Shown here one piece after another: positions 1 through 62,224 of a stretch of 62,224 bases of DNA (position 1 is the stretch's first letter; each line of letters begins with the position of its first letter). Below the pieces are notes generated by a model, which saw only the letters and a list, made by a program, of their open reading frames with translations, did not search any database and was not told where the DNA came from. The translations under genes were made by a program, and so were the position numbers. The DNA comes from Pseudomonadota bacterium (GTDB lineage Bacteria > Pseudomonadota > Gammaproteobacteria > Steroidobacterales > Steroidobacteraceae): NCBI GenBank assembly GCA_947454465.1, contig CANGJP010000006.1, positions 1 to 62,224 of the forward strand, given 5' to 3'.

Positions 1-149
1 ATCTGATCGTAAGCCTTAAACTCACCACCAAACTTCTCCGCCATCACCTTGGTCAAGGCCGCCGTCAACGTCGTCTTGCCATGATCTACGTGTCCAATCG
101 TGCCCACGTTTACGTGCGGCTTCGTACGCTCAAATTTCTCTTTTGCCAC
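1..149 (-). CDS. tuf: Elongation factor Tu, N-terminal part (runs off the window)
   Basis: Translation GTPase that brings aminoacyl-tRNA to the ribosome. Only the first 49 codons are inside the window. The GTP-binding G1 motif GHVDHGKT is at residues 19-26, and the start [20 protein letters not shown] is diagnostic of EF-Tu. The start codon is GTG at 149-147, with an AGAGGG ribosome-binding site about eight bases upstream. It follows tRNA-Tyr, tRNA-Gly and tRNA-Thr on the same strand, the arrangement known for E. coli tufB, so it is probably cotranscribed with them. Confidence 0.97.
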
Positions 150-303
150 AGCGGCGACCCTCTAAAAAATAGCGACTAACAACTCAATTAAACGACTAAG
201 GCAGAACACAGCAATCCGCCGCGCCAGCCCGACTCACCAAACCATGCGCTCATCCTAAGTCACACCAATATTCACACCCGTGCCGCACTGCATCCGCAGT
301 GAG

Positions 304-379
304 TGGAGCCCACGACCGGAATCGAACCGGTGACCTCGTCCTTACCAAGGACGTGCTCTGCCGACTGAGCTACGTGGGC
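304..379 (-). tRNA. tRNA-Thr (anticodon GGT)
   Basis: Cloverleaf readable on the minus strand: 7-bp acceptor stem GCCCACG/CGTGGGC, anticodon loop TTGGTAA giving GGT, T-loop GGTTCGATTCC, discriminator T and encoded CCA. It lies between tRNA-Gly and the EF-Tu gene. Confidence 0.97.
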
Positions 380-454
380 CCTGTAACTTGCAGCACTTCG
401 GCTCAAGCCAATCAACACTAACAGCACCAATATCTACAACCACAAACCAGTCAA

Positions 455-528
<74 letters not shown>

Positions 529-591
529 AATTTGCGCAAAACCAACAGAAAGAGCACGTTACTCATCCCGCTACTTGAACGCTGACAGCCA

Positions 592-677
592 TGGTGGAGG
601 GGGTAGGATTCGAACCTACGTAGGCATAAGCCAGCAGATTTACAGTCTGCCCTCGTTGGCCGCTTGAGTACCCCTCC
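592..677 (-). tRNA. tRNA-Tyr (anticodon GTA)
   Basis: 86-base class II tRNA with a long variable arm. Acceptor GGAGGGG, anticodon loop with GTA inside CTGTAAA, T-arm GGTTCGAATCC, encoded CCA. First gene of the tRNA/EF-Tu cluster, a short leader downstream of a good promoter. Confidence 0.97.
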
Positions 678-697
678 TGCGGACGTAAGAGCCGGGC

Positions 698-726
698 ATT
701 CTCTGTATCTGAAGGGCCCGTGTCAA
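698..726 (-). promoter_or_regulatory. Sigma-70 promoter of the tRNA-Tyr-Gly-Thr-tuf operon
   Basis: On the minus strand a perfect -35 TTGACA (726-721), a 17-base spacer and a -10 GAGAAT (703-698) lie about 20 bases ahead of tRNA-Tyr. The bases after the -10 are GC-rich (GCCCGGC), the kind of discriminator known from stringently controlled stable-RNA promoters. Sequence match only; start site not measured. Confidence 0.75.
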
Positions 727-826
727 CCTGATTATTGGTCTAAATCACGGTGGAGACAAACTATTTTGCAGCATACATTGCCAGCCGGGCTGGATTTGTG
801 CATTTCAACGTCCCAAGCCCCCCCCC

Positions 827-1705
827 CTAACCCTCGGCCAATGCAATATCGATCAGCTCTACACTATCCGCGGGAATCGACCTCTCCAGAAAATAGGCCG
901 CCACTCGCGCAAACCGTTCGCGCCCATCGGTAGCCATAAATCTAACAGCCACGCCACGAGACTGACCTTCCTGCTTGCTCAACCACCCCATCGAAGTCAG
1001 CAGGGAAGACAATGCAACTGCCGTGGTTTGCGCAGAATCGACAATCGTCACTTCAGGCCCCACCACCTTCTGCAAGGCTTGCCGAATCACTGGAAAATGA
1101 GTGCACCCAAGCAGGAGTGTATCGGGCGGCTGTGGCGCAGAAAAAACCGTATCCAGATAGCGGTGCGCAATTGCCTCAACGATCGGTCCCGAAGTCCAGC
1201 CTTCCTCGGCTAACGACACAAATAGAGGACACGCCATGGCTTCAATCCTTGCATCAGGACGAATCGCCGCGATGGCGTACTGATAGGCCCCACCACGCAC
1301 AGTCCCTTCAGTCGCCACTACCGCAATCCGACCCGTTGCAGATGCCTCACAACCCGCCTGCGCCCCGGGCTGTACCACGCCAATAATCGGCAGCGCTGGA
1401 TAGCGCTCGCGCAAGGCCTCCAACGCCGTGGCTGATGCCGTATTACAAGCAATCACCAAGCATTTGATGCCACGACGAACCAACACGGACGCTGCCTGCA
1501 ACGAATAGCGGACAATGGTATCCGCGCTCTTTGTACCATAAGGCAAGCGCGCAGTATCACCCAAATACAAGTACCGCTCATTAGGCAAGTGATGCTGCAA
1601 TGCCCGTAATACTGTCAGTCCGCCAACACCAGAATCAAACACCCCTATAGGTAATTCATTCTGATGATCAACACCCACAGTTTTGTTTGAATCACTCTTT
1701 AACAA
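827..1705 (-). CDS. murI: Glutamate racemase
   Basis: Makes D-glutamate for peptidoglycan in the cytoplasm. At 292 aa it has slightly more than the usual family length. The substrate loop FDSGVGG starts at residue 23; the two catalytic cysteines are C87 in IACNTASA and C201 in LLGCTHFP. The start used here is TTG at 1705 with only a weak GAAG upstream; an internal GTG at codon 10 or 12 would give a more typical N-terminus just before PIGVFDSG. The stop codon TAG abuts a run of ten C (818-827 on the plus strand). Convergent with nothing; it stands alone between the tRNA cluster and a PilZ gene. Confidence 0.95.
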   Translation of the reverse strand: MLKSDSNKTVGVDHQNELPIGVFDSGVGGLTVLRALQHHLPNERYLYLGDTARLPYGTKSADTIVRYSLQAASVLVRRGIKCLVIACNTASATALEALRERYPALPIIGVVQPGAQAGCEASATGRIAVVATEGTVRGGAYQYAIAAIRPDARIEAMACPLFVSLAEEGWTSGPIVEAIAHRYLDTVFSAPQPPDTLLLGCTHFPVIRQALQKVVGPEVTIVDSAQTTAVALSSLLTSMGWLSKQEGQSRGVAVRFMATDGRERFARVAAYFLERSIPADSVELIDIALAEG

Positions 1706-1940
1706 GATTTACTTCACTTAAATAATGGTGATGAATCGTAGAAAAACCAACATACCCAACACGCCATCCAGCAACAGACAATGAATAGAGGAGCAGAACA
1801 TACCCGACGCCATTACATAAGCATAATTTATCTTAAGCGAGGTGATTCTATGCAGAAACAAATCACGGCATAATCATCAGAGGGGTTCACTTACTTCTTG
1901 AATACACCTTAAGATTTTACGCTGTCACGAGGCCGCCTAT

Positions 1941-2219
1941 ATGGAACGACGACTTCATAATCGACACAAAGCACGCACCATTGTGTTTATTTCAAAACCC
2001 GGACGACCAGGGAGACTATGTCGCGCCAAAAATCTGAGTGCCAACGGCGTATTTATTGAAACCACCAATATGGGTCTTCGAAAGGGCTCCACGGTTAACC
2101 TTACGTTTGCAATTAATTTAGGCGTCATCACCAAAATCCATCGCCGAACTGCCATTGTTGCGCACATCACCCTCGGCGGCACGGGATTGATGATGGAAAG
2201 CCTGACCGGTACACGCTAA
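1941..2219 (+). CDS. Small PilZ-domain protein (putative c-di-GMP binding)
   Basis: 92-aa protein made of little more than one PilZ domain. The two c-di-GMP contact motifs are visible: RHKAR (residues 8-12, matching RxxxR) and NLSANG (31-36, matching [D/N]xSxxG). PilZ proteins sense cyclic di-GMP and act on motility, exopolysaccharide or pili. No effector gene is adjacent, so the output is unknown. Starts at ATG 1941; divergent from murI across 235 bases in which I see no other gene. Confidence 0.75.
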   Translation: MERRLHNRHKARTIVFISKPGRPGRLCRAKNLSANGVFIETTNMGLRKGSTVNLTFAINLGVITKIHRRTAIVAHITLGGTGLMMESLTGTR

Positions 2220-2410
2220 ATCAGTCGCCTTTCCTGAACCTAGAGCACAAGTCGCTTCGCACGCCCCCCCCCTCCGCGATCTGTACGCGGGTTAATTAGG
2301 CAGACCCTATCTGACAGGGACAGCTACACCACGCAGCCATCATGCTTTAAGAACCGAACGGATATACTCTTAAACACCGCTCAATCATAAGATTGCGTCG
2401 CCCACCGATC

Positions 2411-3223
2411 ATGAAACACGCCCTAAGACTTATCACCTGCCTATTTTTTTTATTAGGCATCACCGCCTGCTCGACAGTACAAACCACATCCAGTGGTGCC
2501 ATCGGCATTCAGCGCAAACAGTACATGATGGTATCCGAACAAGAAGTCGAAAATGGTGCCATTGAGTCTTATCAAAAAGAACTCGCCGCAGCAGAAAAAA
2601 AGAAAGCACTCAATGTCGATGAACAGCAAGTCACCCGCGTGCGCAAGATTGCAAATAACCTGATTCCACAAACCACCGCGTTTCGCGCCGATGCCAAAAA
2701 CTGGAAATGGGAAGTCAACGTCCAAAAGACCGATGAACTGAACGCCTATTGCATGCCCGGCGGCAAGATCATGGTGTACTCGGGGATAATTGAGAAACTA
2801 AAACTCACTGATGATGAACTGGCCGCCATTGTCGGCCATGAGATCGCTCATGCCTTACGTGAACACACGCGCGAGCGGGTCTCACGTGCATACGCCGAAC
2901 AACTCGGCTTAAGCGTATTGGCGATAGTGACCGGAGCAGGCAATGAAGCAATGAAAATGGCCTCGACCATTACCCAAGTGACTTTTGGATTACCCCACAA
3001 TCGTGAACAAGAAACCGAGTCCGACCGCATCGGTTTAGAACTGATGGCACGCGCCGGTTACAACCCAAGCGCCGCAGTTACGCTGTGGCAGAAAATGAGC
3101 CAAGTCACCGGCAATGCCGGCTCGGATTTTCTCAGCACTCACCCCAGCAGCACCAACCGCATCAGCGATCTACAAGCGAATCTACCTAAAGTGATGCCGT
3201 TATATGATGCTACTAAGCAGTAA
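2411..3223 (+). CDS. M48-family metalloprotease, lipoprotein (LoiP/YggG-like)
   Basis: Predicted zinc protease anchored in an envelope membrane. From ATG 2411 the protein is 270 aa with a lipoprotein signal ending GITAC (Cys20). The zinc site HEIAH is at residues 143-147, and the later ExESD segment (NREQETESDRIG) supplies the third ligand, as in M48 proteases such as LoiP and BepA. A longer TTG start at 2393 would place a charged MRRPPI ahead of the signal and is less likely. Family role is quality control of outer-membrane proteins. Ends two bases before the convergent gene. Confidence 0.9.
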   Translation: MKHALRLITCLFFLLGITACSTVQTTSSGAIGIQRKQYMMVSEQEVENGAIESYQKELAAAEKKKALNVDEQQVTRVRKIANNLIPQTTAFRADAKNWKWEVNVQKTDELNAYCMPGGKIMVYSGIIEKLKLTDDELAAIVGHEIAHALREHTRERVSRAYAEQLGLSVLAIVTGAGNEAMKMASTITQVTFGLPHNREQETESDRIGLELMARAGYNPSAAVTLWQKMSQVTGNAGSDFLSTHPSSTNRISDLQANLPKVMPLYDATKQ

Positions 3224-3224
3224 T

Positions 3225-3653
3225 TTACATGCAGTAATACGTCTGCCCAATCGCCGGCTCCCAATCAAGAAGCGGATAGTAAAGCGAATTAATTTTACGG
3301 GCATCAGGGTCAGTGCTTTTAGCAACACACTGAATTTGATTTCCGCCCCAAAATGCATTTTTAAGCCATACAGAAATATAGCTGTTACCGCTGTAGCCAC
3401 AACCGACTGGTTCAGCATATGTAGCGTTTTCTTGAGCATTACTAACAACGTAACGAATAGATTCAATACAATCCCTCTGCGACTCCCATCCTTGACTAAA
3501 CCAGATAACACGCTTTCCTTCTATGCTCCATGCATAGGCGCCCCAACCACGCTGAGGAACCTCATCACCACATGAAGCAAGCCCAAGAGTAACGATTACC
3601 GCCAAAGCAATTCTTACAAAAGCATTTAATAAGCGCATATAACGCAATTTCAT
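3225..3653 (-). CDS. Small secreted lipoprotein, function unknown
   Basis: 142-aa protein not recognised as a known family. It starts at ATG 3653 with a hydrophobic signal ending in LGLASC, a lipobox. The mature part is rich in Trp, Tyr and Cys (five Cys in the mature region besides the lipid Cys are suggested by eye), compatible with disulfide bonds in the periplasm. It is convergent with the M48 protease gene with almost no gap, so both may share 3' regulatory sequence. Confidence 0.6.
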   Translation of the reverse strand: MKLRYMRLLNAFVRIALAVIVTLGLASCGDEVPQRGWGAYAWSIEGKRVIWFSQGWESQRDCIESIRYVVSNAQENATYAEPVGCGYSGNSYISVWLKNAFWGGNQIQCVAKSTDPDARKINSLYYPLLDWEPAIGQTYYCM

Positions 3654-3708
3654 TTATTGAAGAATCGTAAAATTCTTAATAGAAGTTCCATGCAGCGCCA
3701 CTCCGCAA

Positions 3709-4023
3709 TCAATCTTCAGGCGCCACTGTTACTTTCAGGCCTTCGTAGGCTGGCGCCATAACAATCTGACAGCTCAAACGTGATGTGGCCTTACGATCAG
3801 GCACATCATCAAGCACTGCCGTTTCATCCGACTGTGCAGCAGGCAACTTAGCTGCCCATGCATCATCGACATACACATGACAGGTCGCGCAGGAGCACAT
3901 ACCGCCACACAGCGCAGCCACGCCCATATCTTGGTCGCGCAATACTTCCATCAATGTAGAACCGGGTGCGGCGTTAAGTTGATGTTCGGCGCCGTCTCTA
4001 TCTGTAACAACAATATTAACCAT
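3709..4023 (-). CDS. [2Fe-2S] ferredoxin, adrenodoxin/P450 type
   Basis: Soluble one-electron carrier. From ATG 4023 the protein is 104 aa, the usual size. Cluster ligands are C39, C45, C48 and C85 in the pattern Cx5Cx2C...C; an extra Cys is at 43. This type serves cytochromes P450, Rieske oxygenases or Fe-S assembly. No P450, oxygenase or ferredoxin reductase is in the window, so its partner is unknown. An upstream in-frame start would add about 50 residues of cysteine-rich sequence that does not look like ferredoxin. Divergent from the FAD-enzyme gene. Confidence 0.92.
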   Translation of the reverse strand: MVNIVVTDRDGAEHQLNAAPGSTLMEVLRDQDMGVAALCGGMCSCATCHVYVDDAWAAKLPAAQSDETAVLDDVPDRKATSRLSCQIVMAPAYEGLKVTVAPED

Positions 4024-4209
4024 AGTCGTATAAATTCCGAATGTAGCGAATTGATAGGTCATTGTGCCACGCCCTTTAGCACCGCAGAAGGACTTTAGGC
4101 ATACACAACAGTAACTTGATGTTGAATAAATTGCAGCCAGCTTTGCTAGTATCCTGCCCCAGTGAATAAACAACTGTGTAAATAACTACCGCCGAGGACA
4201 TAGGTCATC

Positions 4210-5316
4210 TTGATAGACACAGATTGCGCAGTGATCGGCGGGGGAGTGGTGGGTCTGGCCATCGCGCGCGCCTGCGCCAGAAGCGGCCGATCCACGGTAT
4301 TGATTGAACAACATGCCACCTTCGGCAGCGAAACTTCATCCCGCAATTCGTCGGTGATTCATTCGGGTATTTATTACCCGCCCGCCTCACTGAAATCACG
4401 TAGCTGCATTAAGGGCCGCCAATTACTTTACGAATTTTGTACGCAGTACACAGTACCCCATCGGCAATGCGGAAAACTTATTGTCGCCACTAACACAAAC
4501 GAAGAAATACGTCTTGAGCAGTTACTAAAAAATGGCTTACAGGCAGGACTGACAGATATACAGCGACTGGATAGACACGAAGTTCAACAACGCGAACCTG
4601 AATTATCTGTCACTACTGCGCTGTGGATTCCCAGCACTGGCATTGTGGACAGTCATGCCTTCATGACCGCGCTATTAGGTGACCTTGAACAACACGCAGG
4701 TATTTTCGCCACACGCACCAAGGTCTCGCATATTCGCCGCCTCAACCAAAGCTTTGAAATTTATCTAAGCAATGAAGCCACGCCACTTCGCGCTCGCCAC
4801 GTCATCAACTCAGCGGGATTACACGCCACGCAATTGGCATCACGTATTGAAGGACTTGATGCAACGCATATACCGCAGATGCAGTTGGCCAAAGGCCATT
4901 ACTTTGAATACAGCAGTAAATCACCCTTCAAGCATTTGATTTATCCCGTACCCGTCGATGGCGGCCTTGGTGTCCATGTCACGTTGGATCTGGCAGGCCG
5001 TATAAAATTTGGCCCCGATGTTGAATGGGTGAAGAAAATCAACTATGACTCTTCACCCGAACGTATGGTGAGTTTTTATCCTAGTATTCGTCGTTATTGG
5101 CCAACGCTACCCAATGGCAGCCTACAACCCGCTTACACGGGCATACGCCCCAAGCTCACAGGACCGGGCGAGCCTGCGGCTGACTTTTATATTCAGGACA
5201 CGAGTACGCATCAAGTGCCGGGACTCATTTGCCTGTATGGCATTGAGTCGCCAGGATTGACGGCGTCGCTGGCACTGGCTGAAGACGTACTGCAACGAAT
5301 CAACAGATCGCCTTAG
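4210..5316 (+). CDS. FAD-dependent oxidoreductase, L-2-hydroxyglutarate oxidase (LhgO)-like
   Basis: 368-aa member of the DAO/glycerol-3-phosphate dehydrogenase superfamily. The N-terminal FAD motif GGGVVG is at residues 10-15, and the segment NSSVIHSGIYYPPASLK matches the NSGVIHAGxYYxPxSLK signature of LhgO and human L2HGDH. The likely reaction is oxidation of L-2-hydroxyglutarate or a related 2-hydroxyacid to the 2-oxoacid with electrons passed to quinone. It starts with TTG at 4210, with GAGG about 13 bases upstream; no better start is seen. Its 3' end overlaps the convergent beta-propeller gene by four bases. Confidence 0.8.
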   Translation: MIDTDCAVIGGGVVGLAIARACARSGRSTVLIEQHATFGSETSSRNSSVIHSGIYYPPASLKSRSCIKGRQLLYEFCTQYTVPHRQCGKLIVATNTNEEIRLEQLLKNGLQAGLTDIQRLDRHEVQQREPELSVTTALWIPSTGIVDSHAFMTALLGDLEQHAGIFATRTKVSHIRRLNQSFEIYLSNEATPLRARHVINSAGLHATQLASRIEGLDATHIPQMQLAKGHYFEYSSKSPFKHLIYPVPVDGGLGVHVTLDLAGRIKFGPDVEWVKKINYDSSPERMVSFYPSIRRYWPTLPNGSLQPAYTGIRPKLTGPGEPAADFYIQDTSTHQVPGLICLYGIESPGLTASLALAEDVLQRINRSP

Positions 5317-6377
5317 TAAAAGGCGATCGACTCGATACCGTCGCCCCCATCATAACTACGAATCGGCTTGCCAGAAGCAAGATCCACTCGCGTCAACAAG
5401 CCGCTATCATGACTGGATACGATGGCGGTTCGACCATCTGGATCAAACGCAATACCTTGAGGACCCTTAGCCACCGCCAGCAACTTTTGCTTGCGATAGT
5501 CACTGCCATCAATCACCCACGCTTGACCTGCGCCATATGAACTGGCCACCAAGGTGCGTCCATCGGGTGAAAACATCAATTTCACTAAACGAGTACGCTT
5601 AATATTGGTCATGGCCGCACCCAGCAATGGCACACGATCAATTTCTTTATTGGTTTTTATATCGATGACATGCAAATTAGATTGATCATTATCCACGATC
5701 AACAAACGCTTTCCATCCGGAGTGGGCGTCATACCTTCGAAACCACTGCCATTGCCGGTACCCTGCGCATCTTTCATGGCAGGAATTGCCGCAACAAACT
5801 TTCGAGTCGCGGTATCAAACACTTGCGCAGCAGACTCTTTATTAGAAGCAAATAATTTGGATTCATCAGGCAACAGCGTAATGAAGTGCGCACCTTTACC
5901 TGGAATGTCATACACCGCTTCAATCTTTTTAGTAGCCGGATCGATATACAACAGTTTGTTTTGAATATCGCAGGTGACCCACAACTTACCATCGCGCGTA
6001 GCCAACAGACCATGCGGCGCAATGAATTCACCCAACTCAATCACACTCGAGATTTGACGCTTTTCTATATCCACAATGAGAATTTTGTTATTAGGTGTCT
6101 TATTTGCACCATAGATACCATCACCATACAGCGGCACATACGCCGTTTTATGATCATGAGAAATAGCCAATTCATGGACTGACTTCTCTGGCGGATCGAT
6201 GGTAGCCACCTCGGTAAGCGACACTGGGTCATAAAAACGAATCTTGTTACCCACTTTGTCGATGGCAATGACACCTTTGCGTCCGGTGACATTGCTGCCG
6301 GTGTTCTGCGCCGCCAACGGCAACACTAGACACGAACATGCGAGCAACCCAAGGATCGTTACTAACTTAATGCGCAC
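5313..6377 (-). CDS. Secreted YVTN-type beta-propeller protein
   Basis: About 354 aa with an N-terminal signal peptide ending LPLAAQ and repeated blade motifs such as TPDGKRLLIVDND, SPDGRTLVASSYG and DPDGRTAIVSSHD. These YVTN/NHL-like repeats fold as a beta-propeller in the periplasm; specific function unknown. GTG 6377 is preferred because AGAGGG lies about nine bases upstream; a GTG at 6386 would sit on top of that site. It is divergent from the octahaem cytochrome gene, a context seen for propeller proteins that accompany periplasmic redox proteins. Confidence 0.75.
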   Translation of the reverse strand: MRIKLVTILGLLACSCLVLPLAAQNTGSNVTGRKGVIAIDKVGNKIRFYDPVSLTEVATIDPPEKSVHELAISHDHKTAYVPLYGDGIYGANKTPNNKILIVDIEKRQISSVIELGEFIAPHGLLATRDGKLWVTCDIQNKLLYIDPATKKIEAVYDIPGKGAHFITLLPDESKLFASNKESAAQVFDTATRKFVAAIPAMKDAQGTGNGSGFEGMTPTPDGKRLLIVDNDQSNLHVIDIKTNKEIDRVPLLGAAMTNIKRTRLVKLMFSPDGRTLVASSYGAGQAWVIDGSDYRKQKLLAVAKGPQGIAFDPDGRTAIVSSHDSGLLTRVDLASGKPIRSYDGGDGIESIAFY

Positions 6378-6434
6378 TGAACCCACCCTCTAGAAAGTAA
6401 AATTTATTCGATGTAGCGCTGACTGAGATAACAT

Positions 6435-8639
6435 TTGCACCCTATCATGCACACCTACCTCACTGGGCAAACATTCTTGCGCCACGCATCATCACTGTTT
6501 GCCAGTGTACTGGCGCTGCTACTCGCCGCCTGTGCACCTCAAAGCAATCAACCCAACACCACTGCGCAAGCACAAAGCTCAGCTTATTTTGTCGGCAGCG
6601 CCCGCTGCGCAAACTGCCATGTCTCAGAAAGCACAGCATGGCAAGGCTCACAACACCAACTGGCCATGCAGCACGTCAGCCGAACCACAATGCAGGCGCC
6701 TTTCGCCGGCGAATCAATCAAACATCACGGCAAAATCACAACTTTTTCGCAACATGCAGGCCAATTCATTATTCATACCGAGGGCCCGAATGGCAAGCCA
6801 GCAGACTATACGGTGAAGTACGTATTTGGACTCTCACCATTGCAACAGTATCTGATTGAACTACCCGGCGGCCGCTTACAGGCCTTCACGCTAGCCTGGG
6901 ACAGTCGCCCAATGCAAGCAGGCGGCCAGCGCTGGTTTGACCTGTATCCGAATGAAGCTTACAAGCCCGGCGATCCATTGCACTGGACGGGTTATCAACA
7001 AAACTGGAACTACATGTGCGCTGATTGCCACTCCACAAATCTACGCAAAAATTACGATGAACGTTCGGACACCTTCAACACCACATGGTCTGAAATCAGC
7101 GTGGGCTGTGAGGCCTGCCATGGCCCCGGATCACAACATCTGAGTTGGGTACAACAGGGACAATCTCAGACTACGCCAAATAAAGGATTACTCCACTTAC
7201 TCGATGAGCGCCGAGACATAACCTGGACACGCAACTCCACCACCGGACAACCACAACGAAGCACAATACGCACAACTTCAAAAGAATTAGACACTTGTGC
7301 ACGCTGTCATTCACGTCGACTACAACTGACGGATAAGGTCAATGCTGCAACACCCTTAGCAGAAGGCTTTCAAGTTGCCCTACTTGACCCCGGCCTGTAC
7401 TACCCAGACGGTCAAATGCGCGATGAGGTCTATAACCATGGGTCATTCTTGCAAAGCCGCATGCATGCTTCAGGCGTCACCTGCAGCGACTGCCATGATC
7501 CACACACACAACAACTACGCGCACCAGGTGATGCAGTGTGCGCTCAGTGCCATGATGCTGGGCGTTACGCCACTGAGAAACATCACTTTCATCCACAGCA
7601 ATCTGATGGCGCGCGCTGCACAAGCTGTCACATGCCAACACACACTTACATGGGCGTAGACCAACGTCACGATCACTCACTACGTATTCCGCAACCCGCC
7701 GCTTCAGCAAAAATCGGCGCACCCGATGTCTGCACCAGTTGTCATACAAAACGTGATAGCAACTGGGCACAAGGCATCATTAATCAACACTATCCGCGAC
7801 CAAAGGTCAGCTATCAAACTCAGGGCCCTGCCTTTTCAGCACTTGAACGCGGCGAGACTGGCGCATCCGCGCAAGTGACGGCCATCGCACAAGATGCATC
7901 ACTACCCGCCATCATTCGCGCAAGCGCTCTACGCCGATTATCGCTTGCAGGTGTTACCTTTGATCCGACGTTACTGGCCACAGCCGCCAAAGACCCTGAT
8001 CCACTGGTACGCAGCTCCGCAGCAGAAGCAGCAATTGGCAATGCAGCGGTACTTCAAACGCTGCTGACTGACTCCATGCTCAGCGTCAGGTTGCTGGCTT
8101 CACAAGCGATGAGACAAGATCTTGATGCTTGGGTAAAAACCAATAGCGAATATATTGCAGTGCAACGCTATAACGCCGATCGACCTGAAGCGCGCACCAA
8201 TTTAGGCAGCGCATTACTTGCGCAACAAGATATTCAAGGTGCACAAACAGCGCTACAGTCTGCAATTAAATTTGATCCAGGATTTTCACTGGCGTATTTG
8301 AATCTTGCTGACAGTTATCGTGCAATAGGCGACGAAGCCAAAGCAGAAGCAACCCTACGCGAAGCATTACGTCGTGGACGTAACGATATTGGCCCCATTC
8401 AATTTGCCCTAGGGTTATCACTTGTACGACAAGGCAAGTATGAACAAGCCCTGGCCGCGCTTGCTGAAGCCAATCGACGCGAGCCTGATAACATGCAATT
8501 CACCTATACCTATGCCATTGCCCTGCATGATCGAGGACAAAAGCAAGCAGCTCTATCGTTACTTGAGAAAGCGGTGAAACGTAGACCGAATGAAGTGCAA
8601 TTGAGTGAACTGCTGCAGATTTATCGCAACGCGCCCTAA
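6435..8639 (+). CDS. Octahaem c-type cytochrome with C-terminal TPR repeats, lipoprotein
   Basis: 734-aa envelope protein. The N-terminal signal ends LLLAAC, a lipobox. Eight CxxCH haem sites are present: CANCH, CADCH, CEACH, CARCH, CSDCH, CAQCH and two CTSCH. The last third carries HEAT-like and then TPR repeats (for example residues near PEARTNLGSALLAQQ). It resembles multihaem TPR cytochromes of unknown role; nitrite or other N/S-compound reductase activity cannot be claimed. Start is TTG 6435 with GAGA six bases upstream, or ATG 6447; both keep the signal peptide. Confidence 0.88.
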   Translation: MHPIMHTYLTGQTFLRHASSLFASVLALLLAACAPQSNQPNTTAQAQSSAYFVGSARCANCHVSESTAWQGSQHQLAMQHVSRTTMQAPFAGESIKHHGKITTFSQHAGQFIIHTEGPNGKPADYTVKYVFGLSPLQQYLIELPGGRLQAFTLAWDSRPMQAGGQRWFDLYPNEAYKPGDPLHWTGYQQNWNYMCADCHSTNLRKNYDERSDTFNTTWSEISVGCEACHGPGSQHLSWVQQGQSQTTPNKGLLHLLDERRDITWTRNSTTGQPQRSTIRTTSKELDTCARCHSRRLQLTDKVNAATPLAEGFQVALLDPGLYYPDGQMRDEVYNHGSFLQSRMHASGVTCSDCHDPHTQQLRAPGDAVCAQCHDAGRYATEKHHFHPQQSDGARCTSCHMPTHTYMGVDQRHDHSLRIPQPAASAKIGAPDVCTSCHTKRDSNWAQGIINQHYPRPKVSYQTQGPAFSALERGETGASAQVTAIAQDASLPAIIRASALRRLSLAGVTFDPTLLATAAKDPDPLVRSSAAEAAIGNAAVLQTLLTDSMLSVRLLASQAMRQDLDAWVKTNSEYIAVQRYNADRPEARTNLGSALLAQQDIQGAQTALQSAIKFDPGFSLAYLNLADSYRAIGDEAKAEATLREALRRGRNDIGPIQFALGLSLVRQGKYEQALAALAEANRREPDNMQFTYTYAIALHDRGQKQAALSLLEKAVKRRPNEVQLSELLQIYRNAP

Positions 8640-8659
8640 CGCGCGCTGCAATCCAAATC

Positions 8660-9022
8660 TTAATGAGCGAACGCCACTAGCAAACAACACAGCGACCAGA
8701 ACACAGCATATTCAGGTCCACCACGATTCCATAACCATTCGCCCTTATTCACTTTCAATAACGCCGCAGCAGCGATTAGCAAAAACGCAGCCGCGGCGCA
8801 TGCCGCCTGACGCGTATAGACATTAGAAATCAGCGCCGCTGCAAACATGGCTTCAGTGATCATGGCAACATACAACACCACTCGACCTGGCTTTAATCCA
8901 GCGGCAGCAAAGAACTCGAGCGGTCTTTCAGGATAAAAAATCTTGATCGCTAGATGTGGCAGAAAGAAGGCACCGCACATTAACCGCAATACATCAGCAA
9001 TATTGTTCAGCTCGAAAGACAT
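8660..9022 (-). CDS. DoxX-like small integral membrane protein
   Basis: 120 aa with four hydrophobic helices (about residues 9-28, 48-68, 73-90, 104-119) and the pattern GAFFLPHLAIKIF near the start, as in DoxX/DUF4870-type small membrane proteins. GAGGTGAGC lies a few bases ahead of ATG 9022. Function unknown; it lies next to an MFS transporter gene on the same strand 60 bases upstream and could be cotranscribed with it. Confidence 0.65.
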   Translation of the reverse strand: MSFELNNIADVLRLMCGAFFLPHLAIKIFYPERPLEFFAAAGLKPGRVVLYVAMITEAMFAAALISNVYTRQAACAAAAFLLIAAAALLKVNKGEWLWNRGGPEYAVFWSLCCLLVAFAH

Positions 9023-9081
9023 GACTGCTCACCTCGCATCAAACTAACGCACACAACACTAGTTGCGCTCGACAGTACTGT

Positions 9082-10392
9082 TTATGGTTCGAGCACTTTG
9101 CCGCGTGTTTCAGGCAACATGAAGGCAGCAAATGCCATCAATGCGTAGGCGAACCCCGCCACCACGCCAATCGCCGTACCCAAAGACATCATCGATTCTG
9201 ATAACAGCGCCACGGCGACCGGCGTAAATGCGCCAATCACTCGCCCTAAGTTATACGTAAATCCTTGTCCGACACCTCGCACTTTGGTGGGAAACTGTTC
9301 AGTTAGAAAGGCACCTTGCGCGCTAAACACACCTGATGAGAAAAACCCTAGCGGCGCACCAATGATCAAACGCGCACTTTCAGGAAATGGCGCGATGGTA
9401 TAGACCAATACCGTGATGAACGAACCGATGGCAAAAATCAAAAATGTATTTCTGCGCCCAACCATATCCGATAAATAGGCGCCGGCCATATACCCACAAA
9501 ATGAACCTACAATCATCACGAGAATCGAGCCGCTCGAACCGCTCACCGTCAAATGACGCTCAGTTTTCAAATACAGCGGCATCAACACCATCACCGCCTG
9601 CCAGCCGCCCTGTGCACCGGCGCCTAACAAACCACCTAACACCGTGATACGCAACAGCGGTGGACGGAAAATATCGACAATCGAACCCGACTTTTCACCC
9701 GCGGCAATTTCTGCTTTAGAGCGCTGATAGACTTCAGGCTCTTCAATAAAGCGTCGCAAGAAAAACACTAAAACGGCTGGCGTTACACCCACGAAGAACA
9801 TCATGCGCCAACTTATATCTTCAGGCAGCGTTAAGTACGCAAATATCAGCCAATTGAAGAACAACGCCATGGCCCAACCCACAGCGTAGCCCGCCTGCAT
9901 AGAACCCAATGCTTTGCCGCGATGCTGCGCACGAATGGTCTCACCAAGTAGAACCGCGCCTGCCGCCCATTCACCGCCAAAGCCCAACCCCATCAATGCG
10001 CGACAGCCCAGCAATTGTTGGTAGTTTTGCGCAAGACCAGACAAAAATGAGAAAACCGCAAACCAAGCGATCGTGATCTGCATGGTACGAACACGACCAA
10101 TACGATCAGCCAGCCACCCTGCCAGCAAGCCACCCAACGAAGACATTGCCAGCACGACACTCTGCAGAAAGGAAGCTTCAGTCTTCGACAGATGCCACAA
10201 AGCCATCAAGGCGGGAATCACAAAACTATAGAGCTGCACATCCATGGCATCGAGCGCCCAGCCGCCCACACAAGCCTTGACCGTACGTTGTTCCTTACGG
10301 CTTAAACTTACATACCAACCTGGTCCAAATTGCTTGGTCGTCATTTCGTTAACCGTGCTTTTATAAGAATTTGTGTTAACGCTCATACTCAT
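9082..10392 (-). CDS. MFS transporter, aromatic acid/sialic acid:H+ symporter type
   Basis: About 436 aa with twelve hydrophobic segments. The loop 2-3 signature GWLADRIGRVRTM and the loop 8-9 copy GAYLSDMVGRRNT are intact, and the motif DAMDVQLYSFVIPAL in helix 1 resembles AaeB/NanT/PcaK-like proton symporters with the conserved acidic residue. Probably imports an organic acid. ATG 10392 is used; a TTG just before it and an ATG two codons later are alternatives. Its neighbours (lpd, two-component system) suggest import of the substrate for the nearby catabolic genes. Confidence 0.85.
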   Translation of the reverse strand: MSMSVNTNSYKSTVNEMTTKQFGPGWYVSLSRKEQRTVKACVGGWALDAMDVQLYSFVIPALMALWHLSKTEASFLQSVVLAMSSLGGLLAGWLADRIGRVRTMQITIAWFAVFSFLSGLAQNYQQLLGCRALMGLGFGGEWAAGAVLLGETIRAQHRGKALGSMQAGYAVGWAMALFFNWLIFAYLTLPEDISWRMMFFVGVTPAVLVFFLRRFIEEPEVYQRSKAEIAAGEKSGSIVDIFRPPLLRITVLGGLLGAGAQGGWQAVMVLMPLYLKTERHLTVSGSSGSILVMIVGSFCGYMAGAYLSDMVGRRNTFLIFAIGSFITVLVYTIAPFPESARLIIGAPLGFFSSGVFSAQGAFLTEQFPTKVRGVGQGFTYNLGRVIGAFTPVAVALLSESMMSLGTAIGVVAGFAYALMAFAAFMLPETRGKVLEP

Positions 10393-10548
10393 CAACCACT
10401 GCTTAAATCAGCGGAACAAGCATGTCGCCCCTTATTGCCCAAGAAAACATTTTGCATCCATGGCCAAAGCCCATCGACCCCTGACTCCAATCATTGCCGT
10501 GCGATAAACGCACGGCTTATCAACGCATACTTTAAAGCCCCAGAGCTG

Positions 10549-11949
10549 CTACATATGAATAGCACGACCGAAGGCAGCCAAAGTTGCTTCGTGCATGGAT
10601 TCCGACATCGTAGGATGCGGGAACACGGTAGCAATCAATTGCTCTTCAGTGGCTTCCATAGTCATAGCAATCACAAAGCCCTGAATCATTTCAGTCACTT
10701 CAGCGCCAATCATGTGCACACCGAGAATACGGCCAGTTTTGGCCTCAAACACTGTTTTTACAAATCCATCGGTGTCGCCAGAAGCCAGCGCCTTGCCGTG
10801 ATTCTTGAAGGGATAACGACCAACCTTGATATCATGCCCAGCTTTCTTAGCCTGCGCTTCGGTCATACCCACTGAAGCAATTTGTGGCACAGAGTAAGTA
10901 CAGCCAGGCACAGGTGAGTCCAAGTGCGTTTGCGCAAGACCGGCCAAGTGCTCAATGCAATGAATACCCTCATGACTGGCCTTATGAGCCAGCCAGGGCG
11001 CACCGGCCACATCACCAATAGCATACAGTCCTGTAACATTGGTACGACCGTGCTTATCAGTCACCACATGACCACGATCCAGCTTCACGCCCAGCGCCTC
11101 AAGACCAATGTTTTCAACATTTCCGGAAATACCCACCGCAACAATGGCGTAATCTGCAGTGACTTCTTGATTCTTACCGGCCACTTCAATCTGTAGCTTT
11201 ACGTCCTTAGCTGAACCTTGCAATTTAGTGACTTTAGCGCCGACATGAAACTTGATACCACGCTCTTCGAACGCTTTACGCGCTGCAGCTGAAACCTCTT
11301 CATCTTCCATCGGCACGATGCGGTCTAACGCTTCAACTACTGTCACTTCAGCGCCCAAGGCACGAAAGAAGCTCGCAAACTCGATACCAATCGCACCGGA
11401 ACCAATCACCACCAGTGACTTTGGCATGGCTTTGGGCACTAGCGCTTCACGATAAGACCACACACGATTGCCATCAGGTTGCAAACCAATCGCCGGAATA
11501 GTGCGCGCTCGCGCACCGGTTGCCAGCACCACATGCTTGGCGGCAACCGTGCGTGAACCGCCAGCCTTGAGGGCAACCACCACTTTCGGCGCGGTCGTAC
11601 CTTTTTCAAGCGTGGCGTTACCTTCAATCACTTCAATCTTGTTCTTCTTCATCAAGTATGCAATGCCGGCGTTCAACTGACTGGAGACACCGCGTGAACG
11701 CTTAACGATTTTCTCCAGATCAAAGCTGCGTCCGGTCACCTTCATGCCAAAATCTTCAAGATGATCGAGGTTTTCGTACAGTTCACCAGCTTTGAGCAGC
11801 GCCTTGGTGGGGATGCAACCCCAGTTCAAACACACGCCGCCCAACGCTTCGCGCTCGACAACCGCCGTTTTCATACCCAGCTGAGCGGCACGAATGGCAG
11901 CGACATATCCACCAGGACCTGCACCGATTACAACAACATCGAAATCCAT
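10549..11949 (-). CDS. lpdA: Dihydrolipoyl dehydrogenase (E3)
   Basis: Flavoprotein that reoxidises the lipoyl arm of 2-oxoacid dehydrogenases with NAD. 466 aa, normal length. FAD motif GAGPGG at 9-14, redox disulfide C40/C45 in GGVCLNWGC, NAD-binding GSGAIG, and the C-terminal His-Glu pair around H445 (HPTMSE). No N-terminal lipoyl domain. The E1 and E2 genes that would use it lie 12-16 kb away on the same strand (23.8-28.6 kb); no other E1 or E2 is in the window. AAAGG lies about eight bases before ATG 11949. Confidence 0.95.
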   Translation of the reverse strand: MDFDVVVIGAGPGGYVAAIRAAQLGMKTAVVEREALGGVCLNWGCIPTKALLKAGELYENLDHLEDFGMKVTGRSFDLEKIVKRSRGVSSQLNAGIAYLMKKNKIEVIEGNATLEKGTTAPKVVVALKAGGSRTVAAKHVVLATGARARTIPAIGLQPDGNRVWSYREALVPKAMPKSLVVIGSGAIGIEFASFFRALGAEVTVVEALDRIVPMEDEEVSAAARKAFEERGIKFHVGAKVTKLQGSAKDVKLQIEVAGKNQEVTADYAIVAVGISGNVENIGLEALGVKLDRGHVVTDKHGRTNVTGLYAIGDVAGAPWLAHKASHEGIHCIEHLAGLAQTHLDSPVPGCTYSVPQIASVGMTEAQAKKAGHDIKVGRYPFKNHGKALASGDTDGFVKTVFEAKTGRILGVHMIGAEVTEMIQGFVIAMTMEATEEQLIATVFPHPTMSESMHEATLAAFGRAIHM

Positions 11950-12159
11950 CTGAGTACCTTTTCGTTGAGTGATTGACGAACAACAGCCGTAGATTTACTT
12001 AACTGCGCGCCAGAACTTTAACCATAGCCAGTTATTATGTACCAAGTCCAGTTTGGCAAGCCAGAAAAACAACCTCACCCATATTGCATAATCTGCTTCA
12101 ATCTCAAACAGACCGCTGCAATAGCCTTCAGTGGATGCACGGATTAATCCACAGCAGAT

Positions 12160-12834
12160 TCAAAGCTCGAACTTGTAACCAAGACCATACATTGAACGCA
12201 CCGGATCTTCTGCGAGATGCAGTTGCACAAGCTTACGGCGTAATTTTTTGATGTGGCTGTCGATGGTTCGGTCATTCACCACCCTAAAATCACGATAGAC
12301 CCGGTCCATGATTTCGTCACGGGAAAAAATCCTTCCCGGACTGGCCATCAAGGCGCTCAACAACTCAAACTCTACAGCTGTCAGCACCACCTCATGACCA
12401 TTGGCCATCGCCCGGTAACTGTCACGATCCAGCACCAAGCGAATATCACCAGCGGATTTGATCGCTCCCTGTGCGCGGCGCAGTAGCGCAGTTGTCCTAG
12501 CAACGACTTCCTTAGGGGAAAAAGGCTTGCAAATATAGTCGTCCACACCCTGCTCGAATCCGGCAAGCCGATCCGCCTCCTCGATTCTCGCCGTAATCAT
12601 GATGATAGGCACCGCAGAGTGCTGACGAATCTCACGACACAGCACTAAGCCATCACTACCGGGCAACATCCGATCAAGCAAAATCAGATCTGGCGTATTG
12701 ACCTTCAGCCACAGCAGCACGTCCATTCCATTTGCAAGCCGATGGGCACGACATCCGGCCGCTTGCAAATACTCAACCAAGATCGCGGCAATTTTGTCCT
12801 CATCTTCAACGATCAGAACCAATTCACCATGCAT
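12160..12834 (-). CDS. OmpR-family response regulator (BaeR-like)
   Basis: 224 aa. Receiver domain with acidic pocket E10/D11, phospho-acceptor D54 (LLDRMLPG) and K103 (CKPF), then a winged-helix DNA-binding domain ending MYGLGYKFEL. Starts three bases after the stop of the sensor kinase gene, so the two form an operon. Regulates unknown targets; the adjacent transporters are the simplest guess. BaeR-type receivers answer envelope stress, but the sequence alone does not settle the signal. Confidence 0.93.
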   Translation of the reverse strand: MHGELVLIVEDEDKIAAILVEYLQAAGCRAHRLANGMDVLLWLKVNTPDLILLDRMLPGSDGLVLCREIRQHSAVPIIMITARIEEADRLAGFEQGVDDYICKPFSPKEVVARTTALLRRAQGAIKSAGDIRLVLDRDSYRAMANGHEVVLTAVEFELLSALMASPGRIFSRDEIMDRVYRDFRVVNDRTIDSHIKKLRRKLVQLHLAEDPVRSMYGLGYKFEL

Positions 12835-12837
12835 GGG

Positions 12838-14379
12838 TTAAGCCACTCGCTCAAGACGGATATCAAAGCGCACCCCACCCAAAGACGAGTGAGACGCCAA
12901 CATTGTCCCACGATGCGCAGTAATGATTGACTGAACGATAGCCAGGCCTAAACCAGCACCTCCACTGGCTCGACTTCGAGACCTCTCACCACGATACATG
13001 CGCTGGCAAAGCAACGGCAGCTCCTGCGTCGTCACGCCCGGGGAGGAGTCCTCGAAACAGATATGAATATACCTACCTTCGGCAACCGCACCGATCCGCA
13101 CTACCCCACCCTCATCCGTATAACGCAGACTGTTCTCCAGCAAATTCATAAACACCTGCCGTAATTTATCTGCATCACCCAATACACAGAGTGAACTGTC
13201 TTGAGCGAACGAAGCATGAATCGCAATATGGCGCTGATTGAATCTAGTCTGGGACACCGCCACACAGGCACTTAATAAACTCGCAAGATTAACCTCGACC
13301 AACTGCAACTTTGCGATACCACCATCAAAGGAAGACAACTGATGCAAATCATCAATTAAGCGGGAAAGCCGCGATAGTTCTTCATGTATCGACCTGAATG
13401 CGTTATCACTTGGCTTACGCAACCCATCCAATACCGCCTCCACTTCTGCCATCAACACCGTAATCGGCGTACGCAGTTCATGCGCTATTTCGGCCAACCA
13501 TTGACGCTGCAAGTCCTGATTTCTCGCCAGTGCAATAGATAGATCATTGAAATCGTGAGCGAGCTTCCCAAATTCATCATTTGAATTTGGCATTAGAGGC
13601 TGTGGCGTTTTACCTGCAGCCAGCATTCGTGCCGCATTAGCAATATCACGCACCGGTCGCGCAATAACTCGTGCAATAAAAAACGCCGGCACCATAGCCA
13701 GCACTACACTGCCCGCAAGAATAAGCGCCAGCGCCATCAGGAAACGCTGCTGAAACTGAACATCGTATGAGGTTGCCTGCTTAACAGAAACACCCAACAC
13801 GCCAACTGTCGCACCCTTATACGTTATCTTCGATTCGTAGGAAGGCTGACTTTTTAAGGGCGTACCGAACAGCACGCGCCCCTGCGAATCAAACAGCACA
13901 AAACGCAAAGGCAGAGGCGGCGTTAATGACTCAGGAAACTCTTCAGGCCTGAATTGCGAAAACATGGCCTGCACTTCGACGATATCATTAACCTGATGCC
14001 CCGAAGCGATCATCGCCAGTTCCGCCCAACGCTGCGGTCTTTCAACCAATGCCTGCCAACTACCTGTTTTGGCGTACTCCACTTGAAGAAGTTGCGCAAA
14101 CTCCCCTGCACGCTGTTGATCCAGAGCATTGTTATATTGCGCAAAACCACGATCAAAAGCCCAACTGATAAGCACAGAGAACGCGATCACCACTAGCAAC
14201 GACTGCAGCAATAGCAGAAGGAATACTTTTTTCTTCACTGTCAGACCATTGAATGGCCTCAACCAACCCCGCACTCCACCTCGCAATACCTGCAACAGGG
14301 CAGACTGTCCACCCAACTCATCTGGCGGCTGACCTGAACGTGTTATTTTTGACAGCGATGATTCTGAGTTTGACGACAT
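12838..14379 (-). CDS. Membrane sensor histidine kinase (BaeS-like)
   Basis: 513 aa. Two transmembrane helices (about 52-73 and 214-236) flank a periplasmic sensor loop of about 140 residues; HAMP follows (237-289), then HisKA with phospho-acceptor H300 in IAHELRTPI, and an HATPase with N-box NLLENSLRYTDEGG and G-box GGAGLGLAIV. The N-terminal 45 residues are a polar cytoplasmic extension. Transcribed ahead of its response regulator. ATG at 14379. Confidence 0.92.
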   Translation of the reverse strand: MSSNSESSLSKITRSGQPPDELGGQSALLQVLRGGVRGWLRPFNGLTVKKKVFLLLLLQSLLVVIAFSVLISWAFDRGFAQYNNALDQQRAGEFAQLLQVEYAKTGSWQALVERPQRWAELAMIASGHQVNDIVEVQAMFSQFRPEEFPESLTPPLPLRFVLFDSQGRVLFGTPLKSQPSYESKITYKGATVGVLGVSVKQATSYDVQFQQRFLMALALILAGSVVLAMVPAFFIARVIARPVRDIANAARMLAAGKTPQPLMPNSNDEFGKLAHDFNDLSIALARNQDLQRQWLAEIAHELRTPITVLMAEVEAVLDGLRKPSDNAFRSIHEELSRLSRLIDDLHQLSSFDGGIAKLQLVEVNLASLLSACVAVSQTRFNQRHIAIHASFAQDSSLCVLGDADKLRQVFMNLLENSLRYTDEGGVVRIGAVAEGRYIHICFEDSSPGVTTQELPLLCQRMYRGERSRSRASGGAGLGLAIVQSIITAHRGTMLASHSSLGGVRFDIRLERVA

Positions 14380-14726
14380 GCTCTGATCTTATCGGAACAG
14401 GGTATCTCATGTACGAATTAGGCCGTGAATAGACTCAAACGGGAAAAACAGATTTTTAGCTCTATGCAACTTACCCGTGGAACAGTTGTGCAGAGATACC
14501 TGAAGCACCACCCCCTAAGGCCACAGGGTTTAAGCGGATTCAGACCACTTAGCACAAGGAGACAAAAAAACCGCAACTCATATATAGTACAAAAAGGGGT
14601 GCGATGTTCATCATATTGAACTCCAACATTGCAGATGTGTCTTAGCACGCTCTAGGCGCACTGAGATAGGCGCTTACGGCAACGTAGGTCACCAAACAAA
14701 TCGCTTTACAAGAGGAAAAACACACA
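14380..14726. other. Intergenic region between divergent sensor kinase and MFS genes
   Basis: 347 bases with no convincing gene: short open frames here lack a ribosome-binding site and have no family resemblance. A TATATAGT stretch near 14580 could serve as a -10 element for the MFS gene. AGAGGAA near 14711 is the ribosome-binding site of that gene. Operator sites for the neighbouring response regulator would be expected here, but I see no clear direct repeat. Confidence 0.5.
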
Positions 14727-15965
14727 ATGAGTCAACCAGAACAAACAAATCAACAGACATCAGGAACGCGCGTCACCGCCTATGCCATGTTCGGCCTGCT
14801 GCTTGTGGCTTATGTCCTGATGTCAGCGGACCGCTATCTCATGAGCGCACTCGGAGTTGCTATCCAGAAGACCCTGTCTTTTTCTGACCAAGAACGCGGC
14901 ACATTAGCTACAATTTTTACTCTAGGCTTGGGCATTGGCGGCATCCCCTCTGGATGGCTAATCGCAAAGTCTTCCAGAAAAACCGTGATGCTTGCCGGCA
15001 TTATCATCTTCTCGGCAGCTACTTATTACCTAACAATTGCTTCCAGCTTCTCTAGCATGTTCGCTTCGCTGGTAATTCAAGGATTTGGCATGGCCATGCT
15101 CGCCACCAGCATGTTCGCGCTGGCGGGTAGCTATTTCAGCAAGAATCGCGTTGCCGCCCTCGGCGCCGTGAACGTATGCTTCGGCCTTGGCGCTGTGGTT
15201 GCCGGCAAAATTAATCCAGTTCTGTTGGCTCATTACGAAGTCTCAATGGGCAAAGAACTCAGCTGGCAGCCCACCATTCAGTCCTATGCCATTTTTGGTG
15301 TGGTACTAGCAATACTCATTGCCTTGGCTGTTCGGCCTTGGTTTAGCGAAACCCGAGCCGTTACCCAACAAAGCGCCGATGTCGGCGGTGCTGATTCGGT
15401 AAAAAATCGCAATACCGCACTGCTGGCCGTAATGAGCGTTTTCTACGGCTTGACGGTCTACGGTTTCATTGGAACCTACGTCTCGTACCTCATCCATGAC
15501 CTGCAATATGATCGCCCCGTTGCCATCAACATGCTGGCTTGGTTCGGCTACGGCTCATTACTTTCTATCTTCGGCGGTATGCTCGGCGACCGGCTTTCAT
15601 CTAAATTGGTCATCATCATGTCTTCATTGGGCGTGGCCGTAACGGGTTACTTCTTATACCTACCCGAACTTGATGCAAACCAGCGCCTTGCCTTGTCTTT
15701 TGCATTCGGCATCTTTGGACCCGCCATTCTGTATACCAACTTGGCCGGCGCCCACATCAAATCCATGCGCCGCAGCCTGTCACGTGTAGGCTCCAGCATG
15801 TTTGTGACCACACTGTATGCAGGTGGCGCCTCCGGCGGCTTCCTAATCAGCTACTTTGCCGGCCAATCCAACTGGATCGACGCGTCACGCATTCAGCTGT
15901 CGCTACTGCCACTACTATGTGCCGTTTTGGCGCTGGGCTTACGTCAAGATCAAATGTCTAAGTAA
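14727..15965 (+). CDS. MFS transporter (GudP/ExuT-like fold), substrate unknown
   Basis: 412 aa, twelve hydrophobic segments, with SADRYLMSALGVAIQ in helix 1 reminiscent of anion:cation symporters of the hexuronate/glucarate family (which carry a D-R pair here) and GMLGDRLSSK in the central loop. Probably imports an organic anion or sugar acid. ATG 14727 preceded by AGAGGA. Followed by a strong terminator and then by the dehydrogenase/TIM-barrel operon, so its substrate may be what that operon degrades. Confidence 0.83.
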   Translation: MSQPEQTNQQTSGTRVTAYAMFGLLLVAYVLMSADRYLMSALGVAIQKTLSFSDQERGTLATIFTLGLGIGGIPSGWLIAKSSRKTVMLAGIIIFSAATYYLTIASSFSSMFASLVIQGFGMAMLATSMFALAGSYFSKNRVAALGAVNVCFGLGAVVAGKINPVLLAHYEVSMGKELSWQPTIQSYAIFGVVLAILIALAVRPWFSETRAVTQQSADVGGADSVKNRNTALLAVMSVFYGLTVYGFIGTYVSYLIHDLQYDRPVAINMLAWFGYGSLLSIFGGMLGDRLSSKLVIIMSSLGVAVTGYFLYLPELDANQRLALSFAFGIFGPAILYTNLAGAHIKSMRRSLSRVGSSMFVTTLYAGGASGGFLISYFAGQSNWIDASRIQLSLLPLLCAVLALGLRQDQMSK

Positions 15966-15990
15966 GCAGCCAAACCTGGCAACTCGCTCA

Positions 15991-16024
15991 AAACACGGGA
16001 ACCCATTGGTTCCCGTGTTTTTTT
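15991..16024 (+). terminator. Rho-independent terminator after the MFS gene
   Basis: A perfect 13-bp stem (15991-16003 with 16008-16020) closes a four-base loop CATT and runs into TTTTTTT. It separates the MFS gene from the downstream operon. Confidence 0.92.
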
Positions 16025-16098
16025 GTGTCCCCTAAAAAACCTCTGCATTTTTTGGGAGACACAAGCCTATCTCAGGTCAATTTCCTAGTTTTTTTCTA

Positions 16099-16104
16099 TA
16101 TAAT
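16099..16104 (+). promoter_or_regulatory. Candidate -10 box of the Gfo/Idh-EboE-like operon
   Basis: A consensus TATAAT stands 78 bases before the first ATG and just after the MFS terminator. A matching -35 is poor, so an activator may be needed. Inferred from sequence only. Confidence 0.45.
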
Positions 16105-16181
16105 GACCTGCTCAAAACGGTTCAAACAAAACACGGGCAGGTTTTTTGAACAATGCCTCATGCCCACTTGGAGATATATCA

Positions 16182-17201
16182 ATGAAGTTAGCAATTGCCG
16201 GACTTGGCTGGTGGGGCGGTACCCTAGTTGACTCGGTGGAAAAAAGCGAAGGTTTAAGCTTCGTTGCAGCCTATACCCGGTCTCGCTCTCAGCAAGATCA
16301 AGACATTGCTGCCAAACACAATCTGCGCTTGGCCGACAGCTACGAAGCCATGCTTGCTGACCCAGAAGTCGACGGTGTGGTACTGGCCACCCCTCCAACC
16401 GCACACTGCGAACAAATCGTTGCTGCCGCTGCTGCGGGCAAGCATGTGTTCTGCGAAAAGCCATTCGTCATGTCCAAGGCCGAAGCTGAACGCGCCGTTG
16501 CTGCCGTACGCGCCGCTGGCGTCACCCTTGGTTTGGGCTACAACCGTCGCTTCCACCCTTCATGGGTTGACCTAAAAAACCGCATCAACTCCGGTGAACT
16601 CGGCACCATCCTGCACGTGGAGTGCACCATGTCTGGCCCCAATGGTCTGACCTTGGCGAAAGATGCATGGCGCGGCAGCAGTGCTCAAGCCCCTTGCGGC
16701 GGCCTGTTCCCCATGGGCGTTCACGCTGTGGACGGCCTGATTGATTTGTTTGGTGATATCGAAAGTGTCTTCTGCCACAGCTTCCGTCGCGCCGTACCGA
16801 ACGAAAACGATGACACTACTTCCGTGTTGTTCCGCATGAAGAGCGGCATGTCTGCCTATCTAGGCACCATGATGGCGACCGCAGGTACCTTCCGCTTCCA
16901 AGTGTATGGCTCCAAGGCCATGGCACTGCTGGGCGGCTCGGTACACGTTGCCGGTCAATCTTCTGAACACCGTCGTGCTGGTTTGTTCGGCAGCTATGTC
17001 ATTCAACCCATTAAGGGCGATGCCACGGCGCTTGAAGTACCCATGTTCGACGTAAACCGCGCTGAACTGGAAGCCTTTGCAACTGCCGCCAAAGGCGGGG
17101 CACCTTACCCTGTCACCTTTGCTCAAATGATCAATGGCGTTTCGGCTACCGACGCCATCATTGCTTCTTCTAAGTCCCACAAACTCGAAGTGGTCGCTTA
17201 A
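16182..17201 (+). CDS. Gfo/Idh/MocA-family NAD(P)-dependent dehydrogenase
   Basis: 339 aa from ATG 16182, with GGAGA eight bases upstream; a longer frame upstream is not needed. Rossmann motif GLGWWG (G7, G9, G12), the EKP signature in VFCEKPFVMSK, and the C-terminal alpha/beta domain with catalytic-site H in MGVHAVDGLID. The family oxidises sugars, inositols or sugar acids. First gene of a three-gene operon. Arg codons are almost only CGC/CGT (one CGG seen), a bias typical of highly expressed genes. Substrate unknown. Confidence 0.88.
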   Translation: MKLAIAGLGWWGGTLVDSVEKSEGLSFVAAYTRSRSQQDQDIAAKHNLRLADSYEAMLADPEVDGVVLATPPTAHCEQIVAAAAAGKHVFCEKPFVMSKAEAERAVAAVRAAGVTLGLGYNRRFHPSWVDLKNRINSGELGTILHVECTMSGPNGLTLAKDAWRGSSAQAPCGGLFPMGVHAVDGLIDLFGDIESVFCHSFRRAVPNENDDTTSVLFRMKSGMSAYLGTMMATAGTFRFQVYGSKAMALLGGSVHVAGQSSEHRRAGLFGSYVIQPIKGDATALEVPMFDVNRAELEAFATAAKGGAPYPVTFAQMINGVSATDAIIASSKSHKLEVVA

Positions 17202-17231
17202 GCGACCACCCCAACTCCGGAGTCATCAATC

Positions 17232-18431
17232 ATGGATCTCGGTAAATACGGCCACCTGACCTATTCCACCCTCGTTCACCCTGGCGACACTTGGCCAGAA
17301 ATGTGGGAAAGCCTGACCAATTACGTGCCACGCGTGAAAGCTCGCGTATGCCCTGACAAGCCTTTCGGCGTATCGCTGCGTCTCTCGAACGCTTCGGCTG
17401 AACTGTTGGTGAATTCACCTAGTGAACGCGCCAAACTGAAACAGTTCTTAGCTGACAACAACATGTATCTGTACACGGTCAACGCCTTCGTGTTTGGTCC
17501 GTTCAAGAACCAACTCGTGAAAGAAAAAGTGTACGAGCCAGATTGGCGCGGTGAAGAACGCACTCGCTACACCATGAACGTAGCAGACATTCTGGCCGAA
17601 GTTTCTCCTGAGTTTGTAAATCCATCTATCCAAAGTCCGCCGCTGGGTTTCAAACCACGCGTCACCGGCCCTGAAGTCGTTGAAGCCTATGCCGCCAACC
17701 TGCGCCGTTTGGCCGCTCACTTGCACAAACTGCGTGAGCGCACGGGCCGTACCGTCACCTTGGCTGTTGAACCAGAACCGTACTGCTTCTTGGAAACCAC
17801 CGAAGAAACCGTGCACTTCTTCACCAAAGTACTGCGCTCTGAACAGTCCCTCGCTGCTCTAGGTAAAGACCTAGGCGTGAGCAGCGAAGAAGCTCGCGTG
17901 ATTCTGCGTCGTCACGTCGGTACCGTATATGACATTTGCCATCAGGCAGTTGAGTTCGAAGACATCAGCAAGTCACTGCAAAGCCTGGTCGACAACGACA
18001 TTCCTGTATTCAAGCTTCAAGAAGCTGCTGCTGTGCAAGTGCCTGCCGTAACACCCGCTGCGATTGATGAATTGCGTAAGTGGGCCGATACCGTGTACTT
18101 GACACAGACCATTGAAAAGATGGATGGCAAGATCACTCGCTTCTTGAATCTCGAAGACGCGATTGCCGCGTGGGAAAAAGATCCTAATCGCACCCGCGAA
18201 TGGCGCATTCACTTCCACGTGCCTGTGTTCTTGGAAAAGCTGGGCGAAAACATGCGCACGACGCGCTTTGCCATTGCTGAAGCCTTGGCGTTCCACAAAG
18301 CCAACCCACTCAGCGCACAGTTGGAAATCGAAACCTACACTTGGGATGTGTTGCCACAACACCTCAAGACCGGTGACATCGTTGATTACGTGACGATGGA
18401 ACTGGAATGGGTACAGAGCCAGTTCAAGTAA
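17232..18431 (+). CDS. EboE-like TIM-barrel protein (xylose-isomerase-like fold)
   Basis: 399 aa. The opening GHLTYSTLVHPGDTW, the run PDKPFGVSLRLS, then YTVNAFVFGPF and VYEPDWRGEERTRYTMNVADILAE match what I recall of EboE, the TIM-barrel member of the eboABCDEF metabolite-traffic cluster. AP-endonuclease/xylose-isomerase-like metal residues are plausible in AVEPEPY, VYDICHQ and HFHVP. No other ebo gene is in the window. GGAG precedes ATG 17232; it lies 30 bases after the dehydrogenase and 28 before the next gene. Arg codons are exclusively CGC/CGT in the parts I checked, suggesting strong expression. It may be an isomerase or hydrolase; function unproven. Confidence 0.72.
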   Translation: MDLGKYGHLTYSTLVHPGDTWPEMWESLTNYVPRVKARVCPDKPFGVSLRLSNASAELLVNSPSERAKLKQFLADNNMYLYTVNAFVFGPFKNQLVKEKVYEPDWRGEERTRYTMNVADILAEVSPEFVNPSIQSPPLGFKPRVTGPEVVEAYAANLRRLAAHLHKLRERTGRTVTLAVEPEPYCFLETTEETVHFFTKVLRSEQSLAALGKDLGVSSEEARVILRRHVGTVYDICHQAVEFEDISKSLQSLVDNDIPVFKLQEAAAVQVPAVTPAAIDELRKWADTVYLTQTIEKMDGKITRFLNLEDAIAAWEKDPNRTREWRIHFHVPVFLEKLGENMRTTRFAIAEALAFHKANPLSAQLEIETYTWDVLPQHLKTGDIVDYVTMELEWVQSQFK

Positions 18432-18459
18432 GCTGCAATCGGCATAGCGGAGTAACGTC

Positions 18460-19341
18460 ATGAAAATCGGATTTATTGGTCTCGGTCGCATGGGTTCAGG
18501 TATGGCCCAGCGATTGTTAGCAGCAAACTTCAAACTTGCTGTATTCGATCCTGACGTCAAACAAAGCGCACGCCTTGCTGAAGCCGGTGCCGAGGTCGCC
18601 AATAGCCTTAGTCACCTAGCTTCCATGTGCGATGTAGTCATCAGCATGTTGCCGAGCGATGAAATATTGCGCTCGGCCACTCTTGATGCCGATGGCTTAG
18701 TCGCCAACCTGCGCAAAGGTGCGATCCACATGATCAGTGGAACACACGGCGTTCCTGCACTGGCTGAACTGATTGAAGCTCACAAAGCCGCAGGTCAAAC
18801 TCTGGTGGCCTGCCATGTACTAGGTCGCCCTGACCTCGCGGCATCAGGCAAGCTGGGGCTTGTACCCGGTGGCCCTAAAGCTGCAATTGATTCGCTACGT
18901 CCAGTTTTTGCCGTGATCGGCGAACGCGTATTCGAAGCCGGCGAAAACCCGCTATCAGCAACCGCCATCAAAATTGCCAACAACTTCGTTCTAGGTTGCG
19001 CCATTGAAGCCATTGGCGAAGGCCATGCATTGGTGCGCAAGTATGATGTCGATCCCCTGGTGTTCCACCAAGTATTGGTCGGCGGTCTATTTAATTGCAC
19101 GGCCTACAATGCGTATGGTGACTTGATTGCCAACAATGATTGGGGACGCTTAGGCGCCTCTGCAGTCATTGGCTTGAAAGATGCTAATTTGTCACTAGAA
19201 GCCGCAGCTCCCGTTGGCGTTCAACTGCCTAGTGTCGCCATTTGGAAAAAAGGCTTGGAAAACGCGATTGCACGCGGCGAAGCCAATCTCGATTGGTCTG
19301 TCATGGCACGCGAGCAATTCCGAGCCAGCGGTCTCGAGTAA
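18460..19341 (+). CDS. Beta-hydroxyacid dehydrogenase-family oxidoreductase (HIBADH-like)
   Basis: 293 aa. N-terminal NAD(P) motif GLGRMGSGMA, catalytic Lys in AIKIANNFVLG (K-x-x-N-N), and helical C-terminal domain. The usual DAPVSGG substrate loop is replaced by CHVLGRPDLAASGKL, which marks a subgroup different from classical 3-hydroxyisobutyrate or tartronate-semialdehyde reductases. Third gene of the operon with the Gfo/Idh/MocA and EboE-like genes; GCGGAG precedes ATG 18460. Likely interconverts a beta-hydroxyacid and its semialdehyde. Confidence 0.87.
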   Translation: MKIGFIGLGRMGSGMAQRLLAANFKLAVFDPDVKQSARLAEAGAEVANSLSHLASMCDVVISMLPSDEILRSATLDADGLVANLRKGAIHMISGTHGVPALAELIEAHKAAGQTLVACHVLGRPDLAASGKLGLVPGGPKAAIDSLRPVFAVIGERVFEAGENPLSATAIKIANNFVLGCAIEAIGEGHALVRKYDVDPLVFHQVLVGGLFNCTAYNAYGDLIANNDWGRLGASAVIGLKDANLSLEAAAPVGVQLPSVAIWKKGLENAIARGEANLDWSVMAREQFRASGLE

Positions 19342-19351
19342 TCGAAGTAAC

Positions 19352-19378
19352 AAAGGCCGCTGTCTTGCGGCCTTTACT
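19352..19378 (+). terminator. Hairpin ending the three-gene operon
   Basis: Nine-bp stem AAAGGCCGC (19352-19360) with GCGGCCTTT (19367-19375), six-base loop, followed by a short weak T run. Could also act on the convergent transcript. Confidence 0.65.
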
Positions 19379-19440
19379 GAATTCACTGACTCATATTGAA
19401 CGTCCTTACTATGAAGTAAGAGCGTTCATCTAGTTGGTTA

Positions 19441-20712
19441 TTAGTAGTTAGTAGCGGACGTCAGATCTTTGCAGTTGTATGGCTCGTAACTGGCTTGCGA
19501 AATCTGCACTACGTCCTGTCCTTTGAAGGATTCGGTGAGGTACGAAGCATCGTCACCCACCCAACTACGGGTCAGCGTCTTACCGCCATTACTCAGCGTA
19601 AAGCGCTCGACCACATGCAAACGGTCACTGTGCTTGATACCCATATTCAAATAACCCGGCAAGAAGCCCACGGTGTCGACCACCAAGGTATCGCCTTCCC
19701 ATTTACCGATCGAATGCCCCGCTCTACTTGGCTTAATGTCTTTCGGATGGCTCGCCATATTCAGATAAACGGTGCGAGAAATATCCATGAAACCATAATC
19801 AATCTTGAGTGTGTCCTTGGTTTGCTGAATACGATTAACATGCTGATCAGTTGTCCAATCACTAAAAATACTGGTCGCCATGCAATTCTGGCTGGGAGAG
19901 TCTTCTCGCTTAAATCCGGCAGAGGCCGCTAAGCCCGCTGCAGATTGCTTGTATTGAGAGCCGCCACCCATACCTTCAGCACCACCTGGCGCACCAGCAG
20001 GTGGTCCCATACCTTCAGGCGCACCGCCTATACCCATTCCCAACGCAGCACCCGCAGGTGCACCCATGCCCGCAGAGGCATTGGGTGCTTGATGTGGCGC
20101 AACCGTAACAAAATTAGACGGAGCTTTAGTGAAATCCCCATAGTTAACCACTTCAGTTGAGGCCAAGGCTGAGGCTGCCGGCGGGGTACTACCTGACTTA
20201 ATAGCCGCCAAAACCGCAGCAGAATTTGTACCGTTATTCACGGCATTTAGTTTCTGCACAGCACCCCAATTACCCGCGAAATTAGGCTTACCGTCTGAGG
20301 TGCGTTCCTCACGCTTTACTTCAGCTTTATCTGCAGCAGCTAATTGTTCATAGCGCTCAATGGTTCGCCCATCTTGGAAGGTGAGCGTTTCAACATAGCA
20401 GCCCCGTGGCTCTTTTCGAGCTGGTGCAGCAACAATATAAAGCTGCGTGCCGGGCGAAAACATATCTTTAGTCCAACCTGACCGATTCAATAGTGCCGAG
20501 GCACGCATCTCACAACGCCAAGCATCAGTGCCACCCGCAATGTTTTTAACATTCATGTATACATAGGAATGGGGATTAACGTATTCCATCTTGGTGATCA
20601 CACCAGCAATCTTGATAGTTTTTGATTCATCAAATTGACCAGACGAACCATGATGGGCATGGGCCACCATAGAGGTCAAAGCGAGCAATAGAAGTAGGGT
20701 TTGTTTTTGCAT
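19441..20712 (-). CDS. Secreted DUF6152-type protein with Gly/Met-rich segment
   Basis: 423 aa from ATG 20712, signal peptide ending MVAHAHH. The first 110 mature residues match the DUF6152 pattern (HHGSSGQFDESKTIKIAG, then KMEYVNPHSYVYMNV). A low-complexity Gly/Ala/Pro/Met segment with four GMG units follows (about 19957-20078), then a C-terminal domain with FSDWTTDQHVNRIQQ and a WEGDTLVVDTVGF repeat typical of proteins that accompany DUF6152. GGAG lies eight bases upstream. Function unknown; acts in the periplasm. It is the last gene before the convergent operon. Confidence 0.7.
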   Translation of the reverse strand: MQKQTLLLLLALTSMVAHAHHGSSGQFDESKTIKIAGVITKMEYVNPHSYVYMNVKNIAGGTDAWRCEMRASALLNRSGWTKDMFSPGTQLYIVAAPARKEPRGCYVETLTFQDGRTIERYEQLAAADKAEVKREERTSDGKPNFAGNWGAVQKLNAVNNGTNSAAVLAAIKSGSTPPAASALASTEVVNYGDFTKAPSNFVTVAPHQAPNASAGMGAPAGAALGMGIGGAPEGMGPPAGAPGGAEGMGGGSQYKQSAAGLAASAGFKREDSPSQNCMATSIFSDWTTDQHVNRIQQTKDTLKIDYGFMDISRTVYLNMASHPKDIKPSRAGHSIGKWEGDTLVVDTVGFLPGYLNMGIKHSDRLHVVERFTLSNGGKTLTRSWVGDDASYLTESFKGQDVVQISQASYEPYNCKDLTSATNY

Positions 20713-21110
20713 AGCCTCTGCTCCAGAACAACTTAACATACCGGTAGGACGCGTCAGTCTTTAAACACTTGTTGTGATACTTACTGGAGATTGTGCAAAA
20801 AAATAGGTCGCGATCGGCAAACCCAATGATGAACAATCACCTGCCTTACCAGCCCAACACACAACGCTTTAAGAAATAGGGGGTCGGCTTCTCACCCAAG
20901 CTGATCGTTGTAGGAATGATGGGCCCATGTAATACAGATTAAAAACAGTCCAATACGACCACGGGAAGAGCTAACAAAAAAGCCGCCCTCTAAATCAATA
21001 GAAGGCGGCTTTGCGAAATCACCGAACCAACCAAATAATCAACTTAACAATCAATGAACCCGCGACTGTACTCGCGGTCAGCGAGAGTGTGGTCAATTAA
21101 AATACAAGAC
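20713..21110. other. Intergenic region between two secreted-protein genes
   Basis: 398 bases with no gene I can support. It contains the terminator of the upstream secreted SnoaL-like gene (20976-21012) and presumably the promoter of the DUF6152 gene; a TTGCAC near 20795 on the minus strand is a possible -35 but no convincing -10 follows. Confidence 0.5.
20976..21012 (-). terminator. Rho-independent terminator of the first tandem-SnoaL gene
   Basis: On the minus strand AAAGCCGCC pairs with GGCGGCTTT across a loop of about 15 bases and runs into TTTTTT. Confidence 0.85.
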
Positions 21111-22373
21111 TTATTGAGCACCTTCGGCACCCATACCGCCGGCAGCCATACCGCCACCCGCCGCACCCATGCCACCGGCAGCGCCCATTCCATCCGCAGG
21201 AGCCCCTCCAGCCGGAGCAGCAGAAGCAATCGGGGGCAGGGAACTGGCATCACCCAGTAGGAATTCTTGCGCTTCCTTACTGCCGATTTCCAGCATGTCG
21301 CCGAGTTCGTCGCCCAAGTACCAAGCCGTCTGCCACTTATCACCCACGAATCCAGCAAAGCCAACTTCCCAAGCACTGATCAACTTATTTGATGCAGGAA
21401 TGACATAAAGCGGCCCCGAATTAGTAGCAGTCATTCTGAACTGGAACATACCTATATCCCCTTCAGCCATCACATTGGCAATGCGATCCTGACGATTACC
21501 CCAAGCTGAACCATAGGCACCACTGATGACTTTACCGGCTTCTTTAAACTTCGCGAGCATATCAACGGTATTCTGGTTACCTGCACGCAGGTAATCCGCG
21601 TAAGGTTTACCGCCAGTTGCGTACTTGCTCAAATAGGCCGTATAGCTTTCAGGCTTGTTCTTAGCCTTGTAAGACAACAGCAGCACTTTGTGTCGGAATT
21701 CGGCGCTATCCACCGGTTTAGCCAAATACTCAGCCAACACATCATCAAATTCACGCGTATCGTTATGCACGGGTGGCGCTATTAATTTGCCATCCTTACG
21801 TGCAGGCAGACGAGCGCCAATAGCACGCATAAAGCGCGCCTCATCAGCCATCAACCACGCTTCAGTGATCTTGCCATTGGCCAACTTAAAAATAGCCGCA
21901 CCTGCAAAATCAAATGACTTTCCGGTAGCCGGAATACCCATGAAATTATCCTTATGAGTGCCCGTGACTTTAATTGCAGCAGCAACCATATCGCCATCAC
22001 CAATGATGCACGTGACCTCATTCTTACGGTCAGGAATAGCCTTCACCGCAGGCTTCGAAGCCGCAGTCAGATCTGCATCTAAGTTATATTTTAGATTTTC
22101 GAATTCATCACGCAGCTCTTTATAATTGGCCGCCTTGACGTCTTTAAGTACGGTATCAAAACGGGCAGTACCCAAGGCTTCGAGATAACGCTTAACCACG
22201 GCCTTATTGGCCTCAACCTGCTTCGGTTGGCCAGCCTGCGGCGATACCGCACAATTAAAATAATCCTGCTTAATTGACTCGGCAGCCTGAGCAGAAAACC
22301 CACAGCCAAGATACAAGGTAGAGACAACCCCTACGCTGAACATGCGCTTCAAATACATATAACCACTCGCCAT
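21111..22373 (-). CDS. Secreted tandem SnoaL-like (ester cyclase fold) protein with Met/Gly/Ala tail
   Basis: 420 aa. Signal peptide to about residue 31 (GFSAQAA). Two NTF2/SnoaL-like halves: the first includes GDGDMVAAAIKVTGTHK...GIPATGKSFDFAGAAIFKLANGKITEAW, the second MFQFRMTATNSGPLYVIPASNKLISAWEVGFAGF...TAWYLGDE. The C-terminus is a low-complexity tail with GMGAAGGMGAAGGGMAAGGM. SnoaL-like enzymes cyclise or isomerise polyketide-like substrates, but these are normally cytoplasmic; a secreted double-domain form is unusual. Paralogue of the next gene at 22602. GGGGGTGG precedes ATG 22373. Confidence 0.72.
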   Translation of the reverse strand: MASGYMYLKRMFSVGVVSTLYLGCGFSAQAAESIKQDYFNCAVSPQAGQPKQVEANKAVVKRYLEALGTARFDTVLKDVKAANYKELRDEFENLKYNLDADLTAASKPAVKAIPDRKNEVTCIIGDGDMVAAAIKVTGTHKDNFMGIPATGKSFDFAGAAIFKLANGKITEAWLMADEARFMRAIGARLPARKDGKLIAPPVHNDTREFDDVLAEYLAKPVDSAEFRHKVLLLSYKAKNKPESYTAYLSKYATGGKPYADYLRAGNQNTVDMLAKFKEAGKVISGAYGSAWGNRQDRIANVMAEGDIGMFQFRMTATNSGPLYVIPASNKLISAWEVGFAGFVGDKWQTAWYLGDELGDMLEIGSKEAQEFLLGDASSLPPIASAAPAGGAPADGMGAAGGMGAAGGGMAAGGMGAEGAQ

Positions 22374-22542
22374 GAGCCACCCCCAAATTAATAATTGAAC
22401 GACATCGGCAAAACAAAAGACCGATCAACCAGACTGATGAACAAGAATACAGTCTCAGCGTACATTCTGCACAATAAAGTCATCGCTACCGAACACTTAA
22501 GTGTGCCCAATGCCGCGAGCAAACAACCTATCTTCAAAGATC

Positions 22543-22573
22543 AAAAAAACATGCCCGCGCAAGGCGGGCATGT
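22543..22573 (-). terminator. Rho-independent terminator of the second tandem-SnoaL gene
   Basis: ACATGCCCGC pairs with GCGGGCATGT (22549-22558 with 22564-22573) around a five-base loop, followed on the minus strand by TTTTTTT. Confidence 0.9.
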
Positions 22574-22601
22574 CGTATAGCGCATTCGTCTTTGCTGAAA
22601 C

Positions 22602-23651
22602 TTATTTGGCAGCTGGCTGACTAACCAGATAATTAATCGCTTCCTTGTTACCAATACTTAACAAGAACCCAAGCTCATCACCCAAGTACCACGCATTGGT
22701 CCACTTATCACCATCAAAATCAGCAAAGCCAATTTCCCAATCATGAACTTCATTATTTGAAGCAGGAATGCCGTACAAAGGACCTGCGTTAATTGCATTC
22801 AGACGGAACTGGAACATCCCTTGATTACCTTCAGCGATTACGTTTGCAATAGTGTCAACGCGATCTTTAACAGACTGCCCGTGACTGCCCTTCACATTCA
22901 GCTCTGCGCCACGTTCAACAATGTTATCAATACCACCGCGTAGCAACTTTTCATAAGGCTTACCGGTAAAGGTGTAATCGGCGGGTTTAGTCTTAGCCTT
23001 ATAAGCCAACAAAAGCTTCTTATGACGGTACTCTGGTGAATCGACTGGATTGGCCATCAACTCTTTCAACGCCACATCGAATTCACGGGTGTCGTTGTAA
23101 TGTGGCGGCACAATAACCTTGCCATCCTTACGGGCAGGCAATGGGGCGCCTAATTGACGTAGCAGGCGGGCTTCTTCTGCCATGTACCAGCTTTCCACAA
23201 TCTTGCCATTGGCGAGCTTAAATACCGCAGCCCCTTCAATTTCGAAAGACTTGTTAGTAGCAGGTATACCAAACAAATTACCTTTCTGAGTGCCTTTAAT
23301 TTTTAATGTGGCAGCCACCATATCGCCTTCACCAAGCAAGCGAGTGATAGTGTTGGTCCGATCAGGGATTGCTTTGGCATCAGGTTGAGCTGCCTTCGCT
23401 AACTCTGAACCTTCAGCGTTGTATTTAAGATTTTCAAACTCATGACGAAGTAATTTGTGGTCTTTACTTTCAACCTCTTTACGCACGGCATCAAAACCTG
23501 ATGTGCCCATCGCTTTCAAATAGCGATCTACGATGGCCTTATTGGCCTCGACTTGCGTAGGTGCGGCCTGCACCAGAAATGAACCCAGACAGAGACTGAC
23601 TGCGGCAGCAGCACTCAGCATGTACTTTAATGTTTTACGGCGTGTAGCCAT
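22602..23651 (-). CDS. Secreted tandem SnoaL-like protein, paralogue without tail
   Basis: 349 aa from ATG 23651, AGAGGAAG upstream, signal peptide ending SFLVQAAP. It is colinear with the gene at 21111 (KYNAEG, GEGDMVAATLKIKGTQKGN, GIPATNKSFEIEGAAVFK, MFQFRLNAINAGPLYGIPASN, AWYLGDE) but ends at LVSQPAAK without the Met/Gly/Ala tail. The pair is a clear local duplication. It lies 185 bases downstream of the E2 gene but behind that gene's own terminator, so it has its own promoter. Confidence 0.72.
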   Translation of the reverse strand: MATRRKTLKYMLSAAAAVSLCLGSFLVQAAPTQVEANKAIVDRYLKAMGTSGFDAVRKEVESKDHKLLRHEFENLKYNAEGSELAKAAQPDAKAIPDRTNTITRLLGEGDMVAATLKIKGTQKGNLFGIPATNKSFEIEGAAVFKLANGKIVESWYMAEEARLLRQLGAPLPARKDGKVIVPPHYNDTREFDVALKELMANPVDSPEYRHKKLLLAYKAKTKPADYTFTGKPYEKLLRGGIDNIVERGAELNVKGSHGQSVKDRVDTIANVIAEGNQGMFQFRLNAINAGPLYGIPASNNEVHDWEIGFADFDGDKWTNAWYLGDELGFLLSIGNKEAINYLVSQPAAK

Positions 23652-23751
23652 GACAGACTTCCTCTTGAGTATTAACAGATCACCCAATCAAACCAGCAAA
23701 GAGACATTGCCAAATGCCGCTCTAATGAGGAAAAGTATTTCACACATGATC

Positions 23752-23788
23752 TAAATAAAGAAAGGGCTCAACGCGTCTGCGTGAGCCC
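23752..23788 (-). terminator. Terminator of the 2-oxoacid dehydrogenase operon
   Basis: On the minus strand GGGCTCA(CGC) pairs with (GCG)TTGAGCCC with one bulged T, then a T-rich run TTTCTTTATTT. Confidence 0.75.
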
Positions 23789-23835
23789 TCTTAACTATTC
23801 TCAACTTACAGCCCTAAAGAACTGCCGAGAAATGT

Positions 23836-25149
23836 TTAGACCAGCAAGGCAACAGGATTCTCAATCGCCTTCTTGAAGGCTTCGAGCAATTGCGCCCCTA
23901 CCGCACCATCAATGACACGGTGGTCACAGGACAAGGTCACCATCATTTGGCTAGCAAAGCGCACGCTGCCATCCGCTGCCTCGACAGGCACTCGTGAAGC
24001 TGCACCTACAGCAAGGATCGCGGCTTGAGGCGGATTAATAATTGCTGAGAACTCATGCACGCCGTACATGCCTAGGTTAGAAATAGCGATCGCACCACCT
24101 GTGTATTCAGCAGGTTGTAACTTACGCGCACGCGCACGCGCGACCACTGACTTCATTTCACGTGACACGGCAGACAATGACTTACCTTCGACAGCACGCA
24201 ACACAGGAGTAATCAATCCACCTTCAATGGCAACTGCCACGCCGATGTCAGCCTGACTGAAGCGTAGAATGCGATCTTCAGCCCACACTGCATTGGCCTC
24301 AGGCACACGCACCATGGCTGAAGCAAGTGCTTTGATGATGAAATCCGTCACCGACAGTTTCAAATCTGAACCGCAAGCCACTGCGGCCTGATTGGCATCA
24401 GCACGCAAAGTATTCAACGCATCGAGCATCACTGGCACTGACAAATAGAAGTGCGGCACAGTTTGCTTAGACTCTAATAAGCGACGCGCGATGGTCTTGC
24501 GCATGGTATCAACCGGCACAACCTCATGTGGCGTATTGGCATACTGCGCGATAATGCTTTCAGCAGATGCGCCCGTAGCTAATGCACGCTGCCCACCACC
24601 TGATGCAGCAGCAGCTTCAATGTCGCGGGCCAAAATACGGCCGCGCGGACCCGTGCCTTTCACTTGCTGCAAATTCACTTGCTTTTGAGCAGCCAAGCGA
24701 CGAGCCAATGGCGTAACGTTTGTGCCATCTGACAAACGCGCCGGACCAAAATTCTGAGTCGGTGTCGCCACTGGATACAATGGATCGCGTGCCACGGGTG
24801 GGACAACGGGCGCCGCAGCAACAACCGGCACGGCTACAGGAGCCGGTGCGGGAGCAGCAACGGGGGCCGGTGCCGCGACAGGAGCAGGAGTTGCAGTACT
24901 TTGTGAAGCGGCATCACCAGACTCAGCCACTACAGCCACAACCGTACCCACTGGAACGGTTTTACCTTTCTCAACGTGAATTGCCACCAATTTACCGGCA
25001 ACAGTAGCTGTGATCTCCATCGACGATTTGTCGGTTTCGATTTCAAACAGCACATCACCAGGCTGGACCATGTCGCCCACTGCCTTCGCCCAGACCGCAA
25101 GGGTACCTTCAGCCACTGTTTCGCCCAATTGGGGCATCAAAATATCCAT
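23836..25149 (-). CDS. Dihydrolipoamide acyltransferase, E2 of a 2-oxoacid dehydrogenase
   Basis: 437 aa. Lipoyl domain with lipoylated K41 in ETDKSSMEI; Ala/Pro linker about 83-120; peripheral-subunit-binding domain about 145-180 (TPLARRLAAQ...GTGPRGRILARDIEA); catalytic domain ending SCDHRVIDGA with active H410. One lipoyl domain only, as in acetoin and branched-chain complexes. Transfers the acyl group made by E1 to CoA. Last gene of the operon E1alpha-E1beta-aldehyde dehydrogenase-E2; E3 is the gene at 10549. The substrate cannot be told from the sequence. Confidence 0.93.
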   Translation of the reverse strand: MDILMPQLGETVAEGTLAVWAKAVGDMVQPGDVLFEIETDKSSMEITATVAGKLVAIHVEKGKTVPVGTVVAVVAESGDAASQSTATPAPVAAPAPVAAPAPAPVAVPVVAAAPVVPPVARDPLYPVATPTQNFGPARLSDGTNVTPLARRLAAQKQVNLQQVKGTGPRGRILARDIEAAAASGGGQRALATGASAESIIAQYANTPHEVVPVDTMRKTIARRLLESKQTVPHFYLSVPVMLDALNTLRADANQAAVACGSDLKLSVTDFIIKALASAMVRVPEANAVWAEDRILRFSQADIGVAVAIEGGLITPVLRAVEGKSLSAVSREMKSVVARARARKLQPAEYTGGAIAISNLGMYGVHEFSAIINPPQAAILAVGAASRVPVEAADGSVRFASQMMVTLSCDHRVIDGAVGAQLLEAFKKAIENPVALLV

Positions 25150-25165
25150 CGTACCTACCTACCAG

Positions 25166-26623
25166 TTACCAGTTTACGGACACGTATTGTGTCTCTAGAA
25201 ATTCCAAGAGCCCTTCATGACCACCTTCACGACCGAGCCCACTCTGCTTGACTCCGCCAAACGGCGCCGCAGGGTCGGAAACCAACCCACGATTAAGCCC
25301 CACCATACCGGCCTCTAACTGCTCAGCAACACGCAGACCCTTACCAATGTCACGTGTATAGATGTAAGAAGCCAAACCAAATTCGCTGGAATTTGCCTGA
25401 GAAACCACTTCATCCTCTGAGGTGAACTTTTGTATTGCAGCCACAGGACCAAAAATTTCTTCGGTCACAACGGCCGAATTTGCTGGCACATTAGTCAATA
25501 CGGTAGGCGGATAGAAATAACCGATGCCTTCTGAGGCACGACCACCCGTCAGAACTGTTGCACCACGCGATACCGCATCATCCACCAAAGAAGCGACTTT
25601 TTTCAGAGTCGATGCATTGACCAACGGCCCAACCGTCACGCCCTCATCCAGACCATTGCCCACCTTCAATGCAGCCATGCGTGCGGCCATTTTCGCAGCG
25701 AACTCATCGTGCACTTTACTCTGCACATAAAAACGGTTTGCGGCGGTGCAAGCCTCACCCATATTGCGCATCTTGGCGATCATCGCGCCTTCTACGGCCG
25801 CATCCACATCCGCATCATCAAAAACAATAAATGGTGCATTGCCGCCCAACTCCATTGCCGGACGGACGACGTTATGAGCTGCGGATTTGAGAATATCTCG
25901 CCCTACTTCGGTTGAACCGGTAAATGACACGACGCGCACCCGCATATCGGCGAGCATGGCATCAACCACCGCGCCCGATGCACGAGAAGGCACCACATTC
26001 ACCACACCAGCAGGCACACCAGCTTTTTCTAGAATTGGCATCAAAGCCAGCATGGTCAGAGGAGTGGCCGACGCCGGCTTAAGCACCACTGTGCATCCAG
26101 CAGCTAGCGCAGGACCAATCTTGCGAGTAGCCATCGCTGCAGGAAAATTCCAAGGCGTAATCAACAACGCAACACCAGCAGGCTTATGCGAGACCAAAAT
26201 TCGCGCACCTGAAGCGGGCGCATGAGAATATTGACCGTTAGACCTCACCGCTTCTTCGGCATTCCAGCGGAAAAACTCAGCCGCGTATGCAACCTCACCG
26301 CGTGCATCCACCAAGGACTTACCGTTTTCGAGGGTGATAATTCGCGCTAAGCGCTCACCCTCTTGCACCATGAGTTCATAAGCACGACGAAGAATCTCTC
26401 CCCGAGCACGCGGCGTTAACGCCGCCCAAGGCTTGAACGCTTCGGACGCTGCATCGACCGCAGCAAGACAATCAGCGACCGTAGCACTGGCAACTGTAGC
26501 AACCGTCTTTTGCGTTGCTGGGTCCTCAACATCGAAGCGCGCCGCGTCTGACGCTGTACGCCATGCCCCACCGATCCAAAGATCGGTGGGCACACCAGCA
26601 AGAATGTCGTGCTGAACCGTCAT
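25166..26623 (-). CDS. NAD(P)-dependent aldehyde dehydrogenase (succinate-semialdehyde type)
   Basis: 485 aa from ATG 26623, which lies four bases after the E1beta stop. The catalytic Glu in MELGGNAPFIV and catalytic Cys in GEACTAANRFYV are intact, with the NAD motif FTGSTEVGRDI. Closest in pattern to GabD-like semialdehyde dehydrogenases. Its position between E1beta and E2 is unusual and suggests it makes or consumes the acid that the complex handles, for example by oxidising the semialdehyde made by one of the two HIBADH-like enzymes (inference). Confidence 0.9.
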   Translation of the reverse strand: MTVQHDILAGVPTDLWIGGAWRTASDAARFDVEDPATQKTVATVASATVADCLAAVDAASEAFKPWAALTPRARGEILRRAYELMVQEGERLARIITLENGKSLVDARGEVAYAAEFFRWNAEEAVRSNGQYSHAPASGARILVSHKPAGVALLITPWNFPAAMATRKIGPALAAGCTVVLKPASATPLTMLALMPILEKAGVPAGVVNVVPSRASGAVVDAMLADMRVRVVSFTGSTEVGRDILKSAAHNVVRPAMELGGNAPFIVFDDADVDAAVEGAMIAKMRNMGEACTAANRFYVQSKVHDEFAAKMAARMAALKVGNGLDEGVTVGPLVNASTLKKVASLVDDAVSRGATVLTGGRASEGIGYFYPPTVLTNVPANSAVVTEEIFGPVAAIQKFTSEDEVVSQANSSEFGLASYIYTRDIGKGLRVAEQLEAGMVGLNRGLVSDPAAPFGGVKQSGLGREGGHEGLLEFLETQYVSVNW

Positions 26624-26627
26624 CGAA

Positions 26628-27602
26628 TTAGGCTGACATCGTGCGACGTACAGTCTCAACGATACGATCTACTGACGGAATCAGTAAGTCTTCCAACTCA
26701 GCCGGTGGCAATGGAATGTGCGGAGTAGTGATACGTACAGGCGGACCATCCAGATCATAGAACGCTTCATCAGCCACAATCGACACCACTTCAGCACCCC
26801 AACCGCACAGCCGTGGATTTTCTTCCACGGTGAACAGACGGCCAGTGCGTGAAACTGATTCCAGAATCGTACGGGTATCCAACGGCAGCAAGGAGCGCAA
26901 ATCGATCACTTCGCAATCGATACCACTTTCAGCCTTCAAACGCTCAGCGGCAGCCAAAGCACGTGGCACCATCAATGCCAAAGCCAGAATGGTGGCATCT
27001 TTACCAGGACGCAGTGTTTTAGCGGTACCGATGGTATCGATGATTTCACCATCAGGCACTTCGCCTTTCACGGCATACAGCGACTTGTGCTCAAGGAAGA
27101 TCACTGGATCAGGATCGCGCACGGAGGCGGCCAACAGACCGACCACATCCACTGGACTTGAAGGCACAACCACCTTTAAGCCTGGAATCATCATGCACCA
27201 GTTTTCTACGCTCTGGCAGTGCTGCGCACCGAAGCGCGCAGAACCATTGGCCAAACGAATCACCAGCGGGCACTTCACTTGACCATTGGTCATGTAACGG
27301 CTCTTCGGAAATTCGTTAGCAAAGAAGTCCCAACATACAGCAGCAAAGTCAGCAAACATGAGGTCAACGATTGGGATCAACCCAGTCATGGCCGCACCCA
27401 TGGCAGCACCCATGAACGCTTGTTCAGAAATAGGTGTATCTTTAACGCGCTTAGGACCGAACTTTTCGTACAGACCTACAGTGGCTTTGAATACACCACC
27501 TGCTTTCGCAACGTCTTCACCGAGCAGCACAACATTAGGGTCGCGCTCCATCTCCTGTGCAATAGCACGTGCTACCGCATCACGATAAGTTAATTCCGCC
27601 AT
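26628..27602 (-). CDS. 2-oxoacid dehydrogenase E1 component, beta subunit
   Basis: 324 aa from ATG 27602 (MAELTYRDAVARAIAQEM). Conserved GEDVAKAGGVFKAT, PISEQAFMGAAMGAAMTG and LEHKSLY segments mark the transketolase-like pyrimidine-binding domain. Works with the alpha subunit to decarboxylate a 2-oxoacid with thiamine diphosphate. It overlaps the end of the alpha gene by 13 bases, consistent with translational coupling. Resembles AcoB and PdhB; the substrate is not determined. Confidence 0.93.
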   Translation of the reverse strand: MAELTYRDAVARAIAQEMERDPNVVLLGEDVAKAGGVFKATVGLYEKFGPKRVKDTPISEQAFMGAAMGAAMTGLIPIVDLMFADFAAVCWDFFANEFPKSRYMTNGQVKCPLVIRLANGSARFGAQHCQSVENWCMMIPGLKVVVPSSPVDVVGLLAASVRDPDPVIFLEHKSLYAVKGEVPDGEIIDTIGTAKTLRPGKDATILALALMVPRALAAAERLKAESGIDCEVIDLRSLLPLDTRTILESVSRTGRLFTVEENPRLCGWGAEVVSIVADEAFYDLDGPPVRITTPHIPLPPAELEDLLIPSVDRIVETVRRTMSA

Positions 27603-28594
27603 GCGCAACCCCCATCAGCATAAACATCAGTAAACATGAGATCAGCCGGTGGCGGCGGCGCCGCCTTGCAAGCCACTTCGGCTGCATCGACTTCCTTCTT
27701 AACTTCTTGCTCAATTGCATCGAGCACCGAGGCCTTAACACCCGCTGAAAGCAGGCGCGCACGGTAAGTTTTTACCGGATCGCTCTTCTTCCATTCTTCG
27801 AGTTCGCCTTCAGGGCGATACTTAGCGGGGTCGGCACGGCTGTGACCGGAATGACGATAAGTCAAACATTCAATCAGTGATGGACCTTCGCCAGCACGAG
27901 CACGAGCATAGGCTTTTTGTGCAGTCTGATAAACCACATCCGCATCGTTACCATCAATCAAAATACGCTCTAAGCCGTAGGCTGAAGCACGGTCTGCAGC
28001 CGGTTGAGGCACTGCAGTCACGTCTTTAATTGGGGTGTATTCCATGTACAAGTTGTTTTCGCACACAAACACCACAGGCAACTTCCAGATCACTGCAAAG
28101 TTGAGCGCCTCATGGAAGGCACCGATGTTGGTGGTACCGTCACCAAAGAAACAGGTGGTGACATCTTGTGCACCCTGATACTGCGCACGCCAAGCTGAAC
28201 CGCAAGCGATACACAGGTGAGCACCGATGATGGCGTAGGAACCCATGACCCCATGTTCGACAGAGGTCAGGTGCATCGAACCGCCCTTACCACGCATCAA
28301 GCCATTGTCACGCGACATCAATTCACCTAGAACCTTTTCAACGGACACGCCGCGAGCCAAGGTATGGGCGTGACCACGATAAGTACAGAAGGTCAAATCA
28401 CCCGGCTTCATGGCGGTGGCGAAACCCGCCGCAATGGCCTCCTGCCCTAATGACAGGTGGCTGGTACCCTTGACCAGATTTTGCAGGAACAAATCGAATG
28501 CACGCTGCTCCGCTTCACGCAGGCGGTACTGAGAGCGATACATCTCCAATCGCGTAGCTTCGGCAATATCAACTGCCGGGGTTTTCTTACTCAT
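27590..28594 (-). CDS. 2-oxoacid dehydrogenase E1 component, alpha subunit (thiamine-binding)
   Basis: 334 aa. The thiamine-diphosphate motif GDG...NN is at residues 151-181 (GDGTTNIGAFHEALNFA to CENN). RGHAHTLARG and GKGGSMHLT near 73-108 are the substrate and cofactor residues of acetoin/pyruvate E1alpha. First gene of the operon. Could act on acetoin, pyruvate or a longer 2-oxoacid; the presence of dehydrogenases around it makes an oxoacid from a catabolic pathway more likely than acetoin. Confidence 0.93.
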   Translation of the reverse strand: MSKKTPAVDIAEATRLEMYRSQYRLREAEQRAFDLFLQNLVKGTSHLSLGQEAIAAGFATAMKPGDLTFCTYRGHAHTLARGVSVEKVLGELMSRDNGLMRGKGGSMHLTSVEHGVMGSYAIIGAHLCIACGSAWRAQYQGAQDVTTCFFGDGTTNIGAFHEALNFAVIWKLPVVFVCENNLYMEYTPIKDVTAVPQPAADRASAYGLERILIDGNDADVVYQTAQKAYARARAGEGPSLIECLTYRHSGHSRADPAKYRPEGELEEWKKSDPVKTYRARLLSAGVKASVLDAIEQEVKKEVDAAEVACKAAPPPPADLMFTDVYADGGCAWRN

Positions 28595-28682
28595 ACTTGG
28601 TACTCAGGTATTTAAAACTGAATTAACGATCGAACAAACTGGGCATGATACAGCAAAACAAGCCTAGGCAGTAAATGCCACC

Positions 28683-29633
28683 TCAGGATTTACCGCCAGC
28701 GGGCAACTCAAGCCCTGTCGGCACCACTTTATTCTCGCTCACCAACTGCATCCCTGAGAAAGCAGCCAGAGTTTGGAGCAAGCCGGCAAAGTCTTGCTCG
28801 GAGCCCGCCACGCCGATATGCGACTGAACCATTTCGCGGGTAGCGGAAGCGATCGGCATGGCCACATTCATAGAACGCGCCATCCCAAGCCCAAGGTCAA
28901 GATCCTTGCGCAATAGGGCCGAGGTAAAGGTTGGGGTCCAATCCAAGTTCACCAACGCCGATGACTTATAACGAGTAAACATCGAGCCCAGAACACTGTT
29001 ATTCAAGAAATCAAGGTAGGCATGACGCGGCACCCCGGCCTTTTCTGCCAATAGCGCCGTCTCGCACAAACCTTGGATCATCACGCCCAGCATGACATTG
29101 TGAGCAACCTTACACACACGGGCAAGATCGCCTTCGCCGGCATAGGACACGCCGCGTGGAGCGATGTGATTTAGGTAAGGCATGGCTTTCTTGCAAGCCG
29201 CTTCGGGCCCGGAGAGCACCGCAGAGAGCAATCCGGCGGCAACCACTTTGCCGTTACCGCTTACTGGGCAGGAAATAAAAGACACACCCTTGGCGGCTAA
29301 CTTTTCACGCAGTGCTGCCGATTGGTCCATACCAATCGTGGACAGATCCACAACAATGGAAGGACGGGTAGCGCCGCTGAGCAGCCCATTTTCACCGAGA
29401 CACACGGCCTCAAGGTCTGGCGCGCTGGCCACAATGCAAAACACGATGTCATTGTTTGCCACGTCGGAGGCTTTATCAGCAATGACGGCGCCCTTGCCCT
29501 GCAATGGCTCAGCTTTGCTGCGGGTACGGTTCCATACTGAAACAGGCACTTTGGCATCCAACAGCCGTTCCACCATGGCATAACCCATGCGCCCGGTACC
29601 AATCCAGCCGACACGGTCATTTGTATTAGGCAT
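28683..29633 (-). CDS. Beta-hydroxyacid dehydrogenase-family oxidoreductase, second copy
   Basis: 316 aa. Rossmann motif GTGRMGYAMV, VDLSTIG, substrate loop CPVSGNGKVVAAGLLS (close to the classical DAPVSGG), and catalytic Lys in RVCKVAHNVMLG. More conventional than the copy at 18460. It precedes the E1alpha gene by 88 bases on the same strand and may be the first gene of the operon. Divergent from the M24 gene; the 136-base gap between them probably holds promoters for both. Confidence 0.88.
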   Translation of the reverse strand: MPNTNDRVGWIGTGRMGYAMVERLLDAKVPVSVWNRTRSKAEPLQGKGAVIADKASDVANNDIVFCIVASAPDLEAVCLGENGLLSGATRPSIVVDLSTIGMDQSAALREKLAAKGVSFISCPVSGNGKVVAAGLLSAVLSGPEAACKKAMPYLNHIAPRGVSYAGEGDLARVCKVAHNVMLGVMIQGLCETALLAEKAGVPRHAYLDFLNNSVLGSMFTRYKSSALVNLDWTPTFTSALLRKDLDLGLGMARSMNVAMPIASATREMVQSHIGVAGSEQDFAGLLQTLAAFSGMQLVSENKVVPTGLELPAGGKS

Positions 29634-29681
29634 ACGCTCAATCCGCTCAAGTCAAATCGGCCGATAAAAATATCCGCATAG

Positions 29682-29710
29682 TTGAAGAAAGGCAAATTTT
29701 ATTGGATACT
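29682..29710 (+). promoter_or_regulatory. Candidate promoter of the M24-CobW operon
   Basis: TTGAAG (29682-29687), 17-base spacer, GATACT (29705-29710). Four of six matches in each box. Lies in the divergent gap. Confidence 0.45.
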
Positions 29711-29769
29711 TTTCGACTCACCGAAGCATTGTTTTTGCTTTTATTCCCAGCCCGGAGCTACATAACACC

Positions 29770-31023
29770 ATGAAATACAATCGCCCTTACTCAACGGCTG
29801 CTTATGGCACCATGGCCAAGGACTGGGAAGGCGGAGTGAACTATGAGCGTCTGCGCCGTGAACGATTGGCCCGCGCTCAAAATGCCATCAAATCAGCCGG
29901 CTTGGGCGGCGTAATCTGCTTCAACTTTGACAACATCCGTTACGTCACTGGCACCAATATCGGAGAGTGGGCCCGTGACAAGTTCATGCGTTACACGCTT
30001 TGCCCTGCTGAAGGCCCTCCTTATCTGTGGGACCCTGCAGCCCCTTCCAAGCGCATTGCTTCTCCTTGGATTGCTGACAACGTTGCCGCACCCATTTCTA
30101 CAATGCAAGGTGCACTGCGTCCTTCAATGAAGGTCGAAAGCACGTTTGCTAAGCAAATTAAGAAAGCCCTGGTTCATTACGGCATCGAAAAGCAACCTAT
30201 TGGTATCGACATCATGGAATTACCCATGCTGCGCGCCCTCGAAGCTGAAGGCATCGAAGTAGTCGACGGTCAACAAGCTCTGCTTGACGCCCGCGAAATC
30301 AAAACCTGGGATGAAATTGAACTGCTGAAAGTTGCTGCCGCAATGGTTGACGCCACCTATGTGGACATCATCAAGGCCGTGCGTCCAGGTACTCGTGAAA
30401 ATGAATTGGTTGCCATTGCTCATGATCGCCTGTTCCGTTTAGGTTCAGAGCGCGTTGAGTGCATTAACTCAGTGTCCGGTCCTCGCGGCCGCCCTCACTC
30501 ACATACTTTTTCCGATCGCATCATTCAACCCGGCGACATGGTGTTCCTCGACATCATGCACTCGTTCAATGGTTACCGTACCTGTTACTACCGCACCTTC
30601 ATTTGCGGTGAACCTAATAAGCACCAGATTGAAGCCTATGAAAAGGCGTCTAAGTGGATCAGTGCTTCTATCGATATGATTCGTCCGGGCGTCACGCCGG
30701 ATGAAGTAGCACAAGTCTGGCCCGATGCTCAGGAATTCGGTTATCGCGATGAAGCCGAAGCCTTCTTGCTGCAATACGGTCACGGCGTTGGTCTGTCGCT
30801 GTGGGAACGCCCTATTTTCTCGAAGCGTTACAAGGGTCAGACCGAGCCGCTCAAGGAAGGCATGGTGTTCGCGCTTGAAACTTGGTGTGGCGCTGAAGAC
30901 GGCTCAGGCGCAGCCCGCATTGAAGAAGAAGTGGTGGTCACCAAGAACGGTTGTGAAATCATCACCTGCTTCCCATCTGATCGCTTGATTTCCTGCGGCC
31001 TGCCTGGCTGCGAGGTCTTCTAA
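29770..31023 (+). CDS. M24-family creatinase-fold protein (DddP/Xaa-Pro peptidase-like) with altered metal site
   Basis: 417 aa: N-terminal creatinase domain, then a pita-bread catalytic domain. Of the five usual metal ligands, D261 (VFLDIM), H338 (GHGVGLSLWE), E370 (MVFALETW) and E385 (ARIEEEVV) are present, but the second Asp is C272 in GYRTCYYRTF (codon TGT at 30583-30585). This changes the dinuclear centre. DMSP lyase DddP belongs to this family, so a lyase or C-N hydrolase is possible; peptidase activity is doubtful. Arg codons are almost all CGC/CGT, suggesting high expression. Eight bases upstream of the CobW gene. Confidence 0.82.
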   Translation: MKYNRPYSTAAYGTMAKDWEGGVNYERLRRERLARAQNAIKSAGLGGVICFNFDNIRYVTGTNIGEWARDKFMRYTLCPAEGPPYLWDPAAPSKRIASPWIADNVAAPISTMQGALRPSMKVESTFAKQIKKALVHYGIEKQPIGIDIMELPMLRALEAEGIEVVDGQQALLDAREIKTWDEIELLKVAAAMVDATYVDIIKAVRPGTRENELVAIAHDRLFRLGSERVECINSVSGPRGRPHSHTFSDRIIQPGDMVFLDIMHSFNGYRTCYYRTFICGEPNKHQIEAYEKASKWISASIDMIRPGVTPDEVAQVWPDAQEFGYRDEAEAFLLQYGHGVGLSLWERPIFSKRYKGQTEPLKEGMVFALETWCGAEDGSGAARIEEEVVVTKNGCEIITCFPSDRLISCGLPGCEVF

Positions 31024-31031
31024 GCAATCAC

Positions 31032-32177
31032 ATGACATCTACAACCCCCACAGCCGATCAGCGGGTGCCGGTCACCTTGCTGACCGGCTTTTTGGGCAGC
31101 GGTAAAACAACGCTGTTAAGCCAAGCCATCAACCACCCCGAACTTGCACGTACGGTGGTGGTTATCAATGAGTTCGGTGACGTCAGCTTAGACCATTCAT
31201 TGGTTGCTGCCAGCAATGACAACATCGTTGTACTGGAAAATGGCTGCATGTGTTGTACGGTACGTGGCGATCTGCTCGCTACCCTCACCGAACTGCATGC
31301 CGCGCGCGCGGCCAATGAAATCCCCCAGTTTGATCAGGTCATCATCGAAACATCTGGCCTGGCCGATCCTGCGCCGGTTATGCAAGCACTGCTCTCAGAA
31401 CCGGCACTGGAAAGCCAATACCGACTAGCGCGCATCATCGCCACCTTCGATGCGGTGAATGGCCCAAGCACATTGACTCGTCATGATGAGTCGGTGCGAC
31501 AAATCGCGATGGCAGACCATATCCTGATCACCAAGCTCGACTTAGTAAAAGACGTAGATGCCAGCACCGCATTAGAACGTCATACCGTTTCACTACAAGC
31601 CGTCAATCCAGCTGCAGTCATTGAACAAAATCCAAGTGACAGCGCTGAGATCGTGAAGCTCCTCCGTCTACAAGGCTTTGATCCAAAGCATAGCCCTGAA
31701 GAAGCACTGAAGTGGCTCAACGCACAAGCTTATCTGCACGCACCTCACGAACATGATTGCAGCGAACATGGCTGCGAAGAACATGCGCTGCACCATCACC
31801 TACAAGACATCGCCTCGTTCTGCTTCGTCAGAGAAGAACCGATTGCCCGTGAAGCATTGCACCTACTGCTGACTTCGCTGGAAAACAATCTGGGCAGCAA
31901 TCTACTGCGTGTCAAAGGACTCATCAACATTGCCGAAGAACCGGGCCGGCCGGTGGTCGTGCAAGGCGCACAGCATCTGTTGCACAACCTGACCTGGCTT
32001 AATAGTTGGCCGGATGCCGATCACCGCACCCGAATTGTGTTCATCGCCCAAGGCATCGCACGGGATGCAGTTGTGGAAATGATTGAATTATTAGAACGGG
32101 TCGCATCACGAACCGCAAAAGCTCGTCGTGCCGCGCCGCAGTCGCCAACCAAACCAACTCAGAACATCACACTGTAA
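31032..32177 (+). CDS. CobW/COG0523 GTPase, putative metallochaperone
   Basis: 381 aa. Walker A GFLGSGKTTLL (19-29), metal-binding C72-x-C74-C75 in GCMCCTVRGD, and a His/Cys-rich stretch around 235-262 (HEHDCSEHGCEEHALHHH). COG0523 proteins deliver Zn, Co or Fe to a client enzyme with GTP hydrolysis. It follows the M24 gene by eight bases with no terminator, so the M24 protein is a natural candidate client. It has only a weak ribosome-binding site, which suggests coupling to the upstream gene. Confidence 0.88.
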   Translation: MTSTTPTADQRVPVTLLTGFLGSGKTTLLSQAINHPELARTVVVINEFGDVSLDHSLVAASNDNIVVLENGCMCCTVRGDLLATLTELHAARAANEIPQFDQVIIETSGLADPAPVMQALLSEPALESQYRLARIIATFDAVNGPSTLTRHDESVRQIAMADHILITKLDLVKDVDASTALERHTVSLQAVNPAAVIEQNPSDSAEIVKLLRLQGFDPKHSPEEALKWLNAQAYLHAPHEHDCSEHGCEEHALHHHLQDIASFCFVREEPIAREALHLLLTSLENNLGSNLLRVKGLINIAEEPGRPVVVQGAQHLLHNLTWLNSWPDADHRTRIVFIAQGIARDAVVEMIELLERVASRTAKARRAAPQSPTKPTQNITL

Positions 32178-32422
32178 GCAAGCACCTACTGTTGTAAACC
32201 AACGCCACCGTAACTGATTAGTGCTTCGCTATCGATCAACCCAGTCATCGCTGCAACTTTGTCGCCGTACACGGTATGGAATGACGCGCCACACTGGATA
32301 ACACCGGGTCACACGAGACACTGTGTCGTGCTGCGTAACACACGCTTGGCGATGACCATAGACTGGCATAACATCGCAACAGAGCCACTGAACTTTCAGC
32401 GCATGGGCAGGCAACTAAAACA

Positions 32423-33457
32423 ATGAAAAAAACTTCGCCCCTCACCTCACACGCACTCCTACTGATCGGATGCCTACTCCTTTGCAAGGTAACAGTCGCT
32501 GCAGCTCCTTCTTGGGCGTATGGCTATAAGACCACCCCCACCAAAAGCGAAACTCAAAAGGTGCCAGCCTGCCCCACCAACGCGCGACCGATTGATTGTG
32601 CCTATCCCGCCACCGCCGTCGCTGATGGCGATGTCAAACGACAGTTACCCCAATCAGCTTTAAGCTTTTCACGTAACGAAGCCTACGCAGATTACGGCCC
32701 GGCTGACTGGTATCCGGGCGATCACCCCGTTATGCCAGACATCGTGGCGAAGGGTCGCCAGAAGGACGGCGTCCGCGCCTGTGCGCTCTGCCATTATCCG
32801 AATGGACAGGGAAAAATGGAGAACGGTGGACTGGCCGGCCTGCCCGCCGAATACATTCTTCAACAGCTCAGCAATTTCAAAAACGGCCTGAGGCACAGCG
32901 CTGACCCACGCAAGGCCAATGTGAATGAAATGACACGCATCGCCGCTTCACTCACCGACGCAGAAGCGCAGGCGGCAGCGAATTACTTTTCCTCGATGCC
33001 GTGGCGGCCCTGGGTACGCGTGGTAGAGAGCAAGCTTGTGCCCAGTGTGCGCGTCACCACCAACGGTCTTTATATTCCACTTGCAGGCTTGCAATGGGAA
33101 TCCATCGGCTTACGCATCATTGAAGTGCCTGAACAACCCGAACGAACCGAGGTCATGCGCGATCCGCGTTCAGGTTTTATTGCCTATGTCCCACCGGGCA
33201 GCATCGCCAAAGGCAAGGCCATGACCAGCACAGGTGGCGGACGCACGCTGCCCTGTTCATCCTGTCATGGCGCCAACCTGCAAGGGATTGGTGTGATACC
33301 AGGTATCGCCGGCCGCTCCGCAACTTATATTTTTCGACAACTTTATGATGTGCAACAAGGCACGCGTCAATCACAGATCATGGCACCCATCGTTGCCAAA
33401 CTTTCTGTGGAAGACATGATCAACATCACGGCTTACGTGGCTTCACTCAAACCCTAA
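32423..33457 (+). CDS. Periplasmic dihaem cytochrome c
   Basis: 344 aa, signal peptide to about residue 27. Two haem sites, CALCH (120-124) and CSSCH (278-282), each in a class I cytochrome c domain; Met ligands are likely downstream (MENGG, MAPIVAK). Resembles c4-type or sulfite/alcohol dehydrogenase cytochromes. Stands 245 bases after CobW, probably with its own promoter, and may accept electrons from a periplasmic dehydrogenase or feed an oxidase. No such dehydrogenase is recognised nearby. Confidence 0.85.
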   Translation: MKKTSPLTSHALLLIGCLLLCKVTVAAAPSWAYGYKTTPTKSETQKVPACPTNARPIDCAYPATAVADGDVKRQLPQSALSFSRNEAYADYGPADWYPGDHPVMPDIVAKGRQKDGVRACALCHYPNGQGKMENGGLAGLPAEYILQQLSNFKNGLRHSADPRKANVNEMTRIAASLTDAEAQAAANYFSSMPWRPWVRVVESKLVPSVRVTTNGLYIPLAGLQWESIGLRIIEVPEQPERTEVMRDPRSGFIAYVPPGSIAKGKAMTSTGGGRTLPCSSCHGANLQGIGVIPGIAGRSATYIFRQLYDVQQGTRQSQIMAPIVAKLSVEDMINITAYVASLKP

Positions 33458-33485
33458 GGCTCGTTGCATTTATCGCTTGTGTTTA

Positions 33486-33626
33486 GTGGTTGATGAAATT
33501 GGTTTGATGCTTGGGCTCAAAGACTTGGCCCAATCTAAAGGCTTAGGCCGCGGGCCAACGTATAAGCTTGGCACTTTTCAGTTAGTTGATTGCCTACAGC
33601 ATGCAATACCAGAACACAGTAAGTAA
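33486..33626 (+). pseudogene. Possible gene remnant (C-terminal fragment)
   Basis: This frame reads without stops in a protein-like way (MLGLKDLAQSKGLGRGPTYKL then TFQLVDCLQHA) but has no ribosome-binding site and no domain I recognise. It could be the tail of a gene lost by deletion between the cytochrome and sulfatase genes, or chance. Low confidence. Confidence 0.2.
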
Positions 33627-33676
33627 GCCCTGAGGAAACCCACATTCATCGCTGTGATTGATTCGCCCCAAAAGCA

Positions 33677-33720
33677 AAATGCCGTACACATTTGAAGAAT
33701 GTGTACGGCATTTATTTTTA
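33677..33720. terminator. Strong hairpin between convergent cytochrome c and sulfatase genes
   Basis: A perfect 16-bp stem (33677-33692 with 33698-33713) around a five-base loop TGAAG, with T-rich sequence on the plus side (TTTATTTTTA) and an A-run on the other. It can stop transcription from either side. Confidence 0.85.
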
Positions 33721-33778
33721 GTTTGTTAAGTCAGAAATTGGTTACAACCAATCTCACTCTTGAATAAGACTTAGTTAA

Positions 33779-35224
33779 TTACTGAGTCGCTGCCATGCCG
33801 CCCGCCATGCCACCGGCAGCCATACCTGCTGCTGCGGCATCCATACCGCCACCATTTCTTTCACCAGGCAACTTGCTGGCAGAAGCAGTCGGATCAGCAT
33901 TTGGATTCATAGTGGGCATTTGTGCATTTATATCTTTCAAATAAGCCGTCAAACGTGCATCTAATTCGGCAACCTTGGCCGGCATCTGCTTAGCCAAATC
34001 GTTTGACTCACTGGGGTCCTTGGATAGATCGAACAAGCGACGCTCGCCGGTTTCATACAGACGGGTCATCTTGTAATCGCCCAGCAGGATTGATGAGGCC
34101 GGACCTTGCGGGTTCTTGTCATAGTGAGGGAAGTGCACCACAAATTCTTCGCGTGAACGCTTCACCGCACCCACGCCAGCATTGGTGAGCACCGGCACCA
34201 GACTACCGCCTTCAACGCCCTTAGGCATTGCAGCTTCTTTTACCCCAGCCAGTGCGGCAAAGGTTGGGAATAAATCCGCCCCACTGACACGCACATGGGA
34301 ATTGGTACCGGCTTTAATGCCAGGACCTGCCACCAAGAATGGAACACGAATACCACCCTCCAACACATCACCCTTACCACCCGATAACGGAGTGTTCTTA
34401 CCTTGGGTACCATGATCGGTGGTGTAGACAATGTAGGTGTTGTCCTTAATGCCTAAGCGCTGCACCGCATCCATCACCTGACCATAACTGCTATCAATGA
34501 TATGGGCTTCTTCGCTGATCTCTTGAGGGCTCTTGGCGCCCTGATTAGGATACTGAGACAACTGCAAATAAAAGGGCTTACCGGCCTTAATTTGTTTTTC
34601 CATGAAAGCAATGCCTTCCTGAGCCATGGCCAGTGTCTGCTTCGGATTGGGATCAGACACATTGTCTGGACCACCGTTACTGGTTGGGCCATCACTCTCA
34701 TCAAAACCATGCTGGGACGGATTGACTCGGCCTACATGCCACTTACCGAAGTGAGCGGTCGCATACCCAGAACCCTTTAGTAATTCAGCAATCGTGGTCT
34801 CTTCAAGCGGCAATTCGGTTGAAGCATCGACCGGAATCACTTTGGTAGTGATATTGCCCGTACCCATGCCATCACCAATCCCAACGAAGGTCATGTGCAA
34901 CGCAGCTGGGCTTCGGCCAGTGAAAATAGTGGCGCGAGAAGGCGTACAGCGTGGTGAGGGCGCATAGCCATCCGAGAAGCGCATGCCCGCCGCTGCCAGA
35001 CGCTCAAGATTCGGTGTTTTATTGATCGTACCCTTTGAAGCAGGATTACGGTCATCCATCTGCACGGAAGTGCTGACCCAACCCGCACCCTCGCCATAAA
35101 AAACAATAAAGTTTGGCTGCTTAGGGGACGCGGCTGCATTGGCATCTAATGCATCGAACTTCATCGATAGACCCGCAATCACCACACCCACAGCACTCAA
35201 TAGCACTAGGTATTTTTTATTCAT
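33779..35224 (-). CDS. Secreted sulfatase, copy 1, without the Asp-Asp metal pair, Met/Gly/Ala tail
   Basis: 481 aa with signal peptide. The sulfatase signature CTPSRATIFTG supplies C93, which FGE-type enzymes convert to formylglycine; GKWHVG and the TTDHG metal residues are also present. The N-terminal motif that normally reads TDDQGW is YGEGAGW (43-49), so the two Asp ligands are E45 and G46. The C-terminus ends in a Met/Gly/Ala-rich tail (GMDAAAAGMAAGGMAGGMAA). A sulfatase-maturating enzyme is not in the window. GAGAGGGG precedes ATG 35224. Paralogue at 35415. Confidence 0.85.
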   Translation of the reverse strand: MNKKYLVLLSAVGVVIAGLSMKFDALDANAAASPKQPNFIVFYGEGAGWVSTSVQMDDRNPASKGTINKTPNLERLAAAGMRFSDGYAPSPRCTPSRATIFTGRSPAALHMTFVGIGDGMGTGNITTKVIPVDASTELPLEETTIAELLKGSGYATAHFGKWHVGRVNPSQHGFDESDGPTSNGGPDNVSDPNPKQTLAMAQEGIAFMEKQIKAGKPFYLQLSQYPNQGAKSPQEISEEAHIIDSSYGQVMDAVQRLGIKDNTYIVYTTDHGTQGKNTPLSGGKGDVLEGGIRVPFLVAGPGIKAGTNSHVRVSGADLFPTFAALAGVKEAAMPKGVEGGSLVPVLTNAGVGAVKRSREEFVVHFPHYDKNPQGPASSILLGDYKMTRLYETGERRLFDLSKDPSESNDLAKQMPAKVAELDARLTAYLKDINAQMPTMNPNADPTASASKLPGERNGGGMDAAAAGMAAGGMAGGMAATQ

Positions 35225-35414
35225 AGAGCAACCCCTCTCGCAGGCATGAGATAGAAAAATAAATTCAGTATTTCAACAAAGACCAGATCAACATTATTAG
35301 GCAGCTTAGCTCAGAAGCCCGGCATCTCTGCTTTAAGAATAGTAAAGACTCGGCCCAAACAAACTGCAACAGCTTGAGGGCCAATCAACGAACACGCGTA
35401 CGCGCAACGTTAGC

Positions 35415-36839
35415 TTAGCCTTTACCCTTACCGCCCTTTCCAGAGTTCGCCCCACCCATACCGCCATTCTTCTTTTCACCAGGCAAATCGCTGGCACTCT
35501 TTGAAGGATCTGCATTGGCATTCATAGTTGGCATCTGTGCGTTCACCGCCTTCAGATACTCCGTCAAGCGTGCATCCAGTTCAGCCACTTTTTCTGGCAT
35601 TTGTTTGGCCAGATCATTGTGCTCCACCACATCCTTCGACAGATCGAATAATTTCAACTGGCCAGTCTCATACAAACGAGTCAGTTTGTAGTTACCCAAC
35701 AAGATGGATGATGCAGGCCCTTGAGTATCTTTGTCGTAATGAGGAAAGTGCACCACAAACTCTTCACGAGACCGCTGCACCGTACCTACGCCGCCATTCA
35801 TCAGCACCGGTACCAGACTGCCGCCTTCAACACCTTTAGGCAGCGATTCCTTCACACCGGCCAATGCCGCAAAGGTCGGAAACAAATCCACGCCACTGGC
35901 GCGTACATGCGAGAAAGCTCCAGACTTAATGCCTGGACCCGAAATGATATAAGGCACACGAATACCGCCTTCCCACACGCCACCCTTGCCGCCCGTCAAG
36001 GGTAGGTTCTTGCCCTGACTACCATGATCAGCCGTATAAACAATGTAAGTATTTCCTTTAAGACCCAAGCGATCTACCGCATCTAAAATCTGACCGATGG
36101 TGCTATCGACCACGCCCTTTTCTTCAGCACTTGCGGTGGCACTCTTTAATGCTTGATTCGGATAATGCGACATCTGTAAATAAAACGGCTTCTTCGCCCT
36201 TGCCATACGCTCCATAAAGCTGATGCCCTTAGAGGTCATCAACAATGCCTGCTTTGGATTGGGGCTGGCCACATTATCAGGGCCGCCATTACTGGTGGGA
36301 CCGTCACTCTCATCAAAGCCATGTTGAGACGGATTAGTTCTGCCTACATGCCACTTGCCGAAATGTGCCGTGCCGTAGCCCTGACGCTTTAGCAATTCAG
36401 CAATGGTGGTCTCCTCCAATGGCATTTCAGTGGATGAATTCACTGGGATTACTTTGGTATTCACATTACCGGGCGAGGCATCTCCATCACCGGTGCCGAC
36501 AAAGGTCATGTGTAAGGCCGCCGGACTGCGTCCAGTAAAAATAGCCGCACGGGAAGGCGTGCAGCGCGGCGAGGCCGCATAGCCATCTGAGAATCGCATA
36601 CCAGATGCAGCAAGTCGCTCTAAATTAGGCGTCTTAAGGCCCGTTCCCTTAGATGCAGGATTGCGATCATCCATCTGTACCGAGCTACTCACCCAGCCTT
36701 CCGCTTCGGCATAAATCACAATGAAATTGGGCGGGGTCGCCGTATCCGCAGCATTAGCCACCAAGCTGATGCCAGTTACATTGAACACACCCAACGTGAT
36801 GCTCATGACAGCCAACACAACCCAAAAACGCTTATTCAT
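35415..36839 (-). CDS. Secreted sulfatase, copy 2, without the Asp-Asp metal pair
   Basis: 474 aa from ATG 36839. Colinear with copy 1 through residue 450: C93 of CTPSRAAIFTG, GKWHVG, TADHG. The N-terminal metal motif is YAEAEGW, with E45 and A46 in place of Asp-Asp, the same change as in copy 1. The tail is Gly/Lys-rich (NGGMGGANSGKGGKGKG). Signal peptide ends SLVANAA. Transcribed ahead of copy 1 on the same strand, 190 bases apart. The conserved loss in both suggests a functional variant, not decay. Confidence 0.85.
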   Translation of the reverse strand: MNKRFWVVLAVMSITLGVFNVTGISLVANAADTATPPNFIVIYAEAEGWVSSSVQMDDRNPASKGTGLKTPNLERLAASGMRFSDGYAASPRCTPSRAAIFTGRSPAALHMTFVGTGDGDASPGNVNTKVIPVNSSTEMPLEETTIAELLKRQGYGTAHFGKWHVGRTNPSQHGFDESDGPTSNGGPDNVASPNPKQALLMTSKGISFMERMARAKKPFYLQMSHYPNQALKSATASAEEKGVVDSTIGQILDAVDRLGLKGNTYIVYTADHGSQGKNLPLTGGKGGVWEGGIRVPYIISGPGIKSGAFSHVRASGVDLFPTFAALAGVKESLPKGVEGGSLVPVLMNGGVGTVQRSREEFVVHFPHYDKDTQGPASSILLGNYKLTRLYETGQLKLFDLSKDVVEHNDLAKQMPEKVAELDARLTEYLKAVNAQMPTMNANADPSKSASDLPGEKKNGGMGGANSGKGGKGKG

Positions 36840-36997
36840 ATAGCAAGACCTTTTCAAACCTATTCAATCAGGAATTTAACTAAGCGCACATGGTAAGCCC
36901 CAGAGTGGGGACGCGATAGCCGATAGGATCACAAGAATCGTAAAAAAATGGCAATGAATCAGCACAATTAACAATGTTGATTTTGAGCACACCCTAG

Positions 36998-37020
36998 GAA
37001 AAAGGGCATCCCTGCCCGAG
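36998..37020 (-). terminator. Terminator of the YHYH gene
   Basis: On the minus strand GGGCA-GGGA-TGCCC followed by TTTTT. Confidence 0.65.
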
Positions 37021-37055
37021 CACTCATGTATCGCTTATTGGAAGTCATTCCAGTA

Positions 37056-38999
37056 TTAAAAGACTCCCTTCCAACAACGAGGGAAGTAAGGAAAATTATC
37101 TGTGGCGTAGTAGTGATAAATTCCATTTGGAAATTCTGGCGTCACGTCAAAGCGTCCATTGCAATCATCCAGATCACCCGAACCTGCCACGTATTCATAA
37201 TCTTGTAGGAATACGCCCATGGGAATAACACTCGGCGAAGGTCGCCCAGTATCCGGTGTGGTTTGAATCACCCAACTTGAGACAATGGTTTTAAGCGGAC
37301 TGCTGATATCAGTGGAGATCGTATGTCCATAGCGCGCATAGACTGGATAACCATCTGGCGCCCAGCCAATCAATGCCATTTTAGGAGAGGCAGTGGTCAC
37401 CCCCATTTTCGCCAGAATACCTTCAGGCATACCGTGATAGTGATACATGCCCGTAGGTTGCACATGTGCGTTATTACTATCGGTTCCAAAGTTAAAGAAT
37501 GATTTAGCTACGCCCAACGCTTCAAGCTTCCATGGATCGGTACCAATCGCGGCGCAATCCGAAGATTTTGTTGCAGTGCTCGGGCAGGTGCCACCCGTGC
37601 CAGGATCAAACTTCACACCATTCAATGCATAACCAAAACCTAATCGAAGTGCAGTATTACTCGTGGCAACCACAGGCGTCAGTGGTACTGAAGCATTAAT
37701 GATCTGCACAGTGGGTGTATTGGGATTACCCGGATTTGGAAACGTGCCAATCTGATGATCTGGAATACCATTAGCAGTGAGCGAGCGTAATGTGCCGGAG
37801 CACGTCCATGAAGAATTACTGGTGGTCGTCACGCCAGTTGTCAACGTGATGTTGGGCGTGGACTGACTGTAAGGACATAAGACACTTACTGTATTTGCAG
37901 TACCCACATAAGGCGTGACACTGATAGACGCAGAGGCAGGACTTGTTCCCACAGCATTTGTCGCCACAACAGAACAACCATAGGCGGTCAAATTAGTCAG
38001 GCCGCTGATCGTGATCGGACTCGACACACCGGTTGCCGTTCGCGTCGTTGAACCACCTGTACAAGACAATGTATAGCCTGTAACCACTGAGCCGCCATTA
38101 GAAACCGGTGCAGTGAAATTCACAGTGGCATATCCATCGCCCGTAATGGCATTACCAATAGTGGGGGCATCAGGTACGGTCAAGGTACTGCAATTAATGA
38201 CCACATCCGTCACGTTGCTAGTACCAATCGTGCCCCCAGCGTTCGTCACCAGGCAGGTCTGTCCATTCGGCTGAGCATTCACACCTACTAAATAACTAGT
38301 GCCGGAAGTGAATGCCGTTGAAAACTTAAATGCAGTCGCGCCACCGGCCACAATCAACGTCATGGCTTTTAATCTAAGCTGCAACCCTGTTGCAGTCAGA
38401 CCCGAAATCGTTCCACTCACGGTATAGGTGGGCACACAACTGATAGCAATGTTACTGACATTTGCTACAGCTATCGTCCCTGAACCATTATTCACAGTGC
38501 AGCTTAACCCTGTAGGCTGAATTCCAACACTCACCGAATAAACAGCATTAGTAGTCAGTGCAGTTGAAAATTTAAATCCAGTGGCTCCACTTGCAACAAT
38601 CAAGCTGGCTGAATTCATACGCAGCACTAAGCCGGATGCAGCAAGTCCTGAAATGCTTCCAGCAACGGTATAGGTTGGACTGCAACTGACCCCGATGTTG
38701 ACAACATTCGAACCCGTCACCACGCCTGTACCATTGCTCACCAAACAGGCCAACCCGGCAGGCTGAATGGCCACGGTAACGATATACGACCCTGAAGACT
38801 GACCACCCGGAAACACAAAAGCGCCGTTCGTGCTTAATGTCAGTGGTGTACTGCCATTTTTCAACAAGGTTACTTTGCCGGTCGTCAGACCCGAAACACT
38901 ACCCCCGACGGTATAGATCACCTGCGCCTGAGTCAGATAACTAGCAAACAACAAGACCACGGCAAGAATGGATTTCCAAATACCATTACTTAGTATCAT
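37056..38999 (-). CDS. Secreted YHYH-domain protein with three tandem beta repeats and an FN3 domain
   Basis: 647 aa. Signal peptide to about residue 25. Residues 29-109, 110-191 and 192-271 are three copies of a module opening YTVxGxxSGL and ending with a Cys pair; an FN3-like domain follows at about 273-362 (VPDAPTIGNAITGDG...); the C-terminal part carries the YHYH motif in MYHYHGMPEGILAKMG and the surrounding GWAPDGYPVYARYG. YHYH proteins are extracellular and of unknown function. GGAGATGAAG precedes ATG 38999. Transcribed toward the sulfatases, separated by a terminator. Confidence 0.82.
   Translation of the reverse strand: MILSNGIWKSILAVVLLFASYLTQAQVIYTVGGSVSGLTTGKVTLLKNGSTPLTLSTNGAFVFPGGQSSGSYIVTVAIQPAGLACLVSNGTGVVTGSNVVNIGVSCSPTYTVAGSISGLAASGLVLRMNSASLIVASGATGFKFSTALTTNAVYSVSVGIQPTGLSCTVNNGSGTIAVANVSNIAISCVPTYTVSGTISGLTATGLQLRLKAMTLIVAGGATAFKFSTAFTSGTSYLVGVNAQPNGQTCLVTNAGGTIGTSNVTDVVINCSTLTVPDAPTIGNAITGDGYATVNFTAPVSNGGSVVTGYTLSCTGGSTTRTATGVSSPITISGLTNLTAYGCSVVATNAVGTSPASASISVTPYVGTANTVSVLCPYSQSTPNITLTTGVTTTSNSSWTCSGTLRSLTANGIPDHQIGTFPNPGNPNTPTVQIINASVPLTPVVATSNTALRLGFGYALNGVKFDPGTGGTCPSTATKSSDCAAIGTDPWKLEALGVAKSFFNFGTDSNNAHVQPTGMYHYHGMPEGILAKMGVTTASPKMALIGWAPDGYPVYARYGHTISTDISSPLKTIVSSWVIQTTPDTGRPSPSVIPMGVFLQDYEYVAGSGDLDDCNGRFDVTPEFPNGIYHYYATDNFPYFPRCWKGVF
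38187..38915 (-). repeat. Three in-frame tandem repeats of about 81 codons in the YHYH gene
   Basis: Each unit starts YTV(G/A/S)G(S/T)(V/I)SGL and carries a (L/S/T)CxVxN element, then N(V)xx(I/V)xxxCS. Units 2 and 3 are the most alike (LIVASGATGFKFSTA versus LIVAGGATAFKFSTA). Confidence 0.8.
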
Positions 39000-39185
39000 T
39001 CTTCATCTCCAGCATTGAGAGACAACGCGGCCACTATCAATGTTCTTTACCAGCGTGATCCCACTGTAAGAAACCAAGCCTGAATCCATCCTGAATCATT
39101 CAGACACGATTAATCATGATGAAGACGCCGGCTCACTTCTTATGTGACTTAGTTATTAAACCGCGCGTGCAATTGGCCTTAATGG

Positions 39186-39707
39186 CTATTTTTTATGACG
39201 CCAAACCTGCACGAACTGCTCAGCAGCAAGCACTTGATCAGCCGTCATGCGACTAACAATGAGCGCTCTGCTGTTGACGGCACTGTCATCACCCTGGTCA
39301 GCCGCTAAAGTCCACCAAGCATAAGCTTGAACATAATCCGTTGGTGTGCCCATTCCATTGCTGTACATCTCCGCCATATTAAGTTGTGCATCGACATAGC
39401 CCTGCTCCGCTGCCATTCGATACCACCTCATGGCTTCTACATCATCTTGAGCCACGCCCTCGCCACGCTCATACATATTGCCAACATAAAGCTGGGCTAA
39501 GTCATCGCCTTGAATAGCCAAGGCTTTAAATGCTGATAGGGCATTCACATAATCCTGATTTTCATAAAACGCCATCGCCTTATAATAATCAGCAACAAAG
39601 TCTTTCGAGTCTGCTGGACCGACCTGATTCGTAGAGAAACGACTGACACATGCAGTACCCGACAAGAGCACTAGCATTAACAATAAAAAAACCTCAGGCC
39701 TGCGCAT
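39186..39707 (-). CDS. Sel1/TPR-repeat lipoprotein
   Basis: 173 aa from ATG 39707, signal ending LLSGTAC (lipobox). Two to three Sel1-like repeats, for example AQLYVGNMYERGEGVAQDDVEAMRWYRMAAEQG and the next unit. Such repeats bind protein partners. A TTG at 39761 would give a longer N-terminus that does not look like a signal peptide. Follows the DUF3500 gene on the same strand, 75 bases away. Confidence 0.78.
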   Translation of the reverse strand: MRRPEVFLLLMLVLLSGTACVSRFSTNQVGPADSKDFVADYYKAMAFYENQDYVNALSAFKALAIQGDDLAQLYVGNMYERGEGVAQDDVEAMRWYRMAAEQGYVDAQLNMAEMYSNGMGTPTDYVQAYAWWTLAADQGDDSAVNSRALIVSRMTADQVLAAEQFVQVWRHKK

Positions 39708-39781
39708 TAATGGTGATGAGTGACGAGATAAACATATCCTATTGAGTGTGTAATCACTCAACAGGATGACAGATGTTTTTA

Positions 39782-40921
39782 TTATTTCTGGGAATGCTCG
39801 GCCATTCGATGACGCATCAATAAATCGTCACCAAAATCACCCGACTTACTGCGCCACACTTCATGGATATGGTTGCCATTTCCTTGGGCATCATCATATT
39901 CAAACAGAAAATCACTGCCTTGAATTCGATAGTAATGTGATTCATTTTTCTTTAAGCCACCAATCCATGCAAACTTCAACGCATCCAGATCGAGCGATTT
40001 TTTATAAGTAGCAGCCACCTCAGGGCGATAAGTCGAAAACACCTCGTCGAGCAACGATAACAAGATCGCTTGCTGGTCTGCGGTCATCGCCGAGAACTTA
40101 ATACCTTCTGGATTAAGCTGCGTTTTCCAATCATCCCATTGACTACGATCTTTAAGAATATTACTGGCGTACAAATCCCAAGGCGTGTCGTAGGCATAAG
40201 TGAAACCCGCCTTAGTATTAAACTCAGGATCGCCAGGCAACGTAGCCACTTTGCGCTGCGCCTCGGACAATGAGGTCATCAGCTTACGACCTAAATCTTC
40301 CTCAACACGCAATACTCGCAACCCAGCCAAAGGCCCTGCGGGCACTTCCGCCGGATCAGTACCTAAAAACGTCGGCGTCACGGTGAAGCCATAGCCTGGA
40401 ACAATGGTAATACTCATCGAGACATGATGACCTTCAAAGCGCCATGCCCACGGCAAAGTATCGCTAGGCTCACCAAATAACGTCACACTGTAATCCTCAA
40501 TGCCACGCGGAAACCCGCTATTTGAAGTGGCTTGCAGGTAATTCTCGAGCTGCATGATGTTGAGCAACTTGTGATAGCCGGGTGTACTTAGAATGCTCCA
40601 AATCAATTCATGCATCAGTGCACGATGCTTTGGCAACATCAAATCAATACTTAACCCAGAACGCTCTGTAGGTGGCCAATACTGCCACTCTTGCCGATGT
40701 GCATCATTCAGGGTGAGCAGTAACTTGTCTTCCATGGAGTAACGACGCAACCGCTCAGCAAATTCAGGCTCACCTTTCACCGATTCCAGCAAGGCTCTTG
40801 CCGCCACCGTCATGGCTTTCACCAGCGCCGGATCGTTTACAACGGGAACTACCGGTGCATCTTTTGCGAAGGCAGGTAACCCCGATAAGACCAAAATAAA
40901 TATCGTTATATAGCGAATCAT
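39782..40921 (-). CDS. Secreted DUF3500 protein
   Basis: 379 aa, signal peptide ending LPAFAKD. The core with RRGIEDYSVTLFGEPS-like and WRFEGHHVSMSITIVPG, then GNGNHIHEVWRSKSGDFGDDLL, matches DUF3500, a family of secreted proteins with His-rich motifs and no known function. GAGGTGGGG precedes ATG 40921. Confidence 0.75.
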   Translation of the reverse strand: MIRYITIFILVLSGLPAFAKDAPVVPVVNDPALVKAMTVAARALLESVKGEPEFAERLRRYSMEDKLLLTLNDAHRQEWQYWPPTERSGLSIDLMLPKHRALMHELIWSILSTPGYHKLLNIMQLENYLQATSNSGFPRGIEDYSVTLFGEPSDTLPWAWRFEGHHVSMSITIVPGYGFTVTPTFLGTDPAEVPAGPLAGLRVLRVEEDLGRKLMTSLSEAQRKVATLPGDPEFNTKAGFTYAYDTPWDLYASNILKDRSQWDDWKTQLNPEGIKFSAMTADQQAILLSLLDEVFSTYRPEVAATYKKSLDLDALKFAWIGGLKKNESHYYRIQGSDFLFEYDDAQGNGNHIHEVWRSKSGDFGDDLLMRHRMAEHSQK

Positions 40922-41022
40922 GCCCCACCTCAGTTTTTAATTAATTATGCATCAGCCTTGAGCATATATGCGCCGAGACTCAGAATCCATTCACGGCGAA
41001 CTTTGCGGGAGTAGAAAGGGGT

Positions 41023-41099
41023 TGGTGGTGAAGGGCGGAGTCGAACCGCCGACCTAAGGGTTATGAATCCTTCGCTCTAACCGTCTGAGCTACTTCACC
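41023..41099 (-). tRNA. tRNA-Met (elongator, anticodon CAT)
   Basis: 77-base cloverleaf on the minus strand: acceptor GGTGAAG/CTTCACC, anticodon loop TTCATAA, T-arm GGTTCGACTCC, encoded CCA. The anticodon stem has an A-C mismatch at its base. A CAT tRNA could also be tRNA-Ile2 after lysidine modification; the acceptor and D-arm look more like elongator Met. Confidence 0.93.
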
Positions 41100-41148
41100 A
41101 AGCCAATTGATCAGAATGATCTTAAAGACATTGCTTACAGGGTCGCGA

Positions 41149-41177
41149 ATTCTGTTGGTGGAACCGCCAACTGTCAA
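41149..41177 (-). promoter_or_regulatory. Sigma-70 promoter of tRNA-Met
   Basis: Perfect -35 TTGACA (41177-41172), 17-base spacer, -10 CAGAAT (41154-41149), then GC-rich sequence, about 50 bases before the tRNA. Confidence 0.7.
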
Positions 41178-41204
41178 GCCAAGCCATTGGGTTCTTTAGG
41201 AAAA

Positions 41205-42296
41205 TCACACATTGAATCGAAAATGCATGACATCCCCTTCGCGCACGATGTATTCCTTCCCTTCTAAGCGCAATTTTCCGGCCTCTTTAGCACCCTGCTC
41301 GCCCCGCAGCGCAATAAAATCCTCGTAGGCAATCACTTCGGCTCGAATAAAGCCTTTTTCAAAATCGGTATGAATCACGCCAGCTGCCTGGGGTGCGGTT
41401 GAGCCAGCACGGACTGTCCAAGCGCGTACTTCTTTGACACCGGCAGTAAAATAAGTTTGCAAGCCCAGCAGCGCATATCCGGCGCGAATCACACGGTTTA
41501 AGCCCGGCTCCGATAGGCCCATTTCTTTTAAAAACTCGGCGCGATCGGCTTCTTCTAACTGAGAAATTTCCGCCTCAATGGCCGCACACACCGGCACCAC
41601 CTGAGCGTGCTCTTGCGCTGCTAACGCACGCACTTCCTCAAGCCGAGAATTATTTTCAAAACCGTCTTCCGCCACATTGGCCACGTACATCAACGGTTTG
41701 ATGGTGATGAGATGCAATTCATGCAACAACTTGCGCTCTTCAGGCTCTATCGCCAATGAACGCGCTGGGGCGCCACCATCCAAGTGCTCGTGCAAGCGCT
41801 TAAGCACTGTCACTAATTTAGCGGCATCTTTATCACCCGACTTAGCAGTTTTTTCGGTACGACGTAAGACACGTTCCACACTGTCGAGATCTGCCAACGC
41901 CAATTCCGTGTTGATCACCGCAATGTCATCGAGTGGACTGACCTTACCCGCCACATGAATCACATCATCATCAACAAAACAACGCACCACGTGAGCAATA
42001 GCGTCGGTTTCACGAATGTGCGCTAGAAACTTGTTACCTAAACCTTCACCGGTTGAAGCACCGGCCACCAAGCCTGCAATGTCCACGAACTCAACCATGG
42101 TCGGCAAAATACGCTCTGGTTTGACAATCTCTGCCAAGGCCTGCAACCGCAGATCAGGCACAGGCACAACACCCACATTGGGTTCAATCGTACAAAACGG
42201 ATAATTTTCCGCTGCAATTTGCGCACGCGTCAGCGCATTAAAAAGCGTGGATTTCCCGACATTAGGCAACCCAACGATGCCGCATTTGATGCCCAT
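41205..42296 (-). CDS. ychF: Redox-regulated ATPase/GTPase YchF (OLA1 family)
   Basis: 363 aa, normal length. P-loop GLPNVGKST at 8-16, [16 protein letters not shown] switch region and the TGS domain near the C-terminus ([23 protein letters not shown]). Binds ribosomes and prefers ATP; role in stress translation. ATG 42296. Sits after pth as in other Gammaproteobacteria. Confidence 0.95.
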
Positions 42297-42328
42297 GATT
42301 TATTCCAATCAGAATTCAGTAAAAAAAC

Positions 42329-42922
42329 TTAAGCCTGTTTGCCGTTTTGACTGTGCAGTAGATGCATGGCTTTTTCTGAGCCCTGATCTAAAAACACCGG
42401 CAACTGATCTAGCGCTGCGTGCAACGCATTCATAATCAAATCTTCTTCCTTAGAAGAAGCGCGCTGCAAGACAAAATCAATCACCTCGGATTTATCACCA
42501 GGATGACCGACACCTAAACGTAATCGCCAGAAGTTAGCACCAATATGCGTGATGGTATCGCGCAAACCGTTGTGACCACCATGCCCACCACCTAACTTGA
42601 ACCGAGCCACACCAGGTGGCAGATCAAGTTCATCATGAGCTACTAATATTTTTTCAGGTGCAATCTTTAAATAATCGGACAAGCTGCGAATCGAAAGACC
42701 ACTGCGATTCATATAGGTTTGTGGCTTGAGCAAGTGGACTTCATGAGCCCCGATCTGAATACGACACACCTCACCTTGATAGCGTGTGTGACCGCGAAAT
42801 TGACCGCCATACTTGCGCGCCAGCGCATCCACAAACCAAAAGCCCGCATTGTGTCGCGTCAGCGAATGTTCGGCCCCGGGATTTCCCAGCCCAACTATCA
42901 TATTCAGAGTGGTACCTGACAT
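42329..42922 (-). CDS. pth: Peptidyl-tRNA hydrolase
   Basis: 197 aa from ATG 42922. Releases peptides from peptidyl-tRNA. Conserved GLGNPGAEHSLTRHNAGFWFVD with catalytic His, LKPQTYMNRSG and HDELDLPPG. A TTG at 42934 or a later ATG at 42901 are possible starts; the middle ATG keeps the family length. Lies between rplY and ychF. Confidence 0.95.
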   Translation of the reverse strand: MSGTTLNMIVGLGNPGAEHSLTRHNAGFWFVDALARKYGGQFRGHTRYQGEVCRIQIGAHEVHLLKPQTYMNRSGLSIRSLSDYLKIAPEKILVAHDELDLPPGVARFKLGGGHGGHNGLRDTITHIGANFWRLRLGVGHPGDKSEVIDFVLQRASSKEEDLIMNALHAALDQLPVFLDQGSEKAMHLLHSQNGKQA

Positions 42923-42957
42923 GATGATCAACAATAAGCGTCAAACTGAAATGCGAA

Positions 42958-42986
42958 CGGGGCTGCCCAGATAAAGGACAGCCCCG
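42958..42986 (-). terminator. Hairpin after rplY
   Basis: CGGGGCTG pairs with CAGCCCCG around a 13-base loop right after the rplY stop. There is no T run, so it may be an mRNA stability element or weak terminator before pth. Confidence 0.4.
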
Positions 42987-43001
42987 CGTGCATGACAGTG
43001 C

Positions 43002-43679
43002 TTACTTTTTGCCGCCTTCTTTCTTAGCAGGCGCCGCAGCAGCTGGCTTAGCCGCAGCAGACGCAGCTTCGGCAGCCGCAGGTGCAGCCGCCTCTTCAGC
43101 AACACGGGCATGGTGCACAGACACCACCGCTTCATCACGACCATGGGACAGCAAGACCAGTTCCACACCGGCTGGCAAGACCAAGTCAGACAAATGCAGA
43201 GACTGATTGAGCTCCATCTTGGCCATATCGACTTCAATGTATTGAGGCAGATCTTTCGGCAAACACAGCACTTCCACTTCGTTCAACAAGTGCGAAACTT
43301 GGCCGCCACCGGTCTTCACGCCCGGTGCAATATTGGCATTGATGAAGTGCAGCGGAATGCTCATGCGAATCTGCTCGTTTTCAACAATACGCTGAAGATC
43401 CAAGTGCAAAATAACTGGCTTGGATGGATGACGTTGAATGTCTTTAAGAATCGCTGACTGGGTCTTATCACCAATCTTGATCGTTAACAACGTGGTGAAG
43501 AAGCGCTCGTTCTGCGTAGCAACTTGCAACTTTTCATGCTCGAAAGAAAGGCATGCCGGTTCGACATGGCCACCGTACAAAATCGCTGGAACACGACCGG
43601 CATGACGCAGGCGGCGGCTCGCACCCTTCCCCTGTGTGCCGTCGCGCAATTCAGCGACGAGTTCAAATGAAGTTTTCAT
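43002..43679 (-). CDS. rplY: 50S ribosomal protein L25/Ctc
   Basis: 225 aa. Binds 5S rRNA. N-terminal L25 core (GKGASRRLRHAGRVPAILYGG), C-terminal Ctc domain (PGVKTGGGQVSHLLNEVEVLCLP), and an Ala-rich tail ending AKKEGGKK. Long Ctc-type form as in most Proteobacteria outside the enterics. Confidence 0.95.
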   Translation of the reverse strand: MKTSFELVAELRDGTQGKGASRRLRHAGRVPAILYGGHVEPACLSFEHEKLQVATQNERFFTTLLTIKIGDKTQSAILKDIQRHPSKPVILHLDLQRIVENEQIRMSIPLHFINANIAPGVKTGGGQVSHLLNEVEVLCLPKDLPQYIEVDMAKMELNQSLHLSDLVLPAGVELVLLSHGRDEAVVSVHHARVAEEAAAPAAAEAASAAAKPAAAAPAKKEGGKK

Positions 43680-43805
43680 AACAATCTCCGACTACTTAAC
43701 AAAAAATCTCGCAGTGTCGCGACCAAGCACTGCAAGACAACTTAGCCCGCATGGAACAACCCATGCTGAAGCATTCTTTACCAATCGACCTTTATGAGTC
43801 GACCC

Positions 43806-44762
43806 TTATGAATCTACATAGAGCGAACTGACGCTCTCTTCATCGCGAATACGCCGCATGGTTTCAGCAAGCAACCCCGCCACTGAAAGCTGACGTATTT
43901 GCTTACACGCCTTGGCTGCATCGGATAATGGAATGGTATCCGTAACAATCAATTCATCTAAATCCGACTTACCAATACGCTCAACGGCAGGCCCAGACAA
44001 TACAGGGTGCGTGATGTAGGCCACCACACGCTGTGCGCCTTCTTTCTTTAACGCTGTAGCGGCGTGACACAAGGTACCGGCGGTATCCACCAGATCATCG
44101 ATCAACACACAAGACTTACCTTTCACTTCACCGATGATGTTCATCACTTCGGACACATTGGCGCGCGGACGACGCTTATCGATGATGGCCAGATCGGCAT
44201 CATCCAAACGCTTGGCTAATGCACGCGCACGCACCACCCCGCCCACATCGGGTGATACAACAACTAAGTTGTCGTACTTTTGCTTCCACACATCACCCAG
44301 CAACACAGGAGATGAGTACACATTGTCCACCGGAATATCAAAGAAGCCGCTGATTTGATCGGCATGTAAATCGACAGTCAGCAAGCGATCCACACCCGCA
44401 CGCATGATCATGTTGGCGACCAACTTGGCGGTGATGGCTGAACGCTGCGCACGAGGACGGCGATCCTGTCGCGAATAACCAAAATAAGGCATGACCGCGG
44501 TAATACGCCCTGCCGATGCACGCCGGCAAGCGTCCACCATGATCAACATTTCCATCAAATGGTCGTTAGTGGGCGCGCAGGTTGATTGCACGATAAAGAC
44601 GTCACGACCCCGCACGTTATCCATTAACTCAACGGCAATCTCACCATCACTAAAGCGACCCACTGCCGCACGACCCAATGGCAGATTAAGGTGACGCGCG
44701 ATATCCGTAGCCAATTTTGGATTGGCATTACCGGACAAGACCATCATGCTGGATCGGTCCAC
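43806..44762 (-). CDS. prs: Ribose-phosphate pyrophosphokinase (PRPP synthase)
   Basis: 318 aa. Makes PRPP from ribose 5-phosphate and ATP. Flexible-loop and PRPP-binding motif [17 protein letters not shown] and the [12 protein letters not shown] metal/ATP segment are intact. GTG at 44762 is supported by AGGAG seven bases upstream; ATG at codon 6 is an alternative. It lies 34 bases after tRNA-Gln and is probably cotranscribed with it. Confidence 0.96.
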
Positions 44763-44796
44763 TCAGACGCTCCTGAAGCTCGAGGGAAAAGGTATG

Positions 44797-44871
44797 TGGT
44801 TGGGGTGGAAGGATTCGAACCTCCGAATGGCGGGATCAAAACCCGCTGCCTTACCACTTGGCGACACCCCA
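44797..44871 (-). tRNA. tRNA-Gln (anticodon TTG)
   Basis: 75-base cloverleaf on the minus strand: acceptor TGGGGTG/CACCCCA, anticodon loop TTTTGAT, T-arm AGGTTCGAATCCT, encoded CCA. Between ispE and prs, the conserved position in Gammaproteobacteria. Confidence 0.97.
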
Positions 44872-44912
44872 ACAACGCTCAAATCAAACTCAACGGTCAC
44901 AAGTAGACCGCA

Positions 44913-45788
44913 TTAGGCCAGTTGCAAGCGCCTCATTAACGGCGACTCGTTACAGCCTTGGACGACAAATCCGCGCCATTGCGGCGGCAAAACCGCACAA
45001 ACGCGCAACGCTGCCTGACGATCGGGCAGGGCTGCGAACACACAGGCACCGGTACCGGTCAAACGCGCTTCGGCATATTGATCAAGCCAATCAATGACTT
45101 GCGCTACAGCCGGATAACGACTTCTAACCGTAGGCGTGCAATCATTACGCCCACCCTCCGCAAGGAAGGCGCGTATTGTGGTGAGGGGGGTATCGCGTGT
45201 CAATTCAGATGCTTGAAAGATTTCAGCGGTACTCACTGAAACACCGGGATCAATGACCAAATAATAGCCTTCAGGAAAATCCACAGGCGTGAGCATCTCA
45301 CCCACTCCTTCAGCCCACGCTGCCCGGCCCCGCACAAACACAGGCACATCGGCGCCCAATTGCAGGCCCAAAGTAGCTAATTGATCGACCCCCAAGCCTA
45401 TGCCCCACAGGTGATTCAGTGCCACCAACACCGTAGCGGCATCAGAGCTGCCGCCGCCAAGCCCAGCCTGCATAGGAATTCGCTTCACCAGTTCGATACC
45501 CACCCCGTGAGCGGCCCCAGAGACAGCTGCCAACAAGCGAGCTGCACGCACAACTAAATCGGAACCGGCAGGCACTGCATCAGGCCCCGCCAGACGCTCA
45601 ATGACGCCATCGGGACGACGATAGAAACGTAACTCATCATGGAGATCAATAAATTGAAAGGCCGTCTGCAACAAGTGATAGCCATCAGCACGGCGCCCAA
45701 CGATATGCAGACAAAGATTCAGCTTGGCGGGCGCAGGCCAACTCAAGTCGTTACTGTTTGCATTCCCAAGCAACTCACCAAAACTCAT
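44913..45788 (-). CDS. ispE: 4-diphosphocytidyl-2-C-methyl-D-erythritol kinase
   Basis: 291 aa from ATG 45788, overlapping the lolB stop (ATGA). Fourth step of the MEP isoprenoid pathway. GHMP-kinase motifs PAPAKLNLCLHIVGRRADGYH and PMQAGLGGGSSDAATVL (ATP-binding loop) are intact. Confidence 0.96.
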   Translation of the reverse strand: MSFGELLGNANSNDLSWPAPAKLNLCLHIVGRRADGYHLLQTAFQFIDLHDELRFYRRPDGVIERLAGPDAVPAGSDLVVRAARLLAAVSGAAHGVGIELVKRIPMQAGLGGGSSDAATVLVALNHLWGIGLGVDQLATLGLQLGADVPVFVRGRAAWAEGVGEMLTPVDFPEGYYLVIDPGVSVSTAEIFQASELTRDTPLTTIRAFLAEGGRNDCTPTVRSRYPAVAQVIDWLDQYAEARLTGTGACVFAALPDRQAALRVCAVLPPQWRGFVVQGCNESPLMRRLQLA

Positions 45789-46348
45789 GACAAATTCCAA
45801 GCCTGAATCACCACCACAATACGCACCGCGCCCTGCTGCAGAATCAACCTGATCGGTAGGCTCAACTGATTGCGCTCAGTCCATTGCTGATAGGTAATCA
45901 GCCAACCGTCTTGCTCAAGTAATTGGTGGGTTGCATCTAACCATCGATACGTACTGGGCGCCGCGGTACCGAGCAACCAATAACGCAACTGCGTAACAGG
46001 TAAAACAACTCCAAGCTTTTCCTGCATGACCAGCAGCGCATCACTTTCACTGTACGACGTACCCTCACTGGACAGCAGAGACAGACCCGATCCATCTACC
46101 GACACCGCCAATGAGCCCACGCCCACAGGGCCGCGTAACTGTATCTGACTCACTGCCTCATTCTGCTCCCAGATAAAGCCCCCCGAGCCTGATTGATCGA
46201 TAGCAGTGATTCCAATCCGGCCTGAGGCCTGCCACTGCTTTAACTCTGCCGTCGTATGGGCTGCCGTACTGCCAGTGATGTGCTGAGGCTGCGTCATGCA
46301 GGCCGACTGCAAGACAGCAAGGACGATGAGCACAAGCAACTTACTCAT
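45785..46348 (-). CDS. lolB: Outer-membrane lipoprotein receptor LolB
   Basis: 187 aa, lipobox LQSAC. LolB fold markers WQASGRIGITA and SQIQLRGPVGVGSLAV are visible. Inserts lipoproteins brought by LolA into the outer membrane. Coupled to ispE and preceded by the TPR lipoprotein gene, 22 bases away. Confidence 0.92.
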   Translation of the reverse strand: MSKLLVLIVLAVLQSACMTQPQHITGSTAAHTTAELKQWQASGRIGITAIDQSGSGGFIWEQNEAVSQIQLRGPVGVGSLAVSVDGSGLSLLSSEGTSYSESDALLVMQEKLGVVLPVTQLRYWLLGTAAPSTYRWLDATHQLLEQDGWLITYQQWTERNQLSLPIRLILQQGAVRIVVVIQAWNLS

Positions 46349-46370
46349 AGCCGATGATCACTTCTGGTGT

Positions 46371-48113
46371 TCAGCGAGAGACAGGAGCACGCTTGAGACG
46401 CTCCTGTAAAACTTTGTTATCAGGCGCAAGCTTCAATGCCTCTTGCCACACTCGCACCGCCTCATCACGTCTATCAAGTGACCAAAGCACCTCACCGAGG
46501 TGCAACTCGACTTCCTCATCACGCATCTTGTCAGCGGCTTGTTGCAAATACAGCAGTGCCTCTTGCTGCCGACCTAACTTGAACAACGCCCAGCCCATAC
46601 TATCCATCACCGCAGCACTATCAGGAGTAGATTGGAAGGCCCGCTTTATATATTCATAGCCCTCCTGATGTTGCTTGGTATGATCAAGCAGGGTGTAACC
46701 CAATGCATTGAGCACTGTAGGATCTTCAGGGCGCACCTGTAACACGTCACGCATGGCTTGGATACCCAAAGAGACCTTGTTCATTTTTAATAAATGAAAA
46801 GCCCGCGTGATTCGTAAAGACGCCACGTCAGGATAATCCGCCACACCTTGGTCATAAAGTGATAACGCAGCGACATCATCACCTGCGACTGAGAGCATCT
46901 GTGCCCTAGCCTGCAAGGCCTGCAACACCTCCTCAGGATTGGTTTGACCGAAGGACTGCAGAGAGTTCAGCGCACTGTCTAAGCCCTCACTGTCTTTAAT
47001 CAAATTCGCAATACGCAACTGAGCCGGTAGCGCAAATGCGCCATCCTGAACACGCCCATACAGTTGTCTGGCCTCTGCCGTGGCCCCTGTGCGCTCAGCA
47101 ATACCAGCCAAATAAAAAATCGACTCGCTCACTTTATTTCCAGCATTAAGCAATACATTTAGTCGATTGAAAGCCGACTGGTAGTTGCCAACCTGAATAT
47201 CCAAATACGCAAGGGAGCGCACAGCAGCACTGTTATCGCCCTCGGTCTGCTCTAACTCACGCCACAATTGCACCGCTTCATTTGGCTTTCCCGCAGCGAG
47301 CAATAACGCTGCATATTCAGAACGGGTACCAAGACTGTCATCGTTCTTGACTACATCTTGAGCCGTTTGCAAGGCCAAATCGGGCTGCCCACGTAACAAC
47401 TGCCCTTTTGCTAACAACAAACCAGCAGGCGCCCAATACGGCGACAGGTCGTGCGCACGCTGCGCGTAGGTCAGCATTAACCCAACATCCTCAGTAAGTT
47501 CAGCAAAACGGGCCACTGCATAATGGGCTTCTGCCATCTGCGCATGAGTGCTCGCTAATTTCTTCATGACCACAAGCGCAGCGTTTGCATCTGAAGCAGG
47601 TATTTTGTTTAACCATTCCATGAAGCCAGCCGCAGGAGTGATATAGGCCTGCTCAAGCAGCACCTGCAAATGTTTAGCGGCAATATCAACTTGATACAAC
47701 TTGATTGCAGACAAGGCCGCTAACTCGCGCGCTTCTAGATTGGTAGGATTGATCACCAGCCAACGCTGCGCAATCTCAAGGGCCGCCTGCAACTGGTGGT
47801 TCTGATAACAACCCTGTGCGGCATCACCCACCACGGCCTCATCGTCTGAACGCTGCGCAGCTCGAACCAGCAAGCGCGCCACCTTGGGATACTGTTCTTC
47901 ATCCGCTGCTTGATCGGCCGCGGCCAATAATTCCTCGACCGAAAGCGACGCGGCCTCAGACTCAGCGCGACTGGGTATCGGCTTCACTACAGCCGGGGTG
48001 GCGCAACCAGCCAAACACAACGCGCCCATGACGGCGGCCAACTGCCCCATTAAACCCGAACGTACCGCTCGAATGGACAGGTTTACCGAGAACAATTTGT
48101 AGTGGAATGACAT
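46371..48113 (-). CDS. TPR lipoprotein upstream of lolB
   Basis: 580 aa. Lipobox CLAGC near residue 36. At least eight TPR units through the length (for example TVLNALGYTLLDHTKQHQEGYEYIKRAF and SAAVMDSMGWALFKLGRQQEALLYLQQAA). Homologous position to the Pseudomonas TPR protein between hemA and lolB. Probably an envelope scaffold; no activity known. Divergent from hemA. Confidence 0.85.
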   Translation of the reverse strand: MSFHYKLFSVNLSIRAVRSGLMGQLAAVMGALCLAGCATPAVVKPIPSRAESEAASLSVEELLAAADQAADEEQYPKVARLLVRAAQRSDDEAVVGDAAQGCYQNHQLQAALEIAQRWLVINPTNLEARELAALSAIKLYQVDIAAKHLQVLLEQAYITPAAGFMEWLNKIPASDANAALVVMKKLASTHAQMAEAHYAVARFAELTEDVGLMLTYAQRAHDLSPYWAPAGLLLAKGQLLRGQPDLALQTAQDVVKNDDSLGTRSEYAALLLAAGKPNEAVQLWRELEQTEGDNSAAVRSLAYLDIQVGNYQSAFNRLNVLLNAGNKVSESIFYLAGIAERTGATAEARQLYGRVQDGAFALPAQLRIANLIKDSEGLDSALNSLQSFGQTNPEEVLQALQARAQMLSVAGDDVAALSLYDQGVADYPDVASLRITRAFHLLKMNKVSLGIQAMRDVLQVRPEDPTVLNALGYTLLDHTKQHQEGYEYIKRAFQSTPDSAAVMDSMGWALFKLGRQQEALLYLQQAADKMRDEEVELHLGEVLWSLDRRDEAVRVWQEALKLAPDNKVLQERLKRAPVSR

Positions 48114-48217
48114 AGGTGGATCACTATACAGGTCAACGGCCTGTTATCGCATCATTGCTATTCCTTGTATTACCGGCATGCATCCCTGACAATTCGCGAC
48201 TGTTCAGGATCAGCCGA

Positions 48218-49504
48218 ATGTCATTTATTGTAGTTGGAATCAATCACAGGACTGCGCCAGTTGCGATTCGCGAACAAGTTGTTTTTGCGGATGCTGAACT
48301 GCCGTCTGCGCTCGGTGAGCTCGCCCAACTGCCCTCGGTCTGCGAGTCCCTGATCGTCTCCACGTGCAACCGCACCGAAATCTACTGCTTTCTCGAAAAC
48401 GACCCTGCTCGGCCGGAGCCTGAACTGGCCACGCCACTCATCGACTGGATCACGCAATGGCACGGCCTGAATAGCCAGGCCCTACAACCTTGCCTTTACC
48501 AACATATTCACTCAGACGCCGTTCACCATGCCTTTGCGGTTGCCGCGGGCCTAGACTCAATGATGGTTGGCGAAGCGCAAATCTTGGGACAACTCAAGGA
48601 CGCCTACCGCATAGCTCAAGAACATGGCAGCACCGGTCCCTACTTGAACCGCCTGTTCCAAGCCGCCTTCTCTGCTGCCAAACGGGTACGAACCGATACC
48701 CGCATTGGAGCCAATGCCGTCTCAGTGGCATCCGCGGCTGTCAGCATGGCCCGTCGAGTGTTTGAAGACTTAACTGAACGCACCGCATTACTGGTCGGTG
48801 CCGGAGACACCATTGCCCTTGCTGCTAAACACCTGCGGGCCAATGGCGTACAACGCATGATCATCGCCAATCGAACATTACAACGGGCCCAACAGCTGGC
48901 TGCTGAGTTCAACGCTTATGCCATCAGCTTAGACAACCTGGCCTCGCACTTGGCCGATGCGGACATCGTGGTCAGTTCAACCGCCAGCCCCACACCGGTC
49001 ATCACCTTCCAGTCCGTTCAAGCAGCCTTACAGTTGCGTAAACATCGTCCGATCTTCATGGCGGATATTGCCGTACCCCGTGACATCGAACCGGAAGTCG
49101 CACGATTGGAAGATGTTTATCTATTTACCATTGATCACCTGCAACAACTGGTTAGCGAAAATAGAGCGGCCCGCCAGGAATCCGCGCTGCAAGCCGATCA
49201 GCTCCTAAAAGAAGACGTCCAGGACTTTACTCAACAACTTCGCACACTGGATGCCGTGCCGACGATCCGTGCAATCCGTGATGAGGGCGAAACCATCCGG
49301 CGACAAACCCTTGAGCAGGCCCAGCGGATGCTCAACAATGGCCGACCCGCTACTGAAGTGCTGGCCTTTCTCGCAGACACGCTGACTCATCGTCTGCTTC
49401 ATCACCCAAGCCAACGATTACGTGATGCAGGCAAGCAAGGGGATGCAGAACTGATTCGCGCCGCGCAAACTTTATTTGCGCCATCCACGCCCAGCAAAGA
49501 ATGA
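48218..49504 (+). CDS. hemA: Glutamyl-tRNA reductase
   Basis: 428 aa from ATG 48218. First step of the C5 heme pathway. Catalytic Cys in LIVSTCNRTEIY, GLDSMMVGEAQILGQ, and NADPH domain GAGDTIALAAKHL are intact. A GTG 34 codons upstream is in frame but would add a segment unlike the family. First gene of hemA-prfA; a short N-terminus MSFIVVGINHRTAPV is normal. Confidence 0.96.
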   Translation: MSFIVVGINHRTAPVAIREQVVFADAELPSALGELAQLPSVCESLIVSTCNRTEIYCFLENDPARPEPELATPLIDWITQWHGLNSQALQPCLYQHIHSDAVHHAFAVAAGLDSMMVGEAQILGQLKDAYRIAQEHGSTGPYLNRLFQAAFSAAKRVRTDTRIGANAVSVASAAVSMARRVFEDLTERTALLVGAGDTIALAAKHLRANGVQRMIIANRTLQRAQQLAAEFNAYAISLDNLASHLADADIVVSSTASPTPVITFQSVQAALQLRKHRPIFMADIAVPRDIEPEVARLEDVYLFTIDHLQQLVSENRAARQESALQADQLLKEDVQDFTQQLRTLDAVPTIRAIRDEGETIRRQTLEQAQRMLNNGRPATEVLAFLADTLTHRLLHHPSQRLRDAGKQGDAELIRAAQTLFAPSTPSKE

Positions 49505-49516
49505 CACCCTAATTCA

Positions 49517-50599
49517 ATGAAAGACTCGATTAAACACAAACTAGACCGCTTGGCCGAACGTCACATCGAAGTCAGCGCCTTGCTGGCCGACCCCGGCATC
49601 ATCAACGACAACGACAAATTTCGTGAATTGTCGATGGAATACGCAAGGCTAGAACCCATCGTGACCCGCTATGGGGATTATCAGAAATTATTGAGCGAAC
49701 GCGTAACGGCATTAGACATGGCTGAAGGCAGTGATTTCGATCTGCGAGACCTGGGTCGCGAAGAAGTCAAAGCATTAGATGCACGCATTGAAACGGATGA
49801 ATCTGAACTATCCAAATTATTGGTCCCCAAAGACCCTCGTGATAACAGCAACATCTATCTGGAAGTTCGCGCCGGCACCGGCGGCGATGAAGCGGCCATC
49901 TTTGCAGGCGACCTATTCCGCATGTACTCGCGCTATGCCGCCAACCAAGGCTGGCAAGTGGAAATCATGTCTGAAAGCGCTGGAGAACACGGTGGCTATA
50001 AGGAAGTGATTGCCCGGATTATCGGCAATGGTGCGTTTTCCAGACTTAAATTCGAAGCGGGCACCCACCGAGTCCAGCGCGTACCGGCCACCGAAGCACA
50101 AGGCCGCATTCATACTTCTGCTTGTACAGTCGCAATCTTGCCTGAAGCCGATGAAATTGAAGCGATCGACATCAACCCGGCAGACCTACGCATTGACACC
50201 TATCGCGCCTCCGGTGCAGGTGGCCAGCACGTCAATAAAACGGATTCCGCTATTCGCATCACCCACATTCCAACTGGCACTATTGTGGAGTGCCAAGATG
50301 AACGCTCACAGCATAAGAACCGTTCGCGCGCCATGTCATTACTGAAGTCACGATTGCTGGCGGCGGAACAAACTAAACGAGATCAACAGGAAGCTGCCTC
50401 ACGTAAGCTGCAAGTAGGCTCGGGAGATCGCTCCGAACGCATCCGTACTTATAACTTTCCACAAGGACGCCTCACCGACCACCGCATCAACCTCACGATC
50501 TATAAACTCGACATGGTGATGAATGGCGATCTGCATGACGTCATTGAACCACTACAAAACGAATACCAAGCCGAGCAACTAGCCCAACTGGTCGAGTAA
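49517..50599 (+). CDS. prfA: Peptide chain release factor 1
   Basis: 360 aa. Reads UAA and UAG. The tripeptide-like anticodon PATEAQGR and the GGQ catalytic loop ([13 protein letters not shown]) are intact. Twelve bases after hemA, the conserved hemA-prfA-prmC order; prmC, which methylates the GGQ Gln, is 1 kb downstream. Confidence 0.97.
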
Positions 50600-50606
50600 T
50601 CATTTC

Positions 50607-50637
50607 GCTAGGTCATTGCGACATAAGAGCACCTAGC
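50607..50637. repeat. Inverted repeat between prfA and the convergent methyltransferase gene
   Basis: GCTAGGT (50607-50613) and ACCTAGC (50631-50637) can pair around 17 bases. No T run; a weak bidirectional terminator is possible. Confidence 0.35.
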
Positions 50638-50671
50638 AGCCAGTCAACATCATGCACGTTAATCGGTCACG

Positions 50672-51493
50672 CTAGCGCTTGTTGATAGCGAAAACCCCAT
50701 CCCCTCTCAGCTCGGTTACAAATCCTGCGCGTTGCAAACGCGTGGAGACTTCCCTTGGCACATCACGACCACTGGTGAGCTTATTAGGGGAGCCAGTGTA
50801 ATGAAATAATTTCCCATTACGTTTTAATACACGCGCCAAGTGATCATAAAAACCCTGCGAATACAGCTCACCTGCAATACCAAAGCGCGGTGGATCATGT
50901 AACGCCGCGTCCACGGACTTATCAGGTATAGCGGCTATGCATTCAGAAACATCACCCTGCGTCAACGTTAACGCACCCTCAGCGCGCGGCGACCAAGGGT
51001 TGAGATCGCGCAACCAAATCACATCGGGATTTTTCTCAAATGAAAGCACCCTCGCCGCACACTCCTGCACGCACCAAGCAGCAAAATAGCCCAACCCCCC
51101 GCAGGTATCCAATACCACTTTATCTCTCGGCTCTATCATCGCCACTTTGGCTTGAGCATCGGCATAAGGAGAAATCTTCGCCGTAGGCAACATCTTGATG
51201 CCATCAATTTCAAATGTCGGCGGGCCCCAATCTGTGGGCACCAACTTAATCAGCGACCGAGTAAAGCGTGCCACGGGCTGAAAGCATTGACCCTCCCAAT
51301 AATAGATTGTTCGATCCTTACAGACGTCCAGATATGGAAAATGCTGTCCCTGCCAGCACCAGCCCCCTTCAACAAGTTCAATTTGAGTGGTTGAACGACC
51401 CAAGTCCAAGGAGCACTCCATCGCTACCGCACCCGCTTTCCATAGCGAGCACATGTGCTCATGCACCTGCAAAGTCAGTAACGGCACACTCAT
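50672..51493 (-). CDS. SAM-dependent methyltransferase (archaeal COG2521-like)
   Basis: 273 aa. Methyltransferase motif I DTCGGLGYFAAW at about 129-140, motif IV HDPPRFGIAGELYSQGFYDHL, and FHYTGSPNKL. The HDPPRF-x-GELYS pattern matches the family I know mostly from archaea (COG2521). Substrate unknown. It is inserted between prfA and prmC on the opposite strand, which breaks the conserved order. Confidence 0.75.
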   Translation of the reverse strand: MSVPLLTLQVHEHMCSLWKAGAVAMECSLDLGRSTTQIELVEGGWCWQGQHFPYLDVCKDRTIYYWEGQCFQPVARFTRSLIKLVPTDWGPPTFEIDGIKMLPTAKISPYADAQAKVAMIEPRDKVVLDTCGGLGYFAAWCVQECAARVLSFEKNPDVIWLRDLNPWSPRAEGALTLTQGDVSECIAAIPDKSVDAALHDPPRFGIAGELYSQGFYDHLARVLKRNGKLFHYTGSPNKLTSGRDVPREVSTRLQRAGFVTELRGDGVFAINKR

Positions 51494-51647
51494 CTGGCTC
51501 TCTCATCTGATTTTGTTTGCATCGTACGGCATTATCAGAACACTTTGATATTCACTTTCAACAATGCGTGTACTGCGGGAATTGACGAACAGCCCGCCAG
51601 ACCCTGACACTGCGCACTACATTCATACGTTACAGTCCTCTAACTCA

Positions 51648-52523
51648 ATGACGATTTCCATTCAGACCGCGCTGTTGACTACCCAATTGCAACTGGAAGG
51701 ACATTCTGATGCACCGCAGCGCGAGGCAGAATGGCTGATAGAACACATAACTGGACAAAGACAGAGCCTACTGATACCCAACGAGACAGTGGCTTTAACT
51801 GCTCATCAAGCGCAGCAACTCACCACCCTGATATCACGCCGTATCGCCGGGGAACCACTGGCCTACGTATTGGGCGAACAACCTTTCTGGACGCTGAATC
51901 TCAAAGTTGATCCCGCCGTGTTGATCCCCCGCCCTGAAACCGAGTTACTGGTTGAGCGTACCCTGCACCATTTATCAAAGGACAGACACGACACACTATT
52001 GGAGTTGGGCACAGGCAGCGGTGCTGTTGCGTTGGCGATTGCCACAGAACGCCCCAACCTGCACATAGTGGCAACGGATTATTCAATAGCGGCTCTAAAC
52101 CTAGCTCGCAGTAATGCGGCACTTAATAACCTGAGCAATATTCATTTCCTTCACAGCAATTGGTTCATTGATATCCCCCCCCAAACCTTTTCTGTCATTT
52201 TAAGCAACCCACCCTATATTGCCGAAGATGACCCTCATGTAGATCAATCGGTGCGTAATCATGAACCTCATCTGGCACTATTTTCTGGCTCGGATGGTAT
52301 GAATGCCTTACGGCAGATCATTCATTCATCCCCATCGTATTTATCCGAAGGCGGGTGGTTGATACTCGAACACGGCTGGCAACAAGCTGCGCCCGTGCGA
52401 GAAATACTTGAGTCGGTAGGGTTTTCTAGCGTAGCCTCGCACCCCGATTTAACCGGCCACCTCCGCATTACTGAAGGCCAGTGGCTCACGAGCAACCCCG
52501 TTACCCTCTCAATTAACCACTAG
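51648..52523 (+). CDS. prmC: Peptide chain release factor N5-glutamine methyltransferase
   Basis: 291 aa from ATG 51648. Methylates the Gln of the GGQ loop of RF1/RF2. Motif I LELGTGSGAVALAIA and the NPPY signature in LSNPPYIAEDD are intact. An earlier ATG at 51564 would add 28 residues not seen in the family. Within the gene an 8-C run (52175-52182) encodes Ile-Pro-Pro and could be slippage-prone. Confidence 0.94.
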   Translation: MTISIQTALLTTQLQLEGHSDAPQREAEWLIEHITGQRQSLLIPNETVALTAHQAQQLTTLISRRIAGEPLAYVLGEQPFWTLNLKVDPAVLIPRPETELLVERTLHHLSKDRHDTLLELGTGSGAVALAIATERPNLHIVATDYSIAALNLARSNAALNNLSNIHFLHSNWFIDIPPQTFSVILSNPPYIAEDDPHVDQSVRNHEPHLALFSGSDGMNALRQIIHSSPSYLSEGGWLILEHGWQQAAPVREILESVGFSSVASHPDLTGHLRITEGQWLTSNPVTLSINH

Positions 52524-52531
52524 AGTAGACC

Positions 52532-53017
52532 ATGATTGAATTTAAGACTTCCCAAGGCACCTTCTCCATTGAACTTTTTAGTACAGAAGCACCGATCAGC
52601 AGTAAGAACTTCGCTGCATATGTGGATGCAGGATTTTTTGATGGCGTGATTTTTCATCGCGTTATTCCCGGATTCATGATTCAAGGCGGTGGTTTCACAG
52701 CTGATATGAATCAGAAAAAAACCGAAGCCCCCATTAAAAATGAAGCCACCAACGGTCTAAAGAATAAGCGCGGCACTTTATCCATGGCTCGCACTAATGA
52801 CATCGACAGCGCCACCTCGCAGTTCTTCATTAACCTGGTTGACAATGAATTCTTGGATCACAAACCTGGCAACTATGGCTATGCTGTATTTGGGCAGGTG
52901 GTTTCCGGTATGGAGGTAATTGATGCAATTGCCAAAGTAAAAACCGGCAACTATGGTCATCATGCCGATGTGCCCGTCGAGGCAGTGATCATTGAATCCG
53001 CCAAAACGGTTGGCTAA
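52532..53017 (+). CDS. ppiB: Peptidyl-prolyl cis-trans isomerase B (cyclophilin)
   Basis: 161 aa, no signal peptide, so cytoplasmic. Cyclophilin motifs [13 protein letters not shown] (catalytic Arg) and ATSQFFINL are intact. Eight bases after prmC. Confidence 0.94.
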
Positions 53018-53034
53018 TCACTTCAGCGACAAAC

Positions 53035-53748
53035 TTGACCACACGACGTCATTTTGGCAAGCGCCTACTGGCCAGCTTACGGCTGATGCTGCTTAGCTGG
53101 CTGGTCTTGTCCATAGGCAGCATTGTGTTAATGCGCTGGATAGATCCATGGACATCCGCATTTATGCTCCGCGACAGAGGAGCCGCCCTGATCAACCGAG
53201 ATAGCAAATACCAATTCAGTCACCAGTGGAGCGACTGGAATCGGATTTCTAACCAGATCAAAGTAGCGGTCATGGCATCAGAAGATCAAACCTTTCCTGT
53301 GCATTACGGATTCGATTTCAGCGCCATGCAAAAAGCATGGGTACAAAATCGTAAAGGACACAGGCTGCGCGGTGGCAGCACCATTACCCAACAAGTTGCC
53401 AAGAACCTCTACCTCTGGCCAGGAACCAGTTATGTTCGCAAGGGCATTGAAGCGTATTTAACAGTACTGATTGAACTGTTCTGGCCAAAACGACGAATTT
53501 TGGAGATTTACCTAAACAGTGCCGAATTTGGCAATGGCATCTTTGGGGTTGAAGCTGCCAGCCAGCGTTTTTTCAATAAACCCGCCTCTCGGTTAACCGC
53601 CAACGAAGCCGCGCTGCTCGCAGCAGTATTACCTGCCCCTAAACGCTACTTGGTCAACAAACCCTCGAGCTACGTCAGGGCACGACAGGCTTGGATTTTG
53701 CGACAGATGTCACGCCTAGGCGGCGCATCGGCTTTACAAACCTTATAA
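53035..53748 (+). CDS. mtgA: Monofunctional peptidoglycan glycosyltransferase
   Basis: 237 aa. One N-terminal membrane anchor, then the GT51 domain: ASEDQTFPVHYGFDF with the catalytic Glu, GGSTITQQVAKNLYL, and NSAEFGNGIFGVEAAS. TTG start at 53035, the first possible codon after ppiB; no strong ribosome-binding site. Confidence 0.93.
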   Translation: MTTRRHFGKRLLASLRLMLLSWLVLSIGSIVLMRWIDPWTSAFMLRDRGAALINRDSKYQFSHQWSDWNRISNQIKVAVMASEDQTFPVHYGFDFSAMQKAWVQNRKGHRLRGGSTITQQVAKNLYLWPGTSYVRKGIEAYLTVLIELFWPKRRILEIYLNSAEFGNGIFGVEAASQRFFNKPASRLTANEAALLAAVLPAPKRYLVNKPSSYVRARQAWILRQMSRLGGASALQTL

Positions 53749-53915
53749 AACCCAATGAACCTACCTTGTTAGTGTTCAGTTTCGGCTCAGCAACCATACA
53801 CCAAGCTTGCAGTCAGATTTTAACCGCCTAAGATAAGCGACTAATTGAACGTCCGTTTAGGCCGACAACCATTTAACATCTATTTGTAGATTCTGCCAAC
53901 TTGAGGGGATTGATA

Positions 53916-54287
53916 ATGAAAGTAGCCATGCAGTTTGTCATTGCAGCAATCTTAAGCCTAAGCGTCACCGCACCCGTTCTCGCTGAATGCACATTGCCTA
54001 AACAACCCAGCACGCCCCCTAGTGGCGCCAAAGCCACACAAGAAGAAATGGTTGCCGCGATGCGCGCATCCCGTCAATTCGATGTAGACATCAAGGCCTA
54101 TCAAGCCTGTATTGATACTGAAACGGAAAGCATGATTGCTGCCTTAGGTGATAAAGCATCTGATGCAGATATTTCACGCATCAAATTGAAACAGGACACC
54201 AAGGTACGCGAAGCGGGCGAGGCTTCGGTTAAAGCTGCCGATGCCGTTAATAAGGAAATTCGCGCTTTCAAAGCAAAAACCAAATAA
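53916..54287 (+). CDS. Small secreted alpha-helical protein, unknown
   Basis: 123 aa from ATG 53916 with GAGGGG upstream. Signal peptide ending APVLAEC. The mature part is mostly helical with two Cys (ECTLPKQ and YQACIDTE) that could form a disulfide; Lys/Ala-rich C-terminus. No family recognised. Ends at a strong terminator. Confidence 0.6.
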   Translation: MKVAMQFVIAAILSLSVTAPVLAECTLPKQPSTPPSGAKATQEEMVAAMRASRQFDVDIKAYQACIDTETESMIAALGDKASDADISRIKLKQDTKVREAGEASVKAADAVNKEIRAFKAKTK

Positions 54288-54331
54288 ACCCGTGGCGGTT
54301 GACATTGCGTCGCCACCAAGCCTTAAACACA

Positions 54332-54364
54332 AAACCGATGCCGTTGACCGACATCGGTTTTTTT
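54332..54364 (+). terminator. Rho-independent terminator before moeA
   Basis: AAACCGATG pairs with CATCGGTTT (54332-54340 with 54352-54360), then TTTTTT. Confidence 0.85.
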
Positions 54365-54427
54365 CATACCTCAACGCATTGCCGTGATGCACGCTAACTT
54401 TAACTACCCAACAAATTGGAAATCAAC

Positions 54428-55627
54428 GTGTCGATTCTGAGCGTGACCCAAGCAGAAACCGCAATCAACGTACAGGTTCCGTTACTAACGCCCACCTCTG
54501 TTGGTTTACGCCACTTACAAGGCAGCGTGCTCGCCGAAGCCATCTACATGGAGCGAGACCAACCACCATTTAACCGCGTCACCATGGACGGCATCGCTAT
54601 CAATAGCCGAACCTCCTTAAGAGACTTTCGCATTATTGGCACACAGGCAGCAGGCAGCCCACCACTTTCTATCTTGCAGACTGATGAATGCATCGAAGTC
54701 ATGACGGGCGCAGAATTACCCACCGGCTGTGACTGCGTCATCCCTGTAGAACAAATTAAGCGTAGCGACAATCGCGTTGAACTCCTCAATAGCGCAGCAA
54801 TGCATCCAAATTTGAATGTGCAACTGCGCGGTAGCGATGCCACACAAGGACAACTCATTCTGCAGCCAGGTACCCGTCTTAGTGCAACAGAAATCGCCAT
54901 CATCGCCAGTGCCGGATATCGTCAAGCAGTAGTCCGGCCCTCCCCGCGCATCGCATTAGTGTCTACAGGCAATGAACTGATAGAACCCGGCGAAGCCATA
55001 AAAGATTGGCAAATTCGACGCTCGAATACTTATGCGATCCAGGCAGCGCTTCAACAGCACGGTCACCGCCACGTCGTGGACCACCATCTAGTTGATGACA
55101 TGACATCAATGCGTAATGCACTTAACCCCATCCTGGCCGACAACGATGTAGTGATACTCAGTGGCGGGGTATCGATGGGAAAGTTCGACTACGTTCCGCA
55201 AGTACTTACTGATCTTGGCGTGCAATGTATTTTCCACAAAGTGGCACAACGCCCGGGAAAACCATTATGGTTTGGCCTGCGTAGCGATGGCAAAACGGTT
55301 TATGCACTGCCTGGTAACCCAGTATCAACACTGATCTGCCTGCATCGATATGTGCTACCAGGCCTACTCCATAGCATGGGAGCAAATGCATCTAACAGTG
55401 AACTGATCAGATTAGCACACCAGGTTAAGACCAACGCTGACATGACTTTATTCTTACCCGTCACCTTATGCCGCCAAAATGACACCGTGCAAGCCATCAC
55501 CCATCCAACACGGGGCTCAGGTGATTTCATTTCGTTGTTGGGCACACAGGGCTTTGTGCAACTACCTCAAACCGCGATCCCGCTCGAAGCAGGCACCGAG
55601 GTACCGTTTTACCGATGGCAATCCTGA
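54428..55627 (+). CDS. moeA: Molybdopterin molybdenumtransferase
   Basis: 399 aa from GTG 54428 (GGA eight bases upstream); TTG at 54416 is an alternative. Inserts molybdate into adenylylated molybdopterin. MoeA markers PPFNRVTMDGIA, MTGAELPTGCDCVIPVE and VILSGGVSMGKFDYV are intact. First of a moeA-moaA-moaC run. Confidence 0.95.
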   Translation: MSILSVTQAETAINVQVPLLTPTSVGLRHLQGSVLAEAIYMERDQPPFNRVTMDGIAINSRTSLRDFRIIGTQAAGSPPLSILQTDECIEVMTGAELPTGCDCVIPVEQIKRSDNRVELLNSAAMHPNLNVQLRGSDATQGQLILQPGTRLSATEIAIIASAGYRQAVVRPSPRIALVSTGNELIEPGEAIKDWQIRRSNTYAIQAALQQHGHRHVVDHHLVDDMTSMRNALNPILADNDVVILSGGVSMGKFDYVPQVLTDLGVQCIFHKVAQRPGKPLWFGLRSDGKTVYALPGNPVSTLICLHRYVLPGLLHSMGANASNSELIRLAHQVKTNADMTLFLPVTLCRQNDTVQAITHPTRGSGDFISLLGTQGFVQLPQTAIPLEAGTEVPFYRWQS

Positions 55628-56673
55628 ACATGCCAACGACACAAACGCCGCCCATTCACATACCCCTAGATCGATTTCGGCGACCCTTACATGATCTGCG
55701 CATCTCTGTGATGGATCGCTGTAATTTTCGCTGCCCCTACTGCATGCCGCGATCGACTTTCCATGAGCATTATCAATTTCTTAAACCAACAGAACGCCTA
55801 TCTTTCGAAGAAATCACCAGGTTGGCCAATTTGTTCGTTCAAATAGGAGTTAAAAAATTAAGACTGACCGGTGGTGAGCCTTTATTGCGCCCAAACTTGA
55901 CCGAACTAATCGCTGAATTAGGTGCTATCCATGGTGTAGAGGACATAGCCCTCACTACAAATGGTGTCTTACTTGAAAAATATGCAACTGAACTGCAAGC
56001 CAGCGGGCTGCATCGAATCACTGTAAGTCTAGACAGCCTAGATCCTGAGATCTTCAAACTCATGAGCGGCGAGGTTCAAGGGCTTGAGCAAGTATTAACC
56101 GGATTAACAGCCGCACAGCAGGTTGGCCTCAAACCGATCAAGATCAACGCCGTCATAAAAAGAGGTGTTAATGATCACACCATACTGCATCTCGCTGAGT
56201 ATTTTCGGAACACAGAAATCATTGTTCGATTTATTGAATACATGGACGTAGGCAACCGAAACCAATGGCAGGTTCAGCATGTGGTACCGTCCAAAGAGAT
56301 TCTGCACCTCATTCATGAACGCTGGCCAGTGCATAATGTTTCTAGCAATTATCTGGGTGAGGTCGCAGAACGCTATAGATATGACGATGGCGCTGGTGAA
56401 ATTGGTTTTATTTCTTCAGTTACGCAACCTTTTTGTGGCAACTGCAGCCGGGCACGGCTATCTTCTGAAGGGGTGTTTTACACCTGCCTATTCGCCACAC
56501 AAGGACTGGATCTCAAAACGCCGTTACGAATAGGCGCGAGTGATGACGAGTTAAGAGCAATGATTTGTGCCGCATGGGAAAATCGGGTTGACCGCTATAG
56601 CGAACAGCGCAGCCAACTCACCACACCTGATCAGCACCTTCACAAAATCGAGATGTACTACATTGGGGGTTGA
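55615..56673 (+). CDS. moaA: GTP 3',8-cyclase
   Basis: 352 aa. Radical SAM cluster CNFRCPYC near the N-terminus, GGEPLL, and the C-terminal second cluster in [18 protein letters not shown], ending in the conserved Gly-Gly. First step of molybdopterin synthesis. ATG 55615 overlaps moeA by 13 bases; ATG 55630 is also possible. Confidence 0.96.
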
Positions 56674-56675
56674 AC

Positions 56676-57152
56676 ATGAATCGCTTTTCACATGTAGATA
56701 ATGACGCACAACCCACCATGGTAGATGTCAGCGACAAAGCCGTCACCAAACGCAGCGCTACCGCGACCACACACGTACGTTTTCCAGCCGAAGTGGTCGC
56801 TGCTTTATGCAAACAACAGTTCAATACTACTAAGGGGCCGATTTTTCAGACCGCTATTATTGCTGGCACCATGGCTGCCAAGCGCACCCATGAACTGATC
56901 CCCTTTTGTCATCCGTTGGGCATTGAAAACTGTAAAGTCACCATCAGTATGCAGGACAACGAAGCGGTAGTTCACTGTACCGTGTCAGTGCATCATAAGA
57001 CTGGCGTTGAAATGGAGGCACTCACAGGAGCCAGCATAGCTGCACTGACCATTTATGACATGTGCAAGGCACTCTCGCATGACATCATCATCACTGAAAC
57101 GCGACTGCTTGAGAAGCAAGGCGGAAAAAGCGCACCGTTCAACGCCTCTTAA
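56676..57152 (+). CDS. moaC: Cyclic pyranopterin monophosphate synthase
   Basis: 158 aa from ATG 56676, three bases after the moaA stop, with GGGGG upstream. MoaC motifs [22 protein letters not shown] and [24 protein letters not shown] are intact. Confidence 0.96.
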
Positions 57153-57161
57153 AAGCTAAGC

Positions 57162-57242
57162 GTCTGTATTTTGCAGAACTACAGTTACTGTAGTAAACAG
57201 CAGCCTTGTATACAGACATCAAAAACGTGATGCCCTATCACG
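57162..57242. repeat. Nested inverted repeats in the moaC-moaD gap
   Basis: GTCTGTAT (57162-57169) with ATACAGAC (57210-57217) encloses CTACAGT-T-ACTGTAG (57179-57193), and CGTGAT/ATCACG (57226-57231 with 57237-57242) follows. Could be a terminator-like or regulatory RNA, or an operator. No T run after any stem. Confidence 0.5.
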
Positions 57243-57310
57243 GATGAGATTTGAACAGCCATTAATTTCAACCACCTGATCCATATCAATCCTTGCTGAC
57301 CCTCATCACC

Positions 57311-57553
57311 ATGCTGACCTTGCATCTACATTATTTTGCCATTTTCCGCGAGCAAGCTGGTAAACCCAGTGAAAAACATTCCACTCATGCATCGACGGCC
57401 GCCGAGTTATACACCGAACTGCAACAGCTATATGACTTTAAGCTGCCACCCTCACAAGTCAAAGTCGCCATTAATCAGGAATTTTGCGATTGGCAACAAC
57501 GATTGGAATCGGGTGACCACGTGGCATTTATTCCCCCAGTGGCAGGTGGCTAA
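57311..57553 (+). CDS. moaD: Molybdopterin synthase sulfur carrier subunit
   Basis: 80 aa from ATG 57311, ubiquitin-like, ending in the conserved Gly-Gly (PPVAGG) that carries the sulfur. Three bases before moaE. Alternative TTG at 57293. Confidence 0.92.
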   Translation: MLTLHLHYFAIFREQAGKPSEKHSTHASTAAELYTELQQLYDFKLPPSQVKVAINQEFCDWQQRLESGDHVAFIPPVAGG

Positions 57554-57556
57554 ACC

Positions 57557-58003
57557 ATGCTAAGTTCATTCAAATTCAGTATTGATGCAATAGACGTCGC
57601 AAGACTACAGGACAACCTTAGCCATCCTTCAGCAGGGGCAGTGGTAACCTTTGAAGGCCGCGTGCGCAACCATAATGAAGGCCAGCGTGTCGTTCGCCTT
57701 GAATATGAAGCTTTTATCGAACTAGCCAGCAAAGAAGGTCAGCGCATCATCGACGAAGCCCTGAAGCACCATACGATCGTAACTGCTCATTGTGTACACC
57801 GCACGGGCCTACTTGAAATCGGTGAAGTCGCCGTCTGGATTGGAGTGAGCGCCGGACATCGCGGCGCTGCATTTGATGCTTGCCGCTATATCATTGACCA
57901 ACTAAAACAACGTGTTCCCATTTGGAAAAAAGAACACTACGACAGTGGCAACTCCGGATGGATACATTGCGACACCACACCGAATAATCCAACTTCGTTA
58001 TAG
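57557..58003 (+). CDS. moaE: Molybdopterin synthase catalytic subunit
   Basis: 148 aa. MoaE motifs VVTFEGRVRNHNEGQRV, HRTGLLEIGEVAVWIGVSAGHR and PIWKKEHY (catalytic Lys pair) are intact. Pairs with MoaD to add the dithiolene sulfurs. No molybdoenzyme is in the window. Confidence 0.95.
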   Translation: MLSSFKFSIDAIDVARLQDNLSHPSAGAVVTFEGRVRNHNEGQRVVRLEYEAFIELASKEGQRIIDEALKHHTIVTAHCVHRTGLLEIGEVAVWIGVSAGHRGAAFDACRYIIDQLKQRVPIWKKEHYDSGNSGWIHCDTTPNNPTSL

Positions 58004-58045
58004 GTCAAAAATCATCACATCTTAAATAATAGGAGTCGCACGCTA

Positions 58046-59374
58046 TCAGTTCAATGGAGTTTTACCGGTGTACTGAAGAACATATAAGCCACCGGTAAAC
58101 CTGTCATTGGCATAAATCAATCCATTTTTACCGACGATCAGGTCATTCATTTGGATGACACCGCCCTTATTTCCAGGAACTTTGGGCGCAAAGAAAGCAA
58201 TTTCTTTTGGTGCTTGGGGGTTTTCAATCGAATAAATTCGCAACCCGCCGCCAAACTGCGCCGTCACCACTGTGTTCTTTAGTACCTGTGACACCTCAGC
58301 CATATTGTTCTGATTGATATTGTGTGCGCCAAATCGCCCACCGGCTTTACACAGCGCAGAGATGTTCTCAGGGATGGGTAGCGTGGATACAGGGAAGGGC
58401 CGCGTTTCATTCTGTATATCAATGATACTGATGCGCATCGGCCAATCTGCGCATTCATCTTTAGTCGATTCCTGCGAGGCCACTAACAAACCCCGGTCGA
58501 GAATTGGCAGTACCGTATGCATGAAACCCTGATTCAAAGATTGCCAAGAAATGCGCGAAACTTCCTTTGGCTTTGACTTATCTGCAATATCAAGCACGAC
58601 AATCCCGCCGTCAATCCAGCCCACATAAGCTCGATCAGGACGCTCAGGCGGCACTAGCAAAGTATGCAAACGAAAGCCACTATCGAAAGGCTTAACGCGT
58701 ACCGGTGGGGCCACTTGGTCACCGACTTGGGTGCCAGGTAACCACCAACGCCCCACTTCCTTTGGGTCTTTGGGATTCTGCATATCGACAATCATGAGCA
58801 TCTGATCATCAAGCGGATTGTTTGGCACAAAATCTTTGGCTCCGGTAGCCAGATAGGCATACTTTCCGTCCGTGAATGTTAGGTAATGCGTACCACGGGA
58901 ACGGGGGCCGGTAAGATCCATATAGGAAAGCAATTGTGGATTAGTTGCATCGCTAACGTCATACGTTTTGATCCCACCATGGGGTTGACCGACGGTGAGT
59001 GTCTGCCGCGCAACGACCAATACATTGCCACTTAATCCTAAAGAGTTACAGCGAACAAATTCCGCCTCGACAGGAATCTGCTTGATGACTACCGGTTTAG
59101 CCGGGACGGTTACATCAATCACACTGAAACACTGTGGACCCGACTCATGAGCCAGAAACAATACGGTTTTATTTCCGTATTGCTTTAATGCCAGCCCCTC
59201 GCCTCCTTTGCCGGCACCATTCATGTCGGTATGGCCAACCAAACGCAAATTTAGACTGTCCGGTAACGTCGCCGCAATCGCCATAGACTGCATACTTAGA
59301 GACGCACAGAGGGCGACGACTCCGCAAAGTTTCCTCAGATGGCGTTTACTGATTGCGCTCACAAATAAATACAT
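58046..59374 (-). CDS. Secreted LVIVD-repeat beta-propeller protein
   Basis: 442 aa from ATG 59374, ten bases after the upstream stop, with GGATAGAAG as ribosome-binding site. Signal peptide ends SMAIAA. LVIVD-like blades, for example CFSVIDVTVPAKPVVIK, KTYDVSDATNPQLLSYM and IRIYSIENPQAPKEIAFF-like segments. Extracellular or periplasmic; no activity known. In the same operon as the S9-like gene. Confidence 0.8.
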   Translation of the reverse strand: MYLFVSAISKRHLRKLCGVVALCASLSMQSMAIAATLPDSLNLRLVGHTDMNGAGKGGEGLALKQYGNKTVLFLAHESGPQCFSVIDVTVPAKPVVIKQIPVEAEFVRCNSLGLSGNVLVVARQTLTVGQPHGGIKTYDVSDATNPQLLSYMDLTGPRSRGTHYLTFTDGKYAYLATGAKDFVPNNPLDDQMLMIVDMQNPKDPKEVGRWWLPGTQVGDQVAPPVRVKPFDSGFRLHTLLVPPERPDRAYVGWIDGGIVVLDIADKSKPKEVSRISWQSLNQGFMHTVLPILDRGLLVASQESTKDECADWPMRISIIDIQNETRPFPVSTLPIPENISALCKAGGRFGAHNINQNNMAEVSQVLKNTVVTAQFGGGLRIYSIENPQAPKEIAFFAPKVPGNKGGVIQMNDLIVGKNGLIYANDRFTGGLYVLQYTGKTPLN

Positions 59375-59384
59375 GACTTCTATC

Positions 59385-61475
59385 CTATTTTTTATTTTCA
59401 GTATCCGGATCGACATCGCTGACAAATACCCGACCCACGTTACCCACTTGCGGCGGAAGCATAAATGTCACCATGGCCTCATACTGGGTCGCCAACCACT
59501 GATCAGCGAGACTGGCATTGACGTTGGCTGTATAACGAGTCACCGTGCCCGCCGTTTTACTGACAGCATCGGATAACCCGCCATCCAGTGAGGACAGCAT
59601 TCGCAGCTTGTCATCAAACATTTCGTAACCAATCATCACATCGCTATTGGCTGGAAAAGTCCATGAACCCGGTGTACCAGCCACAATGTTACTACCGTAC
59701 ATACGAGTCCATAAACGCACAGTAGGATTGTCATTAAGCAAATAAGGTGTTTTACCACTGTTATTCATTCTTGGGTAAGGTTCAGCAAAGAACTTAGGAT
59801 CCAGCCTAGGATTAAAGGCTATTGCACAGTGCATCGAGCTGCCATAGACCAATGCCGCCAGCGCTGCATAGGCGGAAGCATCTTTACCGTACACGCAAGC
59901 CGGGCCAAATTCGTCGAGCTTAAATTCCTTACGCACATTTTTAGCGACTAGGTTAATACGCTGGGCAACTTGCTTACGCCATAAATCCCCGTCTTTAACT
60001 TTGGACACTGCCGCTGGCAACCCGACCGGGACGCGCACCACGGTCAATCCATTTACCGCGAACCATTCAGCCGTAAGATTGACAGTATGCAACTCGGCAG
60101 CTGCAACCACGTCATCCACAACCAGTGGCATCAAGACCATGCCCTTGCTCTGCTTAGTATTTCTAGCTGGGGTTACGGCAACGGGTAAGTATCCAGGCAA
60201 CCAACTGGGTTCGAGGTAGGTTTCACCTAGAGTCTGTTCGGTGATGGATCGCATGTGGGTAATACGTGCGATGGTATTGTCGCCGCGGTGCCATACGTAG
60301 TAAGTACCCGGATTGATCGCACTTTCGACTGAAAACAGGATGGTGGCACGATCATCCGTAGCACCTAACCATTTGATCGTTGAGCCAGCAAAAATCTTAT
60401 AACGAGCAAAGGTTGCAGCCAGCATGTTCTGCGCACCCTGTGAATCACTATCAAAAGGTCCGAACCGTAAGTCTGGAGCACTGAATTGAACACCTAAGGG
60501 TTGCCCTAGGTTTGCAGTTTTCACCACATTACCGGCAGGGCTCAAACGATCCGGCAACAATTTGTGAATTTTGGCCCAAATATCAGGGTAATCAAGCTCA
60601 CTTGAATCCCAGATCTCTTCCAGTTCTGCAGGATTTTTGTTTTCTACAGGTGACCAGCTCTTACTTTTTGCATCCCAACTGGCGTGCATCATTTGCCCGC
60701 CAAGCTTACGGACCTCGTAGAACATTTTATCGCCAGCAAGGTTAGAGAAAAATCGCAGTGGGAAGCCATAAACGGCTTTACCGAAATCACTGGCTTTATT
60801 GCTTTCTAAATTCCAGTCGAGCAATTTGCAATAAATCGTATTGGAAGGCAGATCATCTGCAGTGGGTATGTTGAAACTCTCGCTATCACCAGACAGACTG
60901 CGTGTTTTAGATTTTACCGGTTGTTTCTGATAGCACTCGCTGATGAGCACATGATTCGGATCACGCCATGGCGCACGCACCAACTCTGAAGAGATTTGAT
61001 TACTTTGCACGCGCTCCAATACTTTTTTTGATTTAAGGTCAAGCGTGGCGATGTACAGACTCGGGCGGGGGTTTTCATCAGAACTACTGGCCGCACTATT
61101 AACATCGGCCCACACTACCAATCTATCTTCACTGGCCCACCCATAACTACGTACCGACTTTAAGTAAGGAATTTCCAGCTTAAAGATTGGCGTCACTTCC
61201 TTGCCAGAAATATCCAGCACCGCAAGTGTAGTGACGCTTTCGGGTTGACGACTGATCAGCGCCACACGCGTACCCAAAGGCGACAAACTCGGTTGGCTAT
61301 AATCCGGCCGAGCGGCATACATCAACGCACTGGGTGCTTCAACAGCAGGTGCTGCTTTCGCGGCAACAATGCCCTTAAATGCACTGAGATCACTACCCGC
61401 CTGTTGAGCAAATGAAGGATCACTTCCTGCAGTGACAACCGCAAACATCCACAAACTGAATACTAGTTTTTTCAT
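59385..61475 (-). CDS. Secreted S9-family prolyl-oligopeptidase-like protein without catalytic Ser
   Basis: 696 aa from ATG 61475 (GGATG upstream); signal peptide ends FAQQ. An N-terminal propeller-like part (SPLGTRVALISRQPES) and a C-terminal alpha/beta-hydrolase part with ACVYGKDASAYAAL, which aligns to the S9 nucleophile motif GGSYGGYAAL. The Ser is Asp (D532, codon GAT at 59880-59882), and I see no clear catalytic His near the C-terminus. Probably a pseudo-enzyme or a different chemistry. Ten bases before the LVIVD gene. Confidence 0.72.
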   Translation of the reverse strand: MKKLVFSLWMFAVVTAGSDPSFAQQAGSDLSAFKGIVAAKAAPAVEAPSALMYAARPDYSQPSLSPLGTRVALISRQPESVTTLAVLDISGKEVTPIFKLEIPYLKSVRSYGWASEDRLVVWADVNSAASSSDENPRPSLYIATLDLKSKKVLERVQSNQISSELVRAPWRDPNHVLISECYQKQPVKSKTRSLSGDSESFNIPTADDLPSNTIYCKLLDWNLESNKASDFGKAVYGFPLRFFSNLAGDKMFYEVRKLGGQMMHASWDAKSKSWSPVENKNPAELEEIWDSSELDYPDIWAKIHKLLPDRLSPAGNVVKTANLGQPLGVQFSAPDLRFGPFDSDSQGAQNMLAATFARYKIFAGSTIKWLGATDDRATILFSVESAINPGTYYVWHRGDNTIARITHMRSITEQTLGETYLEPSWLPGYLPVAVTPARNTKQSKGMVLMPLVVDDVVAAAELHTVNLTAEWFAVNGLTVVRVPVGLPAAVSKVKDGDLWRKQVAQRINLVAKNVRKEFKLDEFGPACVYGKDASAYAALAALVYGSSMHCAIAFNPRLDPKFFAEPYPRMNNSGKTPYLLNDNPTVRLWTRMYGSNIVAGTPGSWTFPANSDVMIGYEMFDDKLRMLSSLDGGLSDAVSKTAGTVTRYTANVNASLADQWLATQYEAMVTFMLPPQVGNVGRVFVSDVDPDTENKK

Positions 61476-61743
61476 TTTTTCATCCACAAACACATTCAAA
61501 CCGTGCTGCTTTTCATAGCCATTGTATATTGAGGCTACGTTTTAATCCCCGCGTTCCTGTATCGCAAGGGATACTCCATATCTACAAAGCCAAGGTGCCG
61601 AGACTTCATTGAATCTCCCCTGCCATACTGCCCCAGCACAGAACCCTAAAATAACAACTGTCCACACGTCCACTGATAGTATGGCAGGCCATAACTGAGT
61701 CGAAACTGAACGACTATGTTGCTTCAACCCCGAGCGGGTATTT

Positions 61744-62224
61744 TCATTTCGGGGAGGACGTTGCCTGGGGTACCAGCACTGGGAATGCCACCCGTTCGCC
61801 CGCTGTGGCCATCCGAGTTGCCGGCTGAATAAAAGTGAACAGCACAGGACCCGCTTCCTTAGGTAAGGTCAAACCAATATTCTTAGCCCCGCTGACAGGC
61901 TTGGGCGTTTCCAAACGCAATGCAACCAGTTCGTGCTGTGCCTGCTGATTGGCTGAGGCGTAAGCGGCAAGAAACCTGACTTCACTGGCCGTGGGAAACG
62001 CTGTCACCACCAAGGCCGCAGACGACCCATTGACTATTAAACGACTGCCAGACTGCAAGGCATCCTTGGTGCGCTGCACCAGCACAGTCAGAGCCGCTTC
62101 ATCAGATACGGCCAAGTCAGTTGGATCGGGATGCTTTGGGCTGACCGCGCTGATCAACCCAAGCAAATCCAACTCTAACGCCACCTCAATGTGCTCATCA
62201 CGCAAGGTAATACGGGCAGTGTTC
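61744..62224 (-). CDS. Unknown protein, C-terminal part (runs off the right edge)
   Basis: The frame is open to the window edge, so about 159 residues are seen and the N-terminus is missing. The visible part (VALELDLLGLISAV, SGSRLIVNGSSAALVVTAF, then LFTFIQPATRMATAGERVAF) has alternating beta-like character and ends in a Pro/Ser-rich tail. No family recognised. The 268-base gap to the S9-like gene holds no gene I can support. Confidence 0.55.
   Translation of the reverse strand, partial: NTARITLRDEHIEVALELDLLGLISAVSPKHPDPTDLAVSDEAALTVLVQRTKDALQSGSRLIVNGSSAALVVTAFPTASEVRFLAAYASANQQAQHELVALRLETPKPVSGAKNIGLTLPKEAGPVLFTFIQPATRMATAGERVAFPVLVPQATSSPK

What the first reader, a model, noticed from the sequence alone, without database searches (positions are those of the whole stretch)
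17232..18431. EboE-like TIM barrel outside an ebo cluster
The motifs GHLTYSTLVHPGDTW and PDKPFG match the EboE family as I recall it, known from metabolite-export clusters with eboA-D and F. Here it is in a tight operon with a Gfo/Idh/MocA dehydrogenase and an HIBADH-like enzyme. This suggests the fold works as a sugar-acid isomerase or hydrolase and may explain what EboE does.
Basis: partly seen in the sequence, partly recalled or inferred. Interest (0 to 1): 0.56.

Follow-up and report, generated by a model that had tools for sequence, protein, structure and literature searches.

The report
EboE sister enzyme in catabolic island
A gene that databases call the export-linked protein EboE is a sister enzyme with the same catalytic core but a changed pocket, placed among sugar-breakdown genes in several bacterial phyla, which offers a testable handle on what the uncharacterised EboE family does.

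Summary
In detail: window 17232-18431 encodes a full EboE-family protein (NF035939, 402.9 bits, cut-off 250) in a three-gene operon, Gfo/Idh/MocA - EboE-like - HIBADH-like. It is not a displaced ebo gene. With 57 relatives it lies opposite 13 ebo-cluster EboEs across one fully supported branch, and no ebo partner was found in the DNA held for 81 such loci. The core residues are shared, but S12-L14-Q134 replaces C12-N14-S134. In 29 further loci the signature agreed with presence or absence of ebo partners each time (the one S-L-Q locus had been sampled before). Enriched neighbours are Gfo, HIBADH, DoxX and a metal-site variant of M24 peptidases; zinc dehydrogenases and sugar importers stand in for Gfo in actinobacteria. 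The predicted fold is xylose-isomerase-like (Z 24). Best reading: a metal-dependent enzyme isomerising or eliminating a keto-cyclitol or keto-sugar made by the partner dehydrogenase. In 41 ebo loci the cyclitol-forming gene is EboD (23) or an inositol-phosphate-synthase homologue (17), never both, which favours cyclitols. Substrate and reaction remain undetermined; 'sugar-acid isomerase' is possible, 'hydrolase' unsupported.

The parts
17232..18431 (+). EboE-family TIM-barrel protein of the non-ebo subfamily (399 aa)
   Evidence: NF035939 402.9 bits; tree; model pLDDT 91.2
16182..17201 (+). Gfo/Idh/MocA family dehydrogenase (339 aa from the ATG at 16182), partner in operon
   Evidence: (best NCBIfam inositol 2-dehydrogenase 119.9 bits, below cut-off 355); within 3 kb of the EboE-like gene in 39 of 81 loci
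18460..19341 (+). HIBADH/tartronate-semialdehyde-reductase-like dehydrogenase (293 aa), partner in operon
   Evidence: TIGR01505 135.8 bits, below cut-off 340.75; HIBADH family within 3 kb in 43 of 81 loci
15990..16021 (+). intrinsic-terminator-like hairpin (14 pairs, T tail) between the MFS gene and the operon
   Evidence: the scan as a whole found no excess over shuffles (5 found, 6.5 expected)
14727..15965 (+). MFS transporter, neighbouring unit; possible uptake for the pathway
   Evidence: MFS_1; a homologue in only 2 of 55 other non-actinobacterial loci
29770..31023 (+). M24-family variant with Tyr-Tyr (CYYRT) where canonical M24 enzymes have a metal Asp; recurrent partner of the EboE-like gene in two phyla
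   Evidence: (46-51% identity to the M24 protein in 22 of 25 actinobacterial loci)
31032..32177 (+). CobW-type metallochaperone GTPase next to the M24 gene
   Evidence: M24 and CobW neighbours also in L009, L011, L022, L038, L047
28683..29633 (-). second HIBADH-like dehydrogenase
26628..28594 (-). 2-oxoacid dehydrogenase E1 beta and alpha subunits
   Evidence: NF006667 343.6 bits over cut-off 321; TIGR03182 323.6 below cut-off 393.85; E1 is only weakly enriched near EboE-like genes
25166..26659 (-). aldehyde dehydrogenase, succinate-semialdehyde-dehydrogenase-like
   Evidence: TIGR01780 577 bits, below cut-off 646
23836..25149 (-). probable E2 acyltransferase of the same complex
   Evidence: sequence, lipoyl and catalytic motifs as recalled; no family search run on it
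10549..11949 (-). probable E3 dihydrolipoamide dehydrogenase
   Evidence: sequence, GGVCLNWGCIPTK-type motif as recalled; no family search run on it

Best explanation
The gene encodes a separate, catabolic subfamily of the EboE family. Shown: family membership; a clade apart from ebo-cluster EboE with a switched pocket signature and an unchanged core; a predicted xylose-isomerase-like barrel; an operon with two NAD(P)-type dehydrogenases; a recurrent, multi-phylum neighbourhood without ebo genes. Inferred: a divalent metal is held by E180 (or E182), D234, H327 and E365 at the mouth of the barrel. The Gfo/Idh/MocA enzyme (in actinobacteria a zinc alcohol dehydrogenase whose nearest model is scyllo-inosose dehydrogenase) oxidises one hydroxyl of an imported cyclitol or sugar to a ketone. 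The EboE-like enzyme then moves a proton next to that ketone through a metal-bound enediolate, and so isomerises, epimerises or dehydrates/eliminates the keto-cyclitol or keto-sugar. HIBADH-like enzymes handle a later short semialdehyde or hydroxy acid, and a 2-oxoacid dehydrogenase complex may carry the carbon into central metabolism. My split of confidence: family membership 0.97; separate subfamily 0.93; catabolic enzyme working on the ketone made by the partner dehydrogenase 0.6; substrate a cyclitol rather than an open or glycosidic sugar 0.35.
For: NF035939 over the full length. Tree of 71 rows: 58 non-ebo rows and 13 ebo-cluster rows on opposite sides of one branch, SH-aLRT 100. No EboA, B, C, D or F homologue (blastp E 1e-10) in the DNA held for 81 of 81 loci, against at least two in 8 of 8 ebo loci; no tblastn hit (E 1e-15) in 80 of 80 loci with eight ebo-cluster queries, MIPS and the second barrel included; no EboA in 8 of 8 genomes holding this subfamily, EboA in 5 of 5 genomes or records with an ebo cluster. 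Partner enrichment, within 3 kb against 3-8 kb away: Gfo 39 against 3 loci, HIBADH 43 against 6, DoxX 20 against 1, M24 22 against 6, HTH-cupin 16 against 1. Presence/absence in 59 relatives: Gfo orthologue in 6 of 6 with and 1 of 53 without the EboE-like gene; M24 in 5 of 6 and 3 of 53. Actinobacterial neighbours include an RbsA/RbsC-type importer and Peripla_BP_4 proteins and an IolM-like zinc dehydrogenase (216.8 bits, below cut-off 450). Model pLDDT 91.2, pTM 0.91; best matches L-ketose 3-epimerase Z 24.0, rmsd 2.3 over 255 residues, and UlaE first and 2-hydroxy-3-keto-glucal hydratase AtHYD fifth in Foldseek. Core E180, E182, D234, H237, K261, Q263, H327, H329 and E367 in 29 of 29 further rows, E365 in 26 of 29 and Asp in 3. 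In 41 ebo loci a cyclitol-forming gene (EboD in 23, MIPS-type in 17, both in 0) in 40.
Against: No partner reaches the cut-off of a cyclitol-specific family: Gfo 119.9 of 355 for IolG, zinc ADH 216.8 of 450 for IolM, and in a second locus (L084) the IolM and threonine-dehydrogenase models tie at 178 bits. The model cannot tell epimerase, isomerase, dehydratase and hydratase apart: 824 of 999 chains score Z 8 or more. Which residue of strand 7 is the metal ligand is uncertain: hhalign put that strand at 259-266 (K261/Q263), not at H327/H329. Several supposed pathway genes are hardly or not enriched near the gene (within 3 kb against 3-8 kb): E1 10 against 8, E2 5 against 8, zinc ADH 25 against 16, CobW 6 against 4, the RbsA-type importer 7 against 26 (it lies further out). 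Gfo is within 3 kb in only 39 of 81 loci; MFS homologues are in 2 of 55 other non-actinobacterial loci; the Paraburkholderia/Caballeronia loci lack Gfo, HIBADH and M24 nearby, so the pathway is not uniform. G040 keeps a Gfo-M24 pair without an EboE-like gene. The pocket switch may mean that the substrate differs from that of ebo EboE.
Confidence: 0.55

Rival explanations
1. 3-ketoglycoside route: the Gfo enzyme oxidises C3 of a glycoside or anhydrosugar and the EboE-like barrel eliminates the aglycone or hydrates the resulting 2-hydroxy-3-keto-glucal, as in the levoglucosan (LgdA/LgdB) and AtHYD pathways.
For: Foldseek ranks 5 and 6 are AtHYD 8ro4; a Gfo/Idh/MocA gene beside a xylose-isomerase-like barrel is the arrangement I recall for that pathway; the four-enzyme levoglucosan route (oxidation, elimination, hydration, reduction) is the title of PMC7676230 (search listing and start of abstract only).
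Against: The Gfo partner is far below the levoglucosan dehydrogenase cut-off (73.9 of 650 bits). No glycosidase and no second barrel was recognised among the neighbour-cluster representatives that I scanned (many small clusters were not scanned). Actinobacterial loci use a zinc ADH instead of Gfo.
Confidence: 0.22
2. Open-chain sugar-acid isomerase: works like hydroxypyruvate isomerase (Hyi) or 2-oxotetronate isomerase (OtnI), paired with a reductase of the tartronate-semialdehyde/threonate dehydrogenase type.
For: The HIBADH-like partner's best NCBIfam match is tartronate semialdehyde reductase, 135.8 bits; the Hyi-GlxR and OtnI-LtnD pairings are known from the literature (recalled).
Against: No sequence match of the barrel to hydroxypyruvate isomerase TIGR03234 at E 0.1 or better, while the second barrel of a Streptomyces ebo cluster does match it weakly (50.3 bits, below cut-off 353). 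The HIBADH partner is below the reductase cut-off of 340.75. It does not explain the Gfo step or the sugar importers.
Confidence: 0.15
3. An ordinary EboE moved away from its cluster, doing the ebo job (export-linked prenyl-cyclitol metabolism).
For: Same equivalog model and same catalytic core. Split ebo clusters and, in Planctomycetes, unclustered ebo genes are reported in PMC5133447 (section 12 read).
Against: Separate clade, pocket switch, no ebo partner in 81 of 81 loci, no EboA in 8 of 8 genomes, and a conserved neighbourhood of its own.
Confidence: 0.04

Closest known systems
EboE of ebo/EDB clusters (NF035939; Npun_F5235 of Nostoc punctiforme)
   Same: Full-length homology (28-44% identity to eight ebo-cluster proteins), same core residues, both match the same curated model
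   Different: Separate clade; C12-N14-S134 there, S12-L14-Q134 here; ebo partners there, catabolic-type partners here
Xylose-isomerase-like superfamily (ketose 3-epimerases TmLK3E and UlaE, IolI, AtHYD)
   Same: Predicted fold, Z 22-24 over about 250-280 residues for the 50 best entries; D234-x-x-H237 and an H-x-H pair like the usual metal-site motifs (recalled)
   Different: Only 9-14% identity, over 100 residues longer than the 3-epimerases, below the Pfam PF01261 gathering score
Levoglucosan/3-ketoglucoside pathway (LgdA, LgdB1, LgdB2; AtHYD)
   Same: Gfo/Idh/MocA dehydrogenase next to a xylose-isomerase-like barrel (their arrangement as recalled)
   Different: The dehydrogenase is not a levoglucosan dehydrogenase by NCBIfam; no second barrel of that type seen among the neighbours scanned
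Thermotoga-type inositol route (IolG, IolM, IolN, IolO; recalled)
   Same: Gfo enzyme nearest to IolG, actinobacterial zinc ADH nearest to IolM; an epimerase barrel, IolO, as the analogous step (recalled)
   Different: All matches are below the equivalog cut-offs; the only NCBIfam model the barrel reaches is EboE; no direct comparison with IolO was made

Membership tests
EboE (NF035939) | Match over the curated cut-off of 250 bits along the whole profile | tested here: met
   402.9 bits, profile 1-379 of 379
EboE (NF035939) | Core residues shared with ebo-cluster EboE | tested here: met
   39 columns invariant over 12 non-ebo and 11 ebo rows of A2
ebo-cluster EboE | Gene lies with eboA, B, C, D or F | tested here: not met
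   None found around the window gene or in the DNA held for the 80 other loci; no EboA in the genome. The rest of the genome was searched for EboA only, not for B, C, D or F
ebo-cluster EboE | Falls in the clade of ebo-cluster proteins | tested here: not met
   Single split, SH-aLRT 100, 58 against 13 rows (quick tree; the program flags long branches and odd composition on the ebo side)
ebo-cluster EboE | Role in export or prenyl-cyclitol biosynthesis | not testable with these tools
   Needs mutants and metabolite profiles
Xylose-isomerase-like TIM barrels (PF01261) | Fold | tested here: met
   Z 24.0 to 5h1w, rmsd 2.3 over 255 residues
Xylose-isomerase-like TIM barrels (PF01261) | Pfam gathering score 31.1 | tested here: not met
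   23.7 bits
Xylose-isomerase-like TIM barrels (PF01261) | Glu-Asp-His-Glu metal site | tested here: inconclusive
   Candidate residues invariant or nearly so, but residue mapping by hhalign is weak and ambiguous about the His
Hydroxypyruvate isomerase (TIGR03234) | Match to the equivalog model | tested here: not met
   Not listed at E up to 0.1
IolG, for the Gfo partner | TIGR04380 cut-off 355 | tested here: not met
   119.9 bits
Levoglucosan dehydrogenase, for the Gfo partner | NF052479 cut-off 650 | tested here: not met
   73.9 bits
DddP DMSP lyase, for the M24 partner | NF043017 cut-off 600 | tested here: not met
   132.3 bits; in the alignment to its best PDB match the second metal Asp is replaced by Tyr

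The most novel reading that the evidence does not exclude
An undescribed catabolic pathway, spread over Pseudomonadota, Acidobacteriota and Actinomycetota, breaks down a cyclitol-type compound by a ketone-forming dehydrogenase, an EboE-type barrel and an M24-type enzyme whose metal site has been altered (Asp to Tyr). The ebo clusters use the sister barrel in the making of a related cyclitol whose ring is closed either by EboD or by an inositol-phosphate-synthase homologue. One family would then do the same ring chemistry in both directions, and the substrate of the catabolic branch would reveal the long-sought ebo metabolite class.
Probability: 0.15. Interest if true: 0.75.

Novelty: new variant of a known kind. 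Interest (0 to 1): 0.5.

Why it matters
The papers I saw report no reaction for any EboE, although the ebo cluster occurs in many phyla and in some algal plastids (PMC5133447, PMC9235831; passages and one section). A sister subfamily inside what looks like a growth-supporting pathway can be approached by growth assays, and the shared core and the sharp pocket switch say which residues to test. Practically, the 'metabolite traffic protein EboE' model labels a second subfamily whose neighbourhoods show no ebo genes; positions 12, 14 and 134 separate the two in the rows examined. The alternation of EboD and an inositol-phosphate-synthase homologue narrows the ebo product to a cyclitol class.

Tried and rejected
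Displaced ebo gene: rejected by tree, signature and neighbours. Known-structure relatives by sequence: phmmer found one chance-level hit (E 0.57) and the profile search none up to E 10. Mapping the metal ligands by hhalign to PF01261 proteins: the first attempt chose some wrong reading frames; the second, still with some poor rows, gave only probability 51 and E 0.00015 for residues 61-266 and is used as weak evidence only. MFS as first gene of the operon: rejected because of the hairpin at 15990-16021. DMSP lyase, ectoine hydrolase or peptidase for the M24 partner: all far below cut-off. Mycosporine/gadusol as substrate: one paper search returned nothing; kept as speculation only. Levoglucosan and 3-ketoglucoside pathway: kept as a rival. 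One paper search for the 3-ketoglucoside arrangement and one for IolM/IolN/IolO gave no useful paper.

Limits of the samples. The 80 loci are the best 80 of 565 confirmed hits (itself a capped list) to the window protein, so more distant non-ebo members were not seen. Their flanks are uneven (3.4-17 kb held), so absence of ebo partners means absence from the DNA held. For the tree, 22 of 93 rows were dropped by hand, mostly near-copies, partial rows or rows with unsure ends, and L061 beforehand as too short. L097 has no annotation and was counted as ebo because EboB, C and F homologues lie beside it. From the centres G457 and G456 (already sampled) and two sub-cut-off fragments in G736 were left out. 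ORFs were called mechanically and some true genes were hidden by overlapping ORFs, so partner counts are lower bounds. Neighbour HMMs were built from these same loci. The 41 ebo loci are not 41 independent events. The 25 'actinobacterial' loci include L080, labelled Marinovum but nested among actinobacteria in the tree.

Full report
What is there. The ORF at 17232-18431 is real and full length. It matches the NCBIfam equivalog 'metabolite traffic protein EboE' with 402.9 bits against a cut-off of 250. Six ebo-cluster EboEs checked alongside score 409.9-473.7, and the ebo-type loci score 360-475, so the model does not separate the two kinds. The gene lies 30 nt after a Gfo/Idh/MocA dehydrogenase (16182-17201, ATG start with GGAG upstream) and 28 nt before an HIBADH-like dehydrogenase (18460-19341). 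A 14-pair terminator-like hairpin at 15990-16021 separates the MFS gene from this operon (the region has no excess of such sites over shuffles).

Two subfamilies. A scan of genome contigs gave 565 relatives, of which the best 80 were kept. In a tree of 71 rows the 58 non-ebo and 13 ebo rows lie on opposite sides of one branch with SH-aLRT 100 (a quick tree, with long branches and odd composition on the ebo side flagged by the program). The non-ebo side includes Pseudomonadota, Acidobacteriota and Actinomycetota. In the DNA held for 81 non-ebo loci, window included, no EboA, B, C, D or F homologue was found at E 1e-10, while 8 of 8 ebo loci had at least two. EboA was absent from 8 of 8 genomes holding the non-ebo type and present in 5 of 5 genomes or records with an ebo cluster.

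Core kept, pocket switched. Columns common to both sides include H16, N84, D104, R110, E180, E182, D234, H237, K261, Q263, H327, H329, E365 and E367. Twenty positions are conserved in at least 90% of the non-ebo rows and found in at most one ebo row; eight of them have a single residue on the ebo side: S12/C, L14/N, A85/G, K92/H, Q134/S and V232/C are 58 of 58 against 13 of 13; A265/S is 56 of 58 and N306/D 53 of 58 against 13 of 13. On the model these mostly lie at or just after strand ends on the side where such enzymes bind substrate (strand limits; the side is inference). I then took 29 loci from genomes drawn from the phylum of G457 (Actinomycetota) and the order of G456 (that of Paraburkholderia). 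All 28 with C12-N14-S134 had at least two ebo partners; the one with S12-L14-Q134 had none and instead had Gfo, HIBADH, DoxX and E1 nearby. That one locus, L197, is the contig already seen as L049, so the fresh test bears on the ebo side only. Positions 85, 92, 232, 265 and 306 did not hold up as diagnostic there; 12, 14 and 134 did.

Neighbourhood. Within 3 kb, against 3-8 kb away, the 81 loci hold Gfo in 39 against 3, HIBADH in 43 against 6, DoxX in 20 against 1, M24 in 22 against 6, HTH-cupin regulator in 16 against 1, glyoxalase in 16 against 6, MetE-like in 11 against 6, zinc ADH in 25 against 16, E1 in 10 against 8, CobW in 6 against 4, E2 in 5 against 8 and the RbsA-type importer in 7 against 26 (446 kb against 589 kb of sequence). 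So Gfo, HIBADH, DoxX, M24 and the regulator are clearly linked; the 2-oxoacid dehydrogenase genes are at best weakly so, and the importer lies further out. None of the 25 actinobacterial loci has a homologue of the window Gfo. They carry instead a zinc ADH whose best model is scyllo-inosose 3-dehydrogenase IolM in L065 (216.8 bits, cut-off 450) and a tie of IolM and threonine dehydrogenase in L084, an RbsA/RbsC-type importer and a Peripla_BP_4 protein, and an M24 gene directly upstream (0-89 nt) of the EboE-like gene in 15 of 25. Paraburkholderia and Caballeronia loci have a sugar-type ABC importer, a Dabb and a BKACE protein instead. In 59 relatives the window's Gfo has an orthologue (E 1e-60) in 6 of 6 genomes with and 1 of 53 without the EboE-like gene, and the M24 (E 1e-80) in 5 of 6 and 3 of 53 (Fisher p 1.6e-7 and 6.4e-5, not corrected for relatedness, thresholds chosen by me). 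The window itself carries M24, CobW, a second HIBADH, E1 subunits and an aldehyde dehydrogenase at 25-32 kb. In L009 the EboE-like, HIBADH, CobW, M24 and second HIBADH genes are contiguous, in L011 likewise with one small ORF between (cluster representatives named). The window M24 is 46-51% identical to the M24 of 22 of 25 actinobacterial loci. In 30 aligned rows the place of the second metal Asp of M24 enzymes is taken by Tyr: Y273 and Y274 are in at least 95% of rows and CYYRTF is in all eight of the commonest variants printed, while D261, H338, E370 and the Glu pair at 385-386 are kept (the M24 ligand set is recalled).

Structure. AlphaFold2 on 59 aligned sequences gave pLDDT 91.2 and pTM 0.91. 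Best VIA-align match: Thermotoga L-ketose 3-epimerase, Z 24.0, rmsd 2.3 over 255 residues; xylose isomerases and other ketose 3-epimerases are within 2 Z units. Foldseek ranks UlaE first and AtHYD, a 2-hydroxy-3-keto-glucal hydratase, fifth. This fixes the superfamily, not the reaction. My ligand assignment (E180 or E182, D234, H327, E365) rests on motif spacing and is contradicted in part by a weak hhalign result that places strand 7 at 259-266.

What the ebo side adds. In 41 ebo loci an EboD-type cyclase is present in 23 and an inositol-phosphate-synthase homologue in 17, never both, and one locus (L170) has neither; homologues of the second, smaller xylose-isomerase barrel of L095 are found only in the loci without EboD. 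Two of the synthase homologues were checked and have both Pfam domains of myo-inositol-1-phosphate synthase far above cut-off, though neither is near the cut-off of the NCBIfam mycothiol-type model. L091, an EboD locus, has a different gene annotated as sugar phosphate isomerase/epimerase next to its cluster. In PMC5133447 I read section 12 in full and passages found by term: EboE is placed in the xylose-isomerase-like superfamily with no activity inferable, an actinobacterial fusion of EboA with another xylose-isomerase-like protein is mentioned, some ebo clusters are split or, in Planctomycetes, unclustered, and the word inositol does not occur. In PMC6282210 (passages) the five single ebo deletions made, eboE among them, abolish scytonemin and leave the monomer in the cytoplasm. 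In PMC9235831 (passages) the reactions of EboA-E are called not investigated in detail. In the listings of searches and the passages I read, I saw no paper describing this non-ebo subfamily, its operon or the EboD/inositol-phosphate-synthase alternation; most subscription papers are not held.

Conclusion. Established: an EboE-family protein of a distinct non-ebo subfamily in a catabolic-looking operon. Likely: a metal enzyme that rearranges a ketone produced by the partner dehydrogenase. Open: substrate and reaction type.

Noticed in passing
L095, L096, L097, L169, L171-L183 against L090-L094, L098, L099, L102-L104, L184-L196: In ebo clusters the EboD cyclase and an inositol-3-phosphate-synthase homologue are mutually exclusive (23 and 17 of 41 loci, both 0, neither 1), and homologues of the second xylose-isomerase barrel of L095 occur only in loci without EboD.
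   Followed up: yes
window 29770-31023; clusters c4 and c23: M24-family proteins near EboE-like genes have Tyr-Tyr (CYYRTF) instead of the second metal Asp of M24 enzymes, conserved across phyla.
   Followed up: partly
L198 6269-8587: A Gfo and M24 pair related to the window's (50% and 39% identity) stands together in a genome without an EboE-like gene, beside a gene that by eye looks like a sodium-solute symporter.
   Followed up: partly
NCBIfam NF035939: The equivalog model names both subfamilies 'metabolite traffic protein EboE'; scores overlap (window 402.9; ebo-type loci 360-475).
   Followed up: yes
L024, L034, L037, L040, L046 and others (cluster c9): MetE-like (Meth_synt_2) genes, several of them divergent from the EboE-like gene, occur in 11 of 81 loci within 3 kb, none of which has M24 within 3 kb; role unknown.
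   Followed up: no
window 33779-36857: Two sulfatase genes in tandem downstream of the island.
   Followed up: no
G000 contig C29 5387-8670: Two more xylose-isomerase-like (PF01261) genes close together in the same genome.
   Followed up: no
window 19441-23687: A DUF6152 protein and a SnoaL-domain protein with a neighbouring paralogue (same cluster) lie between the operon and the 2-oxoacid dehydrogenase genes; function unknown.
   Followed up: no
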